This document shows, piece after piece, positions 1-64,000 of a DNA stretch of 64,000 bases (its first letter is position 1; the number at the start of each line of letters is the position of its first letter). Both the position numbers and the translations under genes were made by a program. The stretch is from contig JAKZAP010000017.1 in the NCBI GenBank assembly GCA_023053575.1, forward strand, positions 5,649,501 to 5,713,500, in the 5' to 3' direction. The stretch comes from Branchinecta lynchi (lineage: Eukaryota > Arthropoda > Branchiopoda > Anostraca > Branchinectidae). Under the pieces are notes generated by a model, which saw only the letters and a program-made list of their open reading frames with translations, had not been told where the DNA came from and searched no databases.

Positions 1-205
1 GAAGCCTATCTACGAACTTGACTTGTTCGATGACCCAACAAATCCTCACACCAAGTTTCATCAAAATATCTCATTCCCGTCGAGAGTTATAGTGCTTACA
101 GACGGACGGACAGACGGACGGGCGGACGGACAGACGGACGGACGGACAACTTTTGCGATGTCATAGCTATCCCTTTACTTACGTTTTGGGATCCAAAAAA
201 GGAAC
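1..205 (+). repeat. R1 repeat, terminal fragment
   Basis: This is the outer end of a dispersed repeat called R1 here. It runs from 'CCTATCTACGAACTTGACTTG' -like sequence through a GACGGACAGACGG-type stretch to 'TTTTGGGATCC'. The same sequence closes the R1 copy at 11.0-11.17 kb and appears inverted at 27.76, 51.6 and 63.3 kb. The rest of this copy lies left of the window. No coding potential is evident. Confidence 0.75.
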
Positions 206-780
206 GACCAAGAACGAAAGCTAGCTGAGTGCACTAAGGAGAACCGTAAAGGTTCTGGAGGCACGTAAATTCGAAGAGAAAGAACAAATCCCTGTACCGC
301 CGATGAAGGAACTTTAGTCCAATAAGGTACTCGACCAACCGAAAGAAAAAGCTAATTTGTTCAACAGTCACTTTGTGTCTGTCTTCACCAAAATGATGAA
401 ATTTTATTTACGAACTTGAAGAGGAAAATAGTGCAGTACAGACAAAGAAAAGGAAAAAATAGGCTGAGCTTTCAATAATGTTAAATGCACAAGATCAAAA
501 AATAAATATTAAAATAAGGAAAAGGGACTAACCGGGTCTAAAAAATCTTCTTCCTAGATGGAATGCGGAGAAATGGCCAAGGTCAGAAACGTGAAGGTCC
601 TGGGCAATTGCAGATAACTTTGCACAAGGGTCAGAGGGCAAAAAAGTTGTAGTTGAGGAAGTTAAAATTTACAACATTTGAAATAATAAGTCCTGATTCA
701 TTTTAAATCTTGTCCCGGAATACCAAAAAAGATACGCACACTTCCACCCTTCAGCTCGGGAGCCTGACGGTCATGAGAGG
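206..780. other. No recognised feature
   Basis: A-rich unique-looking sequence between the R1 end and the LINE fragment. It may include decayed upstream LINE sequence, since stretches resemble the linker before a reverse transcriptase, but no motif is clear enough to claim. Confidence 0.4.
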
Positions 781-789
781 AAATTTTCA

Positions 790-2180
790 GGACCAAACAG
801 GCTACACCCAAGGATGGTGAAAGAACTAGCGGTTGAAATATCTGCCCCACTTACCCACATACTCCAACGATCGATAGATATAAACTTGTACCATCCCATC
901 TCTACGGAAAGAACCTGTCGTAATTCTGATCTACAAGAAAGGAGACAGCAATATTTTCAATTTGAAAATTTTCAACTCATCAACAAAATTCTGGAGTCCC
1001 TTGTGGCGAACCATGTCCTGCAGCTCTTGGACGAAAACAAGATCTCCGAACAACAATTTGGTGTCTAAAGAAGAGATCAGCTGAATTAAAGTTTCTCTTT
1101 CCCGTTGAGGAATGGAAGGAGTATCTCGACAAAGGGCTCCAGACGGATGTCATCTACCTGGACTTGCAAAAAGCTTTCGACAAGGTCCCCCCACAAACTT
1201 CTTAATAGGAAACTGAAGGCCTTTGGACTGGACAAACTTCAAGGAGTTTGAACTTCAAAAATCGCAACCAATTTCTCGATGTGGACGGCTTAATTGGGGA
1301 CCTGAAAGTCGAAGTAGCTTGTGGAATCCCACAAGGCTCTGTACTGGGTCCTGTTCAACCTGTATATAAACGACCTAGCTGACGGAATCGACTCAGGCAT
1401 GCTATTCCTTACCGACGACACAAAACTGTATCGAGCGATCAAAATAACCTGATCATCAAACTCTCCTAAATGATCTCCTTAAGATCAAGAAGCGGATGGA
1501 CAAGCATCAGATGGAAGATAGCTTAGAGAAGAGCCATCATGTAAAAATTGGGTCTAGGTCAATGATCACCTATTACAAACTTGGAAACCAAAATATTCAG
1601 CTGAGACAAGATGAAAGAGATCGAGGCACTGTCGGATCGTTGACTCGGAGCTCAGCTTCTTGGCCCACTCACTATGAAGGCTTCATTCAGAAGGTACGAA
1701 CCGTAGCTGGGATCATCCGAAGTTCGTTCGAACCTAAGGATCACAGGGTCTTAGCCACAGTGCTCAAATCCGGTGTGCGCCCAGTCTTTGAGTCTGGGCG
1801 CTGCTCGGTATGACCATACTACAACAAGGACATGGATGCACTTGAAAGGATCCAACGCTTGATGATCAAATTTTTCCCTGCACTGAAAAAAGCTTCATAC
1901 GAAGAAAGGCTAAAGAAATTAAAGATACCGACACTGGCTTACCGTCTGCACATGGAAAGACCTGACCAAGTATACCAGATTTGCAGTGGAGGGTACGATA
2001 GCCGGCTCGCAGGCGGATTTGTGACTCTCATTCGAAACAACCTGCGGGGTCACGAGTTCAAACTTAGCTCTCAGCGGTTCAAGATACATGTCAGCAATTT
2101 TGGAAATCGCATCCTGGATGCTTGGAATCTTTAGGTCCCGAGAGATTTTGGACTCGGCGTGGAGAGTTGGAGGGGTTATC
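790..2180 (+). pseudogene. CR1/jockey-like LINE reverse transcriptase, decayed
   Basis: Remnant of a non-LTR retrotransposon ORF2 scattered over several frames. At 814-1068 the peptide has the typical RT start (KILESLVANH, then LDENKISEQQFGV). At about 1145-1195 comes palm motif A (VIYLDLQKAFDKVP). At about 1325-1435 lie ACGIPQGSVLGP and, frameshifted, a 'DDTKLYRAI' remnant that replaces the catalytic ADDTK motif. The thumb and C-terminal parts follow at 1496-1813 and 1832-2134, with ERIQRLMIKFFP, SYEERLKKLKIPTL and NNLRGHEFKL, ending NRILDAWNL. That order is characteristic of CR1/L2/Daphne-type elements. Many stops and frameshifts, including a stop at 1811-1813, show it is dead. The endonuclease domain is not present. 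Confidence 0.88.
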
Positions 2181-2204
2181 AGATATTTCCCGGATTTCTA
2201 GGTC

Positions 2205-2400
2205 CTAAGTGAGTAAGTAAGTAAGCAAATTATTTATTAACCGTTTTTTCACTTAGAACAAAAGGGAGTAAAGAAGAAAATAAAGAAAAAGAAAAAAAAG
2301 AGAAATTTCAGGCACAACACAGATACAGACACATGACATTTTACACAACAGTTACGCAATCAAGAACTATAAAAGTGTTTAAGCCAGGGGTGGTTCCATT
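2205..2400 (+). repeat. (GTAA)n plus A-rich tail repeat (R4)
   Basis: Starts with GAGTAAGTAAGTAAGCAAATTATTTATTAACC and continues into an A-rich tract. The same arrangement (tetranucleotide run, then TTATTTATAACC and an AGTAAA-rich tract) occurs at 16,612-16,700. It sits directly behind the LINE C-terminus, so it may be the 3' tail of that LINE family or a separate short repeat. Confidence 0.55.
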
Positions 2401-3288
2401 TCCCCTCGAAATTCGAAATTACCCGATTCACTGCGATACTAGGATCCGCAATCTGGATAATTGCATAATTTGACGGTGTGGGTGTAGCCGAAATACCAAA
2501 AATAGGCGGAAAATCAGGTGAAGGCAACAGGGAAAACTAGAGGAATCACTGTGAACAGAATTAAAAAGAGTTTGAAACTTGTTCATCGATTTCTCAGAAA
2601 TCTGGCTTAGACCAGTAATCGAGTCTAACGTACTTGCACTTGCCGTAGGCCCAGAAAAAAGTGTCGTCTCACTCCTGCCAAAGAGTGCACCAGCCATAGC
2701 TTCAGTTTTCCCAGCTAGTGGGTTAGGTTTACACCATTTCAATTTTGTTTTCTTGATTACTCTATCGATCACAACTGTTGACATCACTGCAATGGGGGAC
2801 TTTTCTGAAACTAGTCCGATTGAAATGGCCGAAGTGGAATACGGGGAGTTGTTGCATAGGAATAGGGAAAAAGAAAGTTGATGAAATTTGATGGAATCAG
2901 CCAGGTTCCCTTGACAACTTTCCGGTCGTTCTGTTAAAGACTCTTCCCATTCAACCTGGCTTTCTTTTGTGCTCTAGTCTAGCCGATCAGAAAAATAATG
3001 ACCGATCCGGAAAATAATGACCTCCTGTGATGCCAGACCTGCAATTAATTGATCAAGGGAATCCAGTGAATATAATTAATTTTTCTAGGAAAGCTTTCAC
3101 CACCCATTACTGAGATCAGCGGAGAGAAACAAAGTAAATCACAGTGGGCCAAACAAATGTAAGTGGTATTTCACCTAATAGCAACGAGCTCTGTCAGGAG
3201 TATGTCGGCCTTAGGCCTAATTCAGACTTCAAAGGACTCGCTTTCCCCTTAACCTGATTACAGGTCTCGTGTGGTTTCTTCCGAAAGA
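2400..3288. other. No recognised feature
   Basis: Two opposing short open frames occur at 2428-2787 (minus) and 2579-2881 (plus). Neither resembles a known family, and neither has a convincing start context or splice sites. I treat the stretch as non-coding. Confidence 0.4.
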
Positions 3289-5152
3289 TTTTTATCGCAC
3301 TTGCCTACCGATCAAGTGCCATATACCGATCACTTTTCCGTCGGTCTGTCGGTCGGCCGGTCAGTCCGGTGTTTGCGAGTTAGGGTACTTCCAGATGTGC
3401 TAGGACTATGAAACTTGGCAGGCGTATCAGGGACCCGATCAAACTGACCTGGAAATAATCAGTTTCCCAATCCGACCATCTGGGGAGGAGTGGGGGGTGG
3501 GGTAATCCTGAGAATTCAGTAGTTTTTGGCAAACCCCTACCCCTTTCTTCACACTAGTGTAGCTCTGCACGTGGGTGAAGTCATTATATGCTTATATCTA
3601 TGAGCGTCGGCGGAGAGAGCTAGTGTAATCAAAGGTCGAAGGGGTTGGTATATGGTTCAAGCTTTTTGTCACACTTTTTCGAGTTAGGATACTTCCAGAT
3701 GTGCTAGGATGATGAAACTTGACAGGCATATCAGGGACCCGACCAAACCAACCTGGAAATAATCAGTTTCCCGATCCGACTATCTGGGGGTGGGGGGTGG
3801 AGGGAGTGTGTGAGGTGGTGTGTAACTTTCGAACGGGTGATCAGATTGGAATGAAACTTAATACCGGAATAAATGACATATCTCTGATGTTTCATTTGAA
3901 GTCCGGACCGGATTCGACAGCTATATGGGAGTTGATGGAGTGACCGGAAATCCTGAGAAACGGTTAGAATGGAGGGATCGGAGTAAAACTTGCTGGGAAT
4001 AACAAGCATCTGCTCAAGATAAATCGTTTACACATTTGGACTGGATCCGGACACTTGGGGGGGGGTGGAGGGGAGGGGAGTTTCCCGGAATTCCGGTGAT
4101 GGCGGTCCGCAAATTATCACGATGAAACTTGGGAGGCGTATCAGGGACCCGATCCAACTGACTTTTAAAGAAAAATTTACTCGATCTGATAATAATGGGG
4201 GGGAGCAGCGGGAAGGGGAATCCCGAATATTGAGTCATGCGTAAGTTGGGAACGGGTTTTAGGATTTGCGTGAAATTTTGTAATTAAACAAAGAACATGT
4301 CTCTGGTGGTCTTTTTCATGTCCGGACGGGATGCGACAACACTGGGGGGGGGGGGCGGTACATGACCGGTTCAGACTGGAGATCGGGATAGAACTTTGTG
4401 GGAATAACAAATAGATGCTCCGGATAAACCATTTACAGAACCGGATAGGTTCTGGTGAATGTGGGGGGAGTTTGAGTGGAGTCCGGAATTCCGGGGATTG
4501 CGAATAAAGGTACTTCCAGATGTGCTAGGACGATGAAATTTGGCTGGAATATTATAAATTCGATAAGATTGGCTTAGAAATCGCCACTTTCCAAATCCCT
4601 ACATTCCTTAAAGTACCAACCATTACCGCAAATTAACAAAAATACTTTTAACCAAAATATGCATTTTCTTGATCACCATGAGCCCACTATAAGTTTTGCC
4701 TCAAGGGTTTTGCTTACAAATGAAGTTCTAGCTCCCTTAAGGTGCGCATCTTCGCCGCAAGGTCAAATATTACTTTTTATCAAACGAGACATCTCAGCCC
4801 ATGATCATTATTTTGTGCCACAAGGGTTTTGCTAAAAGTAAATATTTCTAGCACCCTTAAAGTGTGAATTTCGAACCGAAACCGAACCGAAAAGTGGAAA
4901 AAAAAATTTATTTTGACCAAACTGTCTATATCAATGATCCCTAAGACCCTGCTAACGCTTTTGCCTCAAGGGATTTGCGTACAGATGAATTTCTAGCGCC
5001 TTTAAAGTGCGTATCGTTACAGCCAAGTTGAACAATAAAATACTTTTTCTATAGCTCCCTTAAAGTGCGCATCTGAACCGCACAGCCGAAACGTACTTTT
5101 GATCAAACATCTCAACCCGTGCAAGTGCCATATGAGCTTACAGCTCTTGTTG
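3289..5152 (+). repeat. R3 repeat, near-complete copy A
   Basis: A large dispersed repeat. Its left end is TTTTTATCGCACTTGCC followed by AAGTGCCATATA, then a GGTCGGCCGGTC-type run. Its right end is GCAAGTGCCATATGAGCTTACAGCTCTTG. The same ends bound the inverted copy at 18.4-20.5 kb, and the right end recurs at 16.2 kb. The interior is built of related blocks that each contain 'GATGAAACTTG', 'CCGGA' and a run of 8-11 G (for example near 4055 and 4345). These include repeated 'TATCAGGGACCCGA' units at 3427, 3730 and 4139. The last 600 bp repeat a different roughly 160-bp unit containing 'CAAGGGTTTTGC' and 'CCCTTAAAGTG'. No protein is encoded, so it looks like a non-autonomous element. Confidence 0.75.
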
Positions 5153-5394
5153 TTTATAATGTAGTAACATAAAAATATAGAGGATAGCCCATAGGTTGGT
5201 TCAGGTTCATTTAAAGTCTTTCCGTTACGAATCAAAGAACAGAAAACTTCAGAGCCTGAAAGAGAAGACAAATTCGTAATTCAAGGGTTGAAAACTTCTC
5301 TAAATAAATAGCCTACCCATATAAAACATGCTGGAAGTCCATAGGAGTGTTCAACAAAATATCCGAGAAAATACATAAATTGAAAACGGTGCTT

Positions 5395-5640
5395 AAAAGG
5401 CACTGCATGGTGCAGGAGGCACGCTACCAAAAAGAGGCACACGTACTAAAAAGAGGCACGGCATACTAAAAGAAGGCATGCCTGCACCAGGAAGCATGTA
5501 CCGTCTGTGCCTTCTTAGGACCCGTTTTCTGGCGCCTCTTTTTAGAACTCGAGCTTCTTTGCATAAAAAAGGGGCTTTTCTGGCGAGCCTGCACCACGCC
5601 GTGCCTCTTTTTAGTCGATCCCCTGGAGCAAGAGCTTTAA
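5395..5640. repeat. Inverted-repeat cluster of AAAAAGAGGCAC motifs
   Basis: Motifs of the form AAAAAGAGGCAC on one side (5431-5460) face GTGCCTCTTTTTAG on the other (around 5530 and 5600), with GGTGCAGG/CCTGCACC pairs between them. The stretch could fold on itself imperfectly. A short frame at 5478-5681 covers part of it but is probably a by-product. Confidence 0.5.
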
Positions 5641-5734
5641 ATGCTTGCGCAAACCGTACTCTAACTCGATTCGTGGGATAGATTTTTTATATAATCTTTT
5701 TCTTTAAAGAACGAATTGCCACACAATATTCTCG

Positions 5735-5773
5735 TAAAGTTAACTAGTAAAGTTCACTAGTAAAGTTAACTTT
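5735..5773 (+). repeat. 13-bp tandem repeat, three copies
   Basis: TAAAGTTAACTAG, TAAAGTTCACTAG and TAAAGTTAACTTT lie head to tail. The central portion is also nearly palindromic around GTTAAC. Confidence 0.85.
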
Positions 5774-6312
5774 GTCCGGGGAAGTTTTTGCCGGGAGGAG
5801 GGGGTAGCGGGAACCCCGGCTCATCAGGGATGGAGAGCAGACTAGTTCCTCGCCATGTCTTGCGCATATCGTAAATTCGGGTATTCTTATAGCACCCCTC
5901 TTGCTCTTTCCACCCCCAGTGAGGACGCACGTGGTCTACCAAACTTTGAAATCTCCCTCCTCACAAAATCCTTGTGAATCTCCCGTTCTCAAAAATCGCT
6001 GTCAAGTCTCAGCTTTTAACCACGGCGCGTAATTGTTTTGAATTCTTCGCGAGATAAACCCAAGTATTTTTGCGCACCAGTATTTGATACCGCGAGGTCA
6101 TTAAAAGACTTATCTCTAGGCATAAAAATAGACTTTTATTTATTTATCCCAAGGATAAAATCGTTGAGTTTTATCGCATCACTGGAGGTTGCAGAACGAA
6201 CAGAAAGTCAAAATTGTAATTTGTTCCTATCGGTGAATATATTTGAGTCTATATGCAGAGAACCGAGTGGCCAGCGAGGAACCAGCCGCGTTTTCATTTA
6301 TAAACAGGACTA

Positions 6313-6673
6313 CACTGTCAGAAGTTTCATAACAGATAGCGTATAACACTATCAAGAATAACACCTTTCACTAAGAAATAAAGTGTTATGACCTATTAAG
6401 TTTACACTTAACACCTTCAATTGGTAAAAAATACTAACGGGAATGAAAGAAACATAACAGATAACATCCCAAAGTGAGCTATTAAAACCGGGCATCCTTC
6501 TGTTGTCGTTATGTAACTTCTGACCGTGTAGTATTTTTACCTATTGAAGGTGTTGTTGGAGATTTAGACACGAAATAGTGTAGACTTAATTGGTCATAAC
6601 ACTTTATTTCTAAGTGAAAAGGTGTTATTCTTGAAAGTATTATGCGCAATCTGTTATGAAATTTCTGACAGTG
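6313..6673. mobile_element. Tc1/mariner-type MITE
   Basis: A 361-bp element bounded by inverted copies of CACTGTCAGAAGTTTCATAA, imperfect on the right, and flanked by TA on both sides (6311-6312 and 6674-6675). Inverted similarity extends inward over more than 100 bp, including the AGTGTTATGACC and TTATTTCT blocks. TA target duplication plus CACTG termini fits Tc1/mariner mobilisation. It encodes nothing. A third, partial terminus-like sequence (TTATGTAACTTCTGACCGTGTAG) lies inside at about 6509-6531, which suggests nesting or internal duplication. Confidence 0.8.
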
Positions 6674-6767
6674 TAGGGACAAATGTTAGGTTCTCATCAC
6701 ATGACCTCACCATTTACGCCACGACTAAGCATGGGCTATGGCATGCATTTTGGGTCAAAATTGTTAT

Positions 6768-7170
6768 AAATGTTGCCGAGAATACTCGAAATGTCGCCGA
6801 GAATCCATGAAATGTAGCCGAGAATGCTGCTTTTGTCGCCGGGATTTTTTGTGTGTATCCGAGACTGCAACGTTTGTTGCCGAGAATGACAACTTTGTAG
6901 CCGAGATTTTCACTGAAAAACGTGTCGCCGAGAAATACGGATATGCGTTCGAAACCAAAAATCTAGTTCCCGAGATGGAACAAAGTGTCGCCGAGATTGA
7001 TAGAATCGCCGAGATTTCGCGTAATGTCGCCGAGAATGCATGAAATGTCGCCGAGATTTCTTTGAAAATAACATACAAGTGAAAAAAGTGTCGCCGAGAA
7101 TTGGAAAAAAAATACAGCTTAGAACGAAAAATCTGATTTTTGAGATGGGAACAAATGTAGCCGACTTGGT
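6768..7170 (+). repeat. 21-bp-phased minisatellite with GTCGCCGAGA core
   Basis: About 14-16 copies of a 10-bp core, GT(C/A/T)GCCGAGA. The GCCGAGA starts fall at 6775, 6796, 6817, 6838 (variant), 6858 (variant), 6879, 6900, 6927, 6969 (variant), 6990, 7008, 7029, 7050, 7093 and 7160 (partial). Most intervals are exactly 21 or about 42 bp. The 11 bases between cores vary freely. 21 bp equals seven codons, so open frames here read as VAEN/VAEI heptads (6738-7043), but copies fall in two frames and a stop interrupts one, so coding is doubtful. Confidence 0.85.
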
Positions 7171-8406
7171 GGTTGGTGAGGTCCTCCTTATTGTTCTATT
7201 TGTAAGTCCGGAACAAGTGTGATTCTTCGTTGCAGTACACGCTCACTACCATTGTAAGTGCTATATTTGCTATCGCAGTCTTGTTGGTATTAGTCTACTC
7301 AATAAACAATGTGAATCTGAACAACAGTTGCTCAAAAGTAAGATCCGCAGGAAGTTTCAAAGGAAAGGATATGGCTCAGAGGCAGGGGCGTTGCGAAAGG
7401 GGGGGAGGGGGTACATAATTCGGTAACTTATTTGGTATAATTGCTAGGATTCGGTAGTTACCACGAACATGAAGAGGTCGAGTGAAGAACTGGTCGCAGA
7501 CAAAGGATTTCATCGATATTCCTTACTTTTATTTGTATCCTAAAAACAAGCTCTTATCAGAAATGTCTCGAAAATTCTGCCTGCGGCGCTTTTTCATAAT
7601 ATTCACTATTTTCCGGAAAGGTGCGTCATTTAGCTAGGTTTTAAACCAGTTTTATGGATCGCGATTTTTCAAAACCCTAAAAGCTAGAACCTGCATGGAA
7701 ATAGCTGAATTTGGCAGGAAAAAACGAACTTAAAAATTCTCGCCTGCGGCGCTCACTTTATGTGATCATGGCTAGTAATGACTAGTCATACAGTAGCTGC
7801 TGCTGCCGGGATGTAGCTCCATCCGGTTTCTGGAAATTCTTAGGATCTTGGTGTCTTGGCTCTGCACCCAACTACAAAAATTCACTTGCGACGCCCCTGC
7901 TCACAGGTGCTAAGAAAGCTAGAATAAGTATAGTCGTTGAAAGAAATATATAACTGAAACGCATTTATTTTACGGATATATCATCAAAAAATGTATTATC
8001 ACCTTAAATTTTTTGAAATAATGACTTTAGCACACAAACCTGGTTCTGGAGAGCTTGACTTTGACATGGACGACTAATTTTCTCTTTCATTTAAGTCATC
8101 CACCAATAGCCTTGTATACTGGTTAGGGCTAAGGTTCAAGCATAGCAATTATGATAGTTTGGTTCTTGCAATAGCCTTTTCACATGGTTATGGTTAAGGT
8201 TCAAGTCTCCAAACATCGTTTGTATGGTAGTTTTGGTTCATCTTAAAAGGAAATGTCAAGTAAGCAGCACTTCATAGCATCTCCATGACTGGAAGTGCAA
8301 GCCCATCTCAGAACCATGCTTGTTCATGGTTTCACAATCAAATCCAAGATCAGAGCTTCTGAGAACTTAACACGTCAGCAGGGCCAGGAATTGGGTCAAG
8401 CTCACT
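7171..8406. other. Mostly unrecognised; scattered GCCTGCGGCGCT motifs
   Basis: No gene is supported. The motif TGCCTGCGGCGCT or CGCCTGCGGCGCT occurs at about 7580 and 7742, and again near 28,817 and (as TGCGGTGCT) 11,463. It is therefore part of a dispersed repeat whose ends I could not define. Confidence 0.45.
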
Positions 8407-8852
8407 ACTTCCGAACTGTAGTTTCAATGACTTATTAGGACTGTGATTGTTCAACTCAACTTCAGAGACAAGAAGTGGTTTATCTGATAGGTGGAAATAA
8501 ACAGGAAATTTCAGTCCGGTGATGCAGCTTTTCCACCTCGAAATTCCGGCTTCCTCACTACTACAGATCCCCAGAAGCTGAGGAATATATCCTTTGCATA
8601 CACGCTCCATGTACTGATTGTCAATTAATATACTTTTCCAAATTTTGGCTATCACCCCTTGACTTCATATTTCAGGAAGTGCTCAATACTGTTCAAAACT
8701 GGAGCTTCAGTACTAGTCAGCTGCTCCTGTGGGCTTTGGGCACGAATGATCACTGCATGGGCTTTGCCTATTCCTTCTTGCGGACCTTCAATAGCCGATT
8801 TCCCACACAGACTTCGATTATCGACAACTGCATCTAACACTTCGGAATCCAT
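8350..8852 (-). pseudogene. Unknown coding-like sequence, left foldback arm
   Basis: Two consecutive minus-strand frames, 8652-8852 (66 residues, starting MDSEVLDAV) and 8350-8655 (101 residues, with CKGYIPQLLGICSSEEAG), abut with a 4-nt overlap. Both are mirrored in the right arm at 14,701-14,919 and 14,962-15,167 with mainly single-residue differences. The second has no ATG at its head (GTG) and may be a downstream part of the same original protein. I do not recognise the family. Survival of an open frame in both arms suggests a once real coding segment captured by the repeat. Confidence 0.45.
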
Positions 8853-9004
8853 CTTCGAATTTCCGATTATAATGGATGAGGCAGTTATTTTTCTTGATCA
8901 ATGACTGTGCCATGGAAAGGAGATCAAGTTGGGCACACATAGCACTCATCAGAAGAAACAATGGTATTCTCAAGTGTTAGGTTAATTGTGAATGAATTTG
9001 TGGT

Positions 9005-9090
9005 AAAACAATTAAAGATTCTTCCTTAAATATCTGATTTTGTGAATTTCTTCTCTGAAAATCAGATATTTAAGGAAGAATCTTTAATTC
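9005..9090. repeat. Perfect hairpin nested in left arm
   Basis: ATTAAAGATTCTTCCTTAAA and its continuation to ATCTGATTTT pair with the inverse copy ending at about 9090, leaving a short loop around GTGAATTTCTTCTCTG. The same hairpin is at about 14,482-14,562 in the other arm. Confidence 0.8.
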
Positions 9091-9254
9091 TTTTTCCACA
9101 AACTCATTTGCCAACTTGAGAGGCTTGAGCCTGAAAAGGACCCTTGCCAAGAAGGGCTGAAGTATCGCTCTTATGAAAATGTAGCTGACTTATCGGTTTG
9201 CACCGTACAAGATGATTCGCAGTCAGCATGGGCTGGAGGACTATCTCCAACCTT

Positions 9255-9455
9255 CTTTATACTCTTGATGACTATCTCTCTATGCCGATTCAGAATCTCT
9301 GGGTACCTGCGGAAGAAATGAAGAAATGGTGCGAAAGCTGCGGTGACTCGGGATTTGAGTCGTTGAGTTTGAGTCGTTACGGACACGTTTACGGTACTCT
9401 TTCTTCCTGAGAATCAGTGGCGTGTTCTGAACTTAGTCATATAGAGTATTATCCC
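9255..9455 (+). repeat. R2 repeat, copy 1 (left foldback arm)
   Basis: A roughly 200-bp dispersed repeat starting near CTCTTGATGACTATCTCTC, with TGCAGAATCTC-like and GTTACGGACACGTTTAC blocks. It ends GGCGTGTT..GAACTTAGTCATATAGAGTATT. Other copies: 14,107-14,310 (-), 30,535-30,737 and 34,348-34,550 (+), 54,055-54,246 (-), 60,776-60,962 (+). Short frames inside look alike between copies only because the DNA is shared. Size and scatter resemble a SINE or short MITE, but no Pol III boxes or clear target duplication were found. Confidence 0.75.
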
Positions 9456-9459
9456 ACAA

Positions 9460-9813
9460 CTAAAAGTTCTCCTGCTTTGGAAAGTGAACTGTTTGCTAAT
9501 TCAGTCTCAGGCAAGGAGTTTTTAGCAAACTCTTTGCTTAAAAGACAATCTAGATCTGTCATGGAAGAAAAGCAAAAACGGCTCCATAGCGTGGTGCCAG
9601 AGAGCCAATGTCTGCAGATACTTACATACAGTTCTCAGAAAAAGAGCCATTGACACTCAAAGGTATGTCAGTCAATTCTGACTCAAACTATTCTAAAACA
9701 TGAGCTACTTGAACCACTAAAAAAACTTTAGAGAGGCTGCAATGGCCTTGAACTTCTGACTTTCTTTGGTATATGATGTCCTCCTTAGGGAAACGTAAAT
9801 ACCTCACTAATCA
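9460..9813 (+). other. Foldback arm sequence without recognised gene
   Basis: Mirrored at about 13,800-14,150. A 78-residue frame at 9417-9653 starts in the R2 end; its counterpart in the right arm is not maintained as one frame, so I do not call a gene. Confidence 0.4.
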
Positions 9814-10029
9814 AGCAAATCAAGTTGACACTGAAGGAAGGCCCATGAATAATACAGCACTGCACCCATTTAGAAACTCGTACTTCCTGAATCCTGTACC
9901 GCCTACTTCTTAGTGTTTTTCTAGATTATTTTGTCTGAATGATCTTATGACTCTAGGCAGAGGTATCGTTTCATGGAAATCTAGAGGGACAAAAGTCACT
10001 GTATAGGACTGGGAGGTGCCCTTCCAAAG

Positions 10030-11168
10030 GTTTCGGCATGTTGAACAAGACCAAAGGTTTCGATGGGATCCGAAAAATTCAATATCTGATCCAGACAACT
10101 GCGTCTTGTCTTAGCCACACTCATTGAACATTTTTACAATTAAAATTCAGAAACAGATTAAGGCCAAATAGCTACTCAGCTGGGAAAAACCAAGTTCAGA
10201 TATGGATTCAGCATGTGTGTTTACCCCTATAAGTCATATCTGTTTTGACGAAAACTTCCTACCACTTCTGCCAAAATTCCTGGTTTCGGCCGAACTCCAG
10301 AACTACTTGTCCGGGGAAAAAAAGAAAGCTCAAAAACGAACTCAGGGTATCTTCTTTCCCCAATAATGAACGTCTAATCAACTTCAAATAAAAATTTAAC
10401 TTATAACAAATTTTCCGACTCCAGCCGGATTCCGGTCGAACTAAATTTCCGGGTAAAATATGATTGTCAAACACGGATTCAGCATCTCTTCTTACCCTTG
10501 AATTGGTTATCTAATCAACTAGAAATAGAACTTAAGCTTCTAGCAATTTTCCGGTTTTGGCTGGATTCGGGGGGAACTACATGTCAAGGTAGAAATTTTT
10601 TTCACATAAGTGTTCAGCATGTCTTCTTGACCTAAGTCGAACATCTAATCAACTCAAAATAAAACTTTTAATTTTAACAAACTTTCCGGTTTGGGCCGGA
10701 TTCCGGGCGAACTACTAGTCCGTCGAGAAAATGGTTTTGACCATCGTCCTCAGCTTGTCTTCCTACCCCTAAATCGAACACTTAATCAACTTCAAATAAA
10801 ATTTGTACTATTAACAAACTTTCCGGTTTTGGATTCCGGGCGAACTACTTGTCCGATGACAAAATGATTTTCACCATCATGTTCAGCATGTCTTCTTACC
10901 CAATAATCGCCTATCAAATTATCTGTTTCAAAATATTTTGTTTGCCCCTTAATTTGAACCCCCTCCCCCACCCCTAAATGCAGGGCTACAAAGCCCATCT
11001 ACGAACTTGACTGGTCCGACCACCCAACAAATCCTCACACCAAGTTTCATCAAAATATCTCATTCCCTTCGAGATTTATCGTGCTTACAGATGGACAGAC
11101 GGACGGACGGACAACTTTTGCGATGTCATAGGTATCCCTCCACTTACGTTTTGGGATCCCAAAAAGTA
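10030..11168 (+). mobile_element. R1 repeat, full copy inserted in foldback left arm
   Basis: Runs from ACAAGACCAAAGGTTTCG at its left end to CTTACGTTTTGGGATCCC at its right end. The interior holds about six tandem units of roughly 115 bp, each with CCGGTTT(T)GGCCGGATTC, CGGGCGAACTACTTGTCCG, TTCAGCATGTCTTCTTACC and CTAATCAACTTCAAATAAAA. The right 200 bp carry the TCTACGAACTTGACT and GACGGACGGACGG sections. The absence of this insert from the right foldback arm shows it arrived after the arms formed, within a larger 1.67-kb insertion. No ORF; non-autonomous. Confidence 0.8.
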
Positions 11169-11480
11169 TCTCAAATATAAGACTGGCAGATATTTTGCTA
11201 ACCTGGAGGATTATAGTGGTTAGAAACAATAGACAAGAAAGAACAGGGCCAAACAAATGCGCAAAACTGTGTGAATTGCAAGAAAAAGTAACAACAATTC
11301 TTACAAGTTTAAGGCAAAGGCTTATAGGTCATCCATAATAATAGGAATTTGCTACGAGTTAAGCCCCCACAGTAGTTTGTTATAACTGATGACAATTAAC
11401 AGCTTGAAAATATTCGCCCGCTGCAAATTCAGGCTAAATTTTCTGAATGTTATTCAATTTGCCTGCGGTGCTCCCGAACC
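11169..11480. other. Insertion sequence next to R1, unrecognised
   Basis: Part of the left-arm-specific insertion. It contains a TTGCCTGCGGTGCT motif near 11,460 and a C14 run just beyond. No gene. Confidence 0.4.
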
Positions 11481-12275
11481 CCACGAAGCTGATTCCCCCC
11501 CCCCCCCAATGATGCCTCTGATTCTTGGATTCTGAATCTCTGATTCAAGCAACTCTGGGCCTGAGTCTAACAATCCCCTGAGCCTAATCTCTCAGCCTCA
11601 TAAGCTTTGCTGTAGCAGGCACACTGAAAAACAACAACACAGGTTCGGACAGCGGTTGACGAGAACATAGGTTACCTATCATGCATTTTATATGATATCT
11701 CGTTTTATCCATGAAATTCAATCCAAGCCTTTGGAAGACTCTGTGACCCCTCAGTGTGGACAGTGTGCACACCTTTCGGGGATTTTGAATCCTGGCATTC
11801 CTGGCAATACCTGAAACCTTGAGGTACTGAAATTCCTAACGATGTAAGAACAAAGGCTAGCAAAATTCAAGAGAAATCTCAAAAGAAGCCAGAAAAAATT
11901 AATGACATTTTATTTCTTTATCTCTTCTTAATCTTGACACTAAAAGCATCATCTTCAATGTAAAAGATTATTTTTCTTTTCCTTTTCGGTGGTCTAATTA
12001 TATTGTTGGCGCCGAAACAGGCCCTAGTATAAAGACAATCACAAGTCCCAGCAGACGATTCCAATATAAATTTCGCTTGTCTTTTGAAAAAACTTTAAAG
12101 TTCATATTTAAATTGGGTAGTGGGACTGGTGGAGTCCGGGTCCACTGGGTCTACCCGAAAATCCTTCTCACCCCTGGCAACAAAAATCCGTCCGCCCTCC
12201 CTGAATGCAAATATATAGGAAACTAAATATATTCTGACAGAGAGTTAGTGTAAACTCTATACAGACACACGAGTT
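11481..12275. repeat. Inner foldback arm, left
   Basis: Pairs with 12,405-13,180. It includes sequence around 11,740-11,830 (GTGTGCACACCTTTC, then AATCCTGGCATTCC) that returns inverted at about 12,850-12,905. No coding frame is conserved. Confidence 0.75.
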
Positions 12276-13220
12276 AATGTAAACAGGTGATGGTGGCCTT
12301 CCCTATCTATGAAATACTTTTCATAGAAATAAATTGGGGGAGGGTTTGGTCGGGGTGGTTCGGTACCCGAGGTTTTTTCGTACCGCCGGGGGGAGGGGTC
12401 GCTGGGGCGACTGTCTGTATAGAGTTTACATTAACTCGCTGTCAGAATATATTTAGTTTCCTATATATTTGCTTTCAGGGAGGACGGACGGATTTTTGTT
12501 GCCAGGGGGGAGAAGGATTTTCAGGTAGACCCCTGGGCGGACCCGGACCCCACCAGTCCCACTACCCAATTTAAATATGAACTTTAAAGGTTTTTTCAAA
12601 AGACAAGGGAAATTTTTATTGGAATCGTCTGCTGGGACTTGTGACATTCATCCTATTGACAATATAATTAGACCACCGAAAATGAAAAGAAAAATAATCT
12701 TTTACATTGAAGATTACGCTTTTAGTGTCAAGAACAAGAAGAGATAAAGAAAGAAAATTTCATTACTTTTTTTCTGACTTCTTTTGAGATTTCTCCTGGA
12801 TTTCTCTTGAATTTTGCTAGCCTTTGTTCGTACGTCGTTAGGGATTTCAGTACCTCCAGGTTTCAGGTATTGCCAGGATTCAAAATCCATGAAAGGTGTG
12901 CACACTGAGCGGTCTCAGAGTCTTCCAAAGGCTTAAATTGAATTTCATGGATAAAACGAGATGTCATTTACAATGCAGGGTAGGTAACCTATGTCCTCTT
13001 GACCGCCTACTGTCCGAACCTATGTTGTTGTTTTTCAGGGTGCCTGCTGCAAAGTTTATGAGGCTGAGAGATTAGGCTCAGGGGATTGTTAGACTCAGGT
13101 TAGACTGAGGCCCAGAGTTGCTTGAATCAGAGATTCAGAATCCTAGGATCAGAGGCATCATTTGAAGGGGGGATCAGCCGACTGGATTAGTGAGGTATTT
13201 ACGTTTCCCAAAGGAGGACA

Positions 13221-13791
13221 CAGTCTAGTACACTAGCCCCATTTCAGGCACGGTGCTCAAACGTCTAGCACCATGCCTGGGTGCTAGACGTTTTTCGAGT
13301 ATGGTGCATGGATTTCAGTATACAGTGCATACAGAAATAACAAAGTTTCTGTCATCACAACTGAGCACCGGCTCGGACAGGGCTGAAATTACTAATATAA
13401 ATTAGACAAATCAAAGACAATCCTTTATATATTTTTCACAACAAAAACAAAAGGGCTCTAATGATGATGGAGAGTAAAAACCTAACAGCACCCTATCTAT
13501 TTTCCATGTAATTTCCCTATCTATTCCCCAAGAGCCAATATTCTGGTTGACTGCTAGGTAGAAAAAGCTGAGGAACAACACAAAAAGCTGAGAAACTGAG
13601 GAAAATTTCAGCCCTGTCCGAGCTGGTGCTCAGTTGTTATGACAGAAACTGTGTTTTTGATGTATGCACTGTATACTGAAATCCATTCACCATACATGAA
13701 ATCCAAGGTACAGTGCTTGAACGTCTAGCACCCAGGCATGGTGCTAGACGTTTGAGCACCGTGCTTGAAAAGGGGCTAGTGTACTAGACTG
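13221..13791. mobile_element. hAT-like MITE, entirely palindromic
   Basis: 571 bp bounded by inverted CAGTCTAGTACACTAGCCCC and flanked by an exact 8-bp duplication GGAGGACA (13,213-13,220 and 13,792-13,799). The two halves are inverted copies, with repeated AAACGTCTAGCACC blocks. The opposite foldback arm carries the empty site with a single copy of the 8-mer (about 9778-9790, reverse orientation), which proves insertion. An 8-bp duplication and CAG-type termini fit hAT mobilisation. No transposase. Confidence 0.92.
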
Positions 13792-14106
13792 GGAGGACAT
13801 CATATACCAAAGAAAGTCAGAAGTTCAAGGCCATTGCAGCCTCTCTAAAGTTTTTTTAGTGGTTCAAGTAGCTCATGTTTTAGAATAGTTTGAGTCAGAA
13901 TTGACTGACATACCTTTGAGTGTCAATGGCTCTTTTTCTGAGAACTGTATGTAAGTATCTGCAGACATTGGCTCTCTGGCACCACGCTATGGAGCCGTTT
14001 TTGCTTTTCTTCCATGACAGATCTAGATTGTCTTTTAAGCAAAGAGTTTGCTAAAAACTCCTTGCCTGAGACTGAATTAGCAAACAGTTCACTTTCCAAA
14101 GCAGGA

Positions 14107-14310
14107 GAACTTTTAGTTGTGGGATAATACTCTATATGACTAAGTTCTGAACACGCCAGTGATTCTCAGGAAGAAGGAGTAAACGTGTCCGTAACGAATC
14201 AAACTCAACAACTGAAATCCTGAGTCAGCGCAGCTTTGGCAGCATTTCTTCATTTCTTCTGCAGGTATCCGGAGATTCTGAATCAGCATGGAAAGATAGT
14301 CATCAAGAGT
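14107..14310 (-). repeat. R2 repeat, copy 2 (right foldback arm)
   Basis: Inverted counterpart of the copy at 9255-9455, part of the palindrome arm, with scattered substitutions. Confidence 0.75.
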
Positions 14311-14700
14311 ATAAAGAAGGTTGGAGATAGTCCTCCAGCCCAAGCTGACTGTGAATCATCTTGTACGGTGCAAACCGATAAGTCAGCTACAGTTTCATAA
14401 GAGCGATACTTCAGCCCTTCCTTGCAAGGGTCTTTTTTAGGCTCAAGCCTGTCAAGCTGGCAAATTAATTTTTTGAAAAAGAATTAAAGATTCTTCCTTA
14501 AATATCTGTTTTTCAGAGAAGAAATTCACAAAATCAGATATTTAAGGAAGAATCTTTAATTGTTTTACCACAAATTCATTCACAATTAACGTAACACTTG
14601 AGAATAACATTGTTTCTTCTGATGAGTGCTATGTCTTCCCAATTTGATCTCCTTTCCAGGGCACAGTCATTGATCAAGAAACATAACTGCCTCGGCCATT

Positions 14701-15167
14701 ATGATCGGAAATTTGAAGATGGATTCCGAAGTTTTAGATGCAGTTTTCGATAATGGAAGTCAGTGTGGGAAATCGGCTATTAAAGGTCCGCAAGAAGTAA
14801 TAGGCAAAGCCGATGCAGTGATCATTCATGCCCAAAGCCAACAGGAGCAGCTGACTAGTACTCAAGCTCCAGTTTTGGACAGTATTGAGCACTTCCTGAA
14901 ATATGAAGTCAAGGGGTGATAGCCAAAATTTGGAAAAAGTATATTAATTGACAATCAGTACATGGAGCGTGTATGCAAAGGATATATTCCTCAGCTTCTG
15001 GGGATCTGTAGTAGTGAGGAAGCCGGAATTTCGAGGTGGAAAAGCTGCATCACCGGACTGAAATTTCCTGTTTATTCCCACCTATCACATAAACCACTTC
15101 TTGTCTCTGAAGTTGAGTTGAACAGTCACAGTCCTAATAAGTCATTGAAACTAGAGTTCGGACGTAG
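14701..15167 (+). pseudogene. Unknown coding-like sequence, right foldback arm
   Basis: Mirror of 8350-8852. The 72-residue frame at 14,701-14,919 ends in TGA. A second frame from 14,962 (MERVCKGYIPQLLGIC) runs into the assembly gap. The pair resembles one protein broken by a frame change at the TGATAG junction. Family unrecognised. Confidence 0.4.
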
Positions 15168-15267
15168 NNNNNNNNNNNNNNNNNNNNNNNNNNNNNNNNN
15201 NNNNNNNNNNNNNNNNNNNNNNNNNNNNNNNNNNNNNNNNNNNNNNNNNNNNNNNNNNNNNNNNNNN
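15168..15267. other. Assembly gap (100 N)
   Basis: Exactly 100 N, the conventional filler for a gap of unknown size. It joins foldback sequence to R3 sequence, so linkage across it is uncertain. Confidence 0.99.
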
Positions 15268-16240
15268 TCTGGGGGGAGTAGGATGAGGGAACTGGAAATC
15301 TCGTGAAACTCTCAGAGTGGAGCGATCGGGATGAAACTTGGTGGTAAGAACAAGCACAAGCTCTAGATACATCGCTGACAGAACTGGACCGGATTCTGAC
15401 ATTCTGAGCTGGAGGGGGAAGGGTGTCCGGAATTTCGGCGATCCGTAGTTAATGTACTTTCAGGTGGGCAAGGACGATAAATCTTGGCAGGCATATCAGG
15501 GACACGATAAAACTAACTTGGAAATAATCTCTTGCCCGATCCGAACATCGTGGTGGGAGGGGGAGGGGGCGGAATCCGGAAAATAGGGCCATGCATAACT
15601 TTCGAACGGGTGATTGGATCTTAATGAAACTTGATATCTGGAAAGATCTCGTGTCTTAGATCTCTCATTTCAAGTCCTGGGGGGAGTCGGAGGGGAGAAC
15701 CGGAAATCGTGTGAAACTCTCAGAGTGGAGCGATCGCGATGAAACATGGTGCGAAGAACAAGCACACTCTCCACATACACCACTAACAGGACTGGACCGG
15801 ATTCGGACACTGTGGTGGGAGGTGGCGAGGGGTTCTGGAATTCCGGCGATCCGTAGTTAATAAATTTCCAGGTGGGCTAGGACGATAAAACTTGGCTGGC
15901 ATCTCAGGGACCCAACCGGATTAACTTAGAAGCAGTCACTTGCCCGATCTGACTATCGTGGGGGGAGGGGGGGAGTGGGAGACGGCAGAATCCGGAAATT
16001 AGTATCATGCATAACTTTCGAGTGGGTTATTAGATCTTAACGAAACTTGATATCTTGAAATACCTCATGTCTCAGCATGTCCCTTTTCAAGTCTGGACCG
16101 GATCCGATGAACTGGGGGGGGGGGGAGAGAACCGGACATCTTGTGACACTCATAGAGTGGAGCGATCAGAATGAAACTTTTGACCATCACTTCCATCTGA
16201 CCCAGCCTTGCAAGTGCCATATGAGCTTCCAGCTCTTGTT
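15268..16240 (+). repeat. R3 repeat, copy B (left-truncated by gap)
   Basis: G-run blocks with GATGAAACTTG/ATGAAACATGG, CGGACCGGATTC-like and TCCGGAATTCCGGCGATCC segments. It ends with CTTGCAAGTGCCATATGAGC and CAGCTCTTGTT, the same right end as copy A. Confidence 0.75.
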
Positions 16241-16610
16241 AGTTTACTTTAGTGGAGGTTTTGATTAGTTATATAATATGGTAGTAAATGTGTTTTGGTT
16301 GCGTTTTTCAAGCACGTATGTGCTTTGTTTGTAACCGGTCGTCAAGCCAGACTGAGTTTTTGTTTAGCTTTTGTTCCGTCCGCATCGATTTCACCGCATT
16401 TGGTCCGTCCCTTCGTAAATTCGGGGATTTAAAGGTCAACCGAAAAGGGCTCAGATAGGACAACCCAGTTACCCATTAGTTATGATGAAGATTATTAGAT
16501 TATCATTAGATGAAGGATGAATGTTTTGTTACTGTAAAAATACTTGGACGTTACTTGAGGCTTGCGATGGAGCATAGAAGGAGATTTTTAGAATAGGAGC
16601 TGTGTGTTAG
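16241..16610. other. No recognised feature
   Basis: AT-rich flank between R3 and the (GTAA)n repeat. No frame or motif of note. Confidence 0.4.
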
Positions 16611-17150
16611 CTATGTAAGTAAGTAAGTAAATAAGTAATTTATTTATAACCCGCCGTTTTCAGAAAGCGGAGTAAATGAAGAAAGTAAATAAAACACATA
16701 AACATACACAAAAAGACACTTAATTTCAATCGTCGGCAAGGAAGCAGTGTAGAAGGTTGTGCGCTGGTTGGGTTCTGTTGTCAATGATTTTTGATAGCGA
16801 CGAAGAAACATCCAAAAGGGTAACACTTGCATCTTGAATTTGAACTTCTCCGTCAAAGTATGGTTATGGCATAATTTCGACAAGTGGAGCAGGTGCTTTG
16901 CATATTTAAAATAACATGATCTCATCTTTTTCATCTCCTTCTTTCGCAGAACATGAGTGACACCAGAACGAAATAGTGTAGAAGGAGCGCAGAAGGTGCT
17001 GTACAATTTTCCCAAAGCTTTACGATTATAGCGCCCCCGGTTGGGGACGATGCGCCCATAGGCGGTAAGTGAGTGCGTTTCTTAGAATTTTTGTTTCCAT
17101 GGCCCTCGGGCATATTTGGTAAATTATATTCTATTCTATTCTATTCACTT
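16611..17150. repeat. R4 repeat with unknown ORF and (ATTCT)n end
   Basis: Begins with (GTAA)n and TTATTTATAACCCGCCG, matching 2205-2300, and ends with a (TATTC)n run at 17,128-17,147. A 123-residue minus-strand frame (16,644-17,015, with VLRKKEMKKMRSC) spans most of it and resembles nothing I can name. A pentanucleotide run at one end and a tetranucleotide run at the other suggest a retroposed unit. Confidence 0.45.
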
Positions 17151-17397
17151 AAAGAGGCTTGAAGACCCGATGAACACGCGTTACTTCGTTGCTCAGCTAT
17201 TCACAAATAATCGATTTTCATATAATGGAATTTCGGTGTGATTTATGGTACCTCAATGCGCTTGTACCTATGTTGTATGCTTGACGAAAACTCTTTTCGA
17301 AAAATAAGTGTTCTGCCAGTGATCTACCTTCCGCGAGCTGGTCACTGGCCACTAAAATGCTGCGTTTGTATTGAGATTCAAATTTTCCGCTTTATAA

Positions 17398-17690
17398 GCT
17401 GCGTTCGTTGCACTCCGGGCTGTCACTGGTGTTTAGTCACCAGTGTCCGGTTCTTCCCTCAAAATGCGTTCTTTTGGTTCACCGGTGAGTTGATGAAAAC
17501 CGGCCAACTCCTCGCTGAAGCCGGGCTCACGAGCAGGTTCTGGTTAGTCCGCACTGGTGAGATAAAACCGGACACTGGTTAGTTAAAAAACGGGTTGTAA
17601 GACTGGTGAGAAGTCACCGGTGGATGCAAAAACGGCTTATAAGAAAAACCGGAGACCACCGGTGAGAACTCCCGTGACAAAGAACGCAGC
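17398..17690. mobile_element. Candidate MITE with GCTGCGTTC termini
   Basis: About 293 bp bounded by GCTGCGTTCGTTG and the inverse CAAAGAACGCAGC, with further inverted CACCGGTGA/TCACCAGTG blocks inside. TATAA and TATAG flank it, so a target duplication is only suggestive. Overlapping frames (17,238-17,582) are incidental. Confidence 0.55.
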
Positions 17691-17839
17691 TATAGTAGAA
17701 TTTTGCGTTGTGAGGACGGCTGTAGGTATTCTGAACGTCATACTAGAGCAAATATGGTTAAAATCATACTCGAGCGAAAGGTACCAAGTTGTTTGTAGGA
17801 GGACTGCTAAGTCGATAAAACATCATATTACATGTGATT

Positions 17840-18330
17840 CTATTATTTCTATTCTTTCTATTCTTTGTCCGCTACATTTTCTTATTTATCTTTCAGATAT
17901 TCATGATTTAACTCAAATTAATTACCTAATTTCTTATGTTGATGATATGGTATTAGTTTCAAAGCAAAATGTCTGGAAGAGCTTTATTAAAAAATTCGTA
18001 CAGCCTTAGATAAGATTTGTCAATCTAGACAAAATAATAGACCTGCTATTAACACGGAAAAAACAAAATATTTCATATTCTCGCCATTGATATGTAGTAA
18101 GATTCTAAAATACAAAGATTCCGTTATAACTAGAGTTCAAAATCTTAAATATCTGGGAATGGGTAATTGATGATTAGAATCGTTTGAAGGCACTGGCGGT
18201 CAAAGCTTCAAGAGCGGCAGGAATTCTGCACGAAGTAAAAAAATTTATTCCGCAAAAATCTTTAAGAACACTTTATTTCACATTACTTTATTCATATATC
18301 CAATACGGTTGTTATATTTAATAATAATAT
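17840..18330 (+). pseudogene. LINE reverse transcriptase, 5' part, interrupted
   Basis: The frame at about 17,860-18,009 carries the RT catalytic box YVDDMVLVSK after LIYLSDIHDL. Then, across stops and frameshifts, about 18,180-18,325 encodes the post-palm segment (KASRAAGILHEVKKFIPQ, then SYIQYGCYI). This is a non-LTR RT of a different lineage from the one at 0.8-2.1 kb. It breaks off at an AT-rich stretch just before R3 copy C. The C-terminal part resumes at 20,540. Confidence 0.8.
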
Positions 18331-18404
18331 AATATATAATAATAAGAATATAATTGCAATAATAAGGCTTTCGCCTCTATAATATTTGGACTAGTTCATT
18401 TCAG

Positions 18405-20475
18405 TACAACATAAAAAGCAAGAGCTACGAGCTCATATGGCACTTGTTACGAGTAGGTGGTACAAGAAAGTAGATGAGAACGTCACAAAATACACCCACC
18501 ATCCAAAAATGCAGTTCAGAAATACAAATAGGATATTTATTTTCACTCAATTCTGAGTAGTTCCGGCATCGTCTCGGATTATCTGTAACAAATGCGCATG
18601 ACTGTTCAAACTTCCAAGTTTCAGGCCAATAAATCCACTCGTTTGATCCATGGACTTGCTACATGACTTCCGATACTCCAGCCATCTCCCCCTACCGTGG
18701 GGAATCTGGTTCGAACTTAAAAATGGATCATTTAAAGCATCTTCTTTATACCATCTATCAAGTTTCACTCGAATCTGAGCATTTTTGGAAAATACCGATA
18801 CCCCTTTCTCCCCCAACACCGTTGTCGGACGCGGTTCGGACCCTAAGCTATGGCATCTAGGGTATACGCTCTCTCTAAATTCCAAGTTTCATTTAAATTG
18901 ATGCACTCGTTTGACCCCTATGCGAGCCCCAAAGTTTCCAGCAATCTCCCTCCACCTCCCCCCACTGTGGCGGAAGAGGACTTTCAGACATAAACATCGT
19001 ATCTCTTAATCCCCTCTTCCCGTCCATCAAGTCTTACTGAAATCGGAGCATATCCTATCCGCAAACGTCCGGTACCCCCCACCCCCTACCTTGGTAGAAT
19101 CCGGAACGGACGCCAAATAACAAATCTAGGCCGCAGAAACTAGGCACTGTCGAACTTGCATCTCATTCGGTCCATCCGTTTGGTTTTTTGTGCATGTCAA
19201 GAGCCCCCCCCCCCCCCCCGGAATTCCCCGAACCGTGGTCACGTATACATTGAACGCATGTTTTACATTTCTAGGTCATCGATTACTATCACCCATCGAT
19301 TCCAGTCACTATTTCCCTTCCCTCGCTCCACCAAAAATGCTCGGATCTAGGAACGGAAGTTTCCGGCGATTTGTTCCGTCACGTTCTTAAGTCAATTAAA
19401 TCGGGTCACTAATACACCTGCAAAATTTAGTTGTCTTAGTACATCTGGAACTATTCTAACTCACGACTACCGGAATTCCAGGAAACCCCCTCCAACTCCC
19501 TCCCCCCCCCCAGAGCCCCGAAACCATTGACTCCGTCAGTTTCGTATCTAGTATCTATCTATCTACTTGTTCTCTCCATTGAGTTCCGTCCCAATCCCTC
19601 TGCTTTAGGCGTTTCTTGAGTTTTCCGATCCCCCCCATCCCCCCACAGGTATCGGACCCTTCCCGGACTTGACACTGAACATCTGAGGCGATAGTTCTTT
19701 CCACCCTACAAGTTTCATTCAAATCCGATCACCCGTTCAAAAGTTATGCATGCCACTAGATTCCGGACTCCCCATCCTTCCACTCCCCCCAAGATGGTCG
19801 GATCGGGGAACCTTCGGGTCCCTGTCATATCTACCAAGTTTCATCGTCCTAGCACATCAGGAAGTATGTGTTAGGATCCGCTACCCCACAGTGCCCGGAT
19901 CCGGTCCGGTTATTTCGGTGACGTATCTAGGACTTGTGCTTGTTCTTCCCATCAAATTGCATCCCGATCCCTCCACTCTAAGCGTTTCTCAGGATTTTAG
20001 GTTCCCTCCACCAACTCCCCCCAGTGTCATCGGATCCAGCCCGGATTTGAAGTGCGACGTCCCAGACACGAGATCATCGTAAATGTTTTCCAAGATTTCC
20101 GGTTTCCCCCTCTAACTCCTCCCCCCCCCCCCCCGTGTCATCGGATCCGGTCTGGATTTAAAATGGAACGTCTGAGACACAAGGTCCTTCCATACACCAA
20201 GTTTCACTATGATCCGATCACCCGTTGGTAATCTAAAAATATCTTATTTTTTCCGGATTCCCCGTCCCTCCACTCCAGTACAGGTGGTCGGATCGGGGAA
20301 GCGACTATTTCTAATTTAATCTGGTCCGGTCCCTGATACGCCTGCCAAGTTTCATCGTCCTAGCTTATCTGGAAGGGCCCGAACTAGCAAAACCCGGGAC
20401 CGACAGACGGATTGACGGACAGAAATTACAATCGCTATATGGCACTTGGCCGAAGGGCAAGTGCGATAAAAATGC
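18405..20475 (-). mobile_element. R3 repeat, full copy C, inserted in a LINE
   Basis: About 2 kb, opposite orientation to copies A and B. Left edge AGCAAGAGCTACGAGCTCATATGGCACTTG; right edge ATATGGCACTTGGCCGAAGG followed by GGCAAGTGCGATAAAAA. The inside consists of C-run blocks with CAAGTTTCATC, TCCGGA and CCCGATC units, so it represents one full-length R3. It lies between two parts of one LINE RT, so R3 is mobile. Many short frames here are shadows of the repeat. Confidence 0.8.
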
Positions 20476-20539
20476 AAATTATCTAAAACAGGGCAGTTCG
20501 GACACCGCTCTATGGAAAATTTACAACGGTTGAATAGTA

Positions 20540-20870
20540 TGTGAAATCTAACCTTCTTAATATTATGCAAGTGCGGAAAACACAGATCGGAATATTTATG
20601 TACAAATATTTCAATTCACTTGCACCTCCTGGAATTCTACAGCTGGATCTTTTTAATGAATTGTCATCACATCATTGTTTTCCTAGTTCTTCAGCATCAA
20701 ATCGTTTATGTCCCACCAAAGAAGGCATTCTTGAAGAGGGACTTTTTCAATAAGCCAGCAGGATTAGCAACTATGGAATGAAATAACTCTGTATATATGG
20801 AATGCAACAACCCTTCAGTCTTTTAAAAAACAACTAAAAGAGTCATTTTTAAGTGATAGTAGTTAAGAGT
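20540..20870 (+). pseudogene. LINE reverse transcriptase, C-terminal part
   Basis: The frame at 20,541-20,753 (QVRKTQIGIFMYKYFNS, LAPPGILQL) is the terminal region that follows the RT thumb in RTE/CR1-like elements. It continues past a stop with a YGMExNNS and FKKQLKES-like tail. It is most simply the remainder of the RT at 17.8-18.3 kb, displaced by R3 copy C. Confidence 0.65.
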
Positions 20871-21090
20871 TGGTATTTGTAAATGTATTCGAACAATACT
20901 ATTTCTTGTTTCTGTATGTTATACAAAGGAGTACTACTGAATGAGCTCCTTATCTGTATGTTTGCATTTTTTAGGCGGACATGCACTTTGTTCCAGGAAG
21001 TATATTATTTTTGTGTGTTAATAAATAACTTAAATAGTCTGAATCTGACTAGCGAAAAACAAATAAAATCTCTTAACACAATTCAAACTA
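20871..21090. other. Probable LINE 3' untranslated remnant
   Basis: AT-rich, with AATAAATAACTTAAATAG near 21,021. No coding signal. Confidence 0.35.
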
Positions 21091-21094
21091 GACC

Positions 21095-24000
21095 TACGTT
21101 GCCTGGGCAACGTTAAGTGTTGCGGCAACCTTTGTCCGGCTTCGCCGGCTAAAGTGTTGCGAGAGCAACACTTTGGTTTTGTTTCTTCGCTGTCGGTTAA
21201 ATGCTGAAATTGTAAACTTATCGAAGCTTTTAAAACGGTATGTTCTAAAAAGAATAATCACATAATCAAAAGCTGTTCTTCAGCGTTGTAAAACCAACAA
21301 CAAAACAATATCGGAAGAAGGCTATCCGTAACGTTTCAGGATTAAAATACCATAGATGACACTATTTATTATTACAAAACTACCTTATTGTTTTACATTA
21401 CCGTATCGTTTGTACCCGTTGCGTAAACAGTTAATCCTAGGTTATAGCGATAGACCATCGATACAAACTTTCTTACTGTCATATTTACAGAAATCGAATA
21501 CAATGTGCACCAATTTTCAAAAATTTCTAGCCCCTCGTGAACCGATCTTACTTACAAGTCCGTCTCCCGTGATTGACATCAAAGTCACCGGAAACAAATA
21601 ATGGATACACCAGCTATCAAAAGTTGCAAACCCCTCATCGCTGAAGATGATTATAGCATAAAAGCCGATTATTACTTACAAGTCCCATGCATGTCTTACA
21701 ATTGGGAACAAAATTGTTCTTACCATCGAATACACCTGAGACAAATAACAGGTATACCAACAAGCAAAAGCTGCAAACTCCTCGTTGCCGAAGATGATTA
21801 TGAGCTAACAGTCGACTGTTGCTTACAAGTCCCTTACATGTCTCACAACTGGTATCGCCTATTTTTGGTTTCAGTGTGTACCTTACTCCTGAAGTTGTCA
21901 ACCCCTTGAAACTTTCAAACTGGTTTATCTCATGAAGGATTTTTGTTCAAAACCATGGATGGTATATATTTTGATCAGCTCTTCAAGGGCTATCGATTGC
22001 CCTAACCACAACAAAACCATATCGGAAAAAGGGACTAAATTGACTTTGCAGTCAGTTGAACTTTATCCTTTTCAATCGTAGACATCGTGACGGATGAAAA
22101 CTTGGAATAGTATCCTATATAATCTAGTTGGTATTATAAAGCTATCCGTAACTTTTTAGGATTAAAATACCATAGATGACACTATTAATTATTACGAAAC
22201 TACCTTGTTTTACATTACAGTATCGTTTGTAACCGTTGCGTTATCAGTCAATCCTAGGTTACAGCGATAGACCAACGATACAAACTTTCTTACCGTCAGA
22301 TTTATATAAATCGAATACAATGTGCAACATTTTGCACAAATTTCTAGCCCCTCGTGCACCGATTTTACTGACAAGTCCCTTTCCCGTGATAGACATCAAG
22401 TTCACCGGATAAAAATAATGGGTACACCGACTAGCAAAAGTTGCAAACCCCTCATCGCTGAAGATTTGTGTAGCATAACAGCCGATTATTACTTACAAGT
22501 CCCTTGCATGTTTTACATTTGGGAACCAAATCGTTCATCAAATGACAGGTACGCCAACTAGCGAGAGCATCAAACCCCTCATTGCCGAAGATGATTATGA
22601 GCTAACAGTCGCCTGTCGCGTACAAATTCCCAAAATGTCTCACAACTGGTATCGCCTATTTTTGGTTTCAGTGTGTACCTTACTACTGAAGTTGTCAACC
22701 CCTTGAAACTTTCAAACTGGTGTATCTCATAAAGGAAATTTTTTTTACCAAAAAATGGATGTCATATACTTTGATCAGCTCATCAGCGGCTATCGATTGC
22801 CGTCGAAGTTGAACTTTATCCTTTTCAATCGTAGATATCGTGACGGATGAAAACTTGGAACAATATCTTATATAATCTAGTTGACATTATAAAGCTATCC
22901 GTAACTTTTCAGGATTAAAATGCCATAGATGACACTATTAATTATTACAAAATTACCTTATTGTTTTACATTACCGTATCGTTTGTACCCGTTGCGTAAA
23001 CAGTTAATCCTAGGTTATAGCGATAGACCATCGGTACAAACTTTCTTACTGTCATATTTACAGAAATCGAATAGAATGTGCACCAATTTTCAAAAATTTC
23101 TAGCCCCTCGTAAACCGATTCTTACTTACAAGTCCGTCTCCCGTGATTGACATCAAATTCACCGGAAACAAATAATGGATATACGAGCTATCAAAAGTTG
23201 CAAGCCCCTCATCGCTGAAGATGATTATAGCATAAGCTTTTTAAACGGGATGTTCTAAAAAAAATTAATCATATGATCAAAAGGTATTCTTCAGCGTTGT
23301 AAAAACAACAACAAAATAATATAGGAAGAAGGGACTAAATTAACTTTGCAATCAGTTGTACTTTATCCTTTTCAATCGTAGACATCGTGACGGATGAAAA
23401 CTTGAAACAATATCTTATATAATCTAGTTGGTAATAGAAAGCTATCCGTAACTTTTCAGGATTAAAATACCATAGATGACACTATTAATTATTATGAAAC
23501 TACCTCATTGCTTTACATTTTCGTTTGTATCCGTTGTGTAAACAGTTAATCCTCGGTTACATTGATAGACCATCGACACAAACTTTCTTACCGTCAGATT
23601 TATAGAAATCGAATACAGTGTGCACCCATTTGCAAAAATTCCTAGCCCCTCGTGAACCGATTCCTACTTACAAGTCCCTCTCCCGTGATATACATTAAGT
23701 TAACTGGAAACAAATAATGGGTACACCAGCTAGCAACAGCTGCAAACCCATCATCGCAGAAGATGATTGTAGCATAACAGCCGATTATTACTTACAAGTC
23801 CCTTGCATATCTTATCATTGGGAACCAAATTGTTCTTACCATCGAATACACCGGAAACAAATAACAGGTATACCAACCAGCAAAAGCTGCAAACCCCTCA
23901 TTACCGAAGATGATTATGAGCTAACAGTCGACTGTTGCTTAAAAGTCCCCTATATGTATCATAACTGGTATCGCCTATTTTTGGTTTCAATGTACCTTAC

Positions 24001-25372
24001 TATGAAGTTGTCAACCCCTTTGAAATTTTCAAACTGGTGTATCTCATGAAGGAATTTTTGTACCAAAAAATGGATGACATATACTTTGATCAGCTCATCA
24101 ATGGCTATCGATTGCCGTCGAAAAAAAAATTCTACCTGTCTTAGTTCAAAAGTTGACTTTTTTGCCGTAGGCCAACTTTCTAACGTCACGACTTAGAAAG
24201 GAGCAAAGGATAAGCTCTAGTTTCTTTAGCAATGAGAGAACTTTTAAAGTTTAAGAGGCACATCTGATACCGTTACTCTACCACAAACCAAAGTGCAAAA
24301 AAAAAAAAATTATAAACTCAGCTGAAATCGTCGCAGACATGGACAGAGTATACCAACTAGCAAAAGCTGCAAACCCCTCATTACCGAAGATGATTATGGG
24401 CTAACAGTCGACTGTTGCTTAAAAGTCCCCTATATGTATCATAACTGGTATCGCCTATTTTTGGTTTCAATGTACCTTACTATGAAGTTGTCAACCCCTT
24501 TGAAATTTTCAAACTGGTGTATCTCATGAAGGAATTTTTGTACCAAAAAATGGATGACATATACTTTGATCAGCTCATCAATGGCTATCGATTGCCGTCG
24601 AAAAAAAAATTCTACCTGTCTTAGTTCAAAAGTTGACTTTTTTGCCGTAGGCAAACTTTCTAACGTCACGACTTAGAAAGGAGCAAAGGATAAGCTCTAG
24701 TTTCTTTAGCAATGAGAGAACTTTTAAAGTTTAAGAGGCACATCTGATACCGTTACTCTACCACAAACCAAAGTGAAAAAAAAAAAATTAGAAACTCAGC
24801 TGAAATCGTCGCAGACATGGACAGAACAATAGATGGCAGCACTTTCGGACCCGTGGGAAAAAGCCACTTTTTTGTCTCTGTAGATTTTTCTATTCATCAC
24901 TCAAAGAAGATATGTTGGCTGTGGGGCCGGGTAACTGCCGCATATATTTAACACTTATAGATTTTAGTCCATCTTCAATTTGAAACTGGTGCCTGCCTGC
25001 TTGCGTGCTAGAACGGAGCTTTCCACTCGAAAGCAGAAACATCTTTTGATGAAACGAAAGGTTCGCTACACAACTTCAGATAGTCCTCTCTGACATAGGC
25101 TATACAACTCCACTTCACTTCGCAAACCGTAGGCTCTGGCTCGATGACAAGCAAAAACCATCCTTATTGGCCCCAGGCAAGAGTTTTACGGAGCTTTCCA
25201 AAATGTAATGTCATATTCATCAATCCGGCCTAAGGTCCACACTTTCCGTAAAAACCGCACAGGTTAGACCCTTCTCAGTTACCAGGAATAAAATGAAATC
25301 GGAGTCATAGGAAAAAAAAAAAAAAAAAAAAAAAAAAACGAGGACAAAACCAAAGTGTTGCTCTCGCAACAC
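21095..25372. mobile_element. 4.3-kb tandem-repeat block with palindromic inverted ends
   Basis: Left edge: CGTTGCCTGGGCAACG, then GTGTTGCGAGAGCAACAC followed by TTTGGTTTTG (about 21,150-21,180). Right edge: the inverse AAAACCAAAG plus GTGTTGCTCTCGCAACAC (about 25,343-25,371), preceded by a run of about 28 A. Inside, units of about 550-800 bp recur from about 21,320, 22,140, 22,890 and 23,440, each with AGCTATCCGTAACTTTTCAGG and CCGTATCGTTTGTA. Within units, shorter blocks of about 130 bp carry AGCTGCAAACCCCTCAT, GAAGATGATTATGAGC and ACTTACAAGTCCC. Frames such as 21,601-21,909 and 23,717-24,049 recur because the DNA repeats; I see no protein family. Confidence 0.65.
23868..24826 (+). repeat. 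480-bp tandem duplication
   Basis: 23,868-24,347 is repeated at 24,348-24,826 with only a few differences (for example, loss of A in a poly-A run and GGGC for GAGC). It is the youngest duplication within the block. Confidence 0.92.
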
Positions 25373-25727
25373 AATAATGCAGTATATTCAGACAAAGGAT
25401 CCAAAATAAGTTGGCTTTTCAGTTGAATTTTAACGTGTTTCTTTTGTCTCGTTCGTTTGCGAATTCGGTAATTCACCGGACTTCCTCAAGTCCGTATCCG
25501 CTCTATCGCAGTCAGTCCATGATATGCTTCGGTCGAGGGTTTGCTCACTCCCAAACACGATGTACACCAAGTTGCCCGTGCCGCGGTGCCGTGCCGGTGC
25601 CGCAGTTTTTTTTTTTTTCAAACTAAAATATTGCGATAAACCATGATTTCTGAGGTACATGTAAACAAATTTCATCAGATATTGGCAAAGAATGAAGCAA
25701 GTCTACAATGTTCATGAGCTTGGGTTG
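25373..25727. other. No recognised feature
   Basis: Contains GCCGTGCCGGTGCCGCAG near 25,590. A related GTGCCGTGCCGGTGACG string is at about 27,262, so part is repetitive. No gene. Confidence 0.4.
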
Positions 25728-26455
25728 AATACAAGAGCTAGAACCTCATATGGTACTTGCAAGGCTGGGTCAGAGGATGAAATCTAGGAATTTACAAATT
25801 CTTGGGTTTCTTGTCTTTATTTATAAGCAATACCTTTGAGATAAGAATGACCATTGGCCCTTGGAAGTCAACAGAATGATCTGGTAAAAAGTATTTTATT
25901 TTTGCACTTTAAGGGCACTAGAAATCCATCGAAAAGCAAAATCCCAGGAGACAAAAATGATTTTTTTCACTTCTTCGTTAAGATGTGCACTTTAAAGGAC
26001 CTGTCTTACCTATAATACTAATGCATCCTACTTCCGTAATCACTCCATATATTTCTAAACCCGCTGACCCACGTTTCGTGCGGTACATTCTACCCCTCTA
26101 ACAAAACCTCGCTGATTTTTTTACTTGCCGTGTTTTGCTACCTTTGATACGTGTATCACGCTGTGGACGGTTGTCTGCGAGAAGTTTTTCCATCAGGAAA
26201 ACCGGTTATGTAAATTGTTTCCATATTTTCGCTACAAGTCAACGGGTCTCCGAAAAGGCTTAAAACAGCCAAAACTGTTGGTTATTTATTGAAAGCACAG
26301 CATAATTAAAGTAGAGTAAATAGTGCGAGGGGTCCTTTAAGGGAGCTGAAAATTCATTTGAAGCAAAACCCTTGTTTCACAAATGATATAATGGGCTCAT
26401 GGGGATCATGAAAGTATATATTCTACTCAAAAGTATACTTTACGGAGTGGTTGGC
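25728..26455 (-). repeat. R3 repeat, truncated copy D
   Basis: Starts ACAAGAGCTAGAACCTCATATGGTACTTGC and contains inverted versions of the CAAGGGTTTTGC/CTTAAAGTGC units seen at 4.5-5.1 kb. It lacks the G-run section. Confidence 0.65.
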
Positions 26456-27758
26456 TCTAGAAAACGAGAATTTATAAACCAATTTTGTCAATCCTTAATT
26501 ACCTACTTTGACTAACTTGTACATACATTTAGCCACAGCAAGTGCATGAAAATGGCAAAGTTCGAAGTCAACTCCTCAGAGGGTCTGATGGGGAAACTGG
26601 CTTTTTCCAAGTTAGAAATTTGGGGAAAAAATTTGGTCGCCACTAAATTCCCTTCACTAGAAGCAAAATATATTGAAGCTGTCTCTATCGTTTGCCAATA
26701 TTCGATATCGATAACAATATATCTGACCAAATATAGATATCGAAACAGAAATACCGATATCGAAACATAAATATCGATATCGAAAACGATATTTGTTCAT
26801 TCGTAGTTATTGTAAATAATCCAACCTAACCGACATATCCGAAATTGGAGCAATATGTTTTACGTAATTCATTTCTTATTTCTTCGGAGTTTGAGATGAT
26901 CCAAGATGCTATTTAACGAAAAAAAAAATGTGATTTTGGCGAAACGAGACGTACCCTCTAGCGAAACATGGTAAACAAAGTACTTTAAACAAATGTCAAT
27001 ATCGATATATTGATTATCGAATATCGAAAGTGAAAATATCAATATATCGAAAAATCCAAATACCACCCAACAGTATAGCCCAGAAACATGGTTGGCTACT
27101 TGGCGTTTTTGGTCAACAGCGTCCTCATATCTAGTTCTGCTTCTTCCTCGGCAGCATGGTTTCGATAATTCTTTCGTTCAAGTACCTTCGTTACTGGGCA
27201 CCAGATGGTAAACAGTAATCTGCAGAAAATTTGTCGGTGGCCGGCGGTATCGTGTCAGTGCCGTGCCGGTGACGCGATGCCGTGTCGAGGTATACACCGG
27301 TGGCGGAGATAGAGCAACCCCTCGAGTTCGGTGATTAATCAGATCGTTTGGTTCTGATTCCTTACCTAATTCAGTAATTCGCCGGATTTTTCTTTAGTCC
27401 GTATCTATTACCGGACTTGACACATTCGGTTGTCTTAGGTGGTTCAAACAAGTTTTATTTCATTACATAATTCGGTTGTTAAACCGCTCCCGATCTCTTC
27501 CTTGTATTTTTAGTTAGTTTTTCGATAATAAGAATTCGTTATTTGGTTCACCCCAGTTATGAGTTGGGTAATTTAGTGCCATTTGTTTAGCTCTTGTTCT
27601 TTACCATTTAACGGTAGCTTCAGCTGGTTGTCATTCATTACTGATAGCAGTGCTTCATGAATAAGTACGTTTCTTGGCGTGAAAACTATAGTCTACTCTT
27701 GTTTGCTGTAAATTCAGAATAAATTACTTTGTATCTATTTCACCTGGATGGCCCCTTT
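26456..27758. other. AT-rich, ATCGATAT-rich stretch; no gene
   Basis: Between about 26,695 and 26,790, and again at 27,000-27,055, ATATCGATAT-type words recur densely. Nothing else is recognisable. Confidence 0.5.
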
Positions 27759-28595
27759 GTTGGGGATCCCAAACGTAAGTGGAGGGATACCTGTGACATC
27801 GGAAAAGTTGTCCGTCTGTCCGTCTGTTAGCACTATAACTCCCGAAGTTCGTAGATGGGCTCCGTAGCCCTTCAGTTAGGGGTGGGGGTTGAAGGTTCAG
27901 ATTAAAGAGGAACAAAATATTTTCAAACAATTTTTGTTTAAAATAAATTATTAGTCAATTATCAGGTAACATGCTGAACGCGGTGGTGAAAACCATTTTC
28001 TCATCAGACAAGTAGTCTTACCGGAATCCGGCAAAAAACGGAAAGTTGGTTAAAAGTAAAAGTTTCATTTGAAGTTGACGATATGTTCGATTTAGCGGTA
28101 AGAAGACATGCTGCGTTTTCTACCCGAACAACTAGTTCTCTCGGAATCCGGCCAAAACCGGGAAATTTGTTAACAGCAAAAGTTGATTAGATGAGAGACT
28201 TAAGGGTAACAAGAGACGCTGAGTCTGTTTATGATAATCATTTTTTATCCGGACATATAATTCTTCCGGAATCCCGTTGTAACCGAATTTTTTTTTATAA
28301 GTTGAAGTTTTATTTGAAGTTGATTAGATGTTCTTTATAGAGATAAGGATTTACGCTGCATTCAATTCTGAATTTTCTTTTTTTGCTGGACAATTCGGCA
28401 ATTCGGAATTCGGCCGAAACCGGAAATTTGGCAGAAGCAAAGCAGGAAATTTTGGTCAGTATCGTCAAAATAGAGGTATATCTGAACTGGGTTTTCTCTG
28501 ATGATTAGCCTGGCGAAGACTGGATCTGGCGAAGACAAGACCCGGTTTTCTGGATCAAATTATATATTTTTGGAATCCCGTCGAAACCTTTGGTC
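27759..28595 (-). mobile_element. R1 repeat, copy C
   Basis: Inverted relative to the copy at 10.0-11.2 kb. It starts TTGGGGATCCCAAACGTAAG and ends GGAATCCCGTCGAAACCTTTGG/TCTTGT, with about five internal units of roughly 115 bp. Its distal part (28,251 onward) is included in the 3.8-kb tandem duplication and so recurs at 32,064-32,408. Confidence 0.8.
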
Positions 28596-29955
28596 TTGTT
28601 TCGCCAGACAGCTCTGTGGTTTAATAGGTAGTCTTGGGACCACAAAAAGGCACTTCAATCATCAGTGTTTCTATAAAATTTCGCGAACGGCCCACTTCGC
28701 GTCTTCACTATTTAGAAGAAGAGTAAGTCCTTTAGTTGGCGTTTGAGGCTTGGAATTTTGGAGTGCTTGAAGTAGTCAAATGTTGCCAGAAAAAAAGGCG
28801 ATTTAAAAAATATTTTGCCTGCGGCGCTTTAATTTGTACTCGGTACATCATTAGTGACGTTGTCACTTTGCAACAACATTTTTTTTTGTTGTCAAAAAGG
28901 CTAGTGACTATCCCTGAATAAAAACAGGAGTGGGAGAGCGCGAAAACGCGCCAAATTTTCTCTTTAGACTTGATTTGATGCATACTATGCAACTTTTTAC
29001 ATTGTAGCTTCTTGAAGGCAATTCTGTGTTTTCAGAAGAAGAAAAAATAAAACTCGGTAAAACTCAGCTACCGATTTGGTCAATTTTACAAGATTCAAGA
29101 AGTTTCGAGTAATATAACTATCCTGTTTAGTTTGTTACTTCTTAGCAATTGCTAGACATTCCCCCCTCTGTCCATCCTAGACTTTTAACTTCAGTGAAAT
29201 AGCGCTTCATGTTTGTTTGTAATAGCTATAATTCATTTAATAATTTCCACCAGTAAGTAGTTTCCTACAGGCATTATCTGAGCAATTCTGAAACCTCGTG
29301 GAAGTGGAACATTCATTATGACGTTTTAGCCTTTGTTTACGGACATGAAAAGGATGAACAAAAATAACTTTTAGTTTGAATAATCGGAATGTACACGATA
29401 CTGACAGAATCTGTTGTACTGAAAGTGAAATTTTTTGCAACGACCAAAGTATGGATCTTTCGTTAAAAATTTAGAGTCTCATAAATAAATACGCATTTGC
29501 GAAATCGATCGGTTTTCACACGATTTCACTTTCGTTACCGAAGTCAAGGAAACTAAAATTGTTGTAAAAATGCGGTTAGCGTATTTTGCGAAGTAGTGTG
29601 GTGCAACTGTAAACACGGAAGTTGTAAATCATTCTTGCTGTTGTTGTTGTGTCATCTTTGAATTTAGTTGAGTGGCCGAGTGGGAAAGCTCAAATTATTA
29701 TTCTCTAGTCGATGCTAGTTTTGGATCAATCCTAAAGCCTCATTTTTTTTTTTGCATGAGCACCATGCAAAAAATTTGAGATTAAGGAATGGGGCACCAG
29801 TACCCCCATAAGAATCTATTTCAAAAGCAAGTATACATTTTACATGTTAAATTCAACAGATTTAATGGGGTAGGGTGCCCTTCTGCACCTGACGTCGGAG
29901 CACCATGCTAAGAAATACGTCCTTCATAAAATCCGATGACGAATGACGAATGACG
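28596..29955. other. No recognised gene
   Basis: Includes TTGCCTGCGGCGCT at 28,817. Short frames at 28,732-28,992 and 29,237-29,440 persist in both duplicate copies only because the duplication is recent. No family resemblance. Confidence 0.4.
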
Positions 29956-29959
29956 AATC

Positions 29960-30180
29960 CGATGACATAAAATCCCGATTTCGTTGAGTCGAGGAGCTCT
30001 CATGATCTACGCAACAAGGACCACCTACAACTACCCAGGACCAAGACTGTGAGATCAGATTTCAATCCTCGTATTGCATGTAGCAAAGTATGGAACAGTC
30101 TCCCCGATAATGTCCGAAGCATTCAGTCGTTTGGCACCTTGAAGACCCAGCTAAAAACATTTTTGGTTGATAAAGAATAA
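29960..30180 (+). pseudogene. LINE reverse transcriptase C-terminal end
   Basis: From 30,001 the frame reads HDLRNKDHLQLPRT, then NPRIACSKVWNSLPDNVRS and a final FGTLKTQLKTFLVDKE before TAA at 30,178. The order (short hydrophobic run, kVWNsLP, FK..Lk..L) is the conserved terminal section of CR1/L2-type ORF2. Only this 5'-truncated 3' end is present, as is usual for LINE insertions. Second copy at 33,773-33,993. Confidence 0.8.
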
Positions 30181-30540
30181 ATACATTCGGGAATATATAT
30201 TTTTGTTTTGAAATAGGAAAGATCATTAATGAGGGTAGGGCGACATCCCTGGATGCTAGGCTTGAGTTTTTTTCTTCTTTTTTTATATTATTTTGTTGGA
30301 AATTAGTGATTGTGGGGGATAGACCTGGGTAGACCAGGTGAACTTTGAGGATGGAACGGTAAGTAAAATAAAATTCTTCAATTATTCTCTTTTATTTTAT
30401 TGTAATAGTTAAGAGACTCGTTAATTTGTTAATTATTGTGGTATTAACCCCTATGTAACGGTCCATGGAGCTTTGTAGGGGTCGAAATTTATTTTGTTCC
30501 TTTATTTTGATTTTAATAAAACTGAACTGAACTGAATACT
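30181..30540 (+). repeat. LINE 3' UTR with ACTGA tail
   Basis: Follows the LINE stop codon and ends TTTTAATAAAACTGAACTGAACTGAA, a short tandem tail typical of CR1/L2-like 3' ends. The R2 copy starts immediately after. Confidence 0.6.
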
Positions 30541-30737
30541 TTTGATCACTATCTCTCCTTGGCGATGCAGAATCTCCGGCCTCTCCGGGTATCTGGCTGA
30601 AGAAAGGCAGAAGTGGTGTCACAGCTGCATCCAAAGATCGCGGTGATTGACTGACACAGGATTTGAGTCGTACTGACACGCTTACTACTTCTTCCTGGGG
30701 ATCGCTGGCGTGTTTTGGACTTAGTCCTATAGAGTAT
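30535..30737 (+). repeat. R2 repeat, copy 3
   Basis: CTATCTCTCCTTGGCGATGC to GGACTTAGTCCTATAGAGTATTGC. Duplicated at 34,348-34,550 by the tandem duplication. Confidence 0.75.
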
Positions 30738-31210
30738 TGCCGCCAGACGTGCTAGAGGAGCAATGACAATCACACGTGAGATCTGGGGATATCTGGCGGG
30801 TGAATAAGCGATTAGGCTTTCGCTTCATATCGAGTCAAGCATTAGCCCCGTTGAAAAGTCAGCCAGCACTCACCGCTAGAGTCGGAAGCCAGAAATGATC
30901 AACTTGATGACGCTTGACAGAACAGAGTTGGGTAAAGCAAAAAGAGGGGAAGAGGTATTTTAAACAGTTTTAAACATGGTTAAGCCTAAGAGGAACTGAA
31001 AATAGCAAAACAAACCTGGATTAACGTACACCAAGAAGTAACGTGTCATTGTTATCTTTACGATAGCGCACCTAGCGGCCAAACAAAACTAATCTGAGAG
31101 GAATCTTATGAGGGGCGTATTGAGTATTGAGGATTTGTGCCTGACTGTCTTGGATCCTCAGAGAATGATTCCGGATTCGTTTTTTCGCGATTTTCCGGTT
31201 CATATCGGAA
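30738..31210. other. Host flank left of the duplicated Polinton end
   Basis: Unrecognised sequence ending in the AACGTA target site (31,211-31,216). Identical to 34,551-35,023. Confidence 0.6.
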
Positions 31211-31216
31211 AACGTA

Positions 31217-32060
31217 AGTAGTATAGGACATAATTGATACAGGCGGGCATATGGTACATGCCGCTTCAAATTCATGGTCAGATTGAAGCGGCAGGTACCA
31301 TATGCCCGGCCTGTATCAATCATGTGATATCAGTGTGAGCTAGAAACCTTAAACTAACGTTATGGGAGAGGGGGGAGTGTGTAGAAGGAGTGGGCATATG
31401 TAGGGAAGGGGTAGAAAGTGCCCCACCCCCATCCCTCCTTCCAGTAGTAGTATAGGTCATAATTGATACAGGCGGGCATATGGTACATGCCGCTTCAAAT
31501 TCATGGTCAGATTGAAGCGGCAGGTACCATATGCCCGGCCTGTATCAATCATGTGATATCAGTGTGAGCTAGAAACCTTAAACTAACGTTATGGGAGAGG
31601 GGGGAGTGTGTAGAAGGAGTGGGCATATGTAGGGAAGGGGTAGAAAGTGCCCCACCCCCATCCCTCCTTCCACCTTCCCCCCACCGTTGAATCGGCCCAT
31701 CTGTTTGGGTGGGGAGATTGAAAATGACCAAAAACTAGAGCCATTGAGTCTTGTACTTGAAGACGCTGCGTGGAGTGGATGTGCATAGTTTGAATGCCGG
31801 ATATGAACTGACAGAATAATGAGGATGCACATGGTGTTCTTGGACTTTTGCTACCGGAAATGAGGGGGTTGACAGGAATAAGGGTGTGAACAGGGTCACT
31901 GTACTTCTACAGTGGGTGGGAACAAAAGAATTGATAAGATCTTGGGGAAACACAGAGGGGGAAGATTGGGAAAGCATGACTGAAGATCTATAAGAAAGAA
32001 TTTTGAAAACATTTTATTAATTTGTCAAATAAATAATATCTGAATGTGAAACCATCACAT
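31217..32060 (+). repeat. Duplicated solo Polinton left end
   Basis: A second copy of the Polinton left terminus, starting AGTAGTATAGG right after AACGTA. It has two 229-bp units (starts 31,217 and 31,446) where the copy attached to the element has three. It ends within the 3' end of the acidic gene and abuts R1 sequence, so it exists through segmental duplication and not through a second insertion. Confidence 0.92.
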
Positions 32061-33772
32061 ATAGGACATATAATTCTTCCGGAATCCCGTTGTAACCGAA
32101 TTTTTTTTTATAAGTTGAAGTTTTATTTGAAGTTGATTAGATGTTCTTTATAGAGATAAGGATTTACGCTGCATTCAATTCTGAATTTTCTTTTTTTGCT
32201 GGACAATTCGGCAATTCGGAATTCGGCCGAAACCGGAAATTTGGCAGAAGCAAAGCAGGAAATTTTGGTCAGTATCGTCAAAATAGAGGTATATCTGAAC
32301 TGGGTTTTCTCTGATGATTAGCCTGGCGAAGACTGGATCTGGCGAAGACAAGACCCGGTTTTCTGGATCAAATTATATATTTTTGGAATCCCGTCGAAAC
32401 CTTTGGTCTTGTTTCGCCAGACAGCTCTGTGGTTTAATAGGTAGTCTTGGGACCACAAAAAGGCACTTCAATCATCAGTGTTTCTATAAAATTTCGCGAA
32501 CGGCGCACTTCGCGTCTTCACTATTTAGAAGAAGAGTAAGTCCTTTAGTTGGCGTTTGAGGCTTGGAATTTTGGAGTGCTTGAAGTAGTCAAATGTTGCC
32601 AGAAAAAAAGGCGATTTAAAAAATATTTTGCCTGCGGCGCTTTAATTTGTACTCGGTACATCATTAGTGACGTTGTCACTTTGCAACAACATTTTTTTTT
32701 GTTGTCAAAAAGGCTAGTGACTATCCCTGAATAAAAACAGAAGTGGGAGAGCGCGAAAACGCGCCAAATTTTCTCTTTAGACTTGATTTGATGCATACTA
32801 TGCAACTTTTTACATTGTAGCTTCTTGAAGGCAATTCTGTGTTTTCAGAAGAAGAAAAAATAAAACTCGGTAAAACTCAGCTACCGATTTGGTCAATTTT
32901 ACAAGATTCAAGAAGTTTCGAGTAATATAACTATCCTGTTTAGTTTGTTACTTCTTAGCAATTGCTAGACATTCCCCCCTCTGTCCATCCTAGACTTTTA
33001 ACTTCAGTGAAATAGCACTTCATGTTTGTTTGTAATAGCTATAATTCATTTAATAATTTCCACCAGTAAGTAGTTTCCTACAGGCATTATCTGAGCAATT
33101 CTGAAACCTCGTGGAAGTGGAACATTCATTATGACGTTTTAGCCTTTGTTTACGGACATGAAAAGGATGAACAAAAATAACTTTTAGTTTGAATAATCGG
33201 AATGTACACGATACTGACAGAATCTGTTGTACTGAAAGTGAAATTTTTTGCAACGACCAAAGTATGGATCTTTCGTTAAAAATTTAGAGTCTCATAAATA
33301 AATACGCATTTGCGAAATCGATCGGTTTTCACACGATTTCACTTTCGTTACCGAAGTCAAGGAAACTAAAATTGTTGTAAAAATGCGGTTAGCGTATTTT
33401 GCGAAGTAGTGTGGTGCAACTGTAAACACGGAAGTTGTAAATCATTCTTGCTGTTGTTGTTGTGTCATCTTTGAATTTAGTTGAGTGGCCGAGTGGGAAA
33501 GCTCAAATTATTATTCTCTAGTCGATGCTAGTTTTGGATCAATCCTAAAGCCTCATTTTTTTTTTTGCATGAGCACCATGCAAAAAATTTGAGATTAAGG
33601 AATGGGGCACCAGTACCCCCATAAGAATCTATTTCAAAAGCAAGTATACATTTTACATGTTAAATTCAACAGATTTAATGGGGTAGGGTGCCCTTCTGCA
33701 CCTGACGTCGGAGCACCATGCTAAGAAATACGTCCTTCATAAAATCCGATGACGAATGACGAATGACGAATC

Positions 33773-33993
33773 CGATGACATAAAATCCCGATTTCGTTGA
33801 GTCGAGGAGCTCTCATGATCTACGCAACAAGGACCACCTACAACTACCCAGGACCAAGACTGTGAGATCAGATTTCAATCCTCGTATTGCATGTAGCAAA
33901 GTATGGAACAGTCTCCCCGATAATGTCCGAAGCATTCAGTCGTTTGGCACCTTGAAGACCCAGCTAAAAACATTTTTGGTTGATAAAGAATAA
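33773..33993 (+). pseudogene. LINE reverse transcriptase C-terminal end (duplicate)
   Basis: Duplicate of the fragment ending at 30,180. Same frame and stop. Confidence 0.8.
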
Positions 33994-34347
33994 ATACATT
34001 CGGGAATATATATTTTTGTTTTGAAATAGGAAAGATCATTAATGAGGGTAGGGCGACATCCCTGGATGCTAGGCTTGAGTTTTTTTCTTCTTTTTTTATA
34101 TTATTTTGTTGGAAATTAGTGATTGTGGGGGATAGACCTGGGTAGACCAGGTGAACTTTGAGGATGGAACGGTAAGTAAAATAAAATTCTTCAATTATTC
34201 TCTTTTATTTTATTGTAATAGTTAAGAGACTCGTTAATTTGTTAATTATTGTGGTATTAACCCCTATGTAACGGTCCATGGAGCTTTGTAGGGGTCGAAA
34301 TTTATTTTGTTCCTTTATTTTGATTTTAATAAAACTGAACTGAACTG

Positions 34348-34550
34348 AATACTTTTGATCACTATCTCTCCTTGGCGATGCAGAATCTCCGGCCTCTCCG
34401 GGTATCTGGCTGAAGAAAGGCAGAAGTGGTGTCACAGCTGCATCCAAAGATCGCGGTGATTGACTGACACAGGATTTGAGTCGTACTGACACGCTTACTA
34501 CTTCTTCCTGGGGATCGCTGGCGTGTTTTGGACTTAGTCCTATAGAGTAT
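34348..34550 (+). repeat. R2 repeat, duplicate of copy 3
   Basis: Carried by the tandem duplication; identical as far as I can see to 30,535-30,737. Confidence 0.75.
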
Positions 34551-35023
34551 TGCCGCCAGACGTGCTAGAGGAGCAATGACAATCACACGTGAGATCTGGG
34601 GATATCTGGCGGGTGAATAAGCGATTAGGCTTTCGCTTCATATCGAGTCAAGCATTAGCCCCGTTGAAAAGTCAGCCAGCACTCACCGCTAGAGTCGGAA
34701 GCCAGAAATGATCAACTTGATGACGCTTGACAGAACAGAGTTGGGTAAAGCAAAAAGAGGGGAAGAGGTATTTTAAACAGTTTTAAACATGGTTAAGCCT
34801 AAGAGGAACTGAAAATAGCAAAACAAACCTGGATTAACGTACACCAAGAAGTAACGTGTCATTGTTATCTTTACGATAGCGCACCTAGCGGCCAAACAAA
34901 ACTAATCTGAGAGGAATCTTATGAGGGGCGTATTGAGTATTGAGGATTTGTGCCTGACTGTCTTGGATCCTCAGAGAATGATTCCGGATTCGTTTTTTCG
35001 CGATTTTCCGGTTCATATCGGAA

Positions 35024-35029
35024 AACGTA
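35024..35029 (+). repeat. Target-site duplication, left (AACGTA)
   Basis: AACGTA directly precedes AGTAGTATAGG and matches AACGTA at 50,466-50,471 directly after CCTATACTACT. Six-base duplications are the rule for Polintons. Confidence 0.93.
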
Positions 35030-35937
35030 AGTAGTATAGGTCATAATTGATACAGGCGGGCATATGGTACATGCCGCTTCAAATGCATGGTCAGATTGAA
35101 GCGGCAGGTACCATATGCCCGGCCTGTATCAATCATGTGATATCAGTGTGAGCTAGAAACCTTAAACTAACGTTATGGGAGAGGGGGGAGTGTGTAGAAG
35201 GAGTGGGCATATGTAGGGAAGGGGTAGAAAGTGCCCCACCCCCATCCCTCCTTCCAGTAGTAGTATAGGTCATAATTGATACAGGCGGGCATATGGTACA
35301 TGCCGCTTCAAATTCATGGTCAGATTGAAGCGGCAGGTACCATATGCCCGGCCTGTATCAATCATGTGATATCAGTGTGAGCTAGAAACCTTAAACTAAC
35401 GTTATGGGAGAGGGGGGAGTGTGTAGAAGGAGTGGGCATATGTAGGGAAGGGGTAGAAAGTGCCCCACCCCCATCCCTCCTTCCAGTAGTAGTATAGGTC
35501 ATAATTGATACAGGCGGGCGTATGGTACATGCCGCTTCAAATTCATGGTCAGATTGAAGCGGCAGGTACCATATGCCCGGCCTGTATCAATCATGTGATA
35601 TCAGTGTGAGCTAGAAACCTTAAACTAACGTTATGGGAGAGGGGGGAGTGTGTAGAAGGAGTGGGCATATGTAGGGAAGGGGTAGAAAGTGCCCCACCCC
35701 CATCCCTCCTTCCACCTTCCCCCCACCGTTGAATCGGCCCATCTGTTTGGGTGGGGAGATTGAAAATGACCAAAAACTAGAGCCATTGAGTCTTGTACTT
35801 GAAGACGCTGCGTGGTGTGGATGTGCATAGTTTGAATGCCGGATATGAACTGACAGAATAATGAGGATGCACATGGTGTTCTTGGACTTTTGCTACCGGA
35901 AATGAGGGGGTTGACAGGAATAAGGGTGTGAACAGGG
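35030..35937 (+). repeat. Polinton left TIR with three 229-bp units
   Basis: Matches the inverse of 49,956-50,465. The terminal 229 bp are present three times (starts 35,030, 35,259, 35,488), each reopening with AGTAGTATAGG. After the third unit the TIR continues singly to AACAGGG at 35,937. Confidence 0.93.
35046..35133. repeat. Subterminal palindrome in TIR
   Basis: ATTGATACAGGC, GGGCATATGGTAC and GCCGCTTCAA pair in order with TTGAAGCGGC, GGTACCATATGCCC and GGCCTGTATCAAT, around a loop of about 13 nt. It begins 16 bp from the terminus and recurs in every 229-bp unit (about 35,275, 35,504, 31,233, 31,462) and at the right end (about 50,362-50,449). Confidence 0.9.
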
Positions 35938-36096
35938 TCACTGTACTTCTACAGTGGGTGGGAACAAAAGAATTGATAAGATCTTGGGGAAACACAGAGG
36001 GGGAAGATTGGGAAAGCATGACTGAAGATCTATAAGAAAGAATTTTGAAAACATTTTATTAATTTGTCAAATAAATAATATCTGAATGTGAAACCA
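35938..36096. other. Sequence between TIR and acidic gene
   Basis: Contains a small hairpin CACTGTACTTCTACAGTG (35,939-35,956) and, on the minus strand, AATAAA (36,055-36,060), the likely poly(A) signal of the acidic gene. Confidence 0.6.
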
Positions 36097-36489
36097 TCAC
36101 ATCCGACGTCGCTTGGGAGGAGGCTCTGTCTCTTCATCTGGCGATGAGTCGATTACAATTTCTTCTTGTTCTGCTGGTTCATTCTCCTCCTCCTCTCCTT
36201 CTATCCGCCACCATGGCTCTTGTTCATCATCTGAGTGGCAGCCTAGGCAAACATGGTCAATGTCCGTGAATTGTGGAATGGTGGTAGACTGACGACGCCG
36301 TTGATCATCGTTCTCTTCCGCCTCTTCACTCTGCGTGTCCTCGTTCTCCACCTCTTCACTCTGCGTCTCCTCGCTCTCAGTCTCCTCATCTTCGCTGTCA
36401 GTCTCCTCGCTCTCAGTCTCCTCATCTTCATGTTCGCTCTCCGTGTCATCATCGCTGTCGAAGAAGAAAACAATGCATCTAAGTACCAT
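36097..36489 (-). CDS. Acidic Polinton accessory protein with C-terminal NLS
   Basis: 130 residues. Residues about 12-65 are a run of Asp/Glu/Ser/Thr repeats (variants of ETESEE and TQSEE). A middle segment has VCLGCHSDDEQEPWW. The end is PPPKRRRM, a plausible nuclear localisation signal. Its position, alone on the minus strand beside the left TIR with its own TATA box (36,539-36,545) and TCAGTT initiator (36,508-36,513), suggests an early regulatory protein. LGCHS followed by acidic residues is similar in layout to Rb-binding LxCxE motifs, but the Glu is missing. A pyrimidine tract ending GACAG just after the ATG could be a splice acceptor, and an overlapping frame is Arg-rich (36,243-36,473), so the exact N-terminus is uncertain. 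No family recognised. Confidence 0.65.
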   Translation of the reverse strand: MVLRCIVFFFDSDDDTESEHEDEETESEETDSEDEETESEETQSEEVENEDTQSEEAEENDDQRRRQSTTIPQFTDIDHVCLGCHSDDEQEPWWRIEGEEEENEPAEQEEIVIDSSPDEETEPPPKRRRM

Positions 36490-36507
36490 TATTGGAAGCG
36501 TTGATTG

Positions 36508-36545
36508 AACTGATGATTTGATACACTGATCATTACAGTTTTATA
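36508..36545 (-). promoter_or_regulatory. TATA + TCAGTT promoter of acidic gene
   Basis: Minus strand TATAAAA at 36,539-36,545 and TCAGTT at 36,508-36,513, placing the initiator A about 34 nt below the first T of the TATA box. A second TCAGTG lies between them. Confidence 0.6.
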
Positions 36546-36689
36546 GGGTGTGTGATTATAATCCGCTCAGTTCAAAACCCCCCAGAGGAATTATTCTATG
36601 ACCTGCGCGGGGTCGAGGATTAGACCACCCGTGGTTCCTTTTGGGTGCGGAGGTTTTTCCTAAGCTGTCTGGGGAATACCATTGTTGAG
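36546..36689. other. Divergent intergenic region
   Basis: Separates the minus-strand acidic gene promoter from the plus-strand TATA box; likely shared early regulatory region. No other motif noted. Confidence 0.45.
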
Positions 36690-36727
36690 TATATATACGA
36701 AAGAAAGATGAGAGGAAGACATCAGTT
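36690..36727 (+). promoter_or_regulatory. TATATATA + TCAGTT promoter, plus strand
   Basis: TATATATA at 36,690-36,697 and ATCAGTTC with TCAGTT at 36,722-36,727, at about -34 to -30 spacing. It faces right and fits the small gene at 37,055 and perhaps PolB. Confidence 0.65.
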
Positions 36728-36785
36728 CATGGAATAACCTATGTGAATAGTGACTATTGGAGATTGGAGTATACACTACAACAAG

Positions 36786-37053
36786 GTAAAAATTTTTGTT
36801 TGATTACATTTGACAAAAATAACCATGTCTTTACTCATTCCTTTTATCGGACCAAGTAAAAAGTAAATTACAAAACTACATTTGATAAGAGTAAGCATTT
36901 CTTCACTCATTACAATATCTGTCAAGAGTAAAAAAAAAGTAAATTATAAAAGTCCAGACCCTTGAGGTACTAGTTCTTGGTTCAATGTGAAAAAAAACAA
37001 CCATTATTTACCAAGACCTTACCCGATTTTCTTATTTTATTTTTTTCTTTTAG
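36786..37053 (+). other. Predicted 5'-leader intron
   Basis: Donor AAG|GTAAAA at about 36,786, branch region unresolved, and acceptor TTTTTTTCTTTTAG ending 37,053. The next exon begins GATGAG, so the start codon lies one base into exon 2. Inferred from splice signals only. Confidence 0.55.
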
Positions 37054-37054
37054 G

Positions 37055-37354
37055 ATGAGTTTCAAAATGATTGATTTGCCTTCATGTTCTGACGAAAATG
37101 GGATGCCTGAGGAAACTATTGTTCCGAATATTGCGATCGAAATTACACCGTCTGCCCGAATTACTTTCGAATACGATAAAATGTGGAAGCGTTATGTTAT
37201 TTCATTGACGAAGTTCAAGGGGGAAGAACAGTTGTGCTTTGGGGCAAAAGTTCCTATATATCACATCCAGCGTGTTCAGGAAGCGTTGAAAGCTGTTACA
37301 AACTATATTCAAGAAAATCAGATTTCCCACTTACTTGAAATGAAACGGCGTTGA
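37055..37354 (+). CDS. Small protein, possible PC4-like ssDNA-binding
   Basis: 99 residues from the ATG at 37,055 (MSFKMIDLP). I prefer this start because it directly follows a strong splice acceptor; the open frame runs back to 36,977 only through intron sequence. Residues about 37-85 (ITFEYDKMWKRYVISLTKF, then ELCFGAKVPI-like and IQRVQEALKAVTNYI) have the beta-strand-then-helix pattern of PC4-type ssDNA-binding domains. That match is weak, from pattern and not from alignment. Its position just upstream of PolB suits a replication accessory role. Confidence 0.6.
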   Translation: MSFKMIDLPSCSDENGMPEETIVPNIAIEITPSARITFEYDKMWKRYVISLTKFKGEEQLCFGAKVPIYHIQRVQEALKAVTNYIQENQISHLLEMKRR

Positions 37355-37698
37355 AGATTTTTCTTGTAACATCTGTAAATATTTTCTGTAAATAAGATTT
37401 CTTAAAATGATATGTTTTACAAAACTGTTTGTTTTTAAAAATACGATGGGGCTGTACTCAACATCTGAGAAGTAGGTGAAGGAAGTGTAAAGACAACGTT
37501 GGAGAAGAACTCAATGGGTTAGTTTTTTTTATTATTTCTTTTATAATCTACTTATATTCAGTTGAAAGTTCAAACTCAATTTTAAAAAAGGTATTGTATC
37601 TGACAAATCTCAAAAGAAATGTAGTATATAACCCCATCATAACATGTGAACCTAAAAAAAAAAAAACGTAACTTAACCTATTTCCTTGTATTACAGCG
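37355..37698. other. Spacer with PolB leader acceptor
   Basis: No gene. A pyrimidine-rich acceptor TTTCCTTGTATTACAG ends at 37,696, immediately before CGATGG with the PolB ATG. The matching donor is not clear; AGAAGTAG|GTGAAG near 37,475 is one candidate. Confidence 0.5.
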
Positions 37699-40600
37699 AT
37701 GGGGCGTGAGAAGGAAAAAGCTGAAGACCAGAACAGCGATGACGACTTTGATCTTAAACCGAAACACAAGAAGAAAAGGAAAACAAAACGGATGAACTTT
37801 TCAGCTCTCCTCCGTCTCCGCAACCACCAGCCCCTGTCGGACCGTCGAGACCAGTCCAAACCGGACCGTCGAGATCACCCCCCGTTGGACCATCGAGAAC
37901 ACCCCGAGTTGGACCGTCGAGACCACCTACAGCCGAACCTTCGAGACCACCTCAATCTCCCCCACCGTCTCCTGAGCTTACACGACCAAACAGAGGCGTT
38001 CCACAAGTTACGATGCAAGAGGATTCTCCGCAATCTCCCGAACTAATACGCAGCAATCGAGGTGTCCCACAATGGGTCAGAAGGTGGAAGTTACATAAAG
38101 AACAGCGGAAGAGACACCCGAAACAGCAACTGCTTCAAGCTGGTTCACCGCATCAAACCCCAGTTGAACCGTCGAATCCATTCCAAGTTGGTTCATCAAA
38201 CCCACCCCAAGTCGAAACATCGACCTCACACCAAGCCGATTCATCAAATGCAACCCATGCTGAACCATTGAGACCACCTCCAGCTGGACCGTCAAGACCA
38301 GCCGCTGTCGTACCGTCGAGACCGGTCCAAACCGGACCATCGAGAACACCCCCAGTCGGATTGTCGAGACCACCTACAGCCGAACCGTCGAGACCACCAC
38401 CAGTCGAACCGTCGAGACCACCTACAGCCGGACCATCGTATCAACCTCAACCCAGAGCATCGAGACCACGCACTGCCGGACCGTCGCGTCTACCACAAGC
38501 AGGTCCATCGAATCAACCGTCATTTAGGATTCATCAGGAGGCATTCCGGGGTATGCTCAGGATTTACCGGATGTCCCTGAATGAGGTGAATCGATTTTTT
38601 GTCCCCTATTCATTTCCTGGTGCATTATTATTAGGGATTCGTGAGAGCATACGAAATGTTATACGTGAGAGTATAGCTCAGTGGGGGAATATTTTATTTC
38701 GTATAGGGGTCAGGGTCTTATTTTTGAATACGCGAAACGGTGAGGTTGTGACACCAGCTCCATACTTCAACAGCGAATTTGGGTCTGTTTCCCCAGGAAT
38801 GATCAACTGGGAGGAAGTGTTTGAAGGGGATGTTTCGCGACTCAATGCCCTCTACGAAAATTACACGACTGAATCAAGTCAACTTCAATTTCTGGGGGTA
38901 GAATCGGTTGATGTCTCGATAGCGCAAGATCCGAAGGGGGTTCCAATTATAGGGGGGGGAGGGCACAACCGTGAAAAGTATCATCCCGATCTAAATAAAC
39001 GGGGGGTGCAAATGATCAACTTTGACACGGGCACAAAATGTTTCATGTGGGCTGTTATCCAAGCGGGACATAAACCTTTACAGAAAGATGCAAGTCAGAG
39101 TCATCTATCACGTCTGCAGGCAGAGGGTAAGGAATTCCCAACATTGAATTTTAAGACGATAAATTACCCTTCAAAAATTGCAGATATAACCAAGTTTGAA
39201 CGCGAAAATTCCGACAAAAGTATTGGCATCACGGTTTTAAGGTATGAGCCACTGACGAGTCATCCTGAATGAAGCATTTTTTGAAGTTTACCCCAAAAAG
39301 AAAGATGCCAAAGGCTTGCTTTATCCACTCCGTACCCCTTCCATCCTCAAACCCAAACATCACGTTTTCCTCCTCTATGAGCCACCGCCTTGGGATGATG
39401 ATGCACAGGAAGATCAGTATGGGCATTTTTTCCCCATTGTTGACCCAAGTCGGTTGCTGAATGCAGGATGTAAGCAAAAGTCAAAGTTCTACTGTCTTTT
39501 TTGTTTATACGCCTTCCGTATGGAACGGACGTTTGATGAACATGTTTTCCACTGTAGTTCCCATGGGCGACAAGTCATTACATATCCGAACGGGGAAAGG
39601 GTTAACTACCAATTTGAAAATCATCACCATCGGCTCAGACAGCGTGACAAAATTGTCCTCGACTGTGAAGCTGTCTTACAGGACGTTGATGACGATACTG
39701 ACCGACAGAAACGACACGTACCATGTGCAGCGGCGTTTGCGCACATTCAACATGGTATGATCGATACTCCAAAGACTTTGGTTGGTTACCACGAATATTT
39801 TGGGGAAAACTGTATGGATAGTACTGCCACGAAGTTAATTGAAGTTGCAAACGGGATATTGGCAGACTACCGCAATGTAAATTTTCCTATGAAAATAAGT
39901 CCAGCAGACACTGAAAGATTACAATCTGACACCTGTTGGATTTGTAAGGAAAAGTTCTCGAGTATAGATATCGTTGTACGAGACCATTCTCACTTAGACT
40001 CGGGGGAGGCGGGGGGGTCTAACTTCAGGGGGGTCAGCCATCAACGTTGTAACTTGAATCTTCGGGCTAAAATGTTAGTGAATGTGTACGTTCATAACAT
40101 CCAGTATGATAAAAACTTCCTTCTTCGCACATTTGCAAAAATGAAAGGGGTTAAAAATGATTCGTTGTGGGTCAAGGATTCTTTTCATATCACGATTGTC
40201 CCAAAATCAAGCGAGAAAATTGTTTTCTTCGACGTATCGTGGCGGGTAAATATTAACGGGGTTGAGGTTGCCAACAAGTTGCGATTTTTGGATTTCATGG
40301 CTTTCTACCCGAAATCTTTGGAAGAGCTGATAAAAGTGCAGAAAGGTGATGACCCAAACAGCTTTACTTTACTCAGACAACACCAGAGGGTCCAAGATAC
40401 ACCTGAACTGTACGAGCTGATTACTCAAAAGGGTTGTTACCCCTATGAGTATTGTAGCAACTTTGACAAGTTCGAGGACACTGAACTACCTGACATTACT
40501 GACTTTTATGACTCACTGAAGGACAAAGACTGCTCACAGGAGAGGTATGATTTTGCGCAACGGGTCTGGGCTGTTGGAGGGTGTCATACATTACGAGACT

Positions 40601-42230
40601 ACTGTCTCCTCTATCTAATGAGTGACGTTTTATGTTTGGGGGATATTGTCTCCACTTTTGCTGATGAAGTGTATGATGATTCCCAATTGGAAATAGGATA
40701 TTACTTTTCAACACCACACTTAACCTATGACTTGGTTTTCCTTTTTTCTGGTGAAAGCATCGAACTAATTTCCGATCCGGAAATTCATCAGTTTTTTGAA
40801 CGTGGGCTGAGGGGGGGATTAACTTTTCATGGGAGGCGGGTTTTTGAATCCAAGCCAAATGATCCACAGGATCCCACTTGTGCTGTTGTCCTTGACCGGA
40901 ATTCCTTATACCCCGAAGTCATGAAATCATATCCATTGCCGGTGGGAGGGTTTCGATTCCTCTGTGAAGATGAATATCCTGATCTGTCCACTTTTACTCC
41001 CTATAGTGACAAGGGGTATATGTTTGAAATCGATGGGTGTATCCCACCAGAATTTCATGATCTGTGTAAAGATTTCCCCTTCCCACCCGAAAATAAACCG
41101 GTGACGAAAGAAATGTTGAGTCCCTACAATCGTCATCTCATCACCCAAGGTTCCCATTGGACTCCCTCAAAAAAGAAATTGATTGCGGATTTCGTCCCGA
41201 AAAAAAACTTTGTAGTTCATTGCATTTTCCTCAAATGGATGATTGCTCATGGTTTTGAAGTTACCAGAATTCATAAGGTTCTAGTTTTTTACCAAAAGAA
41301 CTTCATGGAAAAATTCGTGGATCACTTTGTACAGAAACGTTCCCAAGCGGTTTCGGAAGTACGCAAATCCATCATGAAACTGTTCATGAATTCGGCGTAT
41401 GGTAAAATGTGCGAGAGCAAACGGAACCGTCAACGTTGCGATGTTGTCAGTTCCGTACAAGAATGTCGACATATCCTAGCTGACCACATTTCCATGATTT
41501 TACAATCTTGGAAAATGATGTTGTGGTCATGACCCGGAAGAGTCGAAACATTTATTTCAATAAGCCAATCGGGGTTGGGGTTTCCATTTTAGAGGTGTCG
41601 AAAAAGATCATGCTTGAATATTTTTATGATGTCGTCAAGACCCAGTGGCCTGCTGACGGTCAAGTTGAGGTCTTTTACTCTGACACTGATTCATTGGGTC
41701 TGCTTATTCACACCTCAGACCTGGCAGGTGATCTGACTTCGGATTTTATGCAAAGGCATACAGACTACACTAATTGGGACAAAGAGAAGTATGGGACATT
41801 GGTGACCATGCGTCCATCAAACCTTCTGGGATTTTGTAAAAGTGAAACGGGGAGTGGGTGGGTTAAAAGGGGGGTCATAGCCGGTCCAAAATCCTATTTC
41901 TTCGAAACAGAAGAAGGACCAAAAATTGGATGCAAAGGGGTTCCTCGTGCGTATGTAAAGAACCACTTTACATACGATATTTTCCACGGCGTTGTTCAAC
42001 AAGGGAAAGGTGTCACAGCCTCACTGAAAGCTATTCGCTCACAAAAGATGATAAATTATAGTATCGAGTTTACCAAGATTGCTCTATCTGCTGTATCAGA
42101 CTAGTGTTATGTGATGGAAAATGGGGTAGATGTTGTACCATATGGACACTACAGTGTTTCCGATACCCCTGAGTGTGTTGAGTACAGAGAGAGTTTAAAG
42201 ATATTAGAAGAGTTAGCGCGTAATTGCTAG
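37699..42230 (+). pseudogene. POLB: Protein-primed DNA polymerase B, three frameshifts and a stop
   Basis: Polinton replication polymerase, spread over frames 37,699-about 37,790, about 37,795-39,272, about 39,265-41,532 and about 41,485-42,230. Domains in order: Lys-rich start; Pro/Ser/Arg-rich repeats (GPSRPP-type, about 37,830-38,520); conserved N-terminal region with NFDTGTKCFMWAV; C2H2-like finger (CLFC..HVFHC, about 39,490-39,555); exonuclease DCE (39,661); HNH-like Cys/His cluster (CWIC, RDHSH, HQRCN, 39,934-40,053); Exo II HNIQYD (about 40,093); motif A DRNSLYP (about 40,894); motif B KLFMNSAYG (about 41,377); motif C YSDTDS (about 41,679). Frame breaks lie in the A-rich tract near 37,765-37,800, near 39,240-39,270 and near 41,484-41,498. 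TAG at 42,102 interrupts the tail, which stays open to 42,228-42,230 and holds the usual GHY motif. Confidence 0.95.
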
Positions 42231-42392
42231 TGGTATTTTGTAGACGTCCTCGCCCCATTCTATAAACATGTTTGTTGGTCGTTGTTTTTGTTTTTTGTTG
42301 TTGTTTTTTTCTGGTGTAAATAAAAAATGTCTATATCCCGTGATTCTCTGACATATAAAGCTTAGTCTACCTTTAGTGGCCAGAGAGTAAAC
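42231..42392 (+). promoter_or_regulatory. PolB 3' end and ATPase-block promoter
   Basis: AAATAAAAAATG (about 42,318) is a likely poly(A) signal for PolB. CATATAAAGC with TATAAA at about 42,354-42,359 lies 35-40 nt before the ATPase ATG and may start the structural gene block. An initiator is not obvious. Confidence 0.5.
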
Positions 42393-43058
42393 ATGACTTT
42401 CAGTTTCCAAACCCCTTTCCGTGCAATTCTTTGCGGTCCTTCTTCGAGTGGAAAAACAACCCTACTAACTCGTATCATTGAACAACGAGAAAAAATGTTT
42501 TCTGAAGTCCCTGATCATGTAGTCGTCTGCTATGCATCCTGGCAACCTCTTTATGACAGAATTAAAGAGTTGATCCCAGACACACAATTTGTACAAGGAT
42601 TGGACGTGTTCGAAATGTTAAGGAGTTCTACGCTATTGATCTTAGATGATTTAGCGGAGTCATTTGACAATTACAGTGAACAACTGCTTAATTTGTTTAC
42701 TATTCGCAGTCATCATGAAAACATTTCTGTATTTAGTATTACTCATAATCTGTACTACCCAAGTAAAAGTTTTCGAACACTTGCCTTGAATTGTACTTAT
42801 TATATCATTTATCGAGTTGTGCGTGATTCCAGTTCACTGATTACGTTAAACCGTCAAGTGTTTCCGGGGCTGCCTGGATTCTTACTTGCTGCCTATAAAA
42901 TGGCTACATCTCAGCCATACGGCTACATTGTTTTGGACCTGAATCAAAATACACCAGAAGAATTACGGGTCTTGTCAGATCTCTTAGATAAAGAGGGATG
43001 TACAGTATATATACCTAATACTTCAAGTCTGAACCACCAGTCACGAAAATGTCGTTGA
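42393..43058 (+). CDS. ATP: FtsK/HerA-like genome-packaging ATPase
   Basis: 221 residues, close to the usual Polinton ATPase length. Walker A is GPSSSGKTT (residues 15-23) and Walker B is LLILDDL (81-87) with the catalytic acid pair D85/D86. The sensor-like segment VFSITHNLYY comes about 35 residues later. Family knowledge: it pumps the element's DNA into capsids and belongs to the A32-like FtsK/HerA packaging ATPases of PRD1-adenovirus-lineage viruses. The frame is intact. It overlaps the next gene by 10 nt (ATG at 43,049) and heads a tightly packed set of late-type genes. Confidence 0.95.
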   Translation: MTFSFQTPFRAILCGPSSSGKTTLLTRIIEQREKMFSEVPDHVVVCYASWQPLYDRIKELIPDTQFVQGLDVFEMLRSSTLLILDDLAESFDNYSEQLLNLFTIRSHHENISVFSITHNLYYPSKSFRTLALNCTYYIIYRVVRDSSSLITLNRQVFPGLPGFLLAAYKMATSQPYGYIVLDLNQNTPEELRVLSDLLDKEGCTVYIPNTSSLNHQSRKCR

Positions 43059-43372
43059 AGAAGTTACATGAGCATCACCCTCTTTTCATATTATTGGCGA
43101 AAGCAAAGCCAAAACTTCGAAAAGCAATCTTAAAAAATCTCGATAATGATTTTGTCAAAGCCTTATCGGAATTGTGTTTAAATCTAGCAGGTGGTAATGT
43201 TGAGGTATCAGATGCTGTCAGGAAGCAAGCGAGTAAGCATCGTTCGGTTATTCGAGCTCTAGCAAAACGATCTGGCATAAAAATAAAACGGAAACGCTTA
43301 GTGCAAATCGGTGGAAGCTTTTTCAGTATTCTTTTACCGATCATATCCAGTTTAGTTGGAGCTGCTCTATAA
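43049..43372 (+). CDS. Basic protein with hydrophobic C-terminus, core-like
   Basis: 107 residues. The first about 90 are rich in Lys/Arg with a predicted helical segment (KAILKNLDNDFVKALSELC). KIKRKRLVQIGG then leads to a hydrophobic end (SILLPIISSLVGAAL). This layout, short and basic with a KR(K)xLVQxGG and hydrophobic tail, recurs in metazoan Polintons and adintoviruses, where it has been likened to adenovirus core peptides. The function as DNA condenser or membrane-active virion peptide is inference. The start overlaps the ATPase gene by 10 nt, and the stop is one base before the next ATG. Confidence 0.8.
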   Translation: MSLKKLHEHHPLFILLAKAKPKLRKAILKNLDNDFVKALSELCLNLAGGNVEVSDAVRKQASKHRSVIRALAKRSGIKIKRKRLVQIGGSFFSILLPIISSLVGAAL

Positions 43373-43373
43373 A

Positions 43374-44102
43374 ATGGCTAAAGCTTATAAACTCACACCA
43401 ATAGAAGTTGCTCTATCCCCTTCACGTTGATTTGAAGATGCTCTAGGCAGTTTCCTTAGTGATTCAGCTGTTGAAGATGATATTAAGCTATCACTGCTAC
43501 AATCTGGAGTTCAACGTATTTATAAGATTAAACCTCAACTTCAAAAACCGGTCAAAGTGGATATTGTGAAAGATAGTACGCCATCAAAGGCCCCACCTCC
43601 GCATCCGTCTTCTCCAGTGACAGACACAAACACAGACATTGTCCTAGCGTTGCCTCTTTCTTACCAGGAGAAAGCGAGACGTCTCGTGCAATATTTTATT
43701 ACTACTCAAAATGTGAGCTATTCTCCTGGTGACCCAGAGATTGAAATTATGGGGTCCAGATATTCCATCGTTGACTTATTACACGATTTAATATCAAATA
43801 AACGACGTTTACACTGTGTAGACGATCACGTGTATGAATTTCTTATTGGTTCAAAAGTACCACATAGTCTTATTAACAATAAGTCGGTACTCCAAACTTT
43901 GAAGCAATTTGAAGAAGAAAAAAATGGATGGAAATCTCTGAGTACACATTTTCAAAGTGTATTTAGTCCTAGTACGGGAGTCTCTACCCCTCACTCTGCA
44001 AGCACCCCTCGCCCACGAACAACACGATCAGTGGCTTCTCGGCTGATGAGTCAACAGTCTGGTAAGGGTATATCTCTGAAAGGGAAATGGATGACTCATT
44101 AG
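43374..44102 (+). pseudogene. PW-like Polinton protein with premature TGA
   Basis: The ATG at 43,374, one base after the previous stop, opens a frame that continues to 44,102 except for TGA at 43,428-43,430 (codon 19). The TGA follows CGT and could be a decayed CGA arginine codon. After the stop, an ATG at 43,557 allows 181 residues. Those include a Pro-rich linker and a conserved domain (KARRLVQYFI, IEIMGSRYSIVDLLHDLI, VPHSLINNKSVL) common in metazoan Polintons between ATPase and integrase. Its biochemical role is unknown. The C-terminus overlaps the integrase start by 16 nt. Confidence 0.8.
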
Positions 44103-45136
44103 GAAATATCTATCGGAACATTGGTGAGGTTGGAAGTATTTCTGCTCCAGGTGTTTTAGCTCGTGCCGCGAACGTTCCATTACAATCAGCTCTGAAGCAT
44201 TTGGAAAGTGAAGAAAGTTATACGTTACACCGAAATAGGCGCCTCAGGGCTGATCATTATCGTCGCACCAAAGCCCTTTACCCTGGTGAGTTTGCTCAGT
44301 CGGATTTGCTTATACTCGATAAACACCTGATAAAGCACAATCATCCGTATCGCTATCTATTGGTTATCATTGATGTATTCAGTCGATACGTAAATGTTCG
44401 CCCTCTGAAAACGAAAACAGGCAAGGAAGTGGCTCTTGCAATAGACTCTGTCTTGAAAGAGAGGCCCTATAGGCTATTACAGACGGATAGGGGGTCCGAG
44501 TATGTAAATCCAGCTGTTAAGAAGGTTCTAGAGAAATACAACACTAAACTGTTCCATTCTCATTCTCCTATTAAAGCTGCTTTGGCTGAAAGAATGAATC
44601 GAACGCTGCGACTGATGATTACTCGTTACTGTACATTACAAAACACATTCTCATTTATTCCGGCCATCCCGGCAATTGTCAGTCAGTATAATCATTCACC
44701 TCACAGATCGTTACGGTTCAAGAGACCGGTGGATATTACTAGTGAAAATGCAAGTAGCATATTTACTGAAATTTACCCAATCCTTCCAGTACCGAAACCA
44801 CCCAAGTTTCAAGTGGGTGATACAGTACGCATCAACCGATTACAGGGTTATTTTGAGAAGGGTAATCACCTATGGAGTACAGAACTTTTTAAGATAGCTG
44901 AAATCAAATTCACCAATCCGTTGACCTATAAACTTCGCGATTATAAAGATGAAACAATAGAAGGTGGATTCTACGACCACGAACTACAGAAAGTCAATGA
45001 CCTGGGCAGTTACAAAATTGAAAAGATACTTAAGACCCGGTATGTACGTGGTCAGAAACAGTTGCTTGTGCGTTGGCTTGGATACACCCCAGCTCACGAT
45101 TCTTGGGTACCTGCATCAACAATTCATCATGTCTGA
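44087..45136 (+). CDS. INT: Retroviral-type integrase with chromodomain
   Basis: 349 residues. An N-terminal helical region (LGNIYRNIGEVGS) is followed by the rve catalytic core with D73 (AQSDLLIL), D134 (QTDRGSEY) and E168 (AERMNRT), the D,D,E triad by position. An SH3-like DNA-binding stretch (FQVGDTVRINR, about 240-250) leads to a chromodomain (YKIEKILKTRYV, LLVRWLGY, DSWVPAS, about 306-345) that may tether insertion to chromatin. The classical HHCC zinc finger is not evident. It inserts Polinton DNA with 6-bp target duplications, matching AACGTA here. The frame is intact, and it overlaps the minor capsid start by 8 nt. Confidence 0.97.
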   Translation: MDDSLGNIYRNIGEVGSISAPGVLARAANVPLQSALKHLESEESYTLHRNRRLRADHYRRTKALYPGEFAQSDLLILDKHLIKHNHPYRYLLVIIDVFSRYVNVRPLKTKTGKEVALAIDSVLKERPYRLLQTDRGSEYVNPAVKKVLEKYNTKLFHSHSPIKAALAERMNRTLRLMITRYCTLQNTFSFIPAIPAIVSQYNHSPHRSLRFKRPVDITSENASSIFTEIYPILPVPKPPKFQVGDTVRINRLQGYFEKGNHLWSTELFKIAEIKFTNPLTYKLRDYKDETIEGGFYDHELQKVNDLGSYKIEKILKTRYVRGQKQLLVRWLGYTPAHDSWVPASTIHHV

Positions 45137-45929
45137 TGATTTTCTGGTGACTTTTATCAGCAACGTGTCTGATCCGTTAACAAATGCTCTAAATAAGACC
45201 ACTGATTTTTGGACACGATTAACACCACCAATTCAACTTAAGATCGACTACGAGGTTGCACTTGTGGATTGCATCATCAAAAATAGTTTTGATGTAATAA
45301 AGAAATATAAATCCTATGATGTTCAACTGAAACCATTCAGTTGGCCTGAAAATCTGATTGTTGACAAGGAAAGGTATCCTCGATACACACTACCATATCG
45401 GCAATACAGAACAATTGAAGACTTGTGTAGTGATTTGAATGCTCATCTGAGTGGAAAAAACAAAAAGGCACCTACCTTGTCTTTTCTCCCTTCACATAAA
45501 CGGGTACTGATAACAGGTCTACAAGAAAACGATCGTCTCTGGTTCAGTGAAGACATGAAAGATCTATTGGGGTTTCGTGACAATAACATTATGGTTCGAA
45601 CACCGATTGAACATGTGCATGGAGTCTATGGTGACTTTGAACCAGGCTTTTTTTCAGCCTATTCCTGTATATTCATTTATGCTTCGTTTATTGAAAATTC
45701 AAGGGTGGGTAATACCTGTGCTCCTTTGCTGAGAATTTTGGATAAGAAATCTACGAATGAAACCACGTATCATTACAATATTAGGCAGTTGCAATATGTT
45801 CCTGTGGCCAGTAATGAATTAGAGCTCTGCCAGATCACATTGAAAACAGAGTTTGGTGATCCCCTTCCTATTTCCAAAGGTCTCTGTGTGTTCACATGTC
45901 ATTTCCGTCCAAAGAATGCCCAATCATAG
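45129..45929 (+). CDS. mCP: Minor capsid (penton-like) protein
   Basis: 266 residues from the ATG at 45,129, chosen because upstream in-frame sequence lies within the integrase and the MSDDFLVTFISN start matches the family pattern (short strand, SN, then LxxPIxL). Features include TPPIQLKIDYEVALVD near residue 30-45 and a long beta-rich region ending CHFRPKNAQS. By order and pattern it is the single jelly-roll penton analogue that pairs with the double jelly-roll MCP. Intact. Its end overlaps the next gene. Confidence 0.85.
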   Translation: MSDDFLVTFISNVSDPLTNALNKTTDFWTRLTPPIQLKIDYEVALVDCIIKNSFDVIKKYKSYDVQLKPFSWPENLIVDKERYPRYTLPYRQYRTIEDLCSDLNAHLSGKNKKAPTLSFLPSHKRVLITGLQENDRLWFSEDMKDLLGFRDNNIMVRTPIEHVHGVYGDFEPGFFSAYSCIFIYASFIENSRVGNTCAPLLRILDKKSTNETTYHYNIRQLQYVPVASNELELCQITLKTEFGDPLPISKGLCVFTCHFRPKNAQS

Positions 45930-46363
45930 AACCCTTTTTCGTTGTCCTGACATTGATTGTTACTATGATGCGTTACGTCCACGTCAAACTGGTTCAGGGC
46001 TTGAGTACTATAAAGGTCGTACTTCGATGTCTGGATATGGTCTGGGCAGTTGGTTTGCTAAGCTTTCGGTCAGCTATTCCATTGGCTAAAAAGTACATAT
46101 TACCACATGCGACAAATGTGGCAGCAACGACGCTCCAGGATTGGGGCTCTGGTAAAGAATTTAAAGAGAGTCTATCAGATAATCTTAAGGAGACAGCCCG
46201 GAATGTGAGTGATCAGTTGCGAGGACAGACTGGAAAGGGGTTGAAAAGACCTCGTTCAGCTCCAGAATTGATCAGTTTGTATCCGGCAGTGAAAGCGAGT
46301 GGCCACAAGAAAACTAAACGAAGGAAGAAGATTGTAAGAGCACGAGCTGATTTTTTCTCTTAA
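45916..46363 (+). pseudogene. pVI-like Polinton virion protein, frameshifted
   Basis: The N-terminal half is in one frame (from about 45,916; RQTGSGLEYYKGR and GYGLGSWFAKL), the C-terminal half in another (from about 46,065; SAIPLAKKYILPHATN, GSGKEFKESLSDNL, KTKRRKKIVRARADFF). The break is at about 46,055-46,068, where a single-base loss would explain it. A Gly-rich start, amphipathic middle and basic tail, placed between mCP and MCP, mark the family sometimes compared with adenovirus pVI. Membrane lysis or capsid-cement roles are inference. The alternative continuous frame (45,896-46,363, 155 residues) has an implausible N-terminus. Confidence 0.75.
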
Positions 46364-46368
46364 AAAGG

Positions 46369-47625
46369 ATGGCTTACTTACCCCATAAAGATGCTCATCC
46401 GTCTATGTCATCCTGTTTGAACCTGTTTAATCCTGAAAACGTCGATGTTTCTGTCAAACATGGATATTTTGAACAGTACTATCCGCAGCATCCCATTACG
46501 GATCCGAATCCTTTGGAATTCAAAATCTTTTCCAACGAGGACTATTTCTTGGATTTGGCATCTAGCTTCCTGGAAGTCACTCTTCGTGTACGACATACAG
46601 ATGGCACTGCTTTGGCAGCAGCAGATCAAGTGGGTTATGAAAACTGTGTTTTCCACAACTTGTTCCAGCATATTACAGTTCACATTAATGGGACACTGGT
46701 GAGTTCCAGCAACAATTTAGCACATTATGCTAGTTACATCACATTTATGCTGATGACGCCTGGAGATTTTAAACAAACGAGGGGTCCAGCCATGGGATAC
46801 TTTTACAATGAAGATAACACCATTACGGATGGGTTAACAGCAGGCGTTCATACGGACTTTCATCTTGTTGGTAAAATTAACCATGAACTGTTCAACATTA
46901 GTTCATGGTTCCCACCTAATACGCGTATTGAACTCAAAATGAAGATGGCACCATCCGCATTTCTCATTCGAAAGCTAGCTCCAGGTGCTCCAGATGTCAA
47001 AGTAGTCATCACTGAGGCTATCTTCAACATCAGGAAACAAAAAGTCATGAGTAGTGTGGCTCTTGCTGTTGAAAAACTACGGCTTCAAGGGAATAATATG
47101 AAATTGTTGGTACCAAGAACAGTAGGGACACAACGTCATATTCCTGCTGGCTCATTGAACTTTACAGATTCAACATTTATCTCTGGTGAGATCCCCTCAA
47201 AACTAGCCGTTGCGTTCGTACGAAGCACCAGCTCAGTTGGTGACTTTGGATCTTCCCCACATGCGTTTCAATTGTTTGGACTAAACAGTCTGAACTTGAA
47301 AGTCAACGGAGTCCCCCTTACCCAGCTATCATTTGGAAGATCTTATAATACATTGTACCAAATGACGATGTATGCTTTGGATAGAGATAATCAACTCTAT
47401 GAAAATGGTATAACACCAGCCATGTTTGCTGAAAACCATGGTATGATTGTATTCGACTTGTCTGGTTCTCAAGACTTAACCATTATAAAGACAGGAACAG
47501 TTCGTCTCGAATGCACTTTTAATGCAGCACTCACAGAGAGTATAACGCTCATCTCACTAGCTCAGTTTGAGACCTATTGGGAAATAACACCGGATGGTTC
47601 AGTCCTTCTGGATCTTGCACCATGA
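46369..47625 (+). CDS. MCP: Major capsid protein (double jelly-roll)
   Basis: 418 residues, normal for Polinton MCP. Recognisable blocks: HPITDPNPLEFKI near residue 40, YFLDLASSFLEVTLRV near 58-73, NCVFHNLFQHITVHINGTL near 90-108, and the SSSNNLAHYASYI segment that follows. Family knowledge: double jelly-roll MCPs form hexon-like capsomers. The gene starts five bases after the pVI-like stop and overlaps the protease by ATGA (47,622-47,625). The frame is intact. Confidence 0.95.
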   Translation: MAYLPHKDAHPSMSSCLNLFNPENVDVSVKHGYFEQYYPQHPITDPNPLEFKIFSNEDYFLDLASSFLEVTLRVRHTDGTALAAADQVGYENCVFHNLFQHITVHINGTLVSSSNNLAHYASYITFMLMTPGDFKQTRGPAMGYFYNEDNTITDGLTAGVHTDFHLVGKINHELFNISSWFPPNTRIELKMKMAPSAFLIRKLAPGAPDVKVVITEAIFNIRKQKVMSSVALAVEKLRLQGNNMKLLVPRTVGTQRHIPAGSLNFTDSTFISGEIPSKLAVAFVRSTSSVGDFGSSPHAFQLFGLNSLNLKVNGVPLTQLSFGRSYNTLYQMTMYALDRDNQLYENGITPAMFAENHGMIVFDLSGSQDLTIIKTGTVRLECTFNAALTESITLISLAQFETYWEITPDGSVLLDLAP

Positions 47626-48137
47626 ATACCGATCAAATTCTAAGGGTACTGGAAATGGACCCTGTAACATCTCAGTTCGAAAAGTACTGTATTCCAGCGG
47701 ATTATCTGTCGAGTGTAATAGCTCCAAGAGCCATCTGTATTGTCAACTCGAGCCCTAGCGAAGAATCAGATGGCCATTGGCTGGCACTATTCTTAACGCC
47801 ATCTACAACGGAAATATTTGATGCCCTGGCGTTTCCTTATACCACCTATCAGCCATATATTGTGGATTTCATTCACCGGCGTCGTAAGAAGATCATACAA
47901 CACACTCGTCAAGTTCAGGATTACAGTACAAAAAGTTGCGGATTTCATGCTTTGTTATTTCTTATTTTTCGATGTCGTGGTTATTCGTATTCATACTTTC
48001 TTAGTATTTATAGTGATGTACCCATTTACAATGATTTCCTTGTCGAAAATGTATTGTGTGATTTATATAATGTAGATTTTAGTACCCTTCGTATCATGTG
48101 CCATAAAAGTAAACTGTGTAGTCTTGTGTATAAATAA
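47622..48137 (+). CDS. PRO: Adenain-like cysteine protease
   Basis: 171 residues from the ATG within the MCP stop (ATGA overlap), a start supported by MNTDQILRVLE. Catalytic residues are H52 (GHWLAL), D67 (EIFDAL), a Gln in RQVQD (97-99) and C106 (KSCGFHAL), the order found in adenoviral maturation proteases (C5 family). It would cleave capsid precursors during virion maturation. The stop codon TAA is embedded in the AATAAA poly(A) signal at 48,133-48,138, so the structural block ends very compactly. Confidence 0.95.
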   Translation: MNTDQILRVLEMDPVTSQFEKYCIPADYLSSVIAPRAICIVNSSPSEESDGHWLALFLTPSTTEIFDALAFPYTTYQPYIVDFIHRRRKKIIQHTRQVQDYSTKSCGFHALLFLIFRCRGYSYSYFLSIYSDVPIYNDFLVENVLCDLYNVDFSTLRIMCHKSKLCSLVYK

Positions 48138-48138
48138 A
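48133..48138 (+). terminator. Poly(A) signal overlapping protease stop
   Basis: AATAAA; its TAA is the protease stop codon. No other AATAAA is needed for the plus-strand block. Confidence 0.7.
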
Positions 48139-48269
48139 ACATTCTTTTCAATGATCCAACGTGTATTTTAATTTTCTGAATAGAAAAGACGAATAAAAAA
48201 CAAAACAACAGTATATTGAGAGGAACAAAAAAATATATATACAAAAAACAACAACACTCAAATCAATCA

Positions 48270-49327
48270 TCATATTGACATCCTTTCCATATTGGATTCG
48301 ATTTCCTGTGACGGTTTGTTGGGGTTGCACCGCCGGCAGTAGAATTCATTTTCCAGCGGATCCGTGTTACGGGTGTAGGTGGTATTGGAGAACGTGTTCC
48401 ACATGCATATATTGAACGTCTCGAGCTGGCTCCAGTTCATTCGTTGAACCATCTGGTTTGACGACATCTCTGCTGGCGTAATCTGGCAAATAAAATCACC
48501 AGGGTTATAAATATACCCTGGTAAAAATGGCTGGTGGCAACTGTGACGGAGGAACCAAATCTTGAATCTCTCCTTGACTTCCTCCTCCTCCTCAGGGGCA
48601 TCTGGAAGGACGTCGGTGGAGATTTGACGAAGACGGGGCCCATCCATCATCATGTAATGGACAGTGAACCCCGTCGTCTCGTAAAATATCCTCAGATCTT
48701 CGGAGTCTTCTCCAATATGACATTTGGATATATTTTCTGGATTACCGTGTCGCCATTGACAGCAGAGATCCATGTGGCAGTCCCCACATAGAAATCCTGA
48801 TGCATGATCGGAACAGGCCAGTTCCATGCAGCCTTTGCAGTTATACACTATCCCCGATGGACCTCCATGTCGACCACAAGGCTCGCAGAATCCACATACA
48901 TTCATATCGATATCTCCTCCTGGCTCGAAACATCGGTCACACAGCTGAGTCCCCAAAACGTAGTTACAATACGGGCAGTTTGTAAGGATCTGAAAAAAAA
49001 ATGTATTAACTAAAAAATACATATACAAACGTCAATCGTCTATAATGGGCGGACAGACAAAAGGTGAAGATATACAAAATGGAAGAATCTGAATGATAAA
49101 AGTAGCGCATACTAGTCAGTTATACTACAATACTCTCAGAGAATGTTATGTCAAAAAACAATCGATTGTTATTTTACAAAATCATCTAGTCTTAAATTTA
49201 CTCTACAATCCAAAATATTGATTTAAAAAAAAAAAAAAGTAAAAACAGAGAAGAACAAACACTATTTCAAAAGGATATGAAAAGAAGAAACAAGTTAAAA
49301 GTTACTTACAAGTGATTCTGCCATCAT
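48270..49327 (-). CDS. Spliced Cys-rich zinc-binding accessory protein
   Basis: Two predicted exons. Exon 1 is 49,310-49,327 (six codons, starting MMAESL) and exon 2 is 48,270-48,989, giving 245 residues. The intron 48,990-49,309 has donor CTT|GTAAGT and acceptor TTTTTTTTTCAG|ATC in phase 0. Exon 2 alone is open further upstream (to 49,028), but those residues are translated intron. The protein has many CxxC pairs (NCPYC, LCDRC, CGFCEPCG, CKGC, CGDC, and CRRC near the end), an acidic stretch (EEEEEVKE) and conserved Trp/His. It looks like a multi-zinc RING/B-box-like or viral accessory factor; no family recognised. It lies opposite the structural block near the right end. Confidence 0.75.
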
Positions 49328-49373
49328 GGTATACTTGTTATCACTATGATGTACACTGTTCGACTGCATACCG

Positions 49374-49400
49374 AACTGAAGCGTCCTTCCACTTTTTATG
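49374..49400 (-). promoter_or_regulatory. Putative promoter of Cys-rich gene
   Basis: Minus strand CATAAAAAG (49,392-49,400) and TCAGTT (49,374-49,379) upstream of exon 1. Spacing is shorter (about 21 nt) than at the left-end promoters, so confidence is lower. Confidence 0.4.
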
Positions 49401-49795
49401 GGGGAAAACCGGTTTTGTATAACTAGTTTATGCTAGTTCACCCTCCCTTATCAGGGTAGGTCAAGTATAATCAGGTCATACCCTTCCTGTATTTAAATCA
49501 GTTCCAAGAAAAAATGCAATACCCTAGAGGAGAGAAGGGGAAAGGCTGAATACATTATCATAATCAGGTCAAACCCTCCCCCACTCCTGACCTGATGGTC
49601 ACTTCCAATAGTGAAAGTAGAACAACCCCCCCCCCCAAAGGAATAAGGTGGAAAAGGGTAATCACATTCAGATAACCAGTTCATCACCTTTACTGGCCTC
49701 ATTATCATTCCAGAGAGTGAAAGTGCATCAACTCTGCGCATAATATGGATTCGTTATGCACTATACTATACTCACTTAATAAGTTCAAAATAAAT
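49401..49795. other. Intergenic region before the tRNA-like unit
   Basis: Contains a C10 run at 49,627-49,636 and repeated AATCAGGTCA words (about 49,469 and 49,561). No gene; the frame at 49,493-49,741 lacks any support. Confidence 0.45.
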
Positions 49796-49868
49796 GACCT
49801 CGGTGGTATGATGGTTACAACGCTAAACTCTGAACTAGCGGTCCCAGGTTCGATTCCTGGCGAGGTCC
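49796..49868 (+). tRNA. tRNA-like sequence, Gln(CTG)-like, irregular anticodon arm
   Basis: Acceptor arm GACCTCG/CGAGGTC pairs over 7 bp. The T arm CCAGG-TTCGATT-CCTGG is perfect. A box TGGTATGATGG (49,804-49,814) and B box GGTTCGATTCC (49,847-49,857) fit Pol III promoters. The anticodon arm is odd: CGCTA/TAGCG pairs perfectly but encloses 10 nt (AACTCTGAAC) instead of 7. CTCTGAA inside matches the tRNA-Gln(CTG) loop. So it looks tRNA-derived, with doubtful decoding ability. Confidence 0.75.
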
Positions 49869-49929
49869 TATGAGCGTGCCTTAGGCGCCCCTTTCATAAG
49901 ACTCAAGGGGCTAAGGTACGCTCATTTTT
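49796..49929 (+). ncRNA. tRNA-like + 21-bp hairpin + T5: predicted Pol III transcript
   Basis: Directly behind the tRNA-like 3' end, 49,870-49,893 pairs with 49,905-49,925. That gives 15 bp (one G-T), a 3-nt GCG bulge, then 6 more bp, closed by an 11-nt loop (49,894-49,904). TTTTT follows at 49,925-49,929. A tRNA promoter driving a pre-miRNA-sized hairpin and ending at a T run is the design of tRNA-linked viral microRNA genes such as the murine gammaherpesvirus 68 TMERs. It lies inside the Polinton between the Cys-rich gene and the right TIR. Function is inferred, structure is seen. Confidence 0.7.
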
Positions 49930-49955
49930 GTAAAAATAGCGAAGAAGTATTTCAC

Positions 49956-50465
49956 CCCTGTTCACACCCTTATTCCTGTCAACCCCCTCATTTCCGGTAG
50001 CGAAAGTCCAATAACACCATGTGCATCCTCATTATTCTGTCAGTTCATATCCGGCATTCAAACTATGCACATCAACACCACGCAAGCCCCGTCTTCAAGT
50101 ACAAGACTCAATGGCTCAACTGGTAGAGCAGTCAACATGTGATCCAAAGGTCCCCGGATCGATACCCACCAATGCCAATAGTTTTTGGTCATTTTCAATC
50201 TCCCCACTCAAACAGATGGGCAATTCAACGGTGGGGGGAAGGTGGAAGGGGGGTTGGGGCACCCTCTACCCCTTCCCTACATATGCCCACTCTTTCTACA
50301 CACCCCCCCCCCTCTCCCATAATGTTAGTTTAAGGTTTCTAGCTCACACTGATATCACATAATTGATGCAGGCCGGGCATATGGTACCTGCCGCTTCAAT
50401 CTGACCATGAATTTGAAGCGGCATGTACCATATGCCCGCCTGTATCAATTATGACCTATACTACT
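49956..50465 (-). repeat. Polinton right TIR
   Basis: Inverse of 35,488-35,937, ending CCTATACTACT at 50,465. It has one 229-bp unit, not three, and carries a 61-bp segment (50,118-50,178) absent from the left TIR copies. Confidence 0.93.
50105..50186 (+). ncRNA. Decayed tRNA-Thr-like sequence in right TIR
   Basis: A box TGGCTCAACTGG (50,112-50,123) is canonical. B box GGATCGATACC (50,156-50,166) has one change from consensus. An anticodon-loop remnant CATGTGA suggests TGT (Thr). Acceptor ends do not pair, so it is not a working tRNA. TTTTT follows at 50,182-50,186. The left TIR keeps only the first bases (GGCTC) and then the T run. Confidence 0.55.
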
Positions 50466-50471
50466 AACGTA
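50466..50471 (+). repeat. Target-site duplication, right (AACGTA)
   Basis: Matches 35,024-35,029 exactly. Confidence 0.93.
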
Positions 50472-51590
50472 GCGAACTCTTTAAATTGTATGAGTTAATT
50501 TCGAAATATTCTCGCATTTACAATATATCTCCGAGTAACACCTGCGCAGATTTTGGGAACATGTTACGATCCCCTGAAAGCACCTCTTCCAGTGATTGTG
50601 TCCATCCAATTTTTGTCTCCAATCCTTTCGCGTAGGCTATTTCTACCCAAAAACAAGGGCCGTTGTTCACCCATTCGTTAGAATAAAGACTGGTGCGAAG
50701 TAAAAATACAGTCGTTCCAGAATACAAAGGTGTTATTTCAGTAAACACTGGGAGCTTGGAGGGCAAAGAGCATTTTGTGCCAGGAACCCAGGCTATTACT
50801 GAGACTCAAAGTTAAATTTATCTTTTGTGGTAAAAATTAAAAGGTTGTCGAACAATCCTTGAAAGATTAATTGAATCGCAAACTCATCTTATACCTCGGA
50901 TTTGGATAGCCCACACTGAATTATTTTGATTCAAATTCAAATTCGTTTATATCCATGATACCTTTAACGAAAATATTGGTGGATCGTCATACATGGTCGA
51001 CATAGTCATAAATAATCACATATATGTTACATGTTTAAAATTGTAAAACGCAATTCGATAACAAACATATTTACAGAATATGTCAGTTTAAAATTCATAA
51101 TTCTAATCCGTTAAAAAATCCTATCCGATTCTGTTAAGTGACTTTTTAATTTTTCATTTACGGCTCTAGTAGTGACGTTCAGAATATACACTAATGACCC
51201 GACAAGAGAAAGATCATCCCGACGCGGAGAATTTGAATTTCAATAAAAGCATGCATCTCAGTGAAGCGGAAGCTCAAGAAATGATAAATTTACGATTGTA
51301 AGGTCATTTCTGAGAACAACCCCCTATTGTGTGGGACCCAAAAATGATTTACTTTAAGTATAGAGGTACCACAAATTCGACAGAAAAAAGTTCATACGAT
51401 GAAAATCGATTTTATGGATAGCGTAGCAACGATTTAACGTAGAAAGTCTTATCTCAGCCTTATTCAGTTAAACTTGAAACCTATTTAAGGGACCCAAAAA
51501 TAGTAATAAGATGGAAGATTGTGTGCCCCTCAGGAATCTAGAGGGAGTCGTGCCCCCTGCTCACAAATGGCGCCTCAATCGGAACAAGTG
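50472..51590. other. Host flank right of Polinton
   Basis: AT-rich sequence with no recognised gene or repeat. The minus-strand frame at 50,518-50,766 (82 residues) has no family resemblance. Confidence 0.45.
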
Positions 51591-52815
51591 CCGTATGAGT
51601 TCATAAGCCTTTTTGATATCCCAAAACGGTTGTGGAAGGATAACTATGACTTCGTAAAGATTTCGTCTATCCGTCTGCCATCGCGATTACTCATGAAGGG
51701 GTTGAGATATTTTGTTTAAACTTGGTGTGAGGATCCAATGTTTATGGTGGGGGAGGGGTTTTTAAATTAAGAGATGAAAGAAATATTTTTTTAAGCGGAT
51801 GTGAAAGTCGATTTAGGGGTAAGGAGACATGGTGAATCAAGAACTGAACTTAATTTTCTCACCGCAAATAGTTTGCCCGGAATCCGGAAAAACGAAATTT
51901 CGTAAAAGTAGCCTGAAAGTTCTATGTGAAGTTGAGTAAAAGTTCGATACAAGGGTATAGAGACATTAGGAATCTGTTTTCGAATTTTCTTTTTCCCGGA
52001 AAAGTAGTTTACCGGGAATAAAAAAAACCGTAAAATGTTAGAGTGAAAGTCAAACCTGAAGTTGATTAGAGGATTTAGAAGTTAAATGTTGGTCATTTAG
52101 AGTGCCGATTTAGAGGTAAAAACACATACTAAATCTATATTTGAACTTTTTGTTCCTACCAGACAAGTAGACTGAGCGGAATCTGGTGAAAACCGGAAAT
52201 TCGGTAGGAGCAAAGTTTATTCTGAAGTCGGCAAGAACATCCTGGAAGGAGCAAGAATACAAGCTGAGTCCATGTGTGAACCTGAATTTTCTCGCCAATT
52301 AATTCATCCAGAATCCAACAGAAACCGGAAATTTGATCGAAGCAAATTTTTTTTCATTTAAGTCGGTCGAACCATCAAAACGGGCTACATGTCTTGAATC
52401 CACATCTGAGCTTTATTATCTCACATGAAACGTAGTTTGACTGGAGTCTTGCCGAAGCCGGAAATTTATAACAAGTAAAATCAAAATCTGATGTCGGTAA
52501 AAAGTTGGTTGGAGGAGATAAATGTATCCGAAACAGACACAGTGAAGAATATACTGTTCATTCTCGCCTCGGCTGGACTATCTTGTCGGAATAGAGTCAA
52601 AATATGATTTTTTTTATTTTTTTTAATAAGTCTAATTGTTTGATATGCTTTAGCCGGGAAGTCGGACTTAATGGCTGTTGTTCAGTAGTCTGTTACAATG
52701 ATCACATGTGCACGGGTTCGGCAAAGACTGAACATCTGCAAGACCTGAGTATCTGCATCAAAAAGATCGATAGATACTCCCGTTTGGGATCCCATCGAAA
52801 CCTTTGACCTTGTTG
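51590..52815 (-). mobile_element. R1 repeat, copy D
   Basis: Starts at TTGATATCCCAAAACG-like sequence (about 51,615) and ends GGGATCCCATCGAAACC/TTTG. It carries about eight roughly 115-bp units with CGGAATCCGG and GGAAATT(T/C). More diverged than the other copies; the 5' rim also shows AAGTGCCGTATGAG, reminiscent of R3. Confidence 0.7.
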
Positions 52816-54054
52816 TAGTAAGTTTGGTATAGCGACATCATTGTCGTTGCTTTGAGTAGTCACCGTTAATGAATATGGTAATTAAACAGCGTCTGATCCA
52901 TTTCTTTCACTTTTTAATGAGCACTGGTTCATACCTTGATGACATGCCACCAATTGAGAGCAGGTCAAATTCGCATCACGAACCTTTTTGCATAATACCA
53001 TATAATTCTATTCTGTTCCTTTACGCATCATAACTGTTATGGATAGACCGCGTCAAACGACCGTCAAACATATGGTAGAAGGAGCAGGCTTATTAAAATG
53101 TTGATCATGCCTTGCAAGGAGATCAGAAGGCTGAAGATATGTGATGTTGCATCTTTGTGCTTTTTGGATTAAAAACCTGAATCACCCACAGCAGATTATT
53201 AAGGTAGGTATCCTCACTGGAGCTCTTTTAAAGTGCAATCCTTAGTCGATACGGAGCTGAGTTTCCAATGTTCTGCTGAAACTCCGCGGATTTCTCAAAG
53301 GTTAGAAAACAGTGTTAGCTGAGTATTATTCTAACGAAATTTCGGTCCCTTGGAATAAGACTCAGCTGATGGATCCGCTAGAGGGAAGCATACATTGATA
53401 GACGGCAGAACGTAGGAAACCATTTTGTTGTACGGTACGGCAAGGGGGGAACACCTTTTGTTAATTGGCTTCGGAATGGCTTGGGAGGGAAGCAGGCAAT
53501 TTGTTAAGTGAACCATGCTCTGCCAGGTGAAGCGTTAAAGCACAGCTCTTACTAGAAATAGCCTTTTCACGATAAGAAGTTTTTTTTTTTAAATACTCAT
53601 AATTCTCTCTTCAGATTTGGTAATCTCTTGTTAGCGCTGGCCGGCCTTCGCGCCAAAATACATGTTTTTTCCAGCGAAAATTTAAAAACAAATGCTCGTC
53701 GTGGTTGAATCACAGCATGTCCTCTGTGAGGGCCGTCGAAGTCAGGATTTGAAGCGCCTGCTCACTCACTTCTCAAGACAAAAACAAAGTTGTTGTCTGG
53801 CAACACAGCTAGAAATGCTGACGCTGAAAAGAAAAAAAAAAAAAGCTATTCGCAAGGGGGATTTCATAGGTCTGTCGATCCCATAAGTAGCCACTTGGGG
53901 TGCGAAATCACTAAAAAACAAGAGGGGTCTGTAAGGGTTTCCAAGCATAGCCTGGGGATACCTTGACTTGGTCTGTCCTGGAACAATGCAGATCTGGCAC
54001 AAGGAAAGAGCCGACCACATGCCCCAATAAACGTAAACATGCGAGAAGCCAGAA
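52816..54054. other. No recognised gene
   Basis: Contains a fragment (about 53,785-53,808, AAGTTGTTGTCTGGCAACAC) similar to the palindromic ends of the 21-25 kb block, followed by a poly-A tract near 53,831. Short frames have no resemblance. Confidence 0.4.
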
Positions 54055-54246
54055 CAGCAATACTCTATATGACTAAGTCCAAAACACGTCAGCAATCCTT
54101 AGGAAGAAGGAATAAACGTGTTCGTAACGACTCAAACTCAACGACTCAAATCCTGAGTCAGCGCAGCTGTGACACCGTTTCTTTCTTTCTCCCGCAGGTA
54201 CCCGGAGATTCTGCATCGGAAGGGAGAGACGGTCATCAAGAGTATT
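54055..54246 (-). repeat. R2 repeat, copy 4
   Basis: From AATACTCTATATGACTAAGTCC to CGGTCATCAAGAGTATT, inverse of the copies at 9.3 and 60.8 kb. Confidence 0.75.
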
Positions 54247-56590
54247 TAAAAGCCATAGCCTGTACGCCGAAGACCCGAAGCTCTGTTAATCTGACACAAC
54301 ATTCAAACAGGGTAAATCCGGTGCAGTTTGACTCGAAAAAGCGTAGTCCAGTCATAAATCGGATAAATAAAACCAAACAACATCGAACGTGTCCGAAAGC
54401 TTTTTGGTGCTGAAAATGATGCATTAATGCTGAATGTTCTTTTTTTGTCCGAAAGCTGCTACCTTTTTTTCTTCTCTGACACTTCTAGAATACCAAAATT
54501 TAAGTCAGGAAGAAGAAGAAGAAAAAAGAATTAGCTGTATAAAGCTGACAAAATGGATGAGCTACTGATATCCAACCTTCTTATCTTTCCTTTCTTCGTT
54601 GGCCATGATCGCCAGTTGTCTTAAATTTGGTATTTTTGCCGATTGTCAGTTGTCTTTTTGCATTTGTTACGTTTGCCGCCAAAAACACTGAGAGAATCGC
54701 CGTACTCCTCAGTTTCTTCATGAAAATTTAGCATTCTTGCTAAATTTGTCGATGAATTTTATGCTGAATTAGTGCTGCATTAATTGAGCGAAAATTCACG
54801 TCCAAAAGCGAAATGCTGCATGAAATGCTGAATTAATTCAGAATTTTCGTTCGTTTCGGAGCTTTCGAACACGTTCATAGACTCGTCAGAATAAACCCTC
54901 CACAAAATATACCCTGGTAGAAAACAGACAATAAAATCTAATAATAAAAAACAAACAAACATAGAGACTGCGACAACAATACCTAGGAACAAAACAAACC
55001 TATTGTTTCCAACTGCTACAAGTGGGTCAATGATATTGTAAGTAGCGGCTATTTTTCTATGTCGAGTCCAGGGAGGGGGGAGGCGGAGCGGGTACGGTAT
55101 TTACTGAAACGAAAATAAAAAGGATGATTTTTTTTTTATCATCCGCCAGTAAAGTCCGATATAGAAAATGTGAGGGAGGGTGACCGAGTTCAAAATCCTA
55201 GAACCGAAACACCGTTCCTCTGACACAACACAAGGATCGAAACAGCGTAAATTAGAGACTTGATCCATCATAATGAGGAGAAAAAAAAATTTACGTTTAT
55301 GGTTCGGATTCTGGCATTTCATAAGGTTTCAACATATAAATCTCTATTATAATAAAATCAGAGTATCCAATTAAGACCAAAAAATAAAAACTAAAGACAA
55401 CAATAATACCCACGGGGCAAAAACTAAAAGCCTAAGTTAGGTCCAGATGGACCTGACAGGATTCATAGCAGACACAACATAGACCCGTCAGAAGGCAGAA
55501 TAATAAAATGTGACATATAGCTTTGACCCGAAATACCGTTAGCAGGGGAGGAAAGAAATTAGTTAGACTGACGCCCTGTTCCCGTTTTCGCGGATATATA
55601 ACACTTTTTTTTGTTTAAATGAAATACACCATTTAAGCCGTTATCCAGTTCCGGCACCTTGATGGTAGAAAACTTTAAAATGCCAGCTAATTGCACCACC
55701 CTTTAGTGGAATCTTCCAAACTCGACTAACTTCACTTCCGATCTTTTGATCGCAAAACTTTACGAATCGAGGAGAAAATTGTGTTGAATTAAGCGTAACA
55801 TCGAATTGCAAAGCATGGGGCGTTACCAGCGAAAGCTTTTTTTGCAGAGCCTAATTAACAGGTAGCCTTTGACTAGTTGAGTTCAGGTCTTCAGCCCGCA
55901 AGGAGGATTCCAGGAGTACAGTGGATTTTGGGGTTGTTAGTGAAGTGGGAAGACAAAGGATACTAGGACATTACTGAGGCAGTAGGTAAGCAACAGATCT
56001 TGGCGCTAACTTGTATTGCTACTATAAGTATTAAGTGACTGACAAGTATTAAGTGTGAAGCCGAAAGCCTTTTCACTGCTTGTATTTACTATCAAATGGG
56101 ATGTAGAGGTATTTAAGTGGGGAGTGCCAGAGATGGGGAATCCGACCATGAAAGGATTCGAATCGAAAAGGTTGTATTTATTTAAAGAAGTATTTCCATC
56201 GAGTGCATTACGAATTTGTCTTCTCAGCCGGGCTCTAGACATTTTGTTATTTAGTTTGTTATTAAAGGACACCTGAGCAATGAAACCATACTTGAACACA
56301 ACATGGAGAATGCATTTACAGACATGGCCACGGAGAGCATTCTTCTCCTGAGCGTGACGTTTTCAAAATAGGGATGTTCGTTTCTGGAGGTTTGAAATAT
56401 TCCAGAAGAAGGGTTGATTGGAGATATTTGTTCATTTCTAAAATTGTTCGCTACTGAAATAAGGACAGATACAAAATGGAGCAAATATTATAGTTTGGAA
56501 ACACTATTTCGTATTTGGATTTGGTATTCTGCAGGCAATGTTAACGGAAGTCATACAGATAGGGATGATACTTCGTACTCTTCATTCAGG
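54247..56590. other. No recognised gene
   Basis: AT-rich with GAAG and poly-A tracts. Frames at 54,780-54,992 and 56,006-56,299 show no family features. Nothing further supported. Confidence 0.4.
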
Positions 56591-56604
56591 TGTCCTTTAA
56601 AAAG

Positions 56605-57025
56605 AACCTGAACCTGAACCTGAATCTGAATCCAGGGCTAGGTATAAATCCGAATCCACCACTTCGTGCTGAGGATTCGAATCCGGAATCGAATCTGGAC
56701 TCGAACCCGACCCTAAAAAAAATAAAATCATATACATGGGTTATAACTGATATCTAAGGTAATCGGACAACGTGATAAATTCCTGAGAATGGCTGGTGGC
56801 GGAGAAAAAAAAAAAAAGGTGGCTTGCCTAAGGTCACTGTGTAAAATTTGGGAAACGGAAACTCTAAAGATGTAGACTAGAAATTTGAGTGGATTCGTAA
56901 GGTTGAGGGTTTGGAATCCGAGTCCGAATCCGAATCCAGCCTGACTAGCAGAAGATTCGAATCCGGATTCGAATCCGGCCAAAAGGACAAATCCTGGATT
57001 CGAATCCGAATCCGGATTCGCCCAT
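56605..57025. repeat. GAATCC-rich degenerate repeat
   Basis: Two clusters (56,605-56,715 and 56,905-57,025) of CTGAACCTGAAC and CGAATCCGGATTCGAATC words, many of them self-complementary. The 164-residue minus frame across it (56,728-57,222) reads as Ser/Gly/Phe-rich low complexity and is not a credible gene. Confidence 0.65.
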
Positions 57026-57649
57026 CTCTGGGGAGGGTAAACCGAATTGAGACAAAAGAGATGGTAACGGAGATCCATTCCTAGCCAGGTGACTCTTGTT
57101 GTTAGGCTGCACAGTATACTAGGGGGTAAAAAAAAGTAATCAATAAAAGAATAAAATGTTGAATGAAAAAAAGTTACAGAGGTAGAAAGAGTAAGGAAAG
57201 TAGGAATTTTGAAGATAATCAAAGACTTGGAAGATTAGAGCGTCGTCGAATTCCATCTCATCAGTGGTAATATAAGAATCCGAACGGCAAGATTTGGAAC
57301 TTCAAAGGAGAGGAAAACCCAACTAAAGTGCGTTACTTCGTTTCCGCCCTCCACAGATAACCGATTTCATTGAATTAAACTATTCTTTTTTCTTTTTTAT
57401 CGATCAATCAGTCAAGTTTATTTCTATAATAGCTTAAAGATAGAAGAAGACTAAAATAATTACGAAATACACAGACACGAAACAAATTAACTAATACACT
57501 TACAAGATATGACCAGAAATAAATGATGGGATGAAACTATGTAAAATTGGGCAGAAGAATTAGCAGGACATGGAGACAACTGACTTACTTTGTTCCTCTC
57601 GGACCGACGCACGTAAGACGGGAGGGGAGGGGTCCCTCTTGTTTGTATT
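57026..57649. other. No recognised feature
   Basis: Includes TCAATCAGTCAAGTTTATTTC near 57,405, possibly the tail of a short retroposon. No gene. Confidence 0.35.
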
Positions 57650-58260
57650 AGTTGCGTTTTTTGCAGATACCATGTATCTGATACCACGGTCTAAAGTCGT
57701 TTTTGCAGTTGTGGTATCTAGTACCACGGTCAAAAGGTGTTTTTGCAGTTATCGTGATATCTGGCCAGTTATCGTGGTATCCGATATTCAGATACCACGG
57801 TCCGACCGTGGTAACTGATCGTGGTATCTGAAAAAGTCATATCACTTTCATCAAATTTTGTCAAATTGGTGACAAAGAAGTGTAGCACTTAGTGATGTAA
57901 CTGGATATCAGTGTTTCTCTTCGGATGAGTTCCAAAAGTACAATTTCGGCAATAGTCGTTTTTGCAGAGCAACCGTGTATCAGATACCACGGTAACTCCA
58001 AAAACAACTAATTGCGGATTCAGTTACCGTGGTAACCAAGGCCGTATCTAGGGGGGGGGTCAGGGGGTTGAAACCCCTCCCCCCCCCCAAACATACAAAA
58101 ATAATCATTTGTACAGGCTTTTCCCTCTGATCTATGTGTTTTTGGTACTTTTTTGTCCGACCAGAAGGCAACTCCCCCCCAAAAAGGCCCCCCCCCGGAA
58201 TAAATTCCTGGATAAGGGCCTGGTGGTAACAGATACCATGGTATCTGTTAAAACGCAACT
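57650..58260. mobile_element. MITE with GATACCACGG palindromes
   Basis: Bounded by AGTTGCGTTTT...GCAGATACCATG and the inverse CATGGTATCTG...AAAACGCAACT. It is flanked by TTTGTATT (57,642-57,649) and ATTGTATT (58,261-58,268), an 8-bp duplication with one mismatch. Interior words GTGGTATCTGATACCACGG and CGTTTTTGCAGTT recur many times. Another MITE is inserted at 58,036-58,223. Confidence 0.75.
58036..58223. mobile_element. Nested 188-bp MITE
   Basis: Imperfect inverted ends CCAAGGCCGTATCTAGG and CCTGGATAAGGGCCTGG, flanked by exact TGGTAA at 58,030-58,035 and 58,224-58,229. The interior has G9, C10, C7 and C9 runs. It interrupts the larger GATACCACGG MITE. Confidence 0.8.
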
Positions 58261-58589
58261 ATTGTATTTGTGGTCCCTCTTTGTGTCTGTCCCTCTATAT
58301 GCTTGAAATATTCAGCAACTTCAGCAGCTATTGCCGATGCCGAAGATCATCAGTTTCCTACTTTTTTCATCCGTTAATTCCGCATCTGGGTGAATTTGGG
58401 GTTGTCGTGCAACAGCGCTCATTCTGAACGCTGTTACTATAGCCAAGGGAGAAAAAATAGAAAATAACTTTGAGTCAAAATAATCCAGTGTAGTCAAAAA
58501 TCAGACCGGCATCAAACCCACTCAGCGAGATAATCACCGCTCAGACTCTCCGCCTGGGCCTCTGCTTCACTGGATAAATTACACGCTTC

Positions 58590-58920
58590 TCTCCAAAATT
58601 ATTACGTACCTTGCCGTACTGTACATCAAAATCGTTCCCTGCGTTCCACTATTCATCAATTTATACCTACCAAAATTCTGCCATATACAAAAGCATTAAA
58701 CTATGGAACAGTATACCCACACATCTACACCAATCAACAGATTTCAACACTTTTTTCAACACCCGTACACACTTACTCCTTTTCTGTCTATAAATCTCTA
58801 TTTTTCCTTTTTTTTGTTATTTTTCCTCTTTATGTGTATTTTTCTGTTGTGTTTCATTTAGACAATAGACAAAGTTGTCCAGACTTATATAATTTTAGTA
58901 CGTAAATAAATACTTGATGT
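58590..58920 (+). pseudogene. LINE reverse transcriptase C-terminal fragment
   Basis: The frame ending at 58,793 has NSAIYKSIKLWNSIPTHL and FNTFFNTRTHLLLF, the terminal ORF2 signature (kLWNsiP, F...L...Ll). An AT-rich 3' UTR follows, with ACAATAGACAAAGTTGTCC and AAATAAATA near its end. 5'-truncated. Confidence 0.7.
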
Positions 58921-60475
58921 AAAAATAATCTGCGTTTCAGTTAAACTTTAAGGAGCTTGGGAGTTGGGACCTATAGGCTACCTAGTAACAACAAATTCGC
59001 AGTCCAATGTTTTTCTCTGTTAGGCTGAACCTTTTCCTCCACAACCACGATCATGTTCAGTTTCGTAACAATAGTTAGCATAATAGTCAGTTCGTAACTG
59101 TGACCAGGAATGTTTGCAGTTATTCAAAATCTGCCAAGCTTAATTGGAAACTTTTCCGCAAATAGTTGCTCAGTTTCACTTAATTCGTAAGGAAGCTTGT
59201 CGCTTCAACTGACTTAGCTAATGGTTAATTAAATGGTGCGTGAAATTAAGAGTTCTCCTTGTCAACATACATTACTATTACTCACTTAGATCCTTGAAAG
59301 TTTAATTTATCTGTTGCTTCCCAAAGTAGTTAATCCTCGTCAAAGCCGGTGTGATATTTGTTTTCTCTCTTCAGATCTTCTCGAGCAACCCATTGACGTC
59401 ATCTTCATACTGTCTTTGTTGTCTGCTTGTTTTCTTGAATACACAGGGTAACTGAATAACAAAAATTAATAAAAAAAATAATAGAACTGGCAACGACAGA
59501 AACTAAACTACATCAATTCCACTGTTTATAATATTCGTTTAGTCAAGGTAGCACTCTGGCCTTTCCCGTTCTATAGGTATGAGCCATGCTACTCCATATT
59601 TGATGAAAAGGCTGATTTAAAAGCGAGGGTTCACCTTCCAGATTTTTCTTCCGGATTCCAGACAGCCGTTTTCGTTGAGACGGATCTGGAAGGTGAAGCA
59701 AGGCCAAAAACGTCTGGGGTGTTGGACACCCCAGATTCCGGATGTCTGGAAGGTACCATAGAGGCAATTCATTAGAGTGACAGATCAAATATGAAAATGT
59801 AGGAAGGAAAGGGAAAATGATCGACAGTTGTGACTGGGATGCAAGAGATATTTTAAAATGCGAAGGGGACATCTAGGATAAGATTAATCCGAAGTAGAGA
59901 TAATCTAAGCTCAGTAGAGACATGACTAATCTCAATATCAAATACTGCAAGTTTTTTTTTTTTATAGTTAAGCCAGAGTCCACCCACCTTCAAATGGGTA
60001 TCTGGAAAAATCTGGGGAAGCTGAAGCATTGTTCAAATAGGTGGAATAATCTAAATAGGGCTGTACACGATGTTTACATCTTGACACACACACTTGTTTA
60101 AATACAAAGGGATAAGGTTCTTATCAACGCAGCGTTCGGTGTTGCACACGCTGATACAATCTTTCGACCTTCCAAAGATCAGAAAAAGTGTTCTTAGGAC
60201 TACTTGGAGTACGCGAGTACAATTTGACGCCCATTATATAGTAAAAGCTAGTTTCCAAGAAAAGTTGTTTCTTTACCTTCCAACAAATTGAAACTTTAGT
60301 GCTTCCCATGGCAACGCTGACATCGCTGCTCCTTTTCTCGGCCCGCTGGCGGAACCAACCAAGCGATCGGATACTCCCTAGTGTTATTTTGCTCTGGTAG
60401 GGTGCAACACGCTCTCTGTCGACTCCCTACGCGCCGCTGATGGCTCAGGAGGACTTAAGGTCTAAGTCTAAGGTA
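58921..60475. other. No recognised gene
   Basis: A local cluster at 59,630-59,760 repeats TTCACCTTCCAGA/TCTGGAAGGTGAA in both orientations and could form hairpins. Otherwise nothing. Confidence 0.4.
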
Positions 60476-60479
60476 ACGC

Positions 60480-60692
60480 AGACCTGGCTACGGCGAACAT
60501 TGCCCGAACCATTGTCTCCCCCTTCCACATCCACTTGGACGTCACTGATGCTGAAGAAGGTAGACTTGGACTGGGAGGCGATGCACTCCCAATAAGGGTC
60601 TTTCCAGGAGGTCCAAAGATAAGCAGGCCTTTGGGTGGTCCACGGAGGCCAGTACAGATGTCAGGACGAAGCATGGGCCAGACAACGATTTC
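60480..60692 (-). pseudogene. FIGNL1/fidgetin-like AAA-ATPase exon, broken
   Basis: On the minus strand, after an intact-looking acceptor (CTGATTTCAG), the sequence encodes [30 protein letters not shown] and later [19 protein letters not shown]. This is the start of the fidgetin/FIGNL1 AAA module around Walker A. Compared with the family GPPGTGKT motif, two codons are missing after GPPG. The following segment (about 60,555-60,600) has shifted frame, then returns. It ends near 60,484. The surviving acceptor suggests a duplicated genomic exon and not a processed mRNA copy. Host gene relic, not functional. Confidence 0.85.
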
Positions 60693-60775
60693 CTGAAATC
60701 AGATGAAGTTTTCAACTGCATCGAAAAGCCAAGGTCCTACAAAACGGGAAAAAGATGTTTCGATCAAGTATTTAA

Positions 60776-60962
60776 ATACTCTTGAGCACTATCTCTCCCT
60801 TCCGATGCAGAATCTCCGGGTACCTGTGGAAGAAACGAAGAAACTGTGTCACAGCTGCGCTGACTTGGGATTTGAGTCGTTGAGTTTGAGTCGTTACGGA
60901 CACGTTTGCTCCTTCTTCCTGTGAATCACTGGCGTGTTTTGGACTTAGTCATATAGTGTATT
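60776..60962 (+). repeat. R2 repeat, copy 5
   Basis: CTCTTGAGCACTATCTCTCC to GACTTAGTCATATAGTGTATTGG, the closest to a full-length reference copy here. Confidence 0.75.
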
Positions 60963-61179
60963 GGCTCTGCATAAGCGAAATAGAACGCGGGTCTGTTCTC
61001 CTTATTCGCCTTAATGCAGGGAGCTCTGAGGGAAAGAGGAATCTGTAATACAGCTTATAACATCTATTTGAACAACGCTTGACAGGAAGGGGATGCGAAA
61101 GCTACAGGATGGTGCACTTCCTGGCTGAAGGCTGAGAATCGGAGATCAGCACCATCAGTCATGCCTGTATAGGCTAATG

Positions 61180-61700
61180 CTGATATATTATGTTAATAAG
61201 ACGGTTCAGCAATTGCTCTACTGAGGTTAAGAGTCTTCTGTTTCGAAGTTACTGTACTTGTCTGTACGGTGTTGGAATGATCTCGTCACATACAGTTAAG
61301 GCATTTACTACAATGCGTGTGTGTTACAATAATTCGTTCCGTCTCCTACATTTTCTGCCATCTTGGTGTAGCGCTACGGAAATGTTTTCTGATGCTACAC
61401 TGCCTGAATTTGCAGAGGTAGTTCGCAGGAGCCGGGAATCCATTAGACTTCGGGTTGTACATAATTATTGCGGTAATAGTCTTATCGAGGGAGTGAGTGC
61501 CCCATTTATGCAGTTATCATCACCCATCTGGGATAAGACCAATTCCGATCTTTTTGGTTTCCCAGGTGGGTAGGTGATATTTGTTCTGTTACTGTTATTG
61601 TTTTTGTTTGCAGTTCGGTATTAGGCTAATCAATATGGAATTTCTTTTTCCGGATTAAACAGTATGTATGTATGTATGTATATTTACCTAACTTTACTGC
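61180..61700 (+). pseudogene. LINE reverse transcriptase C-terminal fragment with (TATG)n tail
   Basis: The 127-residue frame (61,190-61,573) includes MLIRRFSNCSTEVKSLLFRS, VCYNNSFRLLHFLP and SATEMFSDATLPEF, the post-RT region of LINE ORF2 in several invertebrate families. It ends at a stop, a 3' UTR, then (TATG)n at about 61,661-61,681. 5'-truncated. Confidence 0.75.
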
Positions 61701-63265
61701 AGTAGGCTACATCAGTACTACTGGCACAGCACAGTCAGTTAAAAACACGCAAAACAGATGCAACGTGGCCACATCACAGTTTAGAAACGAGCTTCCTTTG
61801 CGGACAGACGAAATAATTGCCAGTTAATTAGGGGACTTTAGATTTCAAAAACAGACAGGCCTGTAAAATAATGTCCCTTCCAGTCTCTCAATCACCACAT
61901 ACAGTTCGAAATGGTTTCGACTATTTGCTCTGGTTGAAACTCAGTTCTCTGAATCAAATGATTAGAATTTAAACAGAGTAGGGATTGTGCAAAAACGATA
62001 CGACTGAAAGCACGAGAAAGAAAAATAATTAAATAATGGTATTTCTTGGGGGAGAAGTGGAAGATCAGGAGTGACGAAAGATGATTGGCGCCAGTTCGGA
62101 AAAGTATGAAAAATGCATGTTAGGTCAAACTTTTGCGATCGGACAGTATTGCTGGTCCGTTTGTGACGACATAATAGAATATAAGGTTTGAAGACAAGCT
62201 GACCATTCATTACGAAAGAAATAGAAAACCGTGATTTTCGGGGTTTTTTACTGATCAGCTAATTATCCCTCTAGGCTTTGCGAGGGATAAATATAAATTC
62301 GGATATTTCGGTCGCACTTCCGGCAAACCGTCCTCAGCGAAAAACAAGCAACTAGATCAGAAAATCCAACACAATACCAACAGAAAAGTGATGCGGAACC
62401 AACAGAACATACAACGATAGGTAACTTAAAACCAGAAAGAACGATGCTGACTGAAACGACAAACAAATTCAAATAAAATAACGAATCTTAAAATGTGCGT
62501 GTTAAAAGTGTATATGTACAAATCTGTGATTATTTTACAATTCTGAATTCTGTGTCTATTTACAAGTTACCAGTTCCCTGGGAAAGCGCAGAAGCTTTCA
62601 CCCAGCCATTCTAAAATCCTTCGCTTTAACCATCACTATACAAATAATTTCACAGAACTGTGAACCAGTAGGTTCACAGATCAATGGCTCGAATTGTTTT
62701 CTGATTTGAATGTGCTCTACGCCTATTATAGAAATGTATTTAGAAACGCTTAGTTTCAATTCCACTATTCCCTCTGCCTATGATCTACATACTAATTTTT
62801 TTTTTCAACTGCTCTTTTCTCTCTAATTTTCACTGACCCAGTTTCTAAGATGTCAGGTTTGCTGTCATAACTATATTTATAGGTCACGTTACCCATGATT
62901 ACCAAGTATTGAATCAACTTGACAATACTGATAATCAAACATTCATTCAGGGAAAAATTAAATATCAGCGCACCTTGCGTTTTCTGTACAAATGAATGAA
63001 TGGATGGCTTATTAGGAAACAATCGTATTGTTTGTTTTGGCCATTTTTGTCTTTGCTGGTTTGATCTTACCAAGTGCTGGTTTAAAAAAGTAGCTATAGC
63101 TCAGATAGTCGATAGCTAGTGTAGTGTACAGTGCAGAGCTTACTTTGCAATTTAGATAGTAGGGCTTACAGCAAAGTCCAACGATGTAAGCACAAGTTAT
63201 TTCAGTTTATACCAGTGCGGAATTACTAGAACACTGGAACGAACCTTTGCCGACATATCTGTTTC
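61701..63265. other. No recognised gene
   Basis: AT-rich. The 62,792-63,073 and 62,263-62,472 minus frames show no family features. Confidence 0.4.
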
Positions 63266-64000
63266 CTGTCACTTTCGGGATATGGGATACCTATGATATG
63301 GTAAAGTTTGTCCGACCGTCCGTCAGCCCGTCTTTCCGCCCGTCCGTCTGTTAGCACGATAATCCTCGAAGGGATTTGATATATTGTTCCAACTTGGTGT
63401 TAGGATCCTTTGTGTCAAAGTACAGGTCAAGTCCGCAGATAGTCCCTGTAGCCCTATATTTCGAGGTGGAGGAGGGGTTTCAGTGTCAGGGGCGAAATAA
63501 AAAATTTTCAAAGGCTAATGGGATAGTAGGTTTAGGTGTAAGGAGAGATGCTGAATCTGAATACGAAAAACAACCGCCGGACAAGTAGTTCGCCCGGAAT
63601 ACGGCCAAAACGAAAAATTTGTAAAAAGTAAAAATGTTATCTGGAGTTGATTACTGGCTTGAATCAGGGGTGGAAGACATGCTGAATTCGTTTTCTAACT
63701 TTATTTCTTGTCGGACAAGTAGTTCACCCTGGATTGTACCGAAACCGGAAATTAAACAGGAAATGTTAAAACCCAATGAGATTGGCAGAGGAGACATGCG
63801 TGAATCCAGATCTAAAATTTTCTCGACGCTGAAAAAGTTTACCCAGAATCCGACCAAACCGGAAATTTGGTAAAAATAAAAGTTCATTTTTTATTAGAGG
63901 ACCTTATTTTCGGTAAGAACACTCGGTGAATCCGTTTCTGGACTCTTACAAGTAATTCTACCAAAGTTTCCCAAAACTCGGAAATTTCGAAGACTCATAT
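63266..64000 (-). mobile_element. R1 repeat, copy E (runs off window)
   Basis: From TTTCGGGATATGGGATACC through the CCGTCCGTC section to repeated CCGGAAATT and GGACAAGTAGTTC units. Continues past the window end. Confidence 0.7.

Follow-up and report, generated by a model that had tools for sequence, protein, structure and literature searches.

The block of 134 nt at positions 49796-49929 (+) of the window (the whole 64,000-nt stretch of Branchinecta lynchi DNA analysed here) joins a tRNA-like module, a hairpin and a TTTTT run in uninterrupted order. Its presence in a Polinton raises the question of whether such an element carries a non-coding RNA gene and, if so, of what might become of the transcript. 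Folding delimits the tRNA-like module to 49796-49868 (+) and resolves it into a 7-bp acceptor stem (49796-49802/49861-49867), a D-stem (49805-49808/49816-49819) with 3 bp in the window copy, a 5-bp anticodon stem (49821-49825/49836-49840) closing a 10-nt loop, and a 5-bp T-stem (49844-49848/49856-49860) in a T-arm with a standard loop. The discriminator base is C49868. As the first-pass annotation had recorded, the A box is close to consensus (49804-49814, with one mismatch to TRGYNNANNGG) and the B box, GGTTCGATTCC at 49847-49857, was exact in a motif scan. The 10-nt loop contains CTCTGAA, which we take to have the look of a glutamine CUG anticodon loop. The hairpin, a proposed pre-miRNA delimited by its fold and by comparison of copies, spans 49870-49925 (+), with arms at 49870-49893 and 49905-49925. 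Its 21 bp (15 + 6), single G-U, 3-nt bulge (GCG) and 11-nt loop, and the T5 at 49925-49929, are all present as previously described. The T-run has the form of a Pol III terminator, and at least TTTT is found at this place in 22/22 copies. The earlier description of the two halves as abutting without spacer was nearly, though not exactly, correct: two bases, the discriminator C49868 and T49869, lie between the tRNA-like module and the hairpin stem.

The window copy of the unit folds at -56.8 kcal/mol, against a mean of -38.8 kcal/mol (sd 3.5) for shuffled sequences (z -5.1; 0/200 as good). It bears a private C-to-A change at tRNA position 24 (49819), which breaks a D-stem pair. This position is C in the 21 other copies, 19 of which have the complete 4-bp D-stem (one pair is broken in each of L051 and L052), and the common, C24 form of the unit folds at -62.1 kcal/mol. 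Strong hairpins on their own are common in the window, and in a ranking of collapsed places that of the unit comes 11th. However, 3 of 63,930 57-nt segments covering both strands of the window contain one hairpin with 19 bp or more and a folding energy no weaker than -30 kcal/mol that is followed by T4. A scan for a T-arm plus acceptor stem with 5 + 7 pairs returned the unit as the sole place within the window. Chance formation of the hairpin was rejected on the strength of the shuffle folding and of the rarity of strong hairpins followed by T4.

ARAGORN reported no tRNA in the window, nor in three further copies of the unit (L002, L047 and L052), and an Rfam search at the gathering score gave no match in the window to any miRNA or other ncRNA family. 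With relaxed settings the unit scored 22.7 bits as a tRNA (cut-off 29) and 27.1 bits as mascRNA/menRNA (cut-off 42.5). These results, and a loop of 10 nt rather than 7 nt that is unchanged in 22/22 copies, led us to reject a decoding tRNA, in agreement with the argument originally made from the loop. Since ARAGORN and Rfam at its cut-offs both miss the unit, similar units may lie hidden in published Polintons and adintoviruses. mascRNA and menRNA are parts of long Pol II transcripts whose tRNA-like shape is recognised for 3' processing; the unit resembles them in this shape and in its weak Rfam match but differs in that they have no hairpin gene.

Assignment of the surrounding element to the Polintons, also proposed in the first-pass annotation, was borne out by its core genes, its terminal inverted repeats (TIRs) and a 6-bp target-site duplication. 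Profile matches place the core genes at 39316-47625 (+). They comprise a type B DNA polymerase (39316 on, DNA_pol_B_2, E 1e-24), an A32-like ATPase (42393-43058, Pox_A32, E 4e-5), an integrase with a chromodomain (44087-45136, rve, E 1e-9; chromodomain, E 2e-8) and a capsid-like protein (46369-47625) whose match to Capsid_N is weak and below cut-off (E 0.007). An adenovirus-type endoprotease-like gene follows at 47622-48137 (+), its match to Peptidase_C5 also weak and below cut-off (E 0.0036). In the window copy the DNA polymerase gene appears split over two frames (39316-41532 and 41508-42104). A repeat search identified the right TIR at 49943-50465 (+) and the left TIR, made of 229-bp tandem units, at 35030-35950 (+); the sequence AACGTA borders them on the outside at 50466-50471 and 35024-35029. 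A tandem duplication of 3,813 bp (28251-36000) covers the left end and its flank, so that the element has two left ends, the second starting at 31217. The unit stops 14 nt short of the matched right repeat. Four metagenome relatives of the capsid protein (P0001-P0004) show 56-64% identity. A structure search with the capsid profile yielded no solved structure of note, and no relative was confirmed when a viral contig collection was scanned with capsid and integrase queries. In a DNA search of a phage collection, nine records matched by short pieces, all labelled tRNA.

The assembly (575.7 Mb, 216 contigs) was then searched for the unit. It holds 22 full-length copies, that of the window included, with 90-100% identity, and one relative of the tRNA part only, L053. 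The unit is identical in 12 copies; the alignment used 11 of the 22, the remaining 11 being identical to L002 in the unit. Every one of the 22 lies at the right end of a Polinton, with homology continuing into the element on both sides, so the fixed position by the right TIR that had been claimed for the unit holds throughout. At least 18 of the 22 have a similarly oriented match to the capsid gene upstream (17 at 1,998-2,331 nt and one, partial, at 647 nt), in a search that scored 100 of 982 candidates. The tRNA half searched alone found the 22 places plus L053, and the hairpin half found the 22 places only. L053 (C3:5815635-5815702, -) belongs to a diverged Polinton remnant whose upstream flank matches the element. 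Its tRNA-like part is fully paired in the acceptor and T-arm and shortened in the anticodon region, and the hairpin is missing. The unit is thus a fixed part of one Polinton family; it also has the features of a Pol III gene, namely internal A and B boxes and a T-run.

To measure variation, copies were divided by the state of the capsid frame, a split chosen after a first look at the variation. One set had an intact capsid gene (n = 11: L001, L002, L004, L005, L007, L008 and L040-L044). The other (n = 11) had a broken or partial one (L003, L006, L045-L048 and L052) or none found (L039, L049, L050 and L051), although genes called unfound may exist, since only 100 of the 982 candidates were scored. 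Columns counted as sites only if no more than three copies lacked a letter. Among intact-capsid copies 2 of 134 sites vary in the unit. The adjoining flank has 46/657 (Fisher p 0.0065, a rough value, as are all those given here, because the copies share ancestry), and the other listed parts together have 174/1881 (p 0.0003). The two sites in the unit are the C24A change of the window copy and a bulge change in L044, the latter being the sole variable site of the hairpin, which in this set is as constant as the tRNA part. For comparison, 93/725 sites vary in the gene at 48296-49022, 28/264 in the outer TIR and 5/142 in the inner TIR. Of 2,041 sliding 134-nt windows, 12 were as low or lower, and all of them start at 49787-49798, on the unit. 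In the other 11 copies the unit varies at 26/134 sites, against 117/531 in the flank (p 0.30). Since the unit is held in the intact-capsid copies and decays like its flanks in the others, it appears to have been kept while the element was alive and to have drifted afterwards, which is the mark of purifying selection.

The contrast depends on how the copies are grouped. Over all copies, parsimony gives the unit 0.261 changes per site against 0.303, a small difference; when L050-L052 are left out (the "young" set), 11/134 sites vary in the unit and 150/921 outside it (p 0.012). In the first look, made with this set, the unit took 87th place when 2,042 windows were ordered by rate, and a lower value was obtained for the 134 nt that begin at 49703. 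The stretch at 49703-49795 (+), which comparison of the copies marks as low in variation, has 2/93 variable sites in the intact-capsid set. It includes TATACTATA at 49762-49770 and may be an upstream Pol III element. Because these 93 nt are nearly as constant as the unit itself, the constraint is not confined to the RNA. This TATA stretch at 49762-49770 is missing from L004, whose capsid gene is intact, and from L049. Another low-variation stretch in the young copies was seen at 49368-49501 (0.0053 per site).

Changes within the paired regions were examined copy by copy. The compensatory changes among copies that had been anticipated did not materialise in the hairpin: a single acceptor pair (L050) shows one, and this covariation is not significant, 73 of 500 shuffles reaching one compensatory pair. 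Changes that preserve pairing as wobbles occur in the upper hairpin (L046, L047 and L051) and, as a G-U, in the acceptor stem (L051). Stem-breaking substitutions, considered beforehand to be evidence against a gene, do exist in the hairpin (L047, L049 and L052), but only together with broken or unfound capsid genes, and the window copy aside, all pair-breaking changes fall in L047-L052, which are copies of this kind. An internal TTTT was gained in L046. The 3p arm has 0-1 mismatch in 22/22 copies and the 5p arm 0-3; by parsimony, the 5p arm underwent 11 substitutions and the 3p arm 3 (p 0.049), a hint that the better-kept 3p arm may be the guide.

Places that either arm might recognise were sought in the genome and in the element. 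With up to three mismatches, neither arm matched any place outside the 22 copies in the 576-Mb genome, a result that speaks against slicing of a host gene in the manner of an siRNA. Inside the element no target stands out, the best sites, unit aside, reaching -27.5 kcal/mol or weaker; a shuffle control run for the 5p arm on the + strand only (n = 40) gave a mean of -24.9 kcal/mol (sd 2.0) and a best value of -30.3. A complementarity of 19/26 to the integrase gene was discarded as a target, as it falls within the shuffle range.

Other Polinton families of the genome bear on the origin of the unit. In the sister family (nearest by capsid, 96%; L054, L055 and L022), two tandem tRNA-Gln-like units follow the protease gene. 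They have exact A and B boxes and T-runs, no hairpin and poor pairing in the acceptor and T-stems, and they are not clearly better conserved than the spacers. Tandem tRNA-Gln-like units recur in three more diverged copies (L059, L060 and L061); the second unit is degenerate and without the A box region in L060, and has no near T-run in L061. No such unit was found in the other families (66%, 63%, 52-54% and 42-43% capsid identity), represented by one or two copies each and covered for 2.5-7 kb downstream of the capsid gene, and none of the families inspected besides that of the window (L054-L066) showed the hairpin. An apparent second tRNA-plus-hairpin in family C (L057:1587-1641, on the strand opposite to the capsid gene) was rejected, being absent from L056. 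The region around it (L057:1570-1910) shows a B-box tRNA-like stretch and a small hairpin beside a long palindrome, only the palindrome being common to L056. In the simplest history, one Polinton clade would have carried a tRNA-like Pol III gene at its right end, and a single family would have gained the hairpin; alternatively, the sister family may have lost the hairpin.

The arrangement recalls the TMERs of murine gammaherpesvirus 68 (MHV68), in which tRNase Z and Dicer process a tRNA-like element joined to two pre-miRNA hairpins (PMC4838037, PMC3771402). The virus has eight such units of 200-250 nt, with two hairpins each, in the first 5.5 kb of its genome (PMC4838037). The parallel with MHV68 drawn in the first-pass annotation stands for the general plan, a Pol III-type unit in a DNA virus with tRNA-like module, pre-miRNA-sized hairpin and terminator (PMC4838037). 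It fails for the number of hairpins and units: the Polinton has one hairpin in a single unit of 134 nt, which lies at the right end, and each right end examined carries one hairpin-bearing unit, with no multi-unit cluster. No sign of common descent of the Polinton unit and the TMERs was seen.

Taken together, these comparisons suggest that the unit is probably a functional Polinton ncRNA gene, TMER-like though independently evolved, with a Pol III transcript whose hairpin would be cut by tRNase Z and Dicer. Pol III would transcribe about 130 nt from the unit. Host tRNase Z would recognise the acceptor stem and T-arm and cleave 3' of the discriminator base; the released hairpin, nearly 60 nt long, would owe its 3' U tail to termination. 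Dicer would then yield RNAs of about 22 nt, perhaps with the better-conserved 3p arm as guide, and a host Argonaute loaded with such guides could reduce transcripts of the host or of the element by way of seed matches. tRNase Z requires the acceptor stem and the T-arm, and a leader that depends on this enzyme would have to keep both, as the unit does beside its non-decoding anticodon loop. The unit would have arisen separately from the TMERs, plausibly from a tRNA-Gln-like Pol III gene like those at the right end of the sister family. We consider it an evenly balanced proposition that animal Polintons evolved the tRNase Z route independently, a right-end tRNA-Gln-like Pol III gene having acquired a hairpin in one family and now yielding a selected viral microRNA.

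The main rival, which we hold to be unlikely, is a VA-RNA- or EBER-like Pol III RNA whose hairpin serves as a decoy for Dicer, dsRNA sensors or export factors. Adenovirus VA RNAs, Pol III RNAs of about 160 nt (PMC4838037), are described as acting in this manner (PMC3771402, PMC6599070). Pol III signals, a strong hairpin and selection would fit a decoy equally well, and the failure to find a specific target in the genome at up to three mismatches, or in the element, speaks for it. The unit also shares with VA RNA its Pol III type, the presence of a hairpin and the internal boxes (A and B), and Polintons are linked to the adenovirus group. However, the boxes of VA RNA lie within a single long stem that has a central domain; in the unit they sit in a separate cloverleaf, followed by a separate hairpin, an organisation that departs from the VA type. 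The intact acceptor stem and T-arm make this cloverleaf an expected substrate of tRNase Z, whereas a decoy needs no cleavable tRNA. Besides, a 21-bp stem is short for a dsRNA decoy, and a pure shape decoy does not predict the apparently greater constraint on the 3p arm. A different product was also considered: the tRNA-like part or its fragments, the hairpin being a 3' stabiliser or maturation signal. The tandem tRNA-Gln-like units of the sister lineage lack a hairpin and L053 has the tRNA part alone, as this explanation would have it, but where the capsid gene is intact the hairpin varies as little as the tRNA part, and the T-stem and acceptor of the sister units are poorly paired; we judge it improbable.

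Two further explanations were weighed. The unit might be a tDNA, bound by Pol III or TFIIIC and acting on chromatin or replication at the element end, with the RNA incidental. Its location 14 nt inside the TIR and the low variation of the upstream stretch at 49703-49795 agree with this, but conservation extends over the hairpin and the terminator, neither of which TFIIIC binding needs, and the tDNA appears very improbable to us. The unit might also descend from a dispersed tRNA-derived SINE, or from a host tRNA pseudogene, that landed in the element by chance. This would account for the tRNA origin and for the AAAATA found on both flanks of the unit, where the sequence is A/T-rich. Within the limits of the search on very common words, it was rejected for this genome, because all 22 copies occupy one position, the hairpin half occurs nowhere else in the 576 Mb and the tRNA half recurs once, in L053, with the same flank. 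The scattering of tRNA-hairpins as an ordinary SINE, against which the first-pass annotation had cautioned, is thus not what the genome holds, and the probability left to this origin is negligible.

The favoured reading, a Pol III-transcribed precursor feeding Dicer, has another viral counterpart. The pre-miRNAs of bovine leukemia virus come from Pol III transcription and reach Dicer without Drosha (PMC3771402), their hairpin being transcribed directly (PMC3911700). The proposed passage of a Pol III hairpin to Dicer would be common to the two systems. To our knowledge, the bovine leukemia virus Pol III pre-miRNAs have no tRNA leader, unlike the unit with its tRNA-like one. Elements nearer to Polintons have been surveyed for RNA genes: a collection of PLVs and virophages contains 558 tRNAs and 10 miRNA matches, with decoding tRNAs and codon compensation discussed (PMC12220804). 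The Polinton unit and these elements have tRNA sequences in common; a fusion of tRNA and hairpin is absent from the available part of that account (PMC12220804). Since the unit is below the Rfam tRNA cut-off and missed by ARAGORN, tRNA scans of this type would not list it. Among the titles and abstract openings of the matches listed in literature searches, none concerns a Polinton or adintovirus gene for a tRNA-hairpin or a microRNA, which leaves absence from print unproven, and a term search of PMC11071296 returned no mention of tRNA, miRNA or hairpin. As far as these searches show, the gene, if real, would be without precedent outside gammaherpesviruses, and no Polinton non-coding RNA gene before it would have had evidence of selection. 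It would add a Pol III gene that is non-coding and under selection to a group of integrating viruses usually characterised through their proteins, and would suggest more than one origin for the rare tRNA-plus-hairpin route to viral microRNAs. Should guides be produced, the element could use them to control genes of its own, rival elements or the host.

Some other features were noted in passing. The right TIR contains a second tRNA-like stretch, at 50104-50190 (+), with exact A and B boxes and T5; it folds poorly as a cloverleaf, and the left TIR copies keep its first bases only. A long, near-perfect hairpin at 50358-50454 in the same TIR recurs in the 229-bp tandem units of the left end, with copies at 31244, 31473, 35057, 35286 and 35515, and 61-nt windows across it fold at about -36 to -40 kcal/mol. 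In two other families the capsid genes often form divergent, inverted-dimer-like pairs with spacings of about 10 kb or 6 kb; examples are C11:6642563 (-) with C11:6652770 (+) and C2:11997258 (-) with C2:12003077 (+). A COX1 search returned 15 fragments, most of which contain in-frame TGA, a codon read as tryptophan in animal mitochondria, and they are probably nuclear copies. Elsewhere in the window, positions 15168-15267 are a run of 100 N marking an assembly gap, and a reading frame at 60468-60698 (-), within animal host sequence, has a translation that presumably resembles an AAA ATPase of the fidgetin-like kind.
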